Below are positions 1 to 64,000 of a stretch of 64,000 bases of DNA, piece after piece. A model generated the notes under the pieces. It was not told the DNA's origin. It searched no databases and saw nothing but the letters and a program-made list of their open reading frames with translations. The translations under genes were made by a program, and so were the position numbers. The stretch comes from Terebella lapidaria (taxonomy: Eukaryota; Annelida; Polychaeta; Terebellida; Terebellidae): contig OX424568.1 of assembly GCA_949152475.1 (NCBI GenBank), positions 19,133,667 to 19,197,666 of the forward strand, given 5' to 3'. Position 1 is the first letter of the stretch. Each line of letters begins with the position of its first letter.

Positions 1-1923
1 ACCTTACAAATTTCCGGCACACTGCGATCGGCGAATATTGGCTTAAGAATGGTGAATTCATCTTACGTCATACTCCATCGAATGTCAAGCCCTATCCAAA
101 CAAATTCGGGTCTAAATCCTTTCGAGCCGATAGAAGGCAGGGACATCAGTTAACAGAGCTGGCATTAATCACTGCATCGATTTCAAACCTATGTTGACTG
201 TGGACTTTACATCCTGATCAGGTGTATAGTATGAGTCCGGTATTCAGAACGCGTATACTGGACGGAAAAGAGTATAGTGTGTAAAAAGAACGATCCCTAG
301 AAATGGTTCATCGTATGTACCTAATGGTTACATCTCCATTGACGTCCAATGGGTGATATCTCACTGATGAGGATATTATAGACAATCCTTGGCATGATAT
401 TGACACACTGTGATATGTGGATGAGCATGTCACAATGTATGCAAATATAAGCAAAGCTGGCAGATTGAGTTGTTTAACAAATGGGATGAATGTATTCATT
501 CAAACTTGCAGGAAATTTTCCGTCCACATCTTTCAACATAACTTCTAATCAACACTAGAACATTACGATTCTGATGTTGATAAGTAATTTGTGACGTCAT
601 GTGCTGCAGGATATTGATGTATCTACATTTTGGGGAACAAACGCCTGTACTACACGAAGGTGAAAACCTTCACATAACAGCACATTGGTCATCCACCACA
701 GTTTCACTATATTCCCCATTTGTGATCTCCGTTCTGTCTGCAAACATGCATTTTTACCAATTTCATTACAACTTCCATATGTATGAGATGCGGCATGAAA
801 AGCCTCTTTCACATTTGTCTAGGTGTTTTGAATGATGCCAAAACATTCACAGATACATTGGACATGAATAATTTATTACTATTCCCTCTCAAGAAGGCAA
901 TATCCTGTGTGATTTAAAAAGGATGAATCACTTTTGGTTGGTTCTTGAATATAGCAGCAGTGATAGCTTCATATCAATTCTGTGGAAAACCACATTACCA
1001 TAACATGGTAATATTGGCGTTATGGCTCATATGCTGGATATTGATCAATCTCTCTCTTCCTTGGTATCGCGCACGTAGTAGGATCATTAACCTGCGTGAG
1101 TATTTTCTCACAGTGCTACTAACCACTCCTTGTCATTTCAATATAATCATGCCATCCAACGTCAAACTGTACATATAACTAGCATATAGATCCCAACAAA
1201 ACGTGATGCTTGCTCGTGTTATAAGTAAAACTAATTATCAGTCAAAGTGTTACTATCAAACTGATATAGCCCTGGTCACTGTGTTGTCATTGCGTGCAGT
1301 TCACCACCGTGTCAGACACGTCGAACCCAATTCCCACCAGCAACACTCGCCGACACGATTCGGCTGCACGTTGCATCCAATCCCTTTCCTCGTCCCAGGC
1401 AAGATTCTGGCCTGAGGCAAGTGACGTTCCACGCCCGCACGATTGTGCCTGTCTGCAGTATAGAACCAGGAGCAACACAGCACCCCAAGTCAGAGACAGG
1501 TCACGCACCGACATCAGTTCACGGGAGGAGATCAGGAGATTGAAACAGAGAAGCACTGAACAGAAGTATTCTTCTGTGATAAGCACATAACAGCACAGAA
1601 CAGAATTAATCCGTGTGGCACCACATATATCTAATTGTCGTGCGTACACGTGTATCATCAAGGGTAGATGCGGATCATGGAATACATAAGGCTAGCCTAA
1701 CCATGATCTAAGTGAGTACATTTGAGGTAGGTACAATAACCGGTATACTGAACTAAATTATGAACGGCCAATGTCGATTAGCTTTTCTTTTGTACATAGG
1801 GCGTTTGTAAATAATTTCTGGAGATTACTAGTTCGTTTCATTGATATACAAGGAGTTCATTATGATAAATCTGACATGCCTCCCATTGTGGGTCATACAC
1901 TGTAACTGCACACTGATTTATCT
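1..1923. other. Non-genic stretch, no gene recognised
   Basis: Only short overlapping open frames occur here, the longest being about 124 codons on the minus strand at 1287-1661 and 98 codons on the plus strand over the same bases. None has a recognisable domain, and opposite-strand frames over the same GC-richer patch (about 1290-1600) are what base composition alone gives. An old dispersed repeat lies at about 50-560 and is listed separately. Confidence 0.6.
50..560 (+). repeat. Diverged dispersed repeat, copy 1
   Basis: Read by eye, this stretch aligns in the same orientation with 14190-14600. Shared blocks include CATACT.CATC..ATGTCAAGCC near 70, GGCAG...CATCA.TTA near 137, and ATATTGACACACTG near 398. 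The copies differ at many positions and by indels, so this is an old interspersed repeat. I do not recognise its family and its ends are approximate. Confidence 0.4.
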
Positions 1924-2440
1924 AACTCATTTACAATGTTTGTCGCCGATATTTTTGCGATGCTAAGGGGTATTGTTCTACATCTCGGCATATTTCACTT
2001 GTGAGTCAAACGGCAATTTTGTACCGAATTTCAGAATTCTATCACGGGAATTGTTGGCAATGTACTCCAATGTTGAATTTATCCCTGTTATTTATTTTCT
2101 GGGTCAGCACAAATCTTTGTACATTTGCTCGGTTTGTAGCAGTGCAATCTTTCGAAATCAAGATATTTGTGTAAAATACACCCCAATATGTCTTCTAGTC
2201 TAAAATTACAGTGACACTTCGAATCCCGTTGGACATAAACAGAACCATATCCTCGAATATGCTAGATTCCTGAGATCCCTTTTTGGGCTGAAATTTAACA
2301 TTGGTATATAGCCAAATTCTTCAATTTTTGCGATAGAAGTCTGAAATTTTGTACCAGTTTGCAGTTTGAGGCCCAGGTAAAGTATGCCACGTTCTAGATC
2401 GATACTATTCAGCATCGCGAAACAGAGTATATGCACAAGT
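1924..2440. repeat. Inverted repeat with about 150 bp arms
   Basis: The left arm (about 1930-2090) and the right arm (about 2285-2435) are imperfect reverse complements. Both contain a TTTGCGATGCTRA-like block, then GTCAAACGGCAATTTTGTACC (left) or its complement (right), then AATTTCAGA and a TCTATC block. A third diverged copy of the same arm is on the minus strand at 14440-14590. This fits a palindromic, MITE-like insertion or two opposed copies of one short interspersed repeat. The kinase gene begins about 65 bp to the right. Confidence 0.55.
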
Positions 2441-2465
2441 TAAAAATAATGTTTGTAAACATTTT

Positions 2466-2480
2466 ATACGCATTTTCCAG
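2466..2480 (+). promoter_or_regulatory. Possible 3' splice acceptor upstream of the kinase ORF
   Basis: A pyrimidine-rich stretch ends in TTTTCCAG at 2480, 23 bases before the first in-frame ATG at 2504. It would suit a 5' UTR intron acceptor, leaving the whole coding sequence in one exon. No transcript evidence is available, so this is inference from sequence only. Confidence 0.3.
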
Positions 2481-2503
2481 AATTTCGAGGTTTTACATTC
2501 GTC

Positions 2504-3787
2504 ATGATGCGTTGCAAAACGAGACACCTAACACTCTACCTCCTGGCTCCAGCTTGTGTGTTCCTCCACTGTGCACTTATCAGGTACGCAATGATTATGA
2601 CACCAAGTGCAGATCATCAGTATTCAAGGGATATCGTGAGTTCTTCAAGGAAATTGCATTACGTACGAACATCCGGAGAGACGAATTCCACGTTCAAGAG
2701 GTCTGGGTTTAATCGATCGTCCTCAAATATCATATCACAGCGTAGGGACCATCGCGGCGTAACCTTGAATATGGATGGACATAATACGAGAAAGGATAAT
2801 AAGCGACCACTCCCAAGCGTAATCTCTGTGATGGAAGTTCATAGTCGGTACAGATTCAGCTGTAGCAATGTTGATCGAATTAGGATAAGACAGAAGATAG
2901 GCCATGGAGTAACTAAACAAGTGTACCTCGGAAATTTCAATCAAGAAAAGTTTGCCGTCAAAATGGTGACACGTAATGTAATTGACGTGTCGTTTTGTGT
3001 GAAAGCCTTGGATAAATCAGACTTTGATCCCAAAAGTTATCGAGTGGAGAAAGAAAAGTGCAACATCTTCCCCAACATGAAACTTATGAAGGAAATATTA
3101 ATCTTGGAGCAGATCGCACATCCCAATTTACTTACTCTGCTGGGATATTGTGTCAGAAGTGAGGAGACAGAATCCACATCACTCGAAGAGCACGGCGTTA
3201 TAGCTGTGTATGAATATGGCCTGAGGTTTTACATCGATACTCTAGCATCGTGGCCTCTAAAACGTCGACTCCAGACGGTAATAGAACTAGCAGATCTGTT
3301 GGATTATCTTGAAAATTCCCCTCTGGGTTCTCTGAGGATATCAGATTTCAAGGAAGACCATTTCCTCATGCTAGACAACATAATCAAATTGACAGACCTT
3401 GATGATATTACAAGCCAGGAACCAAGATGTACAATTCCTCAAGTCATACGTCCACCAATGCCTATGGAAATTTCTGGCAAGAGAAATAATGTCACAAGCC
3501 AACCACACAAAGAACGCCTGAGTGATATTCCAGATCATGCAAAGCTCTGTCACTATGGATTGACTTGTCTTGGTGGGATATGTCCAGGACATAATGCTAA
3601 ATTCAACCTGGCGAATATGAACAGGATATTTTTCAAGACTCTTCTGTCGTTGACAGGCACGTTTGAATTTGGTGTTGGCATTGTAAATCAGTTGATATTT
3701 CTACAACATGACCTTGACATGCTGAGAATATCTGCTGGAGAAACAAAGATAAGAGCCTGGAAAATCATTCAATATCTATCTGGATGA
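2504..3787 (+). CDS. PKDCC/VLK-like secretory-pathway protein kinase
   Basis: An intact single-exon frame of 427 residues. PKDCC (VLK) is an atypical kinase of the secretory pathway that phosphorylates tyrosines on ER, Golgi and secreted proteins. Residues 9-28 are hydrophobic and suit a signal peptide or signal anchor. Residues 40-115 form a basic, Ser-rich stem with N-glycosylation sequons at N61 and N70; another lies at N329. The kinase fold starts near 120: glycine loop IGHGVTKQVY (132-141), ATP-lysine candidate K153 in AVKM, helix-C glutamate candidate E197, then HPNLLTLLGYC (206-216). The family's HRD substitute is LGSLRISDF (274-282, D281), and TDLDD (297-301) replaces DFG. A Cys-rich C-terminal segment (349-360) precedes a helical tail. 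Human PKDCC is somewhat longer, mostly at the N terminus. ATG codons at 2504 and 2507 are both possible starts. The lack of introns is unusual for the vertebrate gene and may reflect retroposition or intron loss. The exact branch within the PKDCC group is uncertain. Confidence 0.85.
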   Translation: MMRCKTRHLTLYLLAPACVFLHCALIRYAMIMTPSADHQYSRDIVSSSRKLHYVRTSGETNSTFKRSGFNRSSSNIISQRRDHRGVTLNMDGHNTRKDNKRPLPSVISVMEVHSRYRFSCSNVDRIRIRQKIGHGVTKQVYLGNFNQEKFAVKMVTRNVIDVSFCVKALDKSDFDPKSYRVEKEKCNIFPNMKLMKEILILEQIAHPNLLTLLGYCVRSEETESTSLEEHGVIAVYEYGLRFYIDTLASWPLKRRLQTVIELADLLDYLENSPLGSLRISDFKEDHFLMLDNIIKLTDLDDITSQEPRCTIPQVIRPPMPMEISGKRNNVTSQPHKERLSDIPDHAKLCHYGLTCLGGICPGHNAKFNLANMNRIFFKTLLSLTGTFEFGVGIVNQLIFLQHDLDMLRISAGETKIRAWKIIQYLSG

Positions 3788-4028
3788 TGCGCCAAAGCGT
3801 ATCAATGCATATTATTTCCTAAATAGTTGAGCGAAATATTCCCTTATTATAATTAATAGTACAAAATTGTTGTATCTTTCCAAGACACCCGTGATCTGTT
3901 TGTTGTTGGGGATTTAGGCCTAATAATAGTGGGTGCATGAATGGATCACAAACGCCAACTCTCACCTTTGTTCGCTGAAGTCTTGCTGTAATATGTATTA
4001 TTTACATTTTTATGAATTTTATTTAAAG

Positions 4029-4034
4029 AATAAA
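4029..4034 (+). promoter_or_regulatory. Poly(A) signal AATAAA
   Basis: A canonical AATAAA lies about 240 bp after the kinase stop codon in an AT-rich stretch, in the position expected for 3' end formation of that gene. It supports the kinase being a transcribed gene with a short 3' UTR. Confidence 0.55.
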
Positions 4035-4039
4035 AATCG

Positions 4040-4745
4040 ATATTAAATCAATTAATTGTTTTGGAATATTTGCATCGACCCACGATATCGAGACATGCAC
4101 ACTGTGAGGACATGCACTGGTGCCTCAACAACAGTGACGATGAAGGGTGGCAAGACAATTGCACACTTCACCCTCAGTTGAAAAGAACAGACTGTTCTCA
4201 TCCAGAACAGAAAGTGAACCACCTCGTCCATATGGAGTTCCCAGCACTAAACTCCATTGAAACTCCATGTTTCCGGAGGGAGTTGATTCTATTATACCAA
4301 CTGTGTCAGTGTATATCAGTGAATTCTGCGCTTTGCCCTCGAGTGTAATTGGCAGATGCATCAGACCTTTAATAGGCACACAGCCGTTACCAATTCCACA
4401 GAGCTAATAAGGTCCTGCAACTCGAACGAACGCAAGTCCGTGCTTAAACCACTCATCATGAGATTGACTTCCAGGTTGGGATCCATCAGGAATCATACCA
4501 GATTGCCCTTGAATGCAGGGTCAGATACCAGCAGGACTCGCAGACACTCACACAGACCAGCTCATCCCCAGAGGGGTCGTCCATGCAACTCTCAAAACAA
4601 ACTGGCCACTGCCATATAATTATATTCCTCGAACTTCATCTAGCGGTTCAATAAAAATCGTTGAGTTCCACAAGTTTCATGATTTTCAAAACAATTGTAA
4701 CTGTTTTTATGAATACGTCAATTTCCCTATAAAAACAGAGTGAAG
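4040..4745. other. Intergenic stretch with possible coding relic
   Basis: The bases from about 4060 to 4620 are GC-richer than their surroundings and have open frames on both strands of up to 95 codons. The minus-strand frame (4125-4379) looks most protein-like in composition, but I cannot assign a family. It could be a decayed transposon-derived piece or chance. Nothing here is supported as a gene. Confidence 0.3.
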
Positions 4746-4791
4746 ATGAACCCTGATAATGGTAATGAAAAGATACGGAAGAGTGGTAAGT
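4730..4791 (+). promoter_or_regulatory. Candidate TATA box, short first exon and splice donor
   Basis: TATAAAA (4730-4736) is followed by an ATG at 4746 that opens 13 full codons, ending at a consensus donor G|GTAAGT (GTAAGT at 4786-4791). The arrangement could be the start of a gene, but a TATA box only 10 bp before the ATG is too close for ordinary initiation. No downstream exon can be recognised. It may be chance. Confidence 0.15.
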
Positions 4792-5609
4792 TTCAGCCTC
4801 GAAATGTGTTTATCTTTTATATGTTACTGTTATGTGTTAAAGTCATAGTAGCAAGGTACCATTATATGGGTTTATTCCTGTTCGGATAAAGGCATTGTGG
4901 ACATTTGGTGATAAAAAAGATGTTCGCGGTAATTGGTAATTAATAACAGCGACATATACATGTAATCGAGTATAATGAGTCGGTATTGCAATCGCCTTCT
5001 CATGCCGATGAAAAAAATAGCTTCGGCAGTTTCCGTAATCGTGACGTCAGTTGAGGCAAAACGTGCTTTGATGGCTGGCCAAAAACGTAAAACACGTAAT
5101 TTGGGCGGTCAGCTCAAAGATAGAAAACCACTCCAAAATGCATGAGATTCAAAAGAAAACACGTGAAAACCAACAGATACTGGACATCTTGCAGTTCAAC
5201 AAACCTCCCTTCTGGGAGAATGAATAGTACTGATTCTAAATATCAAGACAAGAAATGCCGTATCCCAACCATCTCACCCGTTCACTTGAATTGTCAAACA
5301 TACACAACGAGAATGAATATGCGACATGCAGTTTACCTTGTTGGCTACATGTACTTTCAGTACTGCCTCAAATGACGTCACAAACCACGTGACCCATACT
5401 AAAATCGTGATCAAAATCTTCGGCAATTTACGGAAGGAGTGCCTATTTGATTCAATATATCGAAACCCATTGATTGTATTTGTAAAATTCGTTCGAATTT
5501 ACAGATAACTATTCATAATGGACTAAATGAAAAGCACTTTCATCGGCATGCTACTAGGTCTTTAACAAGAGCAACACTTCACAGGATATTTCCGTGTGAA
5601 TCACAACTC
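4792..5609. other. Non-genic stretch, nothing recognised
   Basis: AT-rich sequence with short frames of at most 77 codons that show no recognisable protein family. I see no RNA gene or repeat boundary in it. Confidence 0.6.
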
Positions 5610-6121
5610 AATGGACTAGTTCATAGAATTTCCCGCCAAATTTTACTGAGCGTTCCCGAAAAGATCAGACAGCCGACCAATGACTGCTGCGCGCAGATTT
5701 TGAACCGAAAGTGTCAACAACGGTAATCACTTCATTTCATCTGCATTGAGTACTCACCATACCTTTCGAATAATCAGCTGATATGACTGTGTGAACCACA
5801 CATAGACAATCTACACGTTATTATGTTGTTATATCTGAAGTTTAGATGAGTTTATTGGAAATAGTCGCCGGCAACGACATTGCACTTTTCCAACCGACAA
5901 ATATCACGAGCAAAACTTATAACCACGTCCGTGAGAGTCTTAAGCTTTGCATGCTGACTCCCGCATGTGTTTTCATACACTTCGGGGTTTCCCGTTATCT
6001 ATGTGGTTACACTTGTTGCCTCGGACAACGCGCGCAGCTCTGATTGGTTCGTTTGAAACTAGTTTCAAAGAGTTTTCCGAAGATCAGCCCATGGCGGGGA
6101 AATTCTGTGAACTAGTCCATT
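5610..6121. repeat. Promoter-like imperfect inverted repeat
   Basis: The left arm (5610 to about 5732) and right arm (about 6003-6121) are imperfect reverse complements. Both outer ends read AATGGACTAGTTCA. Both arms then carry a TTTCCC/TTTCCCC-GCC block, an AAGATCAG-type block, a CCAAT motif and a GCGCGC-rich block. The left arm contains TTTCCCGCCAAA (5629-5640), which matches the E2F-site consensus. About 270 bp lie between the arms. It could be a MITE-like insertion or a duplicated, head-to-head promoter segment. No flanking duplication was seen. Confidence 0.55.
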
Positions 6122-6690
6122 CCAAAATCGGCCAGATACAAAAATTGTGATGTACTTTTAGCTAATACATATATTGGGTGTAGATGATTTGGAAACATCA
6201 AATCGCATTCAAGACATTATTTGTACACATATATTTTATTACACTGATACTATTGCAGTCCACTGGACAGAGGAAGAGAACTAGCTATAAAAGATCACTT
6301 CCACAGCTTTTTCGAGAGTAACATGAACAATAAACACAAATAGTAAGTATTCGAACCAATCGTGCTTATATTTGCGACTCGTCGATCTGGTTTCTACAAC
6401 AAAGACACCGGTTCATCTCTGTTACGAAATTCGATGGAGGATTTTTGTTCAGGAGGAAACCTATTGGTGAGTATTCCCGTCCGCGACAGTCTGAGCTGAA
6501 ACAAGATATATCTCGAAATCCGAACAAAAATTTCAATGAAAGGAAAATTGCCAGGACAAAAATCGTGAAAACCATCACTGAAATGAAATAGTTGTATCCT
6601 CAGAAGAAGGTTGGATTTCGATCAATAATCCTGTAGTTTTAATCGATTTTACACATTTTTTCGTAATAGGGCAGATTCGATCATGATTTG
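6122..6690. other. Non-genic stretch, nothing recognised
   Basis: AT-rich sequence between the inverted repeat and the 4 kb element. One 70-codon minus-strand frame (6366-6578) has no recognisable family. Confidence 0.55.
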
Positions 6691-6691
6691 T

Positions 6692-6696
6692 ATAAT
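6692..6696. repeat. Possible target-site duplication, left copy
   Basis: ATAAT immediately precedes the element end AGTCAGGAGGAA, and the same five bases follow the other end at 10692-10696. Five bases in AT-rich DNA could match by chance, and the exact breakpoints are ambiguous by one base. Confidence 0.5.
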
Positions 6697-7372
6697 AGTC
6701 AGGAGGAATATTGAGCATATGGCACTCAAGGTGAAAATGTAGTACAGACTTTTTCTATCGATTGATATGGCTTCATAATGGTCTAAGACAACCTTTTTCA
6801 GAGGGTGTGTAAAATTTTCTCCCGGGCTAACTTTTTGATGGCCTTTTTCAAAATGGCCGACATCGAAAATTAGGTATTTTAGGAAAAAAAAAATTATCCT
6901 CCCGGCATGATGCTTTTGGTCTATTAAGGTGACATTTAGTTATATGGAGATATATTCTTCATAACAATACTAATAATACCGATTCAAACGTCCCGAAAAT
7001 GGAAAAAATCCAAGATGGCCGCCAAATTCTCGCCATTTTTACATGAATGCTCATAACTTCCTGCCAAATTGAGATAGGAAGCCAAATTTGGTGTCTAAGC
7101 CTGGGTTTTGGGGATTTTGGGGATTCCAAATAAATAAGCAGTTTCATGATTGGATGGTTCGAAGATGCTCAGAATCCAAGATGGCTGCCAGACGATAGCT
7201 CGATTTCGCAAATAAGCGCCAATAACCGTCACATATTCAAAATAAGAAGGCAATTTTGGTGGCCATTCCTGGGGTTTGGGGTATGAGAGTGCTACCTGAA
7301 GAAATACTTTTGTGTGTAGATGGTGATTGGCCAGTTTAAAGCTATCCAACTGTCCAAAAGCCAAGATAAGGA
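6697..7372 (+). repeat. Left terminal inverted repeat
   Basis: This pairs with 10033-10691. It contains two diverged sub-repeats of roughly 155-165 bp, starting near 7005 and 7165. Each runs from ATCCAAGATGGC through a GCCAAATTTGG/GGCAATTTTGG block to GGGGTTTGGGG-like G-rich sequence. Three ATGGC motifs in a YY1-like context (AAATGGCCGAC near 6852, CCAAGATGGCCGCC near 7011, CCAAGATGGCTGCC near 7176) may be transcription-factor sites. Confidence 0.85.
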
Positions 7373-7549
7373 CTCATTAATAAAACACATGCAAACAAAC
7401 CTGTTAATTAGCACTCACTCGCACTTCAAAATAAACAGTACCACTACCAGGCATAATTTTTTTCCGAGCAATCAAACCCAAGTATATTATATCAGGCATA
7501 TCAATACCAAGTATATTATATTAGGCATTTAAACCATATAACAGCTGCC

Positions 7550-9960
7550 AGAATGTTTGATCAGATAGTAAAAAAAACTCTTGAAATTGATGATCACTTC
7601 ACCATCAAATCAAATTGGCAAAGTCTGTGACTACTTTGTTTCAATTGAGTTTCTACGAGGAGATTGGCCTCACATTGGTACTTACATTCACTGCCTTTTC
7701 TGAGTATAAAATCCTCCTAAGCTGGACAAATAACTTGATGAGGAAGTTGTTGACGTTATTAACAAATATATCAACACAGAGGACGTTGATTAGACGAGAT
7801 ACAGCAAGTTACATGACATTATAAATGATGTTCAGCTTCATTTCAAGAATTATACAAAGTCATGCAAGAAGGGTAACAGGACCCACAGGTTCAGGTTATC
7901 CCGTCCACCTTCTTGTCATCCCAGCAGACACTGATCCAGATGAGTGAAAAAACGCTGCTGAAGAACAAGCCTGGAATATTATAGCCTCCACGTAAATGGT
8001 TGTACATAAACATAAACACAAAGACTGATGGGTAAGTCAGTGCAAATCAAAACCCTTTGAAAGCCTGGAATCCTAATTTTGACTCACAATATGTTGTTGA
8101 TGCATACGCCTGCATTCGATATATTGTGTCATATTATTGCAACAAGAAGCAGAGTGAAGATGGTCCGCTCCTTCATGAAGAACCATGCAGAGCACAACAT
8201 GCTGGGATAAGACAGACGATAAGCTACAATGACTAGGCAAAACATACCTGACCAACAGGGAGATGAGTGTCATGGAGGCTATTTACAAGGCCACAGGCAC
8301 ACCTCTCAAAAACTGTAGTCGGCATGTTGTTTGGATACTTGCTGATCCGACAAGTACCAGACTGACACTTCCATTCTTACTGCTGGGCCACTGAGATTCA
8401 GGTATTGATTACGTGTGGCTACACTGTATATCTGTACTAGACAGGTACATGTACATGTACTATGCACGCCCTCCTATAGATATTCTCAAAGACCTGTCTG
8501 GTTGAAATTGTATCCCTCTTCAATGTTGATAGTAAACCAGGTAGAGATTATGAACCATCTGAAGAAAATTCTACCCATAACAACGACAACCGGTCCAATG
8601 TTCCATATGCTTCATCGAAGTTGGCTGGGAATAAATGATAGATTTGAAGACGGAAATCTTTCAGTAAAGCTTGCACATCTGTAGGGACAGTGAGAAACAT
8701 TATCAGAATCTCATGGTTCTTTATCTTAACCACTTTGAAATGGATTTAAATGAGTGGGAGCATTTCCTACTATGGCAAAAGGACAAGCATCAGCAACATT
8801 ACTAGAGAAAAGCAAGCGCTATTTGGAAATAATATCAAAGAGGTTGAAGTAGCTATGAAGAGATCCGAGAAAATCATCTTGCAGAAGATGCCTTGGCACA
8901 CATTGCCCCAGCAAGTGGCGGCTGGACGCTTGGAAACAAAAGCCAACCTAGATGACGCTTACCTCGAGGACATCAGTTTGGAAGACCTGCCAGATTGAGT
9001 GGCCTGCCTCGGAGCTCCAACACCAAGATGGGCTCAGTTGTCAGTAGAGCACTGCATCTTGGCAATCCCATAGAATCAGGCTCAAGTTCTCATGCAGTGC
9101 ATGAACAATATGCAAGGGAAAGTCTTCATTCATACTCGCTAGTGGTGCATCGATAAGATGAATGGAAAATGTCTGGGGACTTTCAATATATTGGTAAAGG
9201 AAAGTTTTATATCATCAAGGCTCTGATGTGTGGCTGCAACTGGCAAAGAAGCATTTACCATCAGTGGCGGAACCATGCTTCCATGCAAAGGGGTGTGGGA
9301 CAAAAGTATATACCACTTGCTGAAGAACTCATCACTGCCCCCAAAGGTTAGGTTTCAAAACCTCGAGCTGATAATCATTGATGGGATCTCAGCAGAGGCT
9401 TGCTGAATTTCATCAGAGGTCGTCTGGATCAACTAATGAGAAACAAAAGTTCTTCATGATTCTGGCAGTCAGTGATTTTATCCACTGCCGCATGTAAGAG
9501 GACAAATGCTGAGACCCAGCTGCCCTTGCAGAGCCTTGGGACAACTTCAAGGTTACTACTTTGACCGACATAATGAGACACAAAAATGACAAATCGTTTT
9601 CGGAGATGTTGAATCATAGAGCTCTGAAAATTAGGAGATGCTTAAGGATCACAGATCCAAGCAGATGTACTTCATGTGTTTTCTTTCCAGAAAGTTGCTG
9701 CTGCAGACTGATTCTTTGAACAGACAGAAATCGAAGATTGTGGCTGTGAATGTTATCGAGAATATATCTGGCTTGAAGAAGAATACAACACCTGTACCCA
9801 TTGAATGCAACCTTTCTGCTAATGTTACACTCTGTAAGGGCTCCATGGTGACTATGATGAGCAATCCCAATGTCGAGGATGGTCTGGTGAGGATGGTCTG
9901 GTGAGAGTCTGGTCAGACCTCCCGAGGAGTTGGCTCAGAAATATTTTTGTTCTGTCTGAT
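7550..9960 (+). pseudogene. Broken PIF1-like helicase region inside the element
   Basis: Plus-strand segments in this interval resemble a transposon-encoded PIF1-family (superfamily 1B) DNA helicase. A Cys/Arg/Pro-rich patch lies near 7855-7930. A region near 8060-8330 resembles the conserved block that precedes the helicase domain in such proteins. A helicase-like part follows (about 9160-9620), and a C-terminal-like patch lies near 9800-9900. The copy is clearly broken, with many interruptions spread across it. The match is from memory of the family, so the helicase identity is probable and the element type is open. Confidence 0.6.
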
Positions 9961-10032
9961 AGTGGTTGATTCTGTTGATTTTGTCCGAGTGGGTGCTATC
10001 AGACGGGTTCGTTTACATGTTTCACATTAATT

Positions 10033-10691
10033 AATGGTTATCTTCGCCTTTGAACACCTATAAATTGGCCAGTTACCATCTACACACAAGAGTATTTCTT
10101 CAAGTAGCACCCTCATACCCCAAAGCCCAGGACTGGCCACCAGAGTTGGCTTGTTATCTTGATATATATGTCGGTCATTGGTGCTTATTTGCGAAATCGG
10201 GCTAAAATTTGGCAGCCATCTTGGATTCTGAGCAGCTTCAAACCATCCAATCACAAAACTGGTTATATATTTGAAATCCTCATACCCCAAAACCCATGGT
10301 CAAACACCAAAATTGGCTTCTCATCTCAATTTGGCAGGAAGTTATGAACATTTGTGAAAAAATGGCAAGAATTTGGCGGCCATCTTGGATTTTTCCCATT
10401 TTCGGGGCATTTGAATCGGTATTATTAGTATTGTTATGAAGAATATATCTCCATATAACTAAATGTCACCTTAATAGACCAAAAGCATCATGCCAGGAGG
10501 ATAATTTTGTTTTTTTTCCTAAAATACCAAATTTTAGATGTCGGCCATTTTGAAAAAGGCCATAAAAAAGTTAGCCCGGGAGAAAATTTTACACACCTCT
10601 GAAAAAGGTTGTCTTAGACCATTATGAAGCCATATCAATCGACAGAAAAAGTCTACTACGTTTCCACCCTGTGTGAAATTTCCTCCTGACT
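10033..10691 (-). repeat. Right terminal inverted repeat
   Basis: Reverse complement of 6697-7372, ending in TTCCTCCTGACT at 10691. It has the same two internal sub-repeats and the same ATGGC motifs. Substitutions relative to the left copy are scattered rather than clustered, which suggests age and not a recent rearrangement. Confidence 0.85.
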
Positions 10692-10696
10692 ATAAT

Positions 10697-11504
10697 GTGT
10701 GTTTATGTGGGTCGAGATAGTGGTGTTTACAAGAACAAACAGTAATAGGGCATGAGTTAGCAATGAAGTCTTACTGTAAAGCAATTTGTTGCATTATTAT
10801 ATATGGTGATGATCACAAAGGGAAATGGATTTGACGTTTTTTCTTGTGTGTGTTTAGACATATGTTAGAAGATGTAAGTCTAATTCATTCCTCTCAATCT
10901 TTTGTTATTCATGACCTTGAGTGCTCAAACGTAAGGTTTTGGCAAAGTTATGGTTAAGGTTATCTTTCTGGCCGGTAGAACGCATATATCATCTTGAGAA
11001 GGACCTGACCATGTTCCATCACTGTGATAATTCTTGTAAGTATGCCGCTGTTGTTGTTTGTGTAATGTAGGACTAAAAATGTATGTATGGGCAATACATT
11101 TTGTTTTAACCGTTCAAACTATATGATTATTATTGACTCGCTGTATCTACTCCAATATCAATTGACGCACTGGACTAATTTTTATGAGCAGTTAATCTCG
11201 AAGATTTCGTGATGATATAATCGCTCTCAAATGTATCATGCCATTGAAATTCCTCCCTGAATAACATATCGTTTAGTTTGAAACCATCTTATCTGCTAAA
11301 TGACTTAAAATATAAAATATTCCATTTTTCATGGGACTCCAGACATACTAGTATGGAGTACAAATCAACACATTTATAGAATACTATCCGTTCTCATAAG
11401 GATAATTTTATGAGCGTTGGATTATTAACAGAATTTCAATAGATTTGACAAATATACTGGCCGGAGTACGAGATTCATGTGATTGAGTATTCGGCATCAG
11501 CAGA
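10697..11504. other. Non-genic stretch, nothing recognised
   Basis: AT-rich sequence without a long open frame, RNA gene or clear repeat. Confidence 0.55.
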
Positions 11505-11605
11505 CGCACGTACGATGCCTACAGACCTGCGGATGGGACCTGCAGACCTGTGGACAGTGCCTACGGGCTCCCCCGGACGGTGCCTACAGACCCCTAGAGG
11601 GTACC
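11505..11605 (+). repeat. Degenerate GC-rich minisatellite
   Basis: Four to five imperfect units of about 18-23 bp occur, built on GTGCCTACAGACC with variants such as GGACCTGCAGACCTG and GTGCCTACGGGCTCC. The patch is clearly GC-richer than its surroundings. Confidence 0.6.
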
Positions 11606-11789
11606 TTCCAGCGACGTTTCAAAGTGCTCTTGTTGAGTATTTAAGCACGGTATTGGGACCACCAAGGGACTTTTGATTACGCCTTCGATCGACGAGTTTA
11701 CATCATTGCGCCATCTCTTGACCATGGGGAACAGGGTGCCTACCATCAACGTCCGCCGTCTGGCTGACCGTGTGACGTCAACCAGTCGG

Positions 11790-11813
11790 GCCTGAGACTG
11801 AAGGGTCTCAGGC
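11790..11813. other. Perfect 9 bp stem-loop
   Basis: GCCTGAGAC (11790-11798) pairs fully with GTCTCAGGC (11805-11813) across the 6-base loop TGAAGG. It lies about 185 bp after the minisatellite in a GC-richer patch. Its role is unknown. Confidence 0.5.
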
Positions 11814-14189
11814 GAGGGATCACGTGCGCTGTGATGAATATGGTTATGCATTTACCACCATGATTTAACTTTATTGATTTCCAGAATACACATCTACGCC
11901 ATTTACTCTGTTGATTATCATTTAGATTAAGAAATAGCACAGTTTCATATGTTCGCTATTTATCACACCTGACGATATCCAGTATTATTTATTTTGAACA
12001 ATCTTGCTGGACCTTCATCACGGATAACCTACGTGTACATAAAATGTAAATCAATGTTGAATTTGTTGAAATTGACCCATGTAAATAAATTATTGAAGCG
12101 ACTTCCGAGTTGTTCCATTTCAAAGAAGCTTGTAGCGTGTTGAAAATAATCCAAAAGGGGAAAATCGCTACAAGTCAAAAGAAAGGTATTATTTTGTAAT
12201 AAAATGATTTATCACCTGAAAATTAGTTTTGGGCATACAATTTTTACATGAATACTGGTTTACAAAATGGTGTACCCATTGAAGACCTAATGACGTATTT
12301 GCAGTAAAATAGAGAGAAATATCCCAGACAACGTGCAGGTTCTGTCAATATAACACACATCATGATTTTACATGTACTCTTGTGCATCAGTTTTTCAATA
12401 AGCAACAGGTGCTGTCTGCTAGACGCAAATTGGAAGTAACTCCATGTCATGCATGTTATTAGGTAGCCTGAATGTAGACCTCTTTTAATTACTGACACAC
12501 AAAAGGAGTGTAATTATAACATGACAAGGGTCACAAAACTAATCCACTAGGTTTGAAAGGACGTTGTGGTGAACGACGACTGATTTGAAGTCGTCTCCAG
12601 CAACATGAAATGGAAGTATCGAAAGGTCAGACCCTTCACAGATACCCAATACAAAATAATGGTTTAAGATGTCAAGTGATGCAGAGACACACAATCCCGA
12701 AGTTACTTCAGAGGAAATTGTCTTGCCACAAAGCACTCAGTCCATGGTGCCTCGTAAACATGAGGTAAATCAGGATTTATTGCGAATGCAGGACAATTCT
12801 CACTCGTTCATGGTAATGTTTTGTAGCTGTTGGTGTATTATCCGGAGAGATCTGCTGGCAGGGCACATATTCCAAAGAATGTGAGTGTTTCTGAAGTATG
12901 ATGATTATTGAGTGAACCCTCAAATAGTAAGCAAGGTAACAAAACCTGCCTTCTTGAGACATCTTTCTGCAAAACTAGTGAAAATGCAGTGTTCATATGT
13001 GAGTCGGTTCGAAGCATCATATCACTCAAATTTATCTCAGTAAAAATTAGGACATCATTAGTTTTCACCATACAAAAATCTTACGTTTTCATGAACACAC
13101 GTCCATAACTATTTCATAGAGCAGTTTTGGCTATTCACTGGGGACTTTCACGATCACGAATAGGGCAGACGAGAAATGCATCACACAAATGGAAACACGA
13201 CCAAGTCAGCCTCTGCGACATACGCTGGGATCAATTATATGGCTGATGTATGGTATTTCTCGACCAATGACAGTTCATTATCTCAGGACACCTAATTTAA
13301 GTCTCGGGCATACAACGCTCTCGGCTCCTCTTTGGCAACTGAATGTTCTGCCTAAGTGTGTCTAGACAGCTGTATCATATAGATCGCTCACGAACCCCAT
13401 GTACAGAACTGTGGATTATTAACGATTTCCCTTACGTTTTAAACACTGATTTGGAAAAATTAGGAAGAACACATGACATCACATTTGCATTATAAACACT
13501 ATCATTTACATCCAATTGTTGTGTTGTTCTGGTAGTTGCAATGAAGCCAGGGATACCTTGTGCAACTCGTGAATTCTTGTCATTCATCAATTTACGAGTC
13601 AGAGTCTTGGCCATGAAGTGCTATTTCCAGTTGTCAGGTCTCACGTTTGGTGTTGGTAATCACGTTCCTTGAATTAGCATCAGACCACTTCAGCTAACAA
13701 TGATTACCAGAAACGTGTCCATGCAAGGTAGAGCTCAACTAGCACAGGAGGCTAATAATTTTTATTCAACATCACATGAAACACACTGCAATCTAACCTG
13801 GAGTTACAGTTATTGTATGTGGGTTGTTTTTCAATGACAATACATCAAAATATGAAACAAGATGTGATAGAAGAAATAGATGGGGAATATTGTTGGATCG
13901 ACATGCCTTCAAAGAATTTGTATTTCAATTATTAACATTATCGGGCATGTAAACAAAAGCGTATCTTTTTGTGCCAAATACTATAGGCCAATGAATTTGT
14001 GTCACCAGCAAGATATTTGTGACAATTTTGTGTTGAATGAAACATGGTATATAAGAAACTGATATATTAAATTATAGTTCAACATTATCCAAGAAAAAAC
14101 TGGAATTTGAAGAGAACTCAAAGAGTTTAAAGATATGTCCAGCTTCACTGAGTGAAATATTGGTTCCATAGATTCCACAAAGAAAATTC
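11814..14189. other. Non-genic stretch, nothing recognised
   Basis: Several frames of 60-85 codons occur on both strands between about 12240 and 14060. None has a domain, a signal peptide or an exon pattern I would trust. It appears to be single-copy AT-rich spacer. Confidence 0.55.
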
Positions 14190-14600
14190 TAAAAGCTCCT
14201 GCCGGTCTACATCATACTGCATCTATGTCAAGCCATTTCAAGCTAAATCCATTTCAACAAATTCAGGGCAGTAGCATCAATTACGGAACTAGCATTATCC
14301 CATGCACCAATTTTGGATGGACGCTGGCATAATCACATAATGATCAGAGAAGGCATAATGTATCAGTAAGCGTTTGTCATTATACCATTACTGCAACGTG
14401 TGATTTCCGAGTATTTAGTATAAACCAATATTGACACACTGCTACAGGTGGAAATTCAGTAGGAATGTCTGAAATTCGGTGGAAAATTGCAGTTTGACTC
14501 AAAGGTGAAGTATACCAAATTATAGAGCGATATCATTTAGCATCACAAAAATATCATCAAAAAAAGAAAAACAGTGTAAATGAGTTAGAAAAAACAGAAT
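14190..14600 (+). repeat. Diverged dispersed repeat, copy 2
   Basis: Aligns directly with about 50-560. Its second half (14440-14590) is also the reverse complement of 1924-2060 and runs in the same direction as 2340-2430. Shared blocks include CTGAAATTCGG, AATTGCAGTTTGA.TC and TTAGCATC.C. This links the flank repeats into one old family. The ends are approximate. Confidence 0.45.
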
Positions 14601-14943
14601 AGATCTCTTTTTCACGAATTAGGCGTTGATTGAGTGTTCACGTGACGAATCTCCTCCACGAATCATCTGTGTGACCCATGCAAACTCTTTCAGTGCTACG
14701 TTTTTAAACCGTGGAATACAAATATCACGTTATGGTCCTGTAATGTTTGTGAAACAGAGCCACTGTTAGTTAACATAAGCCACTTTCCACATGTATGCGA
14801 ATGTCATAGAAACCCAAGTACATTGCACATGAAAAAGAAATCGGTATTTAAATCTAATCTGTCAAACAAACATGTTTTGTTGCGAAGTATTAAAAGGATA
14901 ACAACTTTCTGTAATTTCTCTAGTAGTGATTATCGTGTTTTTT
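14601..14943. other. Spacer up to the array, nothing recognised
   Basis: Single-copy AT-rich sequence leading to the abrupt start of the repeat array at the first ACTTGAC hairpin. A 107-codon plus-strand frame (14823-15146) runs into the array only because the array's TTTG tract is open in that frame. Confidence 0.5.
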
Positions 14944-15023
14944 ACTTGACGAAATCAAAGATTTTGTCAAGTATGTTGATCGGTTCCGTTTGTTACTTGA
15001 CGAAATCAAAGATTTTGTCAAGT
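14944..15023 (+). other. Doubled header hairpin at the array start
   Basis: Two copies of a 29-base stem-loop lie at 14944-14972 and 14995-15023. Left arm ACTTGACGAAATC, loop AAA, right arm GATTTTGTCAAGT, with 13 paired positions including one G-T. Each is followed by TATGTTGATCGGTTCCG and then TTTG. The same doubling recurs at 16364/16427, 17787/17850, 19210/19273, 25417/25468 and 27351/27402. Hairpin-plus-F-hairpin pairs occur at 34232/34283, 37981/38044 and 60147/60198. Confidence 0.95.
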
Positions 15024-15039
15024 ATGTTGATCGGTTCCG

Positions 15040-15080
15040 TTTGTTTGTATGTTTGTTTGTTTGTTTGTTTGTTTGTTTGT
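15040..15080 (+). repeat. TTTG microsatellite of a unit header
   Basis: A GTTT/TTTG tract follows the hairpin in every unit, often with one TATG variant. The number of TTTG copies is fixed within a subfamily: after TATG there are 4 in E, 6 in D and 7 in G. This indicates that copies were made by amplifying whole units rather than by slippage. Confidence 0.95.
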
Positions 15081-15308
15081 TCACCCTCTACAGGCCACAG
15101 TTCTCATTGGAAATTCATGAAATTTAGTAGAAATTTTATAGGCTGAAAAAGGAAGGTCGCTAATTCTTTGTTAAGCTCAAGGTCAAATAGCAAGGTCAAG
15201 GTCATGCAAAACGTCGAAAACACATAAGTGCTCATAACTCCAGTTCTAATCGTCGTAGAGACTTCAAATCAAGTTCATATTGTAGATATATTCGAGTTCT
15301 ATCTTCCG

Positions 15309-15339
15309 TGACCTTGACCTTGACCTTTGACCTTGACCT
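15309..15339 (-). promoter_or_regulatory. Five clustered AGGTCA nuclear-receptor half-sites
   Basis: On the minus strand, AGGTCA occurs five times with spacing 0, 1, 0 and 0 bases. These are DR0- and DR1-type arrangements, and TCAAGGTCA is also the extended half-site of NR5A/ERR monomers. The cluster recurs in every core unit (for example 16733, 18156, 27704), but it is changed in G units to include CATGACC and TTGACATTTGACC. Binding is untested and the motif may simply be a low-complexity feature. Confidence 0.5.
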
Positions 15340-15472
15340 TGAGAAGTTCGCCTGAGGTCGAAGTCAAGGTCAAAATACGAAGGTCGGCGCAGTATATCGA
15401 GTAGTATATCGTTGGAAAGGTCTTGAGCCCCTGATTCCAGTGATATCTCATTTTTGGTGCTGCGACGTAAAC

Positions 15473-15480
15473 TGACGTCA
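15473..15480. promoter_or_regulatory. TGACGTCA palindrome (CRE-like)
   Basis: A perfect TGACGTCA, the CREB/ATF consensus, is followed closely by a second TGACGT. Pairs of this kind recur in all core units and, at higher density, in module B (for example 20957-20964). Function is not shown. Confidence 0.45.
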
Positions 15481-18400
15481 CAATGACGTATTAAACGTCA
15501 ATAATCCGAAATTTCAAAGGGTCATAACATCGTCAATAGTGTATGGAATCCCTTGAAATTTGATATGCATTTTGACAGCATTGACCTCTACGAACTCAAG
15601 TACAAAAGTGAAAGGTCAAGGTCAAGGTCATCGAAATCCCAGAAAAACACGTTTTCTGTAATAGCATCCGTTTGAATCATCGTGGGCTCATGAAATGTGA
15701 ACCATGTCATTTAGAAGGGGTATGGCAATCAGATAAATATGAAAATTCCATGATTGACCTCGAACTTTGTCTATAATCTGACAAAACTTGATCAGAATCC
15801 TATGAGTTTTTTGGATTTTACAGATATTTTTTATGTTTTCATGGCTCCAATTTTCACACATTTACTGAACATTAATTTTAAAGAATTTCCTTGCAGTCAG
15901 TTGCAGTGTTATTTCTAGTTTATGGTCCACTTTTCACATTTGGAATAACTTGAAAACTCGCCGAGATATCAAAGTAGAAAGAGCAGTGGGGTGAATTTGA
16001 TTCTCAATCCGTTCAGATGCTAATAAGCTGTAGAGCGATTACCCCCTGTGGACATGTCCCCCTTCTAAATATACACACTCGGTTGCGAAGTAGTACAGTA
16101 TATCATATATGTATCCAAGTGCACATCTCAAACAACATTTCTTTTGTTTTTTGACTCAGAGGTGTCCAATTGGTATGATAAAGTCTAAAACTCATGTCTA
16201 AATACAGTCTGTGTCAAGCGACAGGCCACTTTATATCACAACTTTTGGGGATGACGAACCGGGGTTTGTGAGCACCGGGTTTGTGAGCACTGTTTCAGGT
16301 TCATAGTACATGTAGTGCATTGCCTAAGGCCCAATAGCTTGTATATATGCACCGGATATTATTACTTGACGAAATCAAAGATTTTGTCAAGTATGTTGAT
16401 CGGTTCCGTTTGTTTGTATGTTTGTTACTTGACGAAATCAAAGATTTTGTCAAGTATGTTGATCGGTTCCGTTTGTTTGTTTGTATGTTTGTTTGTTTGT
16501 TTGTTCGCCCTCTACAGGCCACAGTTCTCATTGGAAATTCATGAAATCTGGTAGAAAGTTTCTAGGCTGAAAAAGAAAGGTCGCTAGTTCTTTGTTAAGC
16601 TCAAGGTCAAATAACAAGGTCAAGGTCATGCAAAACGTCGAAAACACATAAGTGCTCATAACTCCAGTTCTAATCGTCGTAGAGACTTCAAATCAAGTGC
16701 ATATTGTAGATATATTCGAGTTCTATCTTCCGTGACCTTGACCTTGACCTTTGACCTTGACCTTGAGAAGTTCGCCTGAGGTCGAAGTCAAGGTCAAAAT
16801 ACGAAGGTCGGCGCAGTATATCGAGTAGTATATCGTTGGAAAGGTCTTGAGCCCCTGATTCCAGTGATATCTCATTTTTGGTGCTGCGACGTAAACTGAC
16901 GTCACAATGACGTATTAAACGTCAATAATCCGAAATTTCAAAGGGTCATAACATCGTCAATAGTGTATGGAATCCCTTGAAATTTGATATGCATTTTGAC
17001 AGCATTGACCTCTACGAACTCAAGTACAAAAGTCAAAGGTCAAGGTCAAGGTCATCGAAATCCCAGAAAAACACGTTTTCTGTAATAGCATCCGTTTGAA
17101 TCATCGTGGGCTCATGAAATGTGAACCATGTCATTTAGACGGGGTATGGCAATCAGATAAATATGTCAATTCCATGATTGACCTCGAACTTTGTCTATAA
17201 TCTGACAAAACTTAATCAGAATCCTATGAGTTTTTTGGATTTTACAGATATTTTTTATGTTTTCATGGCTCCAATTTTCACACATTTACTGAACATTAAT
17301 TTAAAGAATTTCCTTGCAGTCAGTTGCAGTGTTATTTCTAGTTTATGGTCCACTTTTCACATTTGGAATAACTTGAAAACTCGCCGAGATATCAAAGTAG
17401 AAAGAGCAGTGGGGTGAATTTGATTCTCAATCCGTTCAGATGCTAATAAGCTGTAGAGCGATTACCCCCTGTGGACATGTCCCCCTTCTAAATATACACA
17501 CTCGGTTGCGAAGTAGTACAGTATATCATATATGTATCCAAGTGCACATCTCAAACAACATTTCTTTTGTTTTTTGACTCAGAGGTGTCCAATTGGTATG
17601 ATAAAGTCTAAAACTCATGTCTAAATACAGTCTGTGTCAAGCGACAGGCCACTTTATATCACAACTTTTGGGGATGACGAACCGGGGTTTGTGAGCACCG
17701 GGTTTGTGAGCACTGTTTCAGGTTCATAGTACATGTAGTGCATTGCCTAAGGCCCAATAGCTTGTATATATGCACCGGATATTATTACTTGACGAAATCA
17801 AAGATTTTGTCAAGTATGTTGATCGGTTCCGTTTGTTTGTATGTTTGTTACTTGACGAAATCAAAGATTTTGTCAAGTATGTTGATCGGTTCCGTTTGTT
17901 TGTTTGTATGTTTGTTTGTTTGTTTGTTCGCCCTCTACAGGCCACAGTTCTCATTGGAAATTCATGAAATCTGGTAGAAAGTTTCTAGGCTGAAAAAGAA
18001 AGGTCGCTAGTTCTTTGTTAAGCTCAAGGTCAAATAACAAGGTCAAGGTCATGCAAAACGTCGAAAACACATAAGTGCTCATAACTCCAGTTCTAATCGT
18101 CGTAGAGACTTCAAATCAAGTGCATATTGTAGATATATTCGAGTTCTATCTTCCGTGACCTTGACCTTGACCTTTGACCTTGACCTTGAGAAGTTCGCCT
18201 GAGGTCGAAGTCAAGGTCAAAATACGAAGGTCGGCGCAGTATATCGAGTAGTATATCGTTGGAAAGGTCTTGAGCCCCTGATTCCAGTGATATCTCATTT
18301 TTGGTGCTGCGACGTAAACTGACGTCACAATGACGTATTAAACGTCAATAATCCGAAATTTCAAAGGGTCATAACATCGTCAATAGTGTATGGAATCCCT

Positions 18401-20534
18401 TGAAATTTGATATGCATTTTGACAGCATTGACCTCTACGAACTCAAGTACAAAAGTCAAAGGTCAAGGTCAAGGTCATCGAAATCCCAGAAAAACACGTT
18501 TTCTGTAATAGCATCCGTTTGAATCATCGTGGGCTCATGAAATGTGAACCATGTCATTTAGACGGGGTATGGCAATCAGATAAATATGTCAATTCCATGA
18601 TTGACCTCGAACTTTGTCTATAATCTGACAAAACTTAATCAGAATCCTATGAGTTTTTTGGATTTTACAGATATTTTTTATGTTTTCATGGCTCCAATTT
18701 TCACACATTTACTGAACATTAATTTAAAGAATTTCCTTGCAGTCAGTTGCAGTGTTATTTCTAGTTTATGGTCCACTTTTCACATTTGGAATAACTTGAA
18801 AACTCGCCGAGATATCAAAGTAGAAAGAGCAGTGGGGTGAATTTGATTCTCAATCCGTTCAGATGCTAATAAGCTGTAGAGCGATTACCCCCTGTGGACA
18901 TGTCCCCCTTCTAAATATACACACTCGGTTGCGAAGTAGTACAGTATATCATATATGTATCCAAGTGCACATCTCAAACAACATTTCTTTTGTTTTTTGA
19001 CTCAGAGGTGTCCAATTGGTATGATAAAGTCTAAAACTCATGTCTAAATACAGTCTGTGTCAAGCGACAGGCCACTTTATATCACAACTTTTGGGGATGA
19101 CGAACCGGGGTTTGTGAGCACCGGGTTTGTGAGCACTGTTTCAGGTTCATAGTACATGTAGTGCATTGCCTAAGGCCCAATAGCTTGTATATATGCACCG
19201 GATATTATTACTTGACGAAATCAAAGATTTTGTCAAGTATGTTGATCGGTTCCGTTTGTTTGTATGTTTGTTACTTGACGAAATCAAAGATTTTGTCAAG
19301 TATGTTGATCGGTTCCGTTTGTTTGTTTGTATGTTTGTTTGTTTGTTTGTTCGCCCTCTACAGGCCACAGTTCTCATTGGAAATTCATGAAATCTGGTAG
19401 AAAGTTTCTAGGCTGAAAAAGAAAGGTCGCTAGTTCTTTGTTAAGCTCAAGGTCAAATAACAAGGTCAAGGTCATGCAAAACGTCGAAAACACATAAGTG
19501 CTCATAACTCCAGTTCTAATCGTCGTAGAGACTTCAAATCAAGTGCATATTGTAGATATATTCGAGTTCTATCTTCCGTGACCTTGACCTTGACCTTTGA
19601 CCTTGACCTTGAGAAGTTCGCCTGAGGTCGAAGTCAAGGTCAAAATACGAAGGTCGGCGCAGTATATCGAGTAGTATATCGTTGGAAAGGTCTTGAGCCC
19701 CTGATTCCAGTGATATCTCATTTTTGGTGCTGCGACGTAAACTGACGTCACAATGACGTATTAAACGTCAATAATCCGAAATTTCAAAGGGTCATAACAT
19801 CGTCAATAGTGTATGGAATCCCTTGAAATTTGATATGCATTTTGACAGCATTGACCTCTACGAACTCAAGTACAAAAGTCAAAGGTCAAGGTCAAGGTCA
19901 TCGAAATCCCAGAAAAACACGTTTTCTGTAATAGCATCCGTTTGAATCATCGTGGGCTCATGAAATGTGAACCATGTCATTTAGACGGGGTATGGCAATC
20001 AGATAAATATGTCAATTCCATGATTGACCTCGAACTTTGTCTATAATCTGACAAAACTTAATCAGAATCCTATGAGTTTTTTGGATTTTACAGATATTTT
20101 TTATGTTTTCATGGCTCCAATTTTCACACATTTACTGAACATTAATTTAAAGAATTTCCTTGCAGTCAGTTGCAGTGTTATTTCTAGTTTATGGTCCACT
20201 TTTCACATTTGGAATAACTTGAAAACTCGCCGAGATATCAAAGTAGAAAGAGCAGTGGGGTGAATTTGATTCTCAATCCGTTCAGATGCTAATAAGCTGT
20301 AGAACGATTACCCCCTGTGGACATGTCCCCCTTCTAAATATACACACTCGGTTGCGAAGTAGTACAGTATATCATATATGTATCCAAGTGCACATCTCAA
20401 ACAACATTTCTTTTGTTTTTTGACTCAGAGGTGTCCAACTGGTATGATAAAGTCTAAAACTCATGTCTAAATACAGTCTGGGTCAAGCGACAGGCCACTT
20501 TATATCACAACTTTTGGGGGTGATGAACCGGCAT

Positions 20535-22003
20535 AGCAACCGGCCCCATTCCCGGTTTTTAGCAGTAATTTCTCTCACGATCAAAGGTCCTGTGCATGCA
20601 CCAGATATTTATGATAACAGAATCGCTCCCATCATAAGCAAAATTGCATGCTTCACTCTTTTGTCTTTTCGCACTCTAGCGTTCACAATTTTTGCGCTAG
20701 CATCCCCAAACTTCTTTGATGTACAGCTATCAGCCCTGTTACGGGACTGCACGTTTTTGAAAAAAAATCGGTTCATTGGTGACGTCACCAAAAATTCCTA
20801 AAAACTCGAAAAATCCCTATCTCTCATCATTAGCGAATTTTCAAAAATTCACACAGGAGTCATATTTAGTCCGATACCTCTGAAATTTGACACATCGATA
20901 AATGATGATATCGTCCATCAAACTGCGAAGTTTTGTTTGGATCTATCCAACGTCAATGACGTCACGACGAAAAACGTCAATTTTTGAAATGGGGCTATAT
21001 CTCAAAAAGTATTCGTCGTACAGAGAAGCGGATTGCACCACTGGAAAGCTCGTTGAATTCTGGTTTAGGAGGGTGCTGTCCGATACTTTTCCGCCATAAT
21101 AGATTTTTCGCTATGACGTCATAAACGTAAGGCCGGTCATATCAATTTTTCGACTTTTCAGCGAACATTCAAACCTACACTGTGCACTCAAATTTGAAGG
21201 TATTGGACTGTGATTATGAGAACATATGTGGCATATTATTACCCAGTCATATACCGAGTTTCAACATGCCACGTGCAACGTCAATGACGTCATGACGTAA
21301 AACGTCAATTTTCAAAATGGAGCTATATATTGAAAAGTATTCGTCGTACAGAGAAGCGCATCGCACCACTGGAAAGCTCGTTGAATTCTGGTTTAGGACG
21401 GTCCTGTTAGATACTTTTCTGCTATAATAGATTTTTCGCTATGACGTCATAAACGTAAGGCCAGTCATATAAATTTTTCGATATTTCAGCAAACATTCAA
21501 ACCTACACCGTACACTCAAATTTGAAGGTATTGGACTGTGAATATGAGACTATATGTGGCATATTAATACCCAGTCATATACCGAGTTTCAGCACGCTAC
21601 AGGCAACGTCAATGACGTCATGACGTATTACGTCAATTTTCAAAATGGAGCTATATATTGAAAAGTATTTGTCGTACAGAGAAGCGGATTGAACCACTGC
21701 AGAGCTCGTTGAATCCTGGTTTGAGAGAGAGCTGTCCGAGACTTTTCCGCCATGATGGATTTTTCGCTATGACGTCATAAACGTAAGGCCGGTAATATAA
21801 ATTTTTCGACATTCCAGCAAACATTCAAACCTACACCGTGAACTCAAATTTTAAGGTATTGGACTGAATGTCTATGCCTAAATAGCATGTTGTCTAATAT
21901 AACCTGCAAAATTTCAGAGTCACATCTCAGAGGTCAAGGTCAGGATCAGTTCAGTAAACATTTCGTCAAGCTTACGACCTATGGTCGCTGGTTTGTATGT
22001 TTG
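20535..22003 (+). repeat. Module B1: three 328 bp tandem repeats and a 3' hairpin
   Basis: Module B continues from a core body after CACTTTATATCA and has no ACTTGAC header of its own. A lead-in (20535-20890) carries a degenerate CTCTAGCGTTCACA box. Three tandem repeats follow, anchored at AACGTCAATGACGTCA (near 20950, 21279 and 21605). Each has two or three TGACGTCA-like palindromes, a GTCGTACAGAGAAGCG block and CGCTATGACGTCATAAACG. It ends with CGTCAAG, the hairpin CGACC-TAT-GGTCG (21975-21987) and TTTG. It closely matches B2. Confidence 0.93.
21975..21987. other. 3' CCTATGG hairpin of B1
   Basis: The stem CGACC/GGTCG has a TAT loop. The equivalent hairpin is TTGGCC-TAT-GGCCGA in F and GCCC-TAT-GGGC in C. 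The third pair from the base changes as A-T, G-C and C-G, so pairing is kept while the sequence changes. Confidence 0.8.
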
Positions 22004-24098
22004 TTACTTGCCGGAATCTACGATTTCGGCAAGTATGTTGGTCTGTTTGTGGGTTTGTTGGTTTGTTTGTTTGTTTGCACTCTAACGTCCACATTTCTTA
22101 CTCGAATCTTTCCAAAGTCGGTGTGCATATTCTGTAGGATAATGGGCAGGTCAAGTTCGATTTTGGTGATTCTAGGTCAAAGGTCAAGGTCAAGGTCATG
22201 CAAAACGTCGAAAACACATAAGTGACCATAACTCTGGTTCTAATCGTCGTAGAGACTTCAAATCAAGTGCATATCATAGATAAACTCGAGTTCTATCTTC
22301 TGTGACCTTGACCTTGACCTTTGACTTTGACCTTGAGAAGTTCGCCTGAGGTCGAAGTCAAGGTCAAATACGAAGGTCGGCGCATCATATCGAGTAGTAT
22401 ATCGTTGGAAAGGTCTTGAGCCCCTGATTCCAGTGATATCTTATTTTTGGCGCTGCGACGTAAACTGACGTCACAATGACGTCATAAACGTAAAAAATCC
22501 GATATTTTAAAGGGTCATAACATCGTCGATAGTGTATGGAATCCCTTGAAATTTGATATGCACTTTGACAGCATTGACCTCTACGAACTGAAGTACAAAG
22601 GTCAAAGGTCAAGGTCAAGGTCATCGAAATCCCAGAAAAACACGTTTCCGGTAATAACATCCGTTTGAATCATCGTAGGTTCATGAAATTTGAACCATAT
22701 CATTCAGAAGAGGTATGGCAATCAGAAGTATATGTTAATTTTATGATTGACCTTGAACTTGGTCTGAAAAATAAAGTCACATGAGGAAAACTTCAAGGTC
22801 AAATTTCAAAACTACATGAAACCTATCAAGTAGTATATCAAATGGAAGGCCTTTATACCCTGACACACACTATCCCATTAATATTCAGGTATGACGTTTA
22901 TTGACGTCACAGTGACGTCATCAACGTAAATTTTTTGAAATTTCAAAATGCCATAGTGTCCACAATTCTTGTTCGATTGTGATGAAACTATTCAAGTATA
23001 ATCTATATTCCCATGCACAGGCAATGTATAATTTTCGTGACCCAAGATCAAAGGTCGAGGTCAAGGTCAAGGAAAAGGTCAATATCACACAAATGACCAT
23101 AACTTCGGAACTAATCGTCGTAGAGAGTTCAGACTAGGAGCATATTGTAGTATGTCAAAAGGCCTTTCTTATGTGACCTTGAATGTGACCATTGACTCTG
23201 ACACCTGAGGTCAAAGTTGACCTCAAAAATGACCTTGACCTCGACCTTTCGCGAAAATAACGAGTAGTAGCTCGTTTGGAAGGTTTTCAAAAGTCCTTTC
23301 CAAATATGTTGTTATTTTTGGTATCGGACGTCAATTGACGTCATGATGACGTCAAACGTGATTTCAGACTGACATTCAGGCCTGTTGAGTGTCAGGTGTG
23401 CAAACTTATGAAATATACTGCAGATCTAACACCTGCAAACGATGTGGGTTCGGCCTGTGGTGCTCTCTGTCAATTTTTAGCTCAATCAATATATCCATTT
23501 TGACGTAATTGACGTTTTTGTGGTGAAAAATCGATAAAATTTCAAAGGAAACTCATTATCTGAAGATCTTGTCCGGTGATAATATAACATATATAAACAC
23601 GATTTTAACATGCATATTAAAAAAATCCACTTACAGTAAGTTTGCAATATAGAATTGACGACAAATGACGTCTTAATTACGTCAAAATCACATAAATGGC
23701 CATAACTTCGAAACTAGGACCATAATGCAGCATATTAAAAAGCCTTCCTTATTTGACTTTGAATATGACATTTGACCTTGTTCTTGAGACTTTGCGATGA
23801 GCTCAATGTCGAGGTCAAGTACGAAGTTCAGCCCACCATATCGAGTAGTATACCATTGGAAAGTTCTTGGTCTCTGGAGTCCAGTGATGTCTTATTTTTG
23901 GTACTATGACGTTCAATGAGGTAACAATGATAGTATGAGTAGTTTGTGTGGTAACGTGAAGTGAAATGAAGTAAAGTAAGTAAGTAAACGTAGTAAGTAG
24001 GGAAGAAAGTTTCGTCAATTTGTTCAAATCCATATGTCATGTCATTGGCATATGACATTGATTTTGGTTCCGGCAAGTGTGTGCCCTATGGGCTCTCG
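22004..24098 (+). repeat. Module C: diverged 2.1 kb element
   Basis: C begins with hairpin ACTTGCCGGAATC-TAC-GATTTCGGCAAGT (22006-22034) and ends with CGGCAAG, GCCC-TAT-GGGC (24083-24093) and TTTG. Its header box is CTCTAACGTCCACA. The first half (to about 22780) is a diverged core body. The second half (about 22790-23560) is homologous to the second half of D units, sharing TTTCGCGAAAATA and GAGTAGTARCTCGTTTG. A TAAG-rich patch (23965-24000) is unique. It is the most diverged module and probably the oldest. Confidence 0.88.
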
Positions 24099-25416
24099 TT
24101 TGTTTGTTTGTTTGTTTGTTTGTGTGCGCTCTACAGGCCACAGTTCTCATTGGAAATTCATGAAATCTGGTAGAAAGTTTCTGGGCTGAAAAAGAAAGGT
24201 CGCTAGTTCTTTGTTAAGCTCAAGGTCAAATAACAAGGTCAAGGTCACGCAAAACGTCGAAAACACATAAGTGCTCATTATTCCAGTTCTAATCATCGTA
24301 GAGACTTCAAATCAAGTTCATATTGTAGATATACTCGAATTCTGTCTTCTGTGACCATGACCTTGACATTTGACCTTGACCTTGAGAAGTATGCCATGAG
24401 GTGAATATCAAGGTCAAGTACGAAGGTCAGCGCACTATATCGAGTAGTACATTGTTGGAAAGGTCTTGAGTCCCTGATTCCAGTGATATCTCATTTTTGG
24501 CGCTGCGACATAAACTGACGTCATAATGACGTCATAAACGTCAAAAATCCGAAATTTCAAAGGGCCATAACACCGTCAATAGTGAATGGAATCCTTTGAA
24601 ATTTGATATGCACTTTGAAAGCATTGACTTCTACGAATTTAAGTGCAAAGGTCAAAGGTCAAGGTCAAGGTCATCGAAATCCCAGAAAAACACGTTTCCG
24701 GTAATAACATCTGTTTGAATCATTGTGGGCTCATGAAATTTGAACCATGTCATTTAGAAGGGGTATGGCAATCAGATAAATATGTCAATTCCATGATTTA
24801 CCTCGAACTTTGTCTATAATCTGACAAAACTTAATCAGAATCCCATGAGTTTTTGGGATTTTACAGATATTTTTTTATGTTTTCATGGCTCCAATTTTCA
24901 CACATTTACTGAACATTAATTTTAAAGAATTTCCTTGCAGTCAGTTGCAGTGTTATTTCTAGTTTATGGTCCACTTTTCACATTTGGAATAACTTGAAAA
25001 CTCGCCGAGATATCAAAGTAGAAAGAGCAGTGGGGTGAATTTGATTCTCAATCCGTTCAGATGCTAATAAGCTGTAGAAACGATTACCCCCTGTGGACAT
25101 GTCCCCTTCTAAATATACACACTCGGTTGCGAAGTAGTACAGTATATCATATATGTATCCAAGTGCACATCTCAAACAACATTTCTTTTGTTTTTTGACT
25201 CAGAGGTGTCCAATTGGTATGATAAAGTCTAAAACTCATGTCTAAATACAGTCTGGGTCAAGCGACAGGCCACTTTATATCACAACTTTTGGGCATGACG
25301 AACAGGGGTTTGTGAGCACCAGGTTTGTGAGCATTGTGAGCACTGTTACAGGTTTATAGTACATGTAGGGCATTGCCTAAGGCCCAATAGCTTGTATATA
25401 TGCACCGGATATTATT
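24099..25416 (+). repeat. Single G-type core unit (G0)
   Basis: It matches the G array at 51934-60146, including diagnostic CATTATTCCAGTTC, TAATCATCG and AAGTATGCCATGAGGTG. It follows module C through a shared TTTG tract and so lacks its own hairpin. It ends at the doubled hairpin 25417/25468. Confidence 0.93.
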
Positions 25417-27350
25417 ACTTGACGAAATCAAAGATTTTGTCAAGTATGTTGATCGGTTCCGTTTGTTACTTGACGAAATCAAAGATTTTGTCAAGTATGT
25501 TGATCGGTTCCGTTTGTTTGTATGTTTGTTTGTTTGTTTGTTTGTTTGTGTGCCCTCTACAGGCCACAGTTCTCATTGGAAATTCATGAAATTTAGTAGA
25601 AATTTTCTAGGCTGAAATAGGAAGGTCCCAGACTCTTTGTTAAGCTCAAGGTCAAATAACAAGGTCAAGGTCACGCAAAACGACGAAAACACATAAGTGC
25701 TCATAACTCCAGTTCTAATCGTCGTAGAGACTTCAAATCAAGTGCATATTGTAGATATACTCGAGTTCTATCTTCCGTGACCTTGACCTTGACCTTTGAC
25801 CTTGACCTTGAGAAGTTCGCCTGAGGTCGAATATTTGACCTTGGAGGTCACCTCCTCCGATTTTCGATCTGATGCTTGGAAACGATGTGGGACCGGTCCC
25901 TCATGGTCAATATCAATTTTTAGCGCGATCGGTCAATTCGTTATGACGTAATTGACGTTTCTATGGCAACGAAATCAGTCCCATTATAAGCGAAATTGCA
26001 TGTTTCAAGCTGTCCATGCTGATAAAAGCGTCAATAATGTGCTTAAAAATCTAATGATAAACTCGTTTATAGTCAAGGATAAGTTCTTGTGTTCCAAAAA
26101 ATTTCAAGGTCAAAGGTCGAAAGCCAAGGTCAATATTGACCTGCAAGTGAAAACCATGTAGGTCCCTACATCTCAGGAACTAAGAAAGATAGAAACGCGG
26201 AAGTAAATCCAAAGTATTGCACTCACTTAGTCTATCAACTTTTGTATTTACACCTAAGGCGTATGGCCGATAGCCTTTGCAAGCGCCTGAGGTCGAAGTT
26301 GACCCAAAAAATGACCTTGACCTTGACCTTTCGCGAAAATATCGAGTAGTAACTCGTTTGAAAGGTCTTCGGAAGTAGTTTCGATATATGTTCTTATTTT
26401 TGGAATCTGACGTCATATGACGTCATAATGACGTGAAACGTGATTTTATCATACTTCATTTGATTGTTTACATGAGATGCATAAACCATTCATGATTATT
26501 GTTGATCCGGTGCTCTGGGAAGTATTGGGGATACCTACTGAAGCTATTTGACAAATATCAGTTCAATAATTGCAGTGGTAATGGCCTAATTGACCTTTTT
26601 ATGACGGAAAATTGGAGAAAATTTCATTTGTTTGTCTTTTCATACTCATAGCGTCCACAGTTGTTGCTTGATTCTTTTCAAATTTGATGTAGATATTCTG
26701 TAGGATAATGGCTCTTGACAGAATGATTTTGAGAAAAATAGCTCTATTGATGACGTCACAAAAGATCCAAATCCTATCAGTCTTTGGGTCTTTCAAATAC
26801 ATTTTATGTGTCAATGGTTCCAATTTTCAAAAATTTACTGAACTTTCAATTACGAAGCTTTTCATGCAGTCAGTGGCAGTGTTAATTCTACTTTATGCTC
26901 CACTTTTCACATTTGGAATAAATTGAAAACTCGCCGAGATATCAAAGTAGAAAGAGCAGTGGGGTGAATCTGATTCTCAATCCGTTCACACAACAATAAG
27001 CTGCAGAAACGATTACCCCCTGTGGACATGTCCCCTTCTAAATATACACACTCGGTTGAGCAGTAGTACAGTATATCATATATGTATCCAAGTGCACATC
27101 TCAAACAACAAAACAATTCCTTTGTTTTCAGACTCAGAGGTGTCCAACTGATATAATAAAGGCTAAAACTCATGTCTAAATACAGTCTGGGTCAAGCCAC
27201 AGGCCACTTTATATCAGAAATTTTGGGCATGACGAACAGGGGTTTGTGAGCACTGGGTTCGTGAGCATTGTGAGCACTGTTACAGGTTCATAGTACATGT
27301 AGGGCATTGCCTAAGGCCCAATAGCTTGTTTATATGCACCGGATATTATT
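25417..27350 (+). repeat. Single D-type unit (D0), 1883 bp after a remnant header
   Basis: The hairpin at 25417 is a remnant header. The D unit itself starts at 25468 and reaches 27350, exactly 1883 bp. The first 380 bp match the core. From about 25840 the body switches to C-like sequence. Near 26620-26720 there is a second, degenerate header (TTTGTTTGTC, then CTCATAGCGTCCACAG). From about 26820 the core 3' part resumes. D is therefore a composite unit. Confidence 0.95.
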
Positions 27351-30300
27351 ACTTGACGAAATCAAAGATTTTGTCAAGTATGTTGATCGGTTCCGTTTGT
27401 TACTTGACGAAATCAAAGATTTTGTCAAGTATGTTGATCGGTTCCGTTTGTTTGTATGTTTGTTTGTTTGTTTGTGTGCGCTCTACAGGCCATAGTTCTT
27501 ATTGGAAATTCATGAAATTTGGTAGAAAGGTTTTAGGCTGAAAAAGAAAGGTTCCTAGTTCTTTGTCAAGCTCAAGGTCAAATAACAAGGTCAAGGTCAC
27601 GCAAAACGTCGAAAACACATAAGTGCTCATGACTCCAGTTCTAATCGTCGTAGAGACTTCAAATCAAGTGCATATTGTAGATATGTTCGAGTTCTATCTT
27701 CCGTGACCTTGACCTTGACCTTTGACCTTGACCTTGAGAAGTTCGCCTGAGGTCGAAGTCAAGGTCAAAATACGAAGGTCGGCGCAGTATATCGAGTAGT
27801 ATATCGTTGGAAAGGTCTTGAGCTCCTGATTCCAGTGATATCTCATTTTTGGTGCTGCGACGTAAACTGACGTCACAATGACGTATTAAACGTCAATAAT
27901 CCGAAATTTCAAAGGGTCATAATATCGTCAATAGTGTATGGAATCCCTTGAAATTTGATATGCATTTTGACAGCATTGACCTCTACGAACTCAAGTACAA
28001 AAGTCAAAGGTCAAGGTCAAGGTCATCGAAATCCCAGAAAAACACGTTTTCTGTAATAGCATCCGTTTGAATCATCGTGGGCTCATGAAATGTGAACCAT
28101 GTCATTTAGAAGGGGTATGGCAATCAGATAAATATGTCAATTCCATGATTGACCTCGAACTTTGTCTATAATCTGACAAAACTTAATCAGAATCCCATGA
28201 GTTTTTGGGATTTTACAGATATTTTTTATGTTTTCATGGCTCCAATTTTCACACATTTACTGAACATTAATTTTAAAGAATTTCCTTGCAGTCAGTTGCA
28301 GTGTTATTTCTAGTTTATGGTCCACTTTTCACATTTGGAATAACTTGAAAACTCGCCGAGATATCAAAGTAGAAAGAGCAGTGGGGTGAATTTGATTCTC
28401 AATCCATTCAGATGCTAATAAGCTGTAGAAACGATTACCCCCTGTGGACATGTCCCCTTCTAAATATACACACTCGGTTGCGAAGTAGTACAGTATATCA
28501 TATATGTATCCAAGTGCACATCTCAAACAACATTTCTTTTGTTTTTTGACTCAGAGGTGTCCAACTGGTATGATAAAGTCTAAAACTCATGTCTAAATAC
28601 AGTCTGGGTCAAGCAACAGGCCACTTTATATCAGAAATTTTGGGCATGACGAACAGGGGTTTGTGAGCACCGGGTTTGTGAGCATTGTGAGCACTGTTAC
28701 AGGTTTATAGTACATGTAGTGCATTGCCTAAGGCCCAATAGCTTGTATATATGCACCAGATATTATTACTTGACGAAATCAAAGATTTTGTCAAGTATGT
28801 TGATCGGTTCCGTTTGTTTGTATGTTTGTTTGTTTGTTTGTGTGCGCTCTACAGGCCATAGTTCTTATTGGAAATTCATGAAATTTGGTAGAAAGGTTTT
28901 AGGCTGAAAAAGAAAGGTTCCTAGTTCTTTGTCAAGCTCAAGGTCAAATAACAAGGTCAAGGTCACGCAAAACGTCGAAAACACATAAGTGCTCATGACT
29001 CCAGTTCTAATCGTCGTAGAGACTTCAAATCAAGTGCATATTGTAGATATGTTCGAGTTCTATCTTCCGTGACCTTGACCTTGACCTTTGACCTTGACCT
29101 TGAGAAGTTCGCCTGAGGTCGAAGTCAAGGTCAAAATACGAAGGTCGGCGCAGTATATCGAGTAGTATATCGTTGGAAAGGTCTTGAGCTCCTGATTCCA
29201 GTGATATCTCATTTTTGGTGCTGCGACGTAAACTGACGTCACAATGACGTATTAAACGTCAATAATCCGAAATTTCAAAGGGTCATAATATCGTCAATAG
29301 TGTATGGAATCCCTTGAAATTTGATATGCATTTTGACAGCATTGACCTCTACGAACTCAAGTACAAAAGTCAAAGGTCAAGGTCAAGGTCATCGAAATCC
29401 CAGAAAAACACGTTTTCTGTAATAGCATCCGTTTGAATCATCGTGGGCTCATGAAATGTGAACCATGTCATTTAGAAGGGGTATGGCAATCAGATAAATA
29501 TGTCAATTCCATGATTGACCTCGAACTTTGTCTATAATCTGACAAAACTTAATCAGAATCCCATGAGTTTTTGGGATTTTACAGATATTTTTTATGTTTT
29601 CATGGCTCCAATTTTCACACATTTACTGAACATTAATTTTAAAGAATTTCCTTGCAGTCAGTTGCAGTGTTATTTCTAGTTTATGGTCCACTTTTCACAT
29701 TTGGAATAACTTGAAAACTCGCCGAGATATCAAAGTAGAAAGAGCAGTGGGGTGAATTTGATTCTCAATCCGTTCAGATGCTAATAAGCTGTAGAAACGA
29801 TTACCCCCTGTGGACATGTCCCCTTCTAAATATACACACTCGGTTGCGAAGTAGTACAGTATATCATATATGTATCCAAGTGCACATCTCAAACAACATT
29901 TCTTTTGTTTTTTGACTCAGAGGTGTCCAACTGGTATGATAAAGTCTAAAACTCATGTCTAAATACAGTCTGGGTCAAGCAACAGGCCACTTTATATCAG
30001 AAATTTTGGGCATGACGAACAGGGGTTTGTGAGCACCGGGTTTGTGAGCATTGTGAGCACTGTTACAGGTTTATAGTACATGTAGTGCATTGCCTAAGGC
30101 CCAATAGCTTGTATATATGCACCAGATATTATTACTTGACGAAATCAAAGATTTTGTCAAGTATGTTGATCGGTTCCGTTTGTTTGTATGTTTGTTTGTT
30201 TGTTTGTGTGCGCTCTACAGGCCATAGTTCTTATTGGAAATTCATGAAATTTGGTAGAAAGGTTTTAGGCTGAAAAAGAAAGGTTCCTAGTTCTTTGTCA

Positions 30301-33300
30301 AGCTCAAGGTCAAATAACAAGGTCAAGGTCACGCAAAACGTCGAAAACACATAAGTGCTCATGACTCCAGTTCTAATCGTCGTAGAGACTTCAAATCAAG
30401 TGCATATTGTAGATATGTTCGAGTTCTATCTTCCGTGACCTTGACCTTGACCTTTGACCTTGACCTTGAGAAGTTCGCCTGAGGTCGAAGTCAAGGTCAA
30501 AATACGAAGGTCGGCGCAGTATATCGAGTAGTATATCGTTGGAAAGGTCTTGAGCTCCTGATTCCAGTGATATCTCATTTTTGGTGCTGCGACGTAAACT
30601 GACGTCACAATGACGTATTAAACGTCAATAATCCGAAATTTCAAAGGGTCATAATATCGTCAATAGTGTATGGAATCCCTTGAAATTTGATATGCATTTT
30701 GACAGCATTGACCTCTACGAACTCAAGTACAAAAGTCAAAGGTCAAGGTCAAGGTCATCGAAATCCCAGAAAAACACGTTTTCTGTAATAGCATCCGTTT
30801 GAATCATCGTGGGCTCATGAAATGTGAACCATGTCATTTAGAAGGGGTATGGCAATCAGATAAATATGTCAATTCCATGATTGACCTCGAACTTTGTCTA
30901 TAATCTGACAAAACTTAATCAGAATCCCATGAGTTTTTGGGATTTTACAGATATTTTTTATGTTTTCATGGCTCCAATTTTCACACATTTACTGAACATT
31001 AATTTTAAAGAATTTCCTTGCAGTCAGTTGCAGTGTTATTTCTAGTTTATGGTCCACTTTTCACATTTGGAATAACTTGAAAACTCGCCGAGATATCAAA
31101 GTAGAAAGAGCAGTGGGGTGAATTTGATTCTCAATCCGTTCAGATGCTAATAAGCTGTAGAAACGATTACCCCCTGTGGACATGTCCCCTTCTAAATATA
31201 CACACTCGGTTGCGAAGTAGTACAGTATATCATATATGTATCCAAGTGCACATCTCAAACAACATTTCTTTTGTTTTTTGACTCAGAGGTGTCCAACTGG
31301 TATGATAAAGTCTAAAACTCATGTCTAAATACAGTCTGGGTCAAGCAACAGGCCACTTTATATCAGAAATTTTGGGCATGACGAACAGGGGTTTGTGAGC
31401 ACCGGGTTTGTGAGCATTGTGAGCACTGTTACAGGTTTATAGTACATGTAGTGCATTGCCTAAGGCCCAATAGCTTGTATATATGCACCAGATATTATTA
31501 CTTGACGAAATCAAAGATTTTGTCAAGTATGTTGATCGGTTCCGTTTGTTTGTATGTTTGTTTGTTTGTTTGTGTGCGCTCTACAGGCCATAGTTCTTAT
31601 TGGAAATTCATGAAATTTGGTAGAAAGGTTTTAGGCTGAAAAAGAAAGGTTCCTAGTTCTTTGTCAAGCTCAAGGTCAAATAACAAGGTCAAGGTCACGC
31701 AAAACGTCGAAAACACATAAGTGCTCATGACTCCAGTTCTAATCGTCGTAGAGACTTCAAATCAAGTGCATATTGTAGATATGTTCGAGTTCTATCTTCC
31801 GTGACCTTGACCTTGACCTTTGACCTTGACCTTGAGAAGTTCGCCTGAGGTCGAAGTCAAGGTCAAAATACGAAGGTCGGCGCAGTATATCGAGTAGTAT
31901 ATCGTTGGAAAGGTCTTGAGCTCCTGATTCCAGTGATATCTCATTTTTGGTGCTGCGACGTAAACTGACGTCACAATGACGTATTAAACGTCAATAATCC
32001 GAAATTTCAAAGGGTCATAATATCGTCAATAGTGTATGGAATCCCTTGAAATTTGATATGCATTTTGACAGCATTGACCTCTACGAACTCAAGTACAAAA
32101 GTCAAAGGTCAAGGTCAAGGTCATCGAAATCCCAGAAAAACACGTTTTCTGTAATAGCATCCGTTTGAATCATCGTGGGCTCATGAAATGTGAACCATGT
32201 CATTTAGAAGGGGTATGGCAATCAGATAAATATGTCAATTCCATGATTGACCTCGAACTTTGTCTATAATCTGACAAAACTTAATCAGAATCCCATGAGT
32301 TTTTGGGATTTTACAGATATTTTTTATGTTTTCATGGCTCCAATTTTCACACATTTACTGAACATTAATTTTAAAGAATTTCCTTGCAGTCAGTTGCAGT
32401 GTTATTTCTAGTTTATGGTCCACTTTTCACATTTGGAATAACTTGAAAACTCGCCGAGATATCAAAGTAGAAAGAGCAGTGGGGTGAATTTGATTCTCAA
32501 TCCGTTCAGATGCTAATAAGCTGTAGAAACGATTACCCCCTGTGGACATGTCCCCTTCTAAATATACACACTCGGTTGCGAAGTAGTACAGTATATCATA
32601 TATGTATCCAAGTGCACATCTCAAACAACATTTCTTTTGTTTTTTGACTCAGAGGTGTCCAACTGGTATGATAAAGTCTAAAACTCATGTCTAAATACAG
32701 TCTGGGTCAAGCAACAGGCCACTTTATATCAGAAATTTTGGGCATGACGAACAGGGGTTTGTGAGCACCGGGTTTGTGAGCATTGTGAGCACTGTTACAG
32801 GTTTATAGTACATGTAGTGCATTGCCTAAGGCCCAATAGCTTGTATATATGCACCAGATATTATTACTTGACGAAATCAAAGATTTTGTCAAGTATGTTG
32901 ATCGGTTCCGTTTGTTTGTATGTTTGTTTGTTTGTTTGTGTGCGCTCTACAGGTCATAGTTCTTATTGGAAATTCATGAAATTTGGTAGAAAGGTTTTAG
33001 GCTGAAAAAGAAAGGTTCCTAGTTCTTTGTCAAGCTCAAGGTCAAATAACAAGGTCAAGGTCACGCAAAACGTCGAAAACACATAAGTGCTCATGACTCC
33101 AGTTCTAATCGTCGTAGAGACTTCAAATCAAGTGCATATTGTAGATATGTTCGAGTTCTATCTTCCGTGACCTTGACCTTGACCTTTGACCTTGACCTTG
33201 AGAAGTTCGCCTGAGGTCGAAGTCAAGGTCAAAATACGAAGGTCGGCGCAGTATATCGAGTAGTATATCGTTGGAAAGGTCTTGAGCTCCTGATTCCAGT

Positions 33301-34231
33301 GATATCTCATTTTTGGTGCTGCGACGTAAACTGACGTCACAATGACGTATTAAACGTCAATAATCCGAAATTTCAAAGGGTCATAATATCGTCAATAGTG
33401 TATGGAATCCCTTGAAATTTGATATGCATTTTGACAGCATTGACCTCTACGAACTCAAGTACAAAAGTCAAAGGTCAAGGTCAAGGTCATCGAAATCCCA
33501 GAAAAACACGTTTTCTGTAATAGCATCCGTTTGAATCATCGTGGGCTCATGAAATGTGAACCATGTCATTTAGAAGGGGTATGGCAATCAGATAAATATG
33601 TCAATTCCATGATTGACCTCGAACTTTGTCTATAATCTGACAAAACTTAATCAGAATCCCATGAGTTTTTGGGATTTTACAGATATTTTTTATGTTTTCA
33701 TGGCTCCAATTTTCACACATTTACTGAACATTAATTTTAAAGAATTTCCTTGCAGTCAGTTGCAGTGTTATTTCTAGTTTATGGTCCACTTTTCACATTT
33801 GGAATAACTTGAAAACTCGCCGAGATATCAAAGTAGAAAGAGCAGTGGGGTGAATTTGATTCTCAATCCGTTCAGATGCTAATAAGCTGTAGAAACGATT
33901 ACCCCCTGTGGACATGTCCCCTTCTAAATATACACACTCGGTTGCGAAGTAGTACAGTATATCATATATGTATCCAAGTGCACATCTCAAACAACATTTC
34001 TTTTGTTTTTTGACTCAGAGGTGTCCAACTGGTATGATAAAGTCTAAAACTCATGTCTAAATACAGTCTGGGTCAAGCAACAGGCCACTTTATATCAGAA
34101 ATTTTGGGCATGACGAACAGGGGTTTGTGAGCACCGGGTTTGTGAGCATTGTGAGCACTGTTACAGGTTTATAGTACATGTAGTGCATTGCCTAAGGCCC
34201 AATAGCTTGTATATATGCACCAGATATTATT
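27351..34231 (+). repeat. Array E: five core units, period 1366 bp
   Basis: A remnant hairpin at 27351 is followed by units starting at 27402, 28768, 30134, 31500 and 32866. Spacing is exactly 1366 each time. Units differ by single bases, for example CAATCCATTC near 28405 against CAATCCGTTC elsewhere, and ACAGGTCATAG near 32950 against ACAGGCCATAG. Header tract is TATG plus four TTTG. Homogeneity points to very recent amplification, ongoing conversion or assembly duplication. Confidence 0.97.
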
Positions 34232-34280
34232 ACTTGACGAAATCAAAGATTTTGTCAAGTATGTTGATCGGTTCCGTTTG
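34232..34280 (+). repeat. Header of the sixth E unit, split by F1
   Basis: The hairpin (34232-34260), linker and first GTTTG of an E header. The rest of the same header (TTTGTATG plus four TTTG, then TGTGCG) resumes at 36664, after F1. Confidence 0.9.
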
Positions 34281-34571
34281 TTACTTGACGAAATTAAATT
34301 TCGTCAAGTATGTTGGTCAGTTGAGTTTGTCTGTTTGTCTGTTTGTTTGTTTGTGTGCACTCTACAGGTCACACTTTTGGTCGTATCGTCATGAAACTTC
34401 ACCAGAAGGTGGACAATCAATGTCGGACCAAGTGGTAAACTTTTAGGAGGTCAAGGTCAAAAATTGAGGTCAAGGTCATAGAAAAGGTCAAAATCGAAAA
34501 ATCGCGATAACTTCGCTTCTAATTGAGATTATTTTTTCTTGTTATTTTTATATTTTTCTATAGTCAATTCT

Positions 34572-34640
34572 GCATCATCTGATGCATGTCCGATGGTCGT
34601 ACGACCAAAATTCTCGATTTTCGGTCCAGGTCGAAAATTT
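34572..34640 (+). other. Triplet of hairpins in an F sub-repeat
   Basis: Three stem-loops lie close together: GCATCA-TC-TGATGC (34572-34585), the 14 bp palindrome TGGTCGTACGACCA (34594-34607) and ATTTTCG/CGAAAAT around an 8-base loop (about 34618-34640). The set recurs in each 324 bp sub-repeat of F1-F3 and, more diverged, in F4. Changes in the first stem tend to preserve pairing. Confidence 0.75.
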
Positions 34641-35780
34641 GGGGGTCAAGAATTTAGGTTTTTCCTGTCTCACAATATTCAAAACCATATTATAGAGCCA
34701 GGTTCCAATATATGTTGCTGATTTTTACTCAGGAGTTGTGCCTTATCACACAGAACAAGATCCTGAAGTTTCAGAGCTCAGGGTCGAGAATTAGAGTTAA
34801 GGTCATAGTAAAGGTAAAAATCGAAAAATCGTGATAACTCTGCTTCTAATCAAGATTGTTTTTTCTGTGTATTTTTATATTTTTCTATGGTCAATTCCGC
34901 ATCAAATGATGTATGTCTGATGGTCGTATGACCTAAACTCTCGATTTTCGGTCCTGGTCGAAAATTTGGGGGTCATGAACTTAGGTCTTGCTTGTCTCAA
35001 TTTTCAAAACCCTATTGTAGAGCCAGGTTCCAATATATGTTGCTGATTTTCACTCAGGAGTTGTGCCATATCACGCAGAACAAGATCCTGAAGTTTCAGA
35101 GCTCAGGGTCAAGGATTAGAGTTAAGGTCATAGTAAAGGTCAAAATCGAAAAATTGAGATAACTTCGCTTCTAATCAAGATTATTTTTTCTGTGTATTTT
35201 TATATTTTTCTATGGTCAATTCCGCATCACATGATGCATGTCTGATGGTCGTATGACCTGAACTCTCGATTTTCGGTCCAGGTCGAAAATTTGGGGGTCA
35301 TGAACTTAGGTTTTGCTTGTCTCAATTTTCAAAACCCTATTGTAGAGCCAGCTTCCAATATATGCTTCTGATTTTTACTCCAGAGTTGTGCCATATCACG
35401 CAGAACATGACTGTGAAGTTGTAGGGCTCAAGGTCAAGAATTACAGTTAAGGTCATAGTAAAGGTCAAAATTGAAAAATCGTGATAACTCCGCTTGTAAT
35501 CATGATTATTTTTTCTGATTATTTTTGTATTTTTCTATGGTCAAATCCGCATCATATGATACATGTCCGATGGTCGTATGACCAAAACTCTGGATTTTCG
35601 GTCCAGGTCGAAAATTTGGGGGTCATGAATTTAGGTTTTTCCTGTCTCACAATATACAAAACCACATTATAGAGCCAGGTTCCAATATATATATTGCCGG
35701 ATTTTACTCAGGAGTTGTGCCTGATCACGCAGAATAAGATTGTGAAGTTGTAGAACTCAAGGTCACGAGTTTTCCCGATC

Positions 35781-35825
35781 GAATTATGCACGCTGCCAGT
35801 CCAATGTACAGCCATGGCATAATTC
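35781..35825. other. 9 bp inverted repeat upstream of the tRNA-like segment
   Basis: GAATTATGC (35781-35789) pairs with GCATAATTC (35817-35825). F2 and F3 carry GAATTCTGC in the left arm, one mismatch from the right arm. It sits about 70 bp before the tRNA-like A box. Confidence 0.5.
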
Positions 35826-35889
35826 AGTGTTTATCCTGAGCGAAGTCTCTCCTACACACTATACTTTACACGTGTTGAGCTTCATTGAA

Positions 35890-35972
35890 CAGAATGGCGC
35901 AGTCAGTAGAGGCGTTAGGTTTGTGTGCGAGGGGTCAGTGGTTCAATTCTCACTGTTGACTGATTTTTTTTC
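35890..35972 (+). ncRNA. tRNA-like Pol III promoter segment in F1
   Basis: The A box TGGCGCAGTCAG starts at 35895 and the B box GGTTCAATTCT at 35940. The spacing is 45 bases, as in real tRNA genes, and a run of T follows at about 35964. A D-arm-like stem (GCGC with GCGT) can form, but the acceptor arm and a proper T stem do not. It is best read as a tRNA-derived promoter or SINE head. Homologous copies are in F2 and F3. Whether it is transcribed is unknown. Confidence 0.6.
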
Positions 35973-36645
35973 CTTCTAAAATTCAATTCCAAATGACTTT
36001 TTCTGTTTCTGAGTGGTCTGGTAAGCATCCCAAACCTGCCATGCTTTATGTAATTCTATTGTTTCGAATTATAATGATCACCTTTGAAGGAAAAAACACT
36101 GTTCCACGAATAGCGACAAACTATTTTATCGGGCTTTCTAGTGGTATCATCAAAATCTAGTTTGTTCTTTATATTTAAAGTTACAAGCCGCTTTAAATTC
36201 AGCATTACGGCCACAACTGTGAATGATCTGTGGTATTAGCTGCTAACAAATGCATGACAAAAGGCGTGTACCAGATGATATGTCTGCTTCATATGAATCG
36301 CCACATGTCTAAGCCTCTCTATTTGTTTTGTTTACTTGTTGTCAATGTAATTTCATATTTGTGCGGGAATATTTGCTGTTTGTTATTCGCTCATTTTTAG
36401 GCTATCGATATTTGTTTTTGGATTTTTGTAATTTTGATATATTTTAGGTTTTTTAGTAGTGGCATCATCAAAACTTTGTGCCGTTAGCATGGTTAGAGGT
36501 AATATATTATGTTGATACATACGCAAACTAGATGTTTCAAGTGGTTCAGTTTCCAATGCTATATGTTGTCAGGGGATGCCATAAATGTGTAAATTATGAG
36601 TAAATGTTTTGAATGTAAACAAATGTGTAGATTTTTCGTCAAGTG

Positions 36646-36660
36646 TTGGCCTATGGCCGA
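36646..36660. other. 3' CCTATGG hairpin of F1
   Basis: TTGGCC-TAT-GGCCGA, preceded by CGTCAAGTG and followed by T6. It is repeated at the ends of F2 (40635-40649), F4 (51916-51930) and F3 (62472-62486). It marks the right-hand end of the element, next to the TTTG target. Confidence 0.8.
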
Positions 36661-36663
36661 TTT

Positions 36664-37980
36664 TTTGTATGTTTGTTTGTTTGTTTGTGTGCGCTCTACA
36701 GGCCATAGTTCTTATTGGAAATTCATGAAATTTGGTAGAAAGGTTTTAGGCTGAAAAAGAAAGGTTCCTAGTTCTTTGTCAAGCTCAAGGTCAAATAACA
36801 AGGTCAAGGTCACGCAAAACGTCGAAAACACATAAGTGCTCATGACTCCAGTTCTAATCGTCGTAGAGACTTCAAATCAAGTGCATATTGTAGATATGTT
36901 CGAGTTCTATCTTCCGTGACCTTGACCTTGACCTTTGACCTTGACCTTGAGAAGTTCGCCTGAGGTCGAAGTCAAGGTCAAAATACGAAGGTCGGCGCAG
37001 TATATCGAGTAGTATATCGTTGGAAAGGTCTTGAGCTCCTGATTCCAGTGATATCTCATTTTTGGTGCTGCGACGTAAACTGACGTCACAATGACGTATT
37101 AAACGTCAATAATCCGAAATTTCAAAGGGTCATAATATCGTCAATAGTGTATGGAATCCCTTGAAATTTGATATGCATTTTGACAGCATTGACCTCTACG
37201 AACTCAAGTACAAAAGTCAAAGGTCAAGGTCAAGGTCATCGAAATCCCAGAAAAACACGTTTTCTGTAATAGCATCCGTTTGAATCATCGTGGGCTCATG
37301 AAATGTGAACCATGTCATTTAGAAGGGGTATGGCAATCAGATAAATATGTCAATTCCATGATTGACCTCGAACTTTGTCTATAATCTGACAAAACTTAAT
37401 CAGAATCCCATGAGTTTTTGGGATTTTACAGATATTTTTTATGTTTTCATGGCTCCAATTTTCACACATTTACTGAACATTAATTTTAAAGAATTTCCTT
37501 GCAGTCAGTTGCAGTGTTATTTCTAGTTTATGGTCCACTTTTCACATTTGGAATAACTTGAAAACTCGCCGAGATATCAAAGTAGAAAGAGCAGTGGGGT
37601 GAATTTGATTCTCAATCCGTTCAGATGCTAATAAGCTGTAGAAACGATTACCCCCTGTGGACATGTCCCCTTCTAAATATACACACTCGGTTGCGAAGTA
37701 GTACAGTATATCATATATGTATCCAAGTGCACATCTCAAACAACATTTCTTTTGTTTTTTGACTCAGAGGTGTCCAACTGGTATGATAAAGTCTAAAACT
37801 CATGTCTAAATACAGTCTGGGTCAAGCAACAGGCCACTTTATATCAGAAATTTTGGGCATGACGAACAGGGGTTTGTGAGCACCGGGTTTGTGAGCATTG
37901 TGAGCACTGTTACAGGTTTATAGTACATGTAGTGCATTGCCTAAGGCCCAATAGCTTGTATATATGCACCAGATATTATT
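36664..37980 (+). repeat. Sixth E core unit body
   Basis: Continuation of the E unit whose header was split by F1. The body matches units 1-5 and ends at the hairpin at 37981. Confidence 0.96.
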
Positions 37981-38041
37981 ACTTGACGAAATCAAAGATT
38001 TTGTCAAGTATGTTGATCGGTTCCGTTTGTTTGTATGTTTG
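37981..38041 (+). repeat. Header remnant preceding F2
   Basis: Hairpin 37981-38009, linker, and GTTTGTTTGTATGTTTG, then F2. After F2 the header resumes as TTTGTATG plus six TTTG with a D-type body. TTTGTATGTTTG is thus present on both sides, so this junction is not a simple insertion like F1 or F3. Confidence 0.85.
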
Positions 38042-39647
38042 TTACTTGACGAAATTAAATTTCGTCAAGTATGTTGGTCAGTTGAGTTTGTCTGTTTGTC
38101 TGTTTGTTTGTTTGTGTGCACTCTACAGGTCACAATTTTGGTCGTATCGTCATGAAACTTCACCAGAAGGTGGACAATCAATTTCGTACCAAGTGGTAAA
38201 CTTTTAGGAGGTCAAGGTCAAAAATGGAGGTCAAGGTCATAGAAAAGGACAAAATCGAAAAATCGCGATAACTTCGCTTCTAATTGAGATTATTTTTTTT
38301 GGGTATTTTTATATTTTTCTATGGTCAATTCTGCATCATCTGATGCATGTCCGATGGTCGTACGACCAAAATTCCCGATTTTCGGTCCAGGTCGAAAATT
38401 TGGGGGTCAAGAATTTAGATTTTTCTTGTCTCACAATATTCAAATTCATATTATAGAGCCAGGTTCCAATATATGTTGCTGATTTTTACTCCGGAGTTGT
38501 GCCTCATCACGCAGAACAAGATCCTGAAGTTTCAGAGCTCAGGGTCAAGGATTAGAGTTAAGGTCATAGTAAAGGTCAAAATCGAAAAATCGTGATAACT
38601 CCGCTTCTAATCAAGATTATTTTTTCTGTGTATTTTTATATTTTTCTATGGTGAATTCCGCATCATATGATGCATGTCCGATGGTCGTATGACCAAAACT
38701 CTGGATTTTCGGTCCAGGTCGAAAATTTGGGGGTCATGAACTTAGGTCTTGCTTGTCTCAATTTTCAAAACCCTATTGTATAGCCAGGATCCAATATATG
38801 TTTCTGATTTTTACTCAGGAGTTGTGCCTTCTCACGCAGAACATGACTGTGAAGTTATAGGGCTCAAGGTCAAGAATTACAGTTAAGGTCATAGTAAAGG
38901 TCAAAATTGAAAAATCGTGATAACTCCGCTTCTAATCATGATTATTTTTCTGATTATTTTTGTATTTTTCTATGGTCAAATCCGCATCATATGATACATG
39001 TCCGATGGTCGTATGACCAAAACTCTGGATTTTCGGTCCAGGTCGAAAATTTGGGGGTCATGAACTTAGGTCTTGCTTGTCTCAATTTTCAAAACCCTAT
39101 TGTAGAGCCAGGATCCAATATATGTTTCTGATTTTTACTCAGGAGTTGTGCCTTCTCACGCAGAACATGACTGTGAAGTTATAGGGCTCAAGGTCAAGAA
39201 TTACAGTTAAGGTCATAGTAAAGGTAAAAATTGAAAAATCGTGATAACTCCGCTTGTAATCATGATTATTTTTTCTGATTATTTTTGTATTTTTCTATGG
39301 TCAAATCCGCATCATATGATACATGTCCGATGGTCGTATGACCAAAACTCTGGATTTTCGGTCCAGGTCGAATATTTGGGGGTCATGAATTTAGGTGTTT
39401 CCTGTCTCATAATATTCAAAACCACATTATAGAGCCAGGTTCCAATATATATTGCCGGATTTTACTCAGGAGTTGTGCCTGATCACGCAGAATAAGATTG
39501 TGAAGTTGTAGAACTCAAGGTCACGAGTTTTCCCGATCGAATTCTGCACGCTGCCAGTCCAATGTACAGCCATGGCATAATTCAGTGTTTATCCTGAGCG
39601 AAGTTTCTCCTACGCACTATACTTTACATGAGTTGAGTTTCAATGAA

Positions 39648-39732
39648 CAGAATGGCGCAGTCAGTAGAGGCGTTAGGTATGTGTGCGGGGGGTCAGCGGT
39701 TCGATTCTTACTGTTGACTGATTTTTTTTTTT
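39648..39732 (+). ncRNA. tRNA-like Pol III promoter segment in F2
   Basis: The A box starts at 39653 and the B box GGTTCGATTCT at 39698, again 45 bases apart, followed by T12. The B box here is closer to consensus than that of F1. The acceptor stem is not preserved. Confidence 0.6.
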
Positions 39733-40192
39733 CTTCTAAAATTCAATTCCAAATGACTTTTTCTGTTTCTGAGTGGTCTTGTAAGCATCCCAAACCTGCC
39801 ATGCTTTATGTAATTATATTGTTTCGAATTATAATGATCACTTTTGAAGGAAAAAACACTGTTCCACGAATAGCGACAAACTATTTTATCGGGCTTTCTA
39901 GTGGTATCATCAAAATCTAGTTTGTTCTTTATATTTAAAGTTACAAGCCGCTTTAAATTCAGCATTACGGCCACAACTGTGAATGATCTGTGGTATTAGC
40001 TGCTAACAAATGCATGACAAAAGGCGTGTACCAGATGATATGTCTGCTTCATATGATGCATGTGGGATTGGGGGTCTGGTAAGTGCAGATTAAACACTGT
40101 ATCGTGTCATTTTACAGGGTCTCATTGGTTTCATTATGATCGAACAATGCATGTTTTTGTCATAACGCGTTTGTGTTAACTCCATTCTTCAT

Positions 40193-40284
40193 AGCCTTAA
40201 AATATGACCTAATTACAACTGTTTGTTAATATAAAAACATTGATAAAAAGAAGACAAGCAATTATTAGGTCATATTTTAGGGCT
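40193..40284. repeat. 92 bp palindromic segment in F2
   Basis: Arms of 21 bases, starting AGCCTTAAAATATGACC (40193-40213) and ending GGTCATATTTTAGGGCT (40264-40284), differ by one base. They flank 50 AT-rich bases. An identical-looking copy is in F3 at 62027-62118. F1 lacks it as part of a larger missing block. It may be a small MITE-like hairpin carried by F. Confidence 0.7.
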
Positions 40285-40652
40285 GTGCAATCGCCACATG
40301 TCTAAGCCTCTCTATTTGTTTTGTTTACTTGTTGTCAATGTAATTTCATATTTGTGCGGGAATATTTGATGGTTGTTATTCGCTCATTTTTAGGCTATCG
40401 ATATTTGTTTTTGGATTTTTGTAATTTTGATATATTTTAGGTTTTTTAGTAGTGGCATCATCAAAATTTTGTGCCGTTAGCATGGTTAGAGGTATATCAT
40501 GTTGATATATACGCAAACTAGATGTTTCAAATGGTTCAGTTTCCAATGCTATATGTTGTCATGGGATGCCATAAATGTGTAAATAATGAGTAAATGTTTT
40601 GAATGTAAACAAATGTGTAGATTTTCGTCAAGTGTTGGCCTATGGCCGATTT

Positions 40653-43600
40653 TTTGTATGTTTGTTTGTTTGTTTGTTTGTTTGTGTGCCCTCTACAGGC
40701 CACAGTTCTCATTGGAAATTCATGAAATTTAGTAGAAATTTTCTAGGCTGAAATAGGAAGGTCCCAGACTCTTTGTTAAGCTCAAGGTCAAATAACAAGG
40801 TCAAGGTCACGCAAAACGACGAAAACACATAAGTGCTCATAACTCCAGTTCTAATCGTCGTAGAGACTTCAAATCAAGTGCATATTGTAGATATACTCGA
40901 GTTCTATCTTCCGTGACCTTGACCTTGACCTTTGACCTTGACCTTGAGAAGTTCGCCTGAGGTCGAATATTTGACCTTGGAGGTCACCTCCTCCGATTTT
41001 CGATCTGATGCTTGGAAACGATGTGGGACCGGTCCCTCATGGTCAATATCAATTTTTAGCGCGATCGGTCAATTCGTTATGACGTAATTGACGTTTCTAT
41101 GGCAACGAAATCAGTCCCATTATAAGCGAAATTGCATGTTTCAAGCTGTCCATGCTGATAAAAGCGTCAATAATGTGCTTAAAAATCTAATGATAAACTC
41201 GTTTATAGTCAAGGATAAGTTCTTGTGTTCCAAAAAATTTCAAGGTCAAAGGTCGAAAGCCAAGGTCAATATTGACCTGCAAGTGAAAACCATGTAGGTC
41301 CCTACATCTCAGGAACTAAGAAAGATAGAAACGCGGAAGTAAATCCAAAGTATTGCACTCACTTACTCTATCAACTTTTGTATTTACACCTAAGGCGTAT
41401 GGCCGATAGCCTTTGCAAGCGCCTGAGGTCGAAGTTGACCCAAAAAATGACCTTGACCTTGACCTTTCGCGAAAATATCGAGTAGTAACTCGTTTGAAAG
41501 GTCTTCGGAAGTAGTTTCGATATATGTTCTTATTTTTGGAATCTGACGTCATATGACGTCATAATGACGTGAAACGTGATTTTATCATACTTCATTTGAT
41601 TGTTTACATGAGATGCATAAACCATTCATGATTATTGTTGATCCGGTGCTCTGGGAAGTATTGGGGATACCTACTGAAGCTATTTGACAAATATCAGTTC
41701 AATAATTGCAGTGGTAATGGCCTAATTGACCTTTTTATGACGGAAAATTGGAGAAAATTTCATTTGTTTGTCTTTTCATACTCATAGCGTCCACAGTTGT
41801 TGCTTGATTCTTTTCAAATTTGATGTAGATATTCTGTAGGATAATGGCTCTTGACAGAATGATTTTGAGAAAAATAGCTCTATTGATGACGTCACAAAAG
41901 ATCCAAATCCTATCAGTCTTTGGGTCTTTCAAATACATTTTATGTGTCAATGGTTCCAATTTTCAAAAATTTACTGAACTTTCAATTACGAAGCTTTTCA
42001 TGCAGTCAGTGGCAGTGTTAATTCTACTTTATGCTCCACTTTTCACATTTGGAATAAATTGAAAACTCGCCGAGATATCAAAGTAGAAAGAGCAGTGGGG
42101 TGAATCTGATTCTCAATCCGTTCACACAACAATAAGCTGCAGAAACGATTACCCCCTGTGGACATGTCCCCTTCTAAATATACACACTCGGTTGAGCAGT
42201 AGTACAGTATATCATATATGTATCCAAGTGCACATCTCAAACAACAAAACAATTCCTTTGTTTTCAGACTCAGAGGTGTCCAACTGATATAATAAAGGCT
42301 AAAACTCATGTCTAAATACAGTCTGGGTCAAGCCACAGGCCACTTTATATCAGAAATTTTGGGCATGACGAACAGGGGTTTGTGAGCACTGGGTTCGTGA
42401 GCATTGTGAGCACTGTTACAGGTTCATAGTACATGTAGGGCATTGCCTAAGGCCCAATAGCTTGTTTATATGCACCGGATATTATTACTTGACGAAATCA
42501 AAGATTTTGTCAAGTATGTTGATCGGTTCCGTTTGTTTGTATGTTTGTTTGTTTGTTTGTTTGTTTGTGTGCCCTCTACAGGCCACAGTTCTCATTGGAA
42601 ATTCATGAAATTTAGTAGAAATTTTCTAGGCTGAAATAGGAAGGTCCCAGACTCTTTGTTAAGCTCAAGGTCAAATAACAAGGTCAAGGTCACGCAAAAC
42701 GACGAAAACACATAAGTGCTCATAACTCCAGTTCTAATCGTCGTAGAGACTTCAAATCAAGTGCATATTGTAGATATACTCGAGTTCTATCTTCCGTGAC
42801 CTTGACCTTGACCTTTGACCTTGACCTTGAGAAGTTCGCCTGAGGTCGAATATTTGACCTTGGAGGTCACCTCCTCCGATTTTCGATCTGATGCTTGGAA
42901 ACGATGTGGGACCGGTCCCTCATGGTCAATATCAATTTTTAGCGCGATCGGTCAATTCGTTATGACGTAATTGACGTTTCTATGGCAACGAAATCAGTCC
43001 CATTATAAGCGAAATTGCATGTTTCAAGCTGTCCATGCTGATAAAAGCGTCAATAATGTGCTTAAAAATCTAATGATAAACTCGTTTATAGTCAAGGATA
43101 AGTTCTTGTGTTCCAAAAAATTTCAAGGTCAAAGGTCGAAAGCCAAGGTCAATATTGACCTGCAAGTGAAAACCATGTAGGTCCCTACATCTCAGGAACT
43201 AAGAAAGATAGAAACGCGGAAGTAAATCCAAAGTATTGCACTCACTTAGTCTATCAACTTTTGTATTTACACCTAAGGCGTATGGCCGATAGCCTTTGCA
43301 AGCGCCTGAGGTCGAAGTTGACCCAAAAAATGACCTTGACCTTGACCTTTCGCGAAAATATCGAGTAGTAACTCGTTTGAAAGGTCTTCGGAAGTAGTTT
43401 CGATATATGTTCTTATTTTTGGAATCTGACGTCATATGACGTCATAATGACGTGAAACGTGATTTTATCATACTTCATTTGATTGTTTACATGAGATGCA
43501 TAAACCATTCATGATTATTGTTGATCCGGTGCTCTGGGAAGTATTGGGGATACCTACTGAAGCTATTTGACAAATATCAGTTCAATAATTGCAGTGGTAA

Positions 43601-46600
43601 TGGCCTAATTGACCTTTTTATGACGGAAAATTGGAGAAAATTTCATTTGTTTGTCTTTTCATACTCATAGCGTCCACAGTTGTTGCTTGATTCTTTTCAA
43701 ATTTGATGTAGATATTCTGTAGGATAATGGCTCTTGACAGAATGATTTTGAGAAAAATAGCTCTATTGATGACGTCACAAAAGATCCAAATCCTATCAGT
43801 CTTTGGGTCTTTCAAATACATTTTATGTGTCAATGGTTCCAATTTTCAAAAATTTACTGAACTTTCAATTACGAAGCTTTTCATGCAGTCAGTGGCAGTG
43901 TTAATTCTACTTTATGCTCCACTTTTCACATTTGGAATAAATTGAAAACTCGCCGAGATATCAAAGTAGAAAGAGCAGTGGGGTGAATCTGATTCTCAAT
44001 CCGTTCACACAACAATAAGCTGCAGAAACGATTACCCCCTGTGGACATGTCCCCTTCTAAATATACACACTCGGTTGAGCAGTAGTACAGTATATCATAT
44101 ATGTATCCAAGTGCACATCTCAAACAACAAAACAATTCCTTTGTTTTCAGACTCAGAGGTGTCCAACTGATATAATAAAGGCTAAAACTCATGTCTAAAT
44201 ACAGTCTGGGTCAAGCCACAGGCCACTTTATATCAGAAATTTTGGGCATGACGAACAGGGGTTTGTGAGCACTGGGTTCGTGAGCATTGTGAGCACTGTT
44301 ACAGGTTCATAGTACATGTAGGGCATTGCCTAAGGCCCAATAGCTTGTTTATATGCACCGGATATTATTACTTGACGAAATCAAAGATTTTGTCAAGTAT
44401 GTTGATCGGTTCCGTTTGTTTGTATGTTTGTTTGTTTGTTTGTTTGTTTGTGTGCCCTCTACAGGCCACAGTTCTCATTGGAAATTCATGAAATTTAGTA
44501 GAAATTTTCTAGGCTGAAATAGGAAGGTCCCAGACTCTTTGTTAAGCTCAAGGTCAAATAACAAGGTCAAGGTCACGCAAAACGACGAAAACACATAAGT
44601 GCTCATAACTCCAGTTCTAATCGTCGTAGAGACTTCAAATCAAGTGCATATTGTAGATATACTCGAGTTCTATCTTCCGTGACCTTGACCTTGACCTTTG
44701 ACCTTGACCTTGAGAAGTTCGCCTGAGGTCGAATATTTGACCTTGGAGGTCACCTCCTCCGATTTTCGATCTGATGCTTGGAAACGATGTGGGACCGGTC
44801 CCTCATGGTCAATATCAATTTTTAGCGCGATCGGTCAATTCGTTATGACGTAATTGACGTTTCTATGGCAACGAAATCAGTCCCATTATAAGCGAAATTG
44901 CATGTTTCAAGCTGTCCATGCTGATAAAAGCGTCAATAATGTGCTTAAAAATCTAATGATAAACTCGTTTATAGTCAAGGATAAGTTCTTGTGTTCCAAA
45001 AAATTTCAAGGTCAAAGGTCGAAAGCCAAGGTCAATATTGACCTGCAAGTGAAAACCATGTAGGTCCCTACATCTCAGGAACTAAGAAAGATAGAAACGC
45101 GGAAGTAAATCCAAAGTATTGCACTCACTTAGTCTATCAACTTTTGTATTTACACCTAAGGCGTATGGCCGATAGCCTTTGCAAGCGCCTGAGGTCGAAG
45201 TTGACCCAAAAAATGACCTTGACCTTGACCTTTCGCGAAAATATCGAGTAGTAACTCGTTTGAAAGGTCTTCGGAAGTAGTTTCGATATATGTTCTTATT
45301 TTTGGAATCTGACGTCATATGACGTCATAATGACGTGAAACGTGATTTTATCATACTTCATTTGATTGTTTACATGAGATGCATAAACCATTCATGATTA
45401 TTGTTGATCCGGTGCTCTGGGAAGTATTGGGGATACCTACTGAAGCTATTTGACAAATATCAGTTCAATAATTGCAGTGGTAATGGCCTAATTGACCTTT
45501 TTATGACGGAAAATTGGAGAAAATTTCATTTGTTTGTCTTTTCATACTCATAGCGTCCACAGTTGTTGCTTGATTCTTTTCAAATTTGATGTAGATATTC
45601 TGTAGGATAATGGCTCTTGACAGAATGATTTTGAGAAAAATAGCTCTATTGATGACGTCACAAAAGATCCAAATCCTATCAGTCTTTGGGTCTTTCAAAT
45701 ACATTTTATGTGTCAATGGTTCCAATTTTCAAAAATTTACTGAACTTTCAATTACGAAGCTTTTCATGCAGTCAGTGGCAGTGTTAATTCTACTTTATGC
45801 TCCACTTTTCACATTTGGAATAAATTGAAAACTCGCCGAGATATCAAAGTAGAAAGAGCAGTGGGGTGAATCTGATTCTCAATCCGTTCACACAACAATA
45901 AGCTGCAGAAACGATTACCCCCTGTGGACATGTCCCCTTCTAAATATACACACTCGGTTGAGCAGTAGTACAGTATATCATATATGTATCCAAGTGCACA
46001 TCTCAAACAACAAAACAATTCCTTTGTTTTCAGACTCAGAGGTGTCCAACTGATATAATAAAGGCTAAAACTCATGTCTAAATACAGTCTGGGTCAAGCC
46101 ACAGGCCACTTTATATCAGAAATTTTGGGCATGACGAACAGGGGTTTGTGAGCACTGGGTTCGTGAGCATTGTGAGCACTGTTACAGGTTCATAGTACAT
46201 GTAGGGCATTGCCTAAGGCCCAATAGCTTGTTTATATGCACCGGATATTATTACTTGACGAAATCAAAGATTTTGTCAAGTATGTTGATCGGTTCCGTTT
46301 GTTTGTATGTTTGTTTGTTTGTTTGTTTGTTTGTGTGCCCTCTACAGGCCACAGTTCTCATTGGAAATTCATGAAATTTAGTAGAAATTTTCTAGGCTGA
46401 AATAGGAAGGTCCCAGACTCTTTGTTAAGCTCAAGGTCAAATAACAAGGTCAAGGTCACGCAAAACGACGAAAACACATAAGTGCTCATAACTCCAGTTC
46501 TAATCGTCGTAGAGACTTCAAATCAAGTGCATATTGTAGATATACTCGAGTTCTATCTTCCGTGACCTTGACCTTGACCTTTGACCTTGACCTTGAGAAG

Positions 46601-48004
46601 TTCGCCTGAGGTCGAATATTTGACCTTGGAGGTCACCTCCTCCGATTTTCGATCTGATGCTTGGAAACGATGTGGGACCGGTCCCTCATGGTCAATATCA
46701 ATTTTTAGCGCGATCGGTCAATTCGTTATGACGTAATTGACGTTTCTATGGCAACGAAATCAGTCCCATTATAAGCGAAATTGCATGTTTCAAGCTGTCC
46801 ATGCTGATAAAAGCGTCAATAATGTGCTTAAAAATCTAATGATAAACTCGTTTATAGTCAAGGATAAGTTCTTGTGTTCCAAAAAATTTCAAGGTCAAAG
46901 GTCGAAAGCCAAGGTCAATATTGACCTGCAAGTGAAAACCATGTAGGTCCCTACATCTCAGGAACTAAGAAAGATAGAAACGCGGAAGTAAATCCAAAGT
47001 ATTGCACTCACTTAGTCTATCAACTTTTGTATTTACACCTAAGGCGTATGGCCGATAGCCTTTGCAAGCGCCTGAGGTCGAAGTTGACCCAAAAAATGAC
47101 CTTGACCTTGACCTTTCGCGAAAATATCGAGTAGTAACTCGTTTGAAAGGTCTTCGGAAGTAGTTTCGATATATGTTCTTATTTTTGGAATCTGACGTCA
47201 TATGACGTCATAATGACGTGAAACGTGATTTTATCATACTTCATTTGATTGTTTACATGAGATGCATAAACCATTCATGATTATTGTTGATCCGGTGCTC
47301 TGGGAAGTATTGGGGATACCTACTGAAGCTATTTGACAAATATCAGTTCAATAATTGCAGTGGTAATGGCCTAATTGACCTTTTTATGACGGAAAATTGG
47401 AGAAAATTTCATTTGTTTGTCTTTTCATACTCATAGCGTCCACAGTTGTTGCTTGATTCTTTTCAAATTTGATGTAGATATTCTGTAGGATAATGGCTCT
47501 TGACAGAATGATTTTGAGAAAAATAGCTCTATTGATGACGTCACAAAAGATCCAAATCCTATCAGTCTTTGGGTCTTTCAAATACATTTTATGTGTCAAT
47601 GGTTCCAATTTTCAAAAATTTACTGAACTTTCAATTACGAAGCTTTTCATGCAGTCAGTGGCAGTGTTAATTCTACTTTATGCTCCACTTTTCACATTTG
47701 GAATAAATTGAAAACTCGCCGAGATATCAAAGTAGAAAGAGCAGTGGGGTGAATCTGATTCTCAATCCGTTCACACAACAATAAGCTGCAGAAACGATTA
47801 CCCCCTGTGGACATGTCCCCTTCTAAATATACACACTCGGTTGAGCAGTAGTACAGTATATCATATATGTATCCAAGTGCACATCTCAAACAACAAAACA
47901 ATTCCTTTGTTTTCAGACTCAGAGGTGTCCAACTGATATAATAAAGGCTAAAACTCATGTCTAAATACAGTCTGGGTCAAGCCACAGGCCACTTTATATC
48001 AGAA
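40653..48004 (+). repeat. Array D: four units, period 1883 bp
   Basis: The first unit's body starts after F2. Further units start at hairpins 42487, 44370 and 46253, exactly 1883 bp apart. All have the composite structure of D0: core header and start, C-like middle, internal degenerate header, core 3' part. They are nearly identical to one another and to D0 (one seen difference is CTTACTC near 41364 against CTTAGTC). The last unit turns into module B2 after CACTTTATATCA near 48000. Confidence 0.97.
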
Positions 48005-49459
48005 CTATTCAGGACGACGAACCGGCGGATGTATCAGTCCCATTCCCGGTTTTTAGCGGTAATTTGTCTCAGGACCAAAGGTCCTGTGCATGCACCAGAT
48101 ATCCGTTTGTTACTTGTTTGTTTGTCACCTCTCTAGCGGCCACAGTTTTTGTGCTAACATCTCAAAATTTTTTTGATGGATAGGTATTCGCCCAAGGACG
48201 GAACAGCACGTTTTTGAAATAATTCGGTTCATTGATGACGTCACCAAAAATTCCTAAAAACTCGAAAAATCCCTATCTCTCATCATTAGCGAATTTTCAA
48301 AAATTCACACAGGAGTCATATTTAGTGCGATACCTCTGAAATTTGACACATTGATGAATGATGATATTGTGCATCAAACCGCGAAGTTTTGTTTGGATCC
48401 ATCGAACGTCAATGACGTCACGACGTAAAACGTCAATTTTTGAAATGGGGCTATATCTCAAAAAGTATTCGTCGTACAGAGAAGCGGATTGCACCACTGG
48501 AAAGCTCGTTGAATTCTGGTTTAGGACGGTGCTGTCCGATACTTTTCCGCCATGATAGATTTTTCGCTATGACGTCATAAACGTAAGGCCGGTCATATCA
48601 ATTTTTCGACTTTTCAGCGAACATTCAAACCTACACTGTGCACTCAAATTTGAAGGTATTGGACTGTGATTATGAGAGCATATGTGGCATATTATTACCC
48701 AGTCATATACCGAGTTTTAACATGCCACGTGCAACGTCAATGACGTCATGACGTAAAACGTCAATTTTTAAAATGGAGCTATATATTGAAAAGTATTCGT
48801 CGTACAGAGAAGCGCATCACACCACTGGAAAGCTCGTTGAATTCTGGTTTAGGAGAGTGCTGTTAGATACTTTTCTGCTATAATAGATTTTTCGCTATGA
48901 CGTCATAAACGTAAGGCCAGTCATATAAATCTTTTGATATTTCAGCAAACATTCAAACCTACACCGTGCACTCAAAGTTGAAGGTATTGGACTGTGATTA
49001 TGAGAGTATATGTGGCATATTAATACCCAGTCATATACCGAGTTTCAACACGCTACGGGCAACGTCAATGTCGTCATGACGTATAACGTCAATTTTCAAA
49101 ATGGAGCTATATATTGAAAAGTATTCGTCGTACAGAGAAGCGGATTGAACCACTGGAGAGCTCGTTGAATTCTGGTTTGAGAGGGAGCTGTCCGAGACTT
49201 TTCCGCCACGATAGATTTTTCGCTATGACGTCATAAACGTAAGGCCGGTCATATAAATTTTTCGACATTCCAGCAAACATTCAAACCTACACCGTGAACT
49301 CAAATTTGGAGGTATTGGACTGAATGTCTATGCCTAAATAGCATGTTGTCTAATATAACCTGCAAAATTTCAGGGTCACATCTCAGAGGTTAAGGTCAGG
49401 ATCAGTTCAGTAATCATTTCGTCAAGCTTACGACCTATGGTCGCTGGTTTGTATGTTTG
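48005..49459 (+). repeat. Module B2
   Basis: A second copy of module B, joined to a D unit at the same body position at which B1 joins an A unit. The three tandem repeats are anchored near 48407, 48733 and 49061. It ends with CGTCAAG, CGACC-TAT-GGTCG (49431-49443) and TTTG. Its lead-in carries a TTTGTTACTTGTTTGTTTG tract and CTCTAGCGGCCACAG, less decayed than in B1. Confidence 0.93.
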
Positions 49460-51933
49460 TTACTTGACGAAATTAAATTTCGTCAAGTATGTTGGTCAGT
49501 TGCGTTTGTCTGTCTGTCTGTCTGTCTGTTTGTTTGTTAGCGCTCTACAGGTCACAATTTTGATCGTAGAGTGCTGAAAATTTGTCAGAAGTTGTGCAGT
49601 CAATACTCGACCAAGTGATTAACTTTTGGGAGGTCAAGGTCAAAAATTGAGGTCAAGGTCAAGCAAAAGGTCAAAATCGAAAAATCGCGATAACTCCGTT
49701 TTTAATTAATGTTATTTTTTCTAGCTATTTTTATATTTTTCTATGGTCAATTCCGCATCATATGATGCATGCCCGATGGTCGTACGACCAAAACTCCCGA
49801 TTTTCGGTCCAGGTCGAAAATTTGGGGGTCACGAATTTAGGCTTTTTTCTACCTCGCAATATTCAAAACCATATTATAGAGCAAATTCCCGATATATGTT
49901 GCTGATTTTCACTCAGAAGTTGTGCCTTATCACACAAAACACGATTGTGAAGTTATAGGACTCAAGGTCAAGAATTAGAGTTAAGGTCATAGTAAAGGTC
50001 AAAATCGAAAAATTGCAATAACTTGGCTTTTGATCAAAATTAATTTTTCTAAACATTTTTGTATTTTTATTTGGTCAATTCGACATCAGCTGACGTATGT
50101 CCGATGGTTGTACGACCAAAACTCCCGATTATCGCCCATGGTTGAACATTTGGGGGTTTTCAGATCATTTGTATTTTGTGCAATATTCAAACCGTTATTG
50201 TGGAGTCAGAATCCGATAGAAGTTGCTGATTTTTAATCAGTAGGTGTGTCTTATCATACTGAACATATGTGTAAAGATGTAGGACTCAATATCAAGAATT
50301 ACGGTTAAAGTCATAGTAAAGGTCAAAATCGAAAAATCGCAGTAACTCCGTTTCTATTCAATGTTATTTTTTCTGAGTATTTTTATATTTTTTTATGGTC
50401 AATTCCGCGCCCTGCGGTGCATGCCCGATGGTCGTACGACCAAAACTCCCGATTTTCGGTCCAGGTCGAAAATTTGAGGGTCATGATTTTATGGTTTCAT
50501 GTCTCGCAACCTTCAACCCCATATTGCGAGGCCAATTTCTGATATGGGTTATTGATTTTTACTCAGGAGTTGTGCCTTATCAAATTGAACAAATCTGTGG
50601 AGTTTCTTAACTCAAGGTTGAAAATTAAGGTCAAGGTCATGTAAAAGGTCAAAATCGAAAAATCGCAATAACTCCACTTTTGATCAACATTAATTTTTGT
50701 CAGTATTTTTGTATTTTTATATGGTTAATTCGGCGTCAAATGGTGTATGTGCGATGGTCGTACGACCAAAAGTCCCGATTATCGCCCGGTGCCGAAAATC
50801 TGGGGGTCATGTGCAAGTTGCATAGTGGTAGCCCTAGTGTAGTGGCCGCAAAATTACCTCACATAAGTTGCCAATTTATAGGAGATATGAAATGTTTTAT
50901 GCAGATTTGAATACACAAATGTGAAACGTGGACTTTCTTGCCCTAATTCTCCAATTGAGTTGACTGTGAAAGTTGGTTATCAATACTAGTTTGGGTTATA
51001 AAGTTACAGTTATTTTGGATCGATTTCTTCGTGCAGTCATGCCGACATGCATGCGGTCATACATGTACAGTAAATGTTGTTCTCCATGGGGAAGGGGAAT
51101 ATGGCAATTTATTGTATGATGGCTCGGTGGCCGAGTGGTTCCAGCACTCGCTCTGTAACACGTAGGCTTTTGACTCTGCGAGTTCGAATCTACCTGCTTT
51201 TAAATATTTTTTTTTTGCTCTTTATTTTTTTCAAGAATATCCAGTACCATTATAATCTATTATAGTGGTTTTATCCAAGAACTTTTTGCAATTTGTTTTG
51301 ATATATTATGAATATACACTGTTGAATGATCATTTGGTACTAATATGGCGTGCAAAAATTATCGTTGCCTCTGTCATATAATACCAGTATGGCATGCAAA
51401 AACGGCTATCACGATCTGCTTGAACTCATTAGATAGTTCTCCGAAGATGCAGCATCATGATATGAAAGTTACCAAGTTGTAGTAACGAACATTTATAGCA
51501 GTGTTGTATTCTATAATTTTTCTTATATTGACATCATCAAAATTTTGTGCTGTTAGTAGTATATATTATGTTGATACACACATCGATTGAATGTTTTGAA
51601 TGAGTCAGTCTCAAATGGCTGGGTCTTGCTCAGGAGACGTCATAAAGATTCAATATGTATGTCTGCTCAGGAGTTGTGCATTATTAATTCTAACAAATTT
51701 GTGAAAATTCAGAATTCAAGGGCCAAGGTCACTGTGAAAATGAAGCAACTCTTGTCTAATTTTAAAATTGTGAATTCTTCTGCTGGGTGATGCTCAGGAG
51801 GTGTCTTAAAAGTGCCAATTTCTAATGCTAGAAGTTGTTCAGTATATCTTTTCAATGTGTAATTAATGAGTAAATGTTTTAAATGTAAACAAATGTTTAG
51901 TTATTTCGTCAAGTGTTGGCCTATGGCCGATTT
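49460..51933 (+). mobile_element. Element F4, an older relative of F1-F3
   Basis: It starts with the same 27-base perfect hairpin (49462-49488) and ends with the same CGTCAAGTG plus TTGGCC-TAT-GGCCGA (51916-51930). The four 324 bp sub-repeats are much more diverged from each other than in F1-F3. The stretch 50820-51900 is only partly homologous to F1's 3' region, through CATCATCAAAATTTTGTGC, ATTATGTTGATAC and AATGAGTAAATGTTTT. It carries a different tRNA-like segment (51119-51200). Confidence 0.85.
51119..51200 (+). ncRNA. tRNA-like segment (Leu/Ser-like A box) in F4
   Basis: The A box TGGCCGAGTGG (51128-51138) matches type II (Leu/Ser) tRNAs. The B box AGTTCGAATCT starts at 51181, and the 53-base spacing would allow a variable arm. 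A T-rich tract follows at about 51206. Acceptor and T stems do not pair properly, so it is a tRNA-derived relic or SINE head rather than a working tRNA. Confidence 0.6.
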
Positions 51934-54900
51934 TTTGTTTGTTTGTTTGTTTGTTTGTGTGCGCTCTACAGGCCACAGTTCTCATTGGAAATTCATGAAA
52001 TCTGGTAGAAAGTTTCTGGGCTGAAAAAGAAAGGTCGCTAGTTCTTTGTTAAGCTCAAGGTCAAATAACAAGGTCAAGGTCACGCAAAACGTCGAAAACA
52101 CATAAGTGCTCATTATTCCAGTTCTAATCATCGTAGAGACTTCAAATCAAGTTCATATTGTAGATATACTCGAATTCTGTCTTCTGTGACCATGACCTTG
52201 ACATTTGACCTTGACCTTGAGAAGTATGCCATGAGGTGAATATCAAGGTCAAGTACGAAGGTCAGCGCACTATATCGAGTAGTACATTGTTGGAAAGGTC
52301 TTGAGTCCCTGATTCCAGTGATATCTCATTTTTGGCGCTGCGACATAAACTGACGTCATAATGACGTCATAAACGTCAAAAATCCGAAATTTCAAAGGGC
52401 CATAACACCGTCAATAGTGAATGGAATCCTTTGAAATTTGATATGCACTTTGAAAGCATTGACTTCTACGAATTTAAGTGCAAAGGTCAAAGGTCAAGGT
52501 CAAGGTCATCGAAATCCCAGAAAAACACGTTTCCGGTAATAACATCTGTTTGAATCATTGTGGGCTCATGAAATTTGAACCATGTCATTTAGAAGGGGTA
52601 TGGCAATCAGATAAATATGTCAATTCCATGATTTACCTCGAACTTTGTCTATAATCTGACAAAACTTAATCAGAATCCCATGAGTTTTTGGGATTTTACA
52701 GATATTTTTTTATGTTTTCATGGCTCCAATTTTCACACATTTACTGAACATTAATTTTAAAGAATTTCCTTGCAGTCAGTTGCAGTGTTATTTCTAGTTT
52801 ATGGTCCACTTTTCACATTTGGAATAACTTGAAAACTCGCCGAGATATCAAAGTAGAAAGAGCAGTGGGGTGAATTTGATTCTCAATCCGTTCAGATGCT
52901 AATAAGCTGTAGAAACGATTACCCCCTGTGGACATGTCCCCTTCTAAATATACACACTCGGTTGCGAAGTAGTACAGTATATCATATATGTATCCAAGTG
53001 CACATCTCAAACAACATTTCTTTTGTTTTTTGACTCAGAGGTGTCCAATTGGTATGATAAAGTCTAAAACTCATGTCTAAATACAGTCTGGGTCAAGCGA
53101 CAGGCCACTTTATATCACAACTTTTGGGCATGACGAACAGGGGTTTGTGAGCACCAGGTTTGTGAGCATTGTGAGCACTGTTACAGGTTTATAGTACATG
53201 TAGGGCATTGCCTAAGGCCCAATAGCTTGTATATATGCACCGGATATTATTACTTGACGAAATCAAAGATTTTGTCAAGTATGTTGATCGGTTCCGTTTG
53301 TTTGTATGTTTGTTTGTTTGTTTGTTTGTTTGTTTGTGTGCGCTCTACAGGCCACAGTTCTCATTGGAAATTCATGAAATCTGGTAGAAAGTTTCTGGGC
53401 TGAAAAAGAAAGGTCGCTAGTTCTTTGTTAAGCTCAAGGTCAAATAACAAGGTCAAGGTCACGCAAAACGTCGAAAACACATAAGTGCTCATTATTCCAG
53501 TTCTAATCATCGTAGAGACTTCAAATCAAGTTCATATTGTAGATATACTCGAATTCTGTCTTCTGTGACCATGACCTTGACATTTGACCTTGACCTTGAG
53601 AAGTATGCCATGAGGTGAATATCAAGGTCAAGTACGAAGGTCAGCGCACTATATCGAGTAGTACATTGTTGGAAAGGTCTTGAGTCCCTGATTCCAGTGA
53701 TATCTCATTTTTGGCGCTGCGACATAAACTGACGTCATAATGACGTCATAAACGTCAAAAATCCGAAATTTCAAAGGGCCATAACACCGTCAATAGTGAA
53801 TGGAATCCTTTGAAATTTGATATGCACTTTGAAAGCATTGACTTCTACGAATTTAAGTGCAAAGGTCAAAGGTCAAGGTCAAGGTCATCGAAATCCCAGA
53901 AAAACACGTTTCCGGTAATAACATCTGTTTGAATCATTGTGGGCTCATGAAATTTGAACCATGTCATTTAGAAGGGGTATGGCAATCAGATAAATATGTC
54001 AATTCCATGATTTACCTCGAACTTTGTCTATAATCTGACAAAACTTAATCAGAATCCCATGAGTTTTTGGGATTTTACAGATATTTTTTTATGTTTTCAT
54101 GGCTCCAATTTTCACACATTTACTGAACATTAATTTTAAAGAATTTCCTTGCAGTCAGTTGCAGTGTTATTTCTAGTTTATGGTCCACTTTTCACATTTG
54201 GAATAACTTGAAAACTCGCCGAGATATCAAAGTAGAAAGAGCAGTGGGGTGAATTTGATTCTCAATCCGTTCAGATGCTAATAAGCTGTAGAAACGATTA
54301 CCCCCTGTGGACATGTCCCCTTCTAAATATACACACTCGGTTGCGAAGTAGTACAGTATATCATATATGTATCCAAGTGCACATCTCAAACAACATTTCT
54401 TTTGTTTTTTGACTCAGAGGTGTCCAATTGGTATGATAAAGTCTAAAACTCATGTCTAAATACAGTCTGGGTCAAGCGACAGGCCACTTTATATCACAAC
54501 TTTTGGGCATGACGAACAGGGGTTTGTGAGCACCAGGTTTGTGAGCATTGTGAGCACTGTTACAGGTTTATAGTACATGTAGGGCATTGCCTAAGGCCCA
54601 ATAGCTTGTATATATGCACCGGATATTATTACTTGACGAAATCAAAGATTTTGTCAAGTATGTTGATCGGTTCCGTTTGTTTGTATGTTTGTTTGTTTGT
54701 TTGTTTGTTTGTTTGTGTGCGCTCTACAGGCCACAGTTCTCATTGGAAATTCATGAAATCTGGTAGAAAGTTTCTGGGCTGAAAAAGAAAGGTCGCTAGT
54801 TCTTTGTTAAGCTCAAGGTCAAATAACAAGGTCAAGGTCACGCAAAACGTCGAAAACACATAAGTGCTCATTATTCCAGTTCTAATCATCGTAGAGACTT

Positions 54901-57900
54901 CAAATCAAGTTCATATTGTAGATATACTCGAATTCTGTCTTCTGTGACCATGACCTTGACATTTGACCTTGACCTTGAGAAGTATGCCATGAGGTGAATA
55001 TCAAGGTCAAGTACGAAGGTCAGCGCACTATATCGAGTAGTACATTGTTGGAAAGGTCTTGAGTCCCTGATTCCAGTGATATCTCATTTTTGGCGCTGCG
55101 ACATAAACTGACGTCATAATGACGTCATAAACGTCAAAAATCCGAAATTTCAAAGGGCCATAACACCGTCAATAGTGAATGGAATCCTTTGAAATTTGAT
55201 ATGCACTTTGAAAGCATTGACTTCTACGAATTTAAGTGCAAAGGTCAAAGGTCAAGGTCAAGGTCATCGAAATCCCAGAAAAACACGTTTCCGGTAATAA
55301 CATCTGTTTGAATCATTGTGGGCTCATGAAATTTGAACCATGTCATTTAGAAGGGGTATGGCAATCAGATAAATATGTCAATTCCATGATTTACCTCGAA
55401 CTTTGTCTATAATCTGACAAAACTTAATCAGAATCCCATGAGTTTTTGGGATTTTACAGATATTTTTTTATGTTTTCATGGCTCCAATTTTCACACATTT
55501 ACTGAACATTAATTTTAAAGAATTTCCTTGCAGTCAGTTGCAGTGTTATTTCTAGTTTATGGTCCACTTTTCACATTTGGAATAACTTGAAAACTCGCCG
55601 AGATATCAAAGTAGAAAGAGCAGTGGGGTGAATTTGATTCTCAATCCGTTCAGATGCTAATAAGCTGTAGAAACGATTACCCCCTGTGGACATGTCCCCT
55701 TCTAAATATACACACTCGGTTGCGAAGTAGTACAGTATATCATATATGTATCCAAGTGCACATCTCAAACAACATTTCTTTTGTTTTTTGACTCAGAGGT
55801 GTCCAATTGGTATGATAAAGTCTAAAACTCATGTCTAAATACAGTCTGGGTCAAGCGACAGGCCACTTTATATCACAACTTTTGGGCATGACGAACAGGG
55901 GTTTGTGAGCACCAGGTTTGTGAGCATTGTGAGCACTGTTACAGGTTTATAGTACATGTAGGGCATTGCCTAAGGCCCAATAGCTTGTATATATGCACCG
56001 GATATTATTACTTGACGAAATCAAAGATTTTGTCAAGTATGTTGATCGGTTCCGTTTGTTTGTATGTTTGTTTGTTTGTTTGTTTGTTTGTTTGTGTGCG
56101 CTCTACAGGCCACAGTTCTCATTGGAAATTCATGAAATCTGGTAGAAAGTTTCTGGGCTGAAAAAGAAAGGTCGCTAGTTCTTTGTTAAGCTCAAGGTCA
56201 AATAACAAGGTCAAGGTCACGCAAAACGTCGAAAACACATAAGTGCTCATTATTCCAGTTCTAATCATCGTAGAGACTTCAAATCAAGTTCATATTGTAG
56301 ATATACTCGAATTCTGTCTTCTGTGACCATGACCTTGACATTTGACCTTGACCTTGAGAAGTATGCCATGAGGTGAATATCAAGGTCAAGTACGAAGGTC
56401 AGCGCACTATATCGAGTAGTACATTGTTGGAAAGGTCTTGAGTCCCTGATTCCAGTGATATCTCATTTTTGGCGCTGCGACATAAACTGACGTCATAATG
56501 ACGTCATAAACGTCAAAAATCCGAAATTTCAAAGGGCCATAACACCGTCAATAGTGAATGGAATCCTTTGAAATTTGATATGCACTTTGAAAGCATTGAC
56601 TTCTACGAATTTAAGTGCAAAGGTCAAAGGTCAAGGTCAAGGTCATCGAAATCCCAGAAAAACACGTTTCCGGTAATAACATCTGTTTGAATCATTGTGG
56701 GCTCATGAAATTTGAACCATGTCATTTAGAAGGGGTATGGCAATCAGATAAATATGTCAATTCCATGATTTACCTCGAACTTTGTCTATAATCTGACAAA
56801 ACTTAATCAGAATCCCATGAGTTTTTGGGATTTTACAGATATTTTTTTATGTTTTCATGGCTCCAATTTTCACACATTTACTGAACATTAATTTTAAAGA
56901 ATTTCCTTGCAGTCAGTTGCAGTGTTATTTCTAGTTTATGGTCCACTTTTCACATTTGGAATAACTTGAAAACTCGCCGAGATATCAAAGTAGAAAGAGC
57001 AGTGGGGTGAATTTGATTCTCAATCCGTTCAGATGCTAATAAGCTGTAGAAACGATTACCCCCTGTGGACATGTCCCCTTCTAAATATACACACTCGGTT
57101 GCGAAGTAGTACAGTATATCATATATGTATCCAAGTGCACATCTCAAACAACATTTCTTTTGTTTTTTGACTCAGAGGTGTCCAATTGGTATGATAAAGT
57201 CTAAAACTCATGTCTAAATACAGTCTGGGTCAAGCGACAGGCCACTTTATATCACAACTTTTGGGCATGACGAACAGGGGTTTGTGAGCACCAGGTTTGT
57301 GAGCATTGTGAGCACTGTTACAGGTTTATAGTACATGTAGGGCATTGCCTAAGGCCCAATAGCTTGTATATATGCACCGGATATTATTACTTGACGAAAT
57401 CAAAGATTTTGTCAAGTATGTTGATCGGTTCCGTTTGTTTGTATGTTTGTTTGTTTGTTTGTTTGTTTGTTTGTGTGCGCTCTACAGGCCACAGTTCTCA
57501 TTGGAAATTCATGAAATCTGGTAGAAAGTTTCTGGGCTGAAAAAGAAAGGTCGCTAGTTCTTTGTTAAGCTCAAGGTCAAATAACAAGGTCAAGGTCACG
57601 CAAAACGTCGAAAACACATAAGTGCTCATTATTCCAGTTCTAATCATCGTAGAGACTTCAAATCAAGTTCATATTGTAGATATACTCGAATTCTGTCTTC
57701 TGTGACCATGACCTTGACATTTGACCTTGACCTTGAGAAGTATGCCATGAGGTGAATATCAAGGTCAAGTACGAAGGTCAGCGCACTATATCGAGTAGTA
57801 CATTGTTGGAAAGGTCTTGAGTCCCTGATTCCAGTGATATCTCATTTTTGGCGCTGCGACATAAACTGACGTCATAATGACGTCATAAACGTCAAAAATC

Positions 57901-60146
57901 CGAAATTTCAAAGGGCCATAACACCGTCAATAGTGAATGGAATCCTTTGAAATTTGATATGCACTTTGAAAGCATTGACTTCTACGAATTTAAGTGCAAA
58001 GGTCAAAGGTCAAGGTCAAGGTCATCGAAATCCCAGAAAAACACGTTTCCGGTAATAACATCTGTTTGAATCATTGTGGGCTCATGAAATTTGAACCATG
58101 TCATTTAGAAGGGGTATGGCAATCAGATAAATATGTCAATTCCATGATTTACCTCGAACTTTGTCTATAATCTGACAAAACTTAATCAGAATCCCATGAG
58201 TTTTTGGGATTTTACAGATATTTTTTTATGTTTTCATGGCTCCAATTTTCACACATTTACTGAACATTAATTTTAAAGAATTTCCTTGCAGTCAGTTGCA
58301 GTGTTATTTCTAGTTTATGGTCCACTTTTCACATTTGGAATAACTTGAAAACTCGCCGAGATATCAAAGTAGAAAGAGCAGTGGGGTGAATTTGATTCTC
58401 AATCCGTTCAGATGCTAATAAGCTGTAGAAACGATTACCCCCTGTGGACATGTCCCCTTCTAAATATACACACTCGGTTGCGAAGTAGTACAGTATATCA
58501 TATATGTATCCAAGTGCACATCTCAAACAACATTTCTTTTGTTTTTTGACTCAGAGGTGTCCAATTGGTATGATAAAGTCTAAAACTCATGTCTAAATAC
58601 AGTCTGGGTCAAGCGACAGGCCACTTTATATCACAACTTTTGGGCATGACGAACAGGGGTTTGTGAGCACCAGGTTTGTGAGCATTGTGAGCACTGTTAC
58701 AGGTTTATAGTACATGTAGGGCATTGCCTAAGGCCCAATAGCTTGTATATATGCACCGGATATTATTACTTGACGAAATCAAAGATTTTGTCAAGTATGT
58801 TGATCGGTTCCGTTTGTTTGTATGTTTGTTTGTTTGTTTGTTTGTTTGTTTGTGTGCGCTCTACAGGCCACAGTTCTCATTGGAAATTCATGAAATCTGG
58901 TAGAAAGTTTCTGGGCTGAAAAAGAAAGGTCGCTAGTTCTTTGTTAAGCTCAAGGTCAAATAACAAGGTCAAGGTCACGCAAAACGTCGAAAACACATAA
59001 GTGCTCATTATTCCAGTTCTAATCATCGTAGAGACTTCAAATCAAGTTCATATTGTAGATATACTCGAATTCTGTCTTCTGTGACCATGACCTTGACATT
59101 TGACCTTGACCTTGAGAAGTATGCCATGAGGTGAATATCAAGGTCAAGTACGAAGGTCAGCGCACTATATCGAGTAGTACATTGTTGGAAAGGTCTTGAG
59201 TCCCTGATTCCAGTGATATCTCATTTTTGGCGCTGCGACATAAACTGACGTCATAATGACGTCATAAACGTCAAAAATCCGAAATTTCAAAGGGCCATAA
59301 CACCGTCAATAGTGAATGGAATCCTTTGAAATTTGATATGCACTTTGAAAGCATTGACTTCTACGAATTTAAGTGCAAAGGTCAAAGGTCAAGGTCAAGG
59401 TCATCGAAATCCCAGAAAAACACGTTTCCGGTAATAACATCTGTTTGAATCATTGTGGGCTCATGAAATTTGAACCATGTCATTTAGAAGGGGTATGGCA
59501 ATCAGATAAATATGTCAATTCCATGATTTACCTCGAACTTTGTCTATAATCTGACAAAACTTAATCAGAATCCCATGAGTTTTTGGGATTTTACAGATAT
59601 TTTTTTATGTTTTCATGGCTCCAATTTTCACACATTTACTGAACATTAATTTTAAAGAATTTCCTTGCAGTCAGTTGCAGTGTTATTTCTAGTTTATGGT
59701 CCACTTTTCACATTTGGAATAACTTGAAAACTCGCCGAGATATCAAAGTAGAAAGAGCAGTGGGGTGAATTTGATTCTCAATCCGTTCAGATGCTAATAA
59801 GCTGTAGAAACGATTACCCCCTGTGGACATGTCCCCTTCTAAATATACACACTCGGTTGCGAAGTAGTACAGTATATCATATATGTATCCAAGTGCACAT
59901 CTCAAACAACATTTCTTTTGTTTTTTGACTCAGAGGTGTCCAATTGGTATGATAAAGTCTAAAACTCATGTCTAAATACAGTCTGGGTCAAGCGACAGGC
60001 CACTTTATATCACAACTTTTGGGCATGACGAACAGGGGTTTGTGAGCACCAGGTTTGTGAGCATTGTGAGCACTGTTACAGGTTTATAGTACATGTAGGG
60101 CATTGCCTAAGGCCCAATAGCTTGTATATATGCACCGGATATTATT
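51934..60146 (+). repeat. Array G: six core units, period 1379 bp
   Basis: The first body follows F4. Later units start at hairpins 53252, 54631, 56010, 57389 and 58768, and the next hairpin is at 60147, so spacing is exactly 1379. Units look identical by eye. Header tract is TATG plus seven TTTG. Diagnostic changes against A and E include CATTATTCC, ATCATCGTAG, CTGTGACCATGACC and GACTTCTACGAATTTAAG. The TGACGTCA pair is intact (TGACGTCATAATGACGTCA). Confidence 0.97.
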
Positions 60147-60195
60147 ACTTGACGAAATCAAAGATTTTGTCAAGTATGTTGATCGGTTCCGTTTG
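60147..60195 (+). repeat. G-unit header split by F3
   Basis: Hairpin 60147-60175, linker and the first GTTTG of a G header. The same header resumes at 62490 with TTTGTATG plus seven TTTG, the number typical of G units. Confidence 0.9.
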
Positions 60196-61484
60196 TTACT
60201 TGACGAAATTAAATTTCGTCAAGTATGTTGGTCAGTTGAGTTTATCTGTTTGTGTGTTTGTTTGTGTGTTTGTTTGTGTGCACTCTACAGGTCACAATTT
60301 TGGTCGTATCGTCATGAAACTTCACCAGAAGGTGGACAATCAATTTCGGACCAAGTGGTAAACTTTTAGGAGGTCAAGGTCAAAAATTGAGGTCAAGGTC
60401 ATAGAAAAGGTCAAAATCGAAAAATCGCGATAACTTCGCTTCTAATTGAGATTATTTTTTCTGGGTATTTTTTATATTTTCTATGGTCAATTCTGCATCA
60501 TCTGATGCATGTCCGATGGTCGTACGACCAAAATTCCCGATTTTCGGTCCAGGTCGAAAATTTGGGGGTCAAGAATTTAGGTTTTTCCTGTCTCACAATA
60601 TTCAAAATCATATTATAGAGCCAGGTTCCAATATATGTTGCTGATTTTTACTCAGGAGTTGTGCCTTATCACGCAGAAGAAGATCCTGACGTTTCGGAGC
60701 TCAGGGTCAAGGATTAGAGTTAAGGTCATAGTAAAGGTCAAAATCGAAAAATCGTGATAACTCCGCTTCTAATCAAGATTATTTTTTCTGTGTATTTTTC
60801 TATTTTTCTATGGTCAATTCCGCATCACACGATGCATGTCTGATGGTCGTATGACCTAAACTCTCGATTTTCGGTCCCGGTCGAAAATTTGGGGGTCATG
60901 AACTTAGGTCTTGCTTGTCTCAATTTTCAAAACCCTATTGTAGAGCCAGGATCCAATGTATGTTTCTAGTTTTTACTCAGGAGTTGTGCCTTCTCACGCA
61001 GAACATGACTGTGAAGTTATAGGGCTCAAGGTCAAGAATTACAGTTAAGGTCATAGTAAAGGTCAAAATTGAAAAATCGTGATAACTCTGCTTGTAATCA
61101 TGATTATTTTTTCTGATTATTTTTGTATTTTTCTATGGTCAAATCCGCATCATATGATACATGTCCGATGGTCGTATGACCAAAACTCTGGATTTTCGGT
61201 CCAGGTCGAATATTTGGGGTCATGAATTTAGGTTTTTCCTGTCTCACAATATTCAAAACCACATTATAGAGCCAGGTTCCAATATCTATTGCCGGATTTT
61301 ACTCAGGAGTTGTGCCTGATCACGCAGAATAAGATTGTGAAGTTGTAGAACTCAAGGTCACGAGTTTTCCCGATCGAATTCTGCACGCTGCCAGTCCAAT
61401 GTACAGCCATGGCATAATTCTGTGTTTATCCTGAGCGAAGTCTCTCCTACGCACTATACTTTACACGTGTTGAATTTCAATGAA

Positions 61485-61567
61485 GAGAATGGCGCAGTCA
61501 GTAGATGTGTTAGGTGTGTGTGCGAGGGGTCAGTGGTTCGATTCTCACTGTTGACGATTTTTTTTTC
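61485..61567 (+). ncRNA. tRNA-like Pol III promoter segment in F3
   Basis: The A box starts at 61490 and the B box GGTTCGATTCT at 61535, with 45-base spacing and a T9-10 run just after. The interval between the boxes differs from F1 and F2 at several bases, while the boxes and their spacing are kept. Confidence 0.6.
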
Positions 61568-62026
61568 TTCTAAAATTCTATTCCAAATGACTTTTTCTGT
61601 TTCTGAGTGGTCTTGGAAGCATCCCAAACCTGCCATGCTTTATGTAATTCTATTGTTTCGAATTATAATGATCACCTTTGAAGGAAAAAACACTGTTCCA
61701 CGAAGAGCGACAAACTATTTTATCGGGCTTTCTAGTGGTATCATCAAAATCTAGTTTGTTCTTTATATTTAAAGTTACAAGCCGCTTTAAATTCAGCATT
61801 ACGGCCACAACTGTGAATGATCTGTGGTATTAGCTGCTAACAAATGCATGACAAAAGGCGTGTACCAGATGATATGTCTGCTTCATATGATGCATGTGGA
61901 ATTGGGGGTCTGGTAAGTCCAGATTAAACACTGTATCGTGTCATTTTACAGGGTCTCATTGGTTTCATTATGATCGAACAATGCATGTTTTTGTCATAAC
62001 GCGTTTGTGTTAACTCCATTCTTCAT

Positions 62027-62118
62027 AGCCTTAAAATATGACCTAATTACAACTGTTTGTTAATATAAAAACATTGATAAAAAGAAGACAAGCAATTATT
62101 AGGTCATATTTTAGGGCT
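62027..62118. repeat. 92 bp palindromic segment in F3
   Basis: The same 21-base arms and spacer as at 40193-40284 in F2. Confidence 0.7.
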
Positions 62119-62489
62119 GTGCAATCGCCACATGTCTAAGCCTCTCTATTTGTTTTGTTTACTTGTTGTCAATGTAATTTCATATCTGTGCGGGAATATT
62201 TGCTGTTTGTTATTCGCTCATTTTTAGGCTATCGATATTTGTTTTTGGATTTTTGTAATTTTGATATATTTTAGGTTTTTTAGTAGTGGCATCATCAAAA
62301 TTTTGTGCCGTTAGCATGGTTAGAGGTAATATATTATGTTGATACATACGCAAACTAGATGTTTCAAATGGTTCAGTTTCCAATGCTATATGTTGTCAGG
62401 GGATGCCATAAATGTGTAAATAATGAGTAAATGTTTTGAATGTAAACAAATGTGTAGATTTTCGTCAAGTGTTGGCCTATGGCCGATTT

Positions 62490-64000
62490 TTTGTATGTTT
62501 GTTTGTTTGTTTGTTTGTTTGTTTGTGTGCGCTCTACAGGCCACAGTTCTCATTGGAAATTCATGAAATCTGGTAGAAAGTTTCTGGGCTGAAAAAGAAA
62601 GGTCGCTAGTTCTTTGTTAAGCTCAAGGTCAAATAACAAGGTCAAGGTCACGCAAAACGTCGAAAACACATAAGTGCTCATTATTCCAGTTCTAATCATC
62701 GTAGAGACTTCAAATCAAGTTCATATTGTAGATATACTCGAATTCTGTCTTCTGTGACCATGACCTTGACATTTGACCTTGACCTTGAGAAGTATGCCAT
62801 GAGGTGAATATCAAGGTCAAGTACGAAGGTCAGCGCACTATATCGAGTAGTACATTGTTGGAAAGGTCTTGAGTCCCTGATTCCAGTGATATCTCATTTT
62901 TGGCGCTGCGACATAAACTGACGTCATAATGACGTCATAAACGTCAAAAATCCGAAATTTCAAAGGGCCATAACACCGTCAATAGTGAATGGAATCCTTT
63001 GAAATTTGATATGCACTTTGAAAGCATTGACTTCTACGAATTTAAGTGCAAAGGTCAAAGGTCAAGGTCAAGGTCATCGAAATCCCAGAAAAACACGTTT
63101 CCGGTAATAACATCTGTTTGAATCATTGTGGGCTCATGAAATTTGAACCATGTCATTTAGAAGGGGTATGGCAATCAGATAAATATGTCAATTCCATGAT
63201 TTACCTCGAACTTTGTCTATAATCTGACAAAACTTAATCAGAATCCCATGAGTTTTTGGGATTTTACAGATATTTTTTTATGTTTTCATGGCTCCAATTT
63301 TCACACATTTACTGAACATTAATTTTAAAGAATTTCCTTGCAGTCAGTTGCAGTGTTATTTCTAGTTTATGGTCCACTTTTCACATTTGGAATAACTTGA
63401 AAACTCGCCGAGATATCAAAGTAGAAAGAGCAGTGGGGTGAATTTGATTCTCAATCCGTTCAGATGCTAATAAGCTGTAGAAACGATTACCCCCTGTGGA
63501 CATGTCCCCTTCTAAATATACACACTCGGTTGCGAAGTAGTACAGTATATCATATATGTATCCAAGTGCACATCTCAAACAACATTTCTTTTGTTTTTTG
63601 ACTCAGAGGTGTCCAATTGGTATGATAAAGTCTAAAACTCATGTCTAAATACAGTCTGGGTCAAGCGACAGGCCACTTTATATCACAACTTTTGGGCATG
63701 ACGAACAGGGGTTTGTGAGCACCAGGTTTGTGAGCATTGTGAGCACTGTTACAGGTTTATAGTACATGTAGGGCATTGCCTAAGGCCCAATAGCTTGTAT
63801 ATATGCACCGGATATTATTACTTGACGAAATCAAAGATTTTGTCAAGTATGTTGATCGGTTCCGTTTGTTTGTATGTTTGTTTGTTTGTTTGTTTGTTTG
63901 TTTGTGTGCGCTCTACAGGCCACAGTTCTCATTGGAAATTCATGAAATCTGGTAGAAAGTTTCTGGGCTGAAAAAGAAAGGTCGCTAGTTCTTTGTTAAG
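62490..64000 (+). repeat. G core unit and partial next unit, cut by the window end
   Basis: The G body resumes after F3 and runs to the hairpin at 63830, which starts another unit that continues past the window. The array therefore extends to the right by an unknown length. Confidence 0.96.

Follow-up and report, generated by a model that had tools for sequence, protein, structure and literature searches.

Putative Helentron-derived HINEs nested in the 5′-microsatellites of sibling elements in a Terebella lapidaria repeat array

HINE and DINE-1 elements are documented by Cg_HINE from the Pacific oyster (PMC7492417), HINE-Mo and DINE-1 (PMC4067079) and the elements of 12 flies (PMC2374699). 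The available portions of these reports, and of PMC5148889 and PMC4344730, describe HINE anatomy, insertion at TT or T-rich targets with no target duplication, the clustering of elements, their self-insertion and the presence of more than one 5′ end, and give Rep, helicase and endonuclease together as the make-up of a Helentron (PMC4067079). The element studied here, designated F, shares with HINE and DINE-1 elements, as they are presented there, a 5′ subTIR with a complementary inverted repeat, a left-module microsatellite, central tandem repeats, a 3′ subTIR followed by a palindrome, a TT or T-rich target and the absence of a target duplication. HINE and DINE-1 elements are, however, described in these portions as occupying T-rich sites and repetitive regions generally, whereas F insertion is focal, into the microsatellite behind the 5′ hairpin of a sibling element. 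FoHeli from Fusarium likewise shows self-insertion and nesting, and combines several 5′ ends with a single 3′ end; the portion available (PMC5148889) gives a number of examples, whereas such nesting is the most frequent setting among the 5′ ends sampled in F and involves six families. MuTAnT (PMC4486113) likewise has a microsatellite target but is Mutator-like, with TA microsatellites as targets, and self-nesting is not reported in the part of that paper available.

The whole 64,000-nucleotide stretch analysed, here called the window, is C15:19133667-19197666 of a 761.6 Mb genome, and all loci were read from this one assembly. From 14942 to 64000, and continuing beyond the window end, there is an array of header-bearing units of four types, A (1,423 bp), B (1,379 bp), E (1,366 bp) and G (1,883 bp), with F and X elements nested within it; the array and the F, X, D-type and E-unit features placed in the window below are on the + strand. 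Most units start with a hairpin (TACTTGACGAAAT...), typically followed by a TTTG tract, CTCTACAGG and the body. The A and G arrays are terminated by D-type 3′ ends (TTTCGTCAAG, palindrome GACCTATGGTC) at 21961..21991 and 49417..49447, respectively. Element X (22005..24098; subTIRs CTTGCCGGAA / TTCCGGCAAG, palindrome GCCCTATGGGC) lies after a D-type 3′ end in the same kind of tract, as does F4 (49461..51934), an older relative of F, ~81% identical to F1 over 1.37 kb, which adjoins the D-type 3′ end of another element within a TTTG tract and is not behind a hairpin.

F1, a 2,383-bp putative HINE within an E unit, occupies 34282..36664 or, equivalently, 34281-36663, as the boundaries have a one-base T ambiguity. 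Joining the F1 flanks gives GGTTCC-GTTTG-TTTG-TATG-(TTTG)4-TGTGCG. The left part of the interrupted unit (34230..34281; hairpin and GTTTGT) and the right part (36665..37978; the remaining microsatellite and body) rejoin as a 1,366-bp E unit that has no mismatches with the unit at 31498-32863, and one with its direct neighbour at 32864-34229. F3 (60197..62490) is a second clean insertion, in this case into a B unit, and its excision leaves a 1,379-bp unit with no mismatches to the two adjoining B units. F1 and F3 differ in length and are 94.3% identical over ~1.5 kb, 91.8% over the 1.2-kb part that bears the repeats and 98.6% in the final 369 bp. As they have diverged from each other, and yet the units that they split are the same as their neighbours, we infer that the two insertions were independent. 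An earlier note on this DNA had described F1 as a clean insertion into the TTTG tract of an array unit, with the header hairpin to the left and the body to the right, and had taken F for a discrete unit that entered an existing repeat. These descriptions hold, to within the one-base T ambiguity, F being a discrete mobile unit in the tract of a relative, and the observation of nested insertion is stronger than was first claimed.

Unfilled sites with the predicted junctions are present elsewhere in the genome, as the same note had anticipated. The joined flanks of the F copy at locus L003 match 163 of 163 bases at nine unfilled loci, and all 40 full-length matches to this empty-site query, the 40 scored from 2,356 first-look candidates, have 96-100% identity. 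The intact E-type header without F has 264 exact occurrences. The note had further suggested that any target duplication is hidden within the TTTG tract; there is none at F1 or F3, where the unit length is exactly restored, or at L003, given its 163/163 agreement with unfilled sites. Short target duplications may be present at L002, where the left flank ends in TTTAT and the right flank begins with TTAT, and at L017 (TTAT and TAT, respectively), as a short repeat is found on both sides.

Not all insertions are clean. F2 (38043..40653) has a left flank in which an E header is cut after TATG-TTTG and a right flank with a G-type tract that restarts at TTTG-TATG, so that the flanking unit types differ and the registers overlap. 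A deletion that later removed DNA between repeated tracts would account for these flanks. They also resemble the product expected if TTTG tracts exchanged F through homologous recombination or gene conversion, or if F circles reintegrated through the tract, and TTTG-like tracts are indeed present on both sides of many copies. The same F ends are, however, found at sites that are not TTTG (L017, L020 and six left flanks), tandem F-F junctions have no TTTG, and the host tract is exactly retained at F1, F3 and L003, and we regard such spread by recombination as improbable.

The F1 sequence begins with a subTIR and inverted repeat that form a hairpin (34282..34310; DNA fold of -11.9 kcal/mol, z -6.4), followed by its own TTTG/TCTG microsatellite (34326..34354), four tandem repeats of 325 bp identified by TRF (34447..35765) and a 3′ end (36634..36664) with the order TTTCGTCAAG-TGTT-GGCCTATGGCC-GATTTT. 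A left-module microsatellite is a feature of HINEs, and central tandem repeats are an optional one. The 3′ end is fixed as GATTTT by the F copies that have a C on the right (4 of 36). SubTIRs are present at both ends of F, as in HINEs and Helentrons, and the F pair, CTTGACGAAA / TTTCGTCAAG, and the X pair change in both members together. In F the core that matched exactly measures 10 bp, and PMC4067079, in the part available, sets at least 11 bp of identical subTIR as the rule within a family. The 3′ palindrome, also a HINE feature, is GGCCTATGGCC in F and has different sequences in D and X, with arms that co-vary among the three; its fold, taken by itself, is weak (z -0.9 to -2.4). As in HINEs, coding capacity is low, the only frame of at least 90 codons in F1 being one that spans its 5′ end. 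The target is T-rich and not strictly TT: among the 36 complete copies the flanking base is T on the left in all 36 and, on the right, T in 30, C in 4 and A in 2. There is also an autonomous candidate partner with common termini, a Helentron on contig C6 described below. By these sequence features, F belongs with the HINEs, which are non-autonomous Helentrons, and not in an undescribed class as had been proposed; the accompanying suggestion, that Helentron-derived elements are the nearest comparison, is borne out by the match of the F ends to those of the C6 Helentron. Pattern scans with the header found no matches in the viral and genome collections searched.

Two further observations concern F sequences in the window. 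F2 and F3 contain similar-looking stop-to-stop frames (39504-39920 and 61341-61754) of 138 and 137 codons, respectively, and F1 has none as long. The region at ~35895-35960 of F1 resembles, by eye, the head of a tRNA-derived SINE. This candidate was rejected, as no Rfam tRNA match was obtained at E values up to 1 and its single match was at chance level; ARAGORN, and Rfam at gathering scores, gave no match within the window.

The C6 locus opens with an E-type header and then two F headers, the latter of which carries the F left module. A Rep ORF on the minus strand and an F-like 3′ end follow, and beyond these the remainder of an F tract leads into a body of F type, together with its own 3′ end, and finally into a B-type body. 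The left module is 97.3% (369 bp) and 96.0% (1,226 bp) identical to F1, ending at F position 1923. At the F-like 3′ end, the subTIR and palindrome are identical to those of F, and the last 160 bp are ~81% identical. The ORF was analysed in two stop-free parts that overlap, an N-terminal part of 784 codons with DUF6570, OTU and STPRs matches, and a 1,432-codon part with matches to Helitron_like_N (8.3e-32), PIF1 (4.1e-21) and Exo_endo_phos (1.8e-8), so that Rep, helicase and endonuclease are combined in one predicted protein. We read this locus as a probable Helentron within an F within a B/E-type unit and, from the order and ends of the pieces in which it was read, the ~19 kb from the second F header to the F-like 3′ end appear to be one element. 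At least 150 Helitron_like_N loci were scored in the genome, many with open frames of more than 2,000 codons. On contigs C1 and C2, 7 of 22 such loci have an exact F header no more than 25 kb away, whereas only 1.3% of the sequence of these contigs is that close to one. In 22 of 23 header-ORF pairs, which are clustered and so not independent, the header and ORF have opposite orientations. Close to the F copy at L004, locus L101 (C6:12466500-12472000) has pieces of a Pif1-like helicase and, on the opposite strand, long open frames.

A search of the genome with F1 gave at least 140 matches. Full-length copies of the F1 type, four at 100% and one at 99.96% identity, are on C15 (the window copy), C5, C4, C1 and C6. 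Their hosts are E-class units in the window and at L001, an X-type header at L002 and, at L003 and L004, two members of a family whose hairpin is of the CCCTCGCCCC type. L003 and L004 are only 78-95% alike in their right flanks, compared in pieces of at least 200 bp, which argues that these were separate events, and recent transposition is the plain reading of five near-identical copies. The 36 distinct complete copies likewise have many different flanks and not, as the earlier note had also considered, the same flanks at every locus. The homogeneous arrays and fixed periods might suggest that F is a component of an ordinary higher-order satellite, amplified by unequal exchange. F is, however, dispersed over many contigs with many flanks, and intact E-type headers without F are present; as a component found only within its array, F is contradicted by the dispersed copies, and we give this origin very little credence. 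It is similarly hard to believe that the nesting results from mis-joined repeats: near-identical arrays are difficult to assemble and the loci are known from the assembly alone, but the boundaries are identical at many loci, including L017, L020 and L021, which are outside recognised elements. F copies also occur in tandem, and at L009-L010 (C4:20158500-20172000) three are arranged head-to-tail, 3′ end fused to 5′ end, within one K-type tract.

To determine where F 5′ ends are located, we examined 97 of the 100 sites listed among the 450 exact F headers in the genome, all on contigs C1-C3 (the three listed sites absent from the count are all on C3); loci L001-L020, having been selected by similarity to F, were left out. 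There are 52 that start 5-47 bp downstream of an element's hairpin motif, 28 that directly abut the 3′ end of an F, perhaps through tandem copying rather than insertion, 11 that are positioned 0-15 bp behind a matched 3′-end motif (one of F type, with TTTG between) and 6 with no recognised element. The hosts of the 52 header cases belong to six families, namely F (28, some of which, being F headers behind F headers, could be header duplications by slippage), E (7), Y (CCCTCGCCCC-type; 7), N (GGCAAAA-type; 5), X (4) and K (GTTGACGAAT-type; 1), as classified by our own regular expressions, which may miss diverged headers. When flanks with no more than 7 mismatches in 70 were merged, 57 clusters remained, 33 behind headers, 8 tandem, 10 after a 3′ end and 6 with none of these. 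The host header is from a family other than F in 24 of the 52 cases, and in 20 of the 33 clusters. At six sites (L036, L037, L040, L041, L042 and L086) the F header is just behind the 3′ end, GATTGCTTCA, of an apparent GGCAAAA-type element.

The complete copies provide a view of both flanks. In 15 of the 36, there is a header on the left and a body on the right, and their classes agree in all 15 (E 5, F 5, X 2, Y 2, K 1); these body classes are broad, and one of the five E-class pairs is F2, in which the finer types are not the same. Of the remaining 21 copies, 11 are tandem (including two that are in a header with a tandem copy next to them), 6 lie behind a 3′ end, 1 is in a header with another header next to it, 2 have no recognised element and 1 is mixed. 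In the six units measured, the tract holds 3-8% of the T[TC] sites and 4-12% of the TT sites of a unit, and 92-97% of the T[TC] sites are in element bodies. If F entered any T/Y site, with no target choice by an enzyme, and copies in repeats survived because they are harmless there, survivors would be expected across these bodies. Sites without a recognised element do exist (6 of 97, and also L017 and L020), and a general preference for T-rich sites is the rule in the available portions of PMC7492417 and PMC4067079. An insertion into a body would, however, have been classed as without a recognised element, and as there are at most 6 of these among the 97, with flanks that match no other flank examined, a T/Y preference alone does not explain 33 distinct header matches. 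Survival in such a safe harbour thus seems to us an unlikely explanation. F may instead prefer TTTG tracts of any kind rather than sibling headers. (TTTG)4 words number 8,362 in the 761.6 Mb, elements and non-element DNA taken together. Against this wider preference, a TTTG tract does not terminate the left flank at any of the six sites without a recognised element.

The host tract is reversed in none of 124 distinct header left flanks, F always having the orientation of its host, and this would fit joining on the T-rich strand. It is this focal entry, across families, into the tract behind a sibling 5′ hairpin that is unusual, and not the class of the element. We found no such preference for a sibling's 5′ microsatellite in the portions available of the open-licence Helitron and HINE literature; the target habit would be new, and the HINE class, self-insertion and multiple 5′ ends were already known. 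Two further systems could be compared in this respect. Helitron-like elements in Lepidoptera reportedly disrupt (GAAA)n microsatellites (Coates 2010), which could bear on the target habit of F and, to judge from that title, is likewise a case of a rolling-circle element within a microsatellite. Micron is also said to have a microsatellite as its target.

Together, these observations make it very likely that F1 is a HINE that was mobilised in trans by a Helentron; the tract behind a sibling hairpin would be the preferred entry point, and the resulting composites would build arrays. The Rep-helicase-endonuclease of the Helentron would act in trans to copy F from the 5′ hairpin to the 3′ palindrome, and the copy would then be joined, presumably also by Rep in trans, to a T on its left and usually to a T or C on its right, with no target duplication where an empty site can be checked. 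The tract may be preferred as an easily opened T-rich strand adjoining a hairpin that is perhaps bound by the Rep protein. Hosts with quite different hairpins (CCCTCGCCCC) have been entered, which makes it improbable that a single subTIR sequence is recognised; choice of the host by shape or by the tract is likelier. Each element would bring with it the landing pad for the next, generating nested, multi-headed composites, stacked in one another like Russian dolls, and tandem copying of these composites would build arrays. We propose only tentatively, as somewhat less probable than not, the more general model in which the microsatellite is a self-carried landing pad and the machinery prefers a T-rich tract beside a sibling hairpin of any sequence, so that elements home into the 5′ ends of their siblings, gain foreign 5′ ends, travel as composites and give rise to satellite-like arrays. 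To our knowledge, there is no explanation for why Helentron-type elements retain a tetranucleotide microsatellite behind the 5′ hairpin, and we know of none for the way in which they give rise to satellite arrays; were the tract an entry point for siblings, one answer would serve for both. If true, this would be a group of transposons that targets itself, sparing genes while building clusters.

Several other features of the window were observed. Double headers, in which a hairpin and tract are followed by a second hairpin, are present at 14942-14993, 16362-16425, 25415-25466 and 27349-27400. They occur where the array starts, within A units and where one unit type gives way to another, and resemble the multiple 5′ ends of Fusarium Helitrons. 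In the part of the window that is not array, a 442-codon open frame (2459-3787) has weak matches to protein kinases that are below the Pfam cut-offs. The units have a common tail that ends in GATATTAT immediately 5′ of the hairpin (16280-16361 and the equivalent positions in other units), and this may be 5′-flanking DNA captured from an original insertion.
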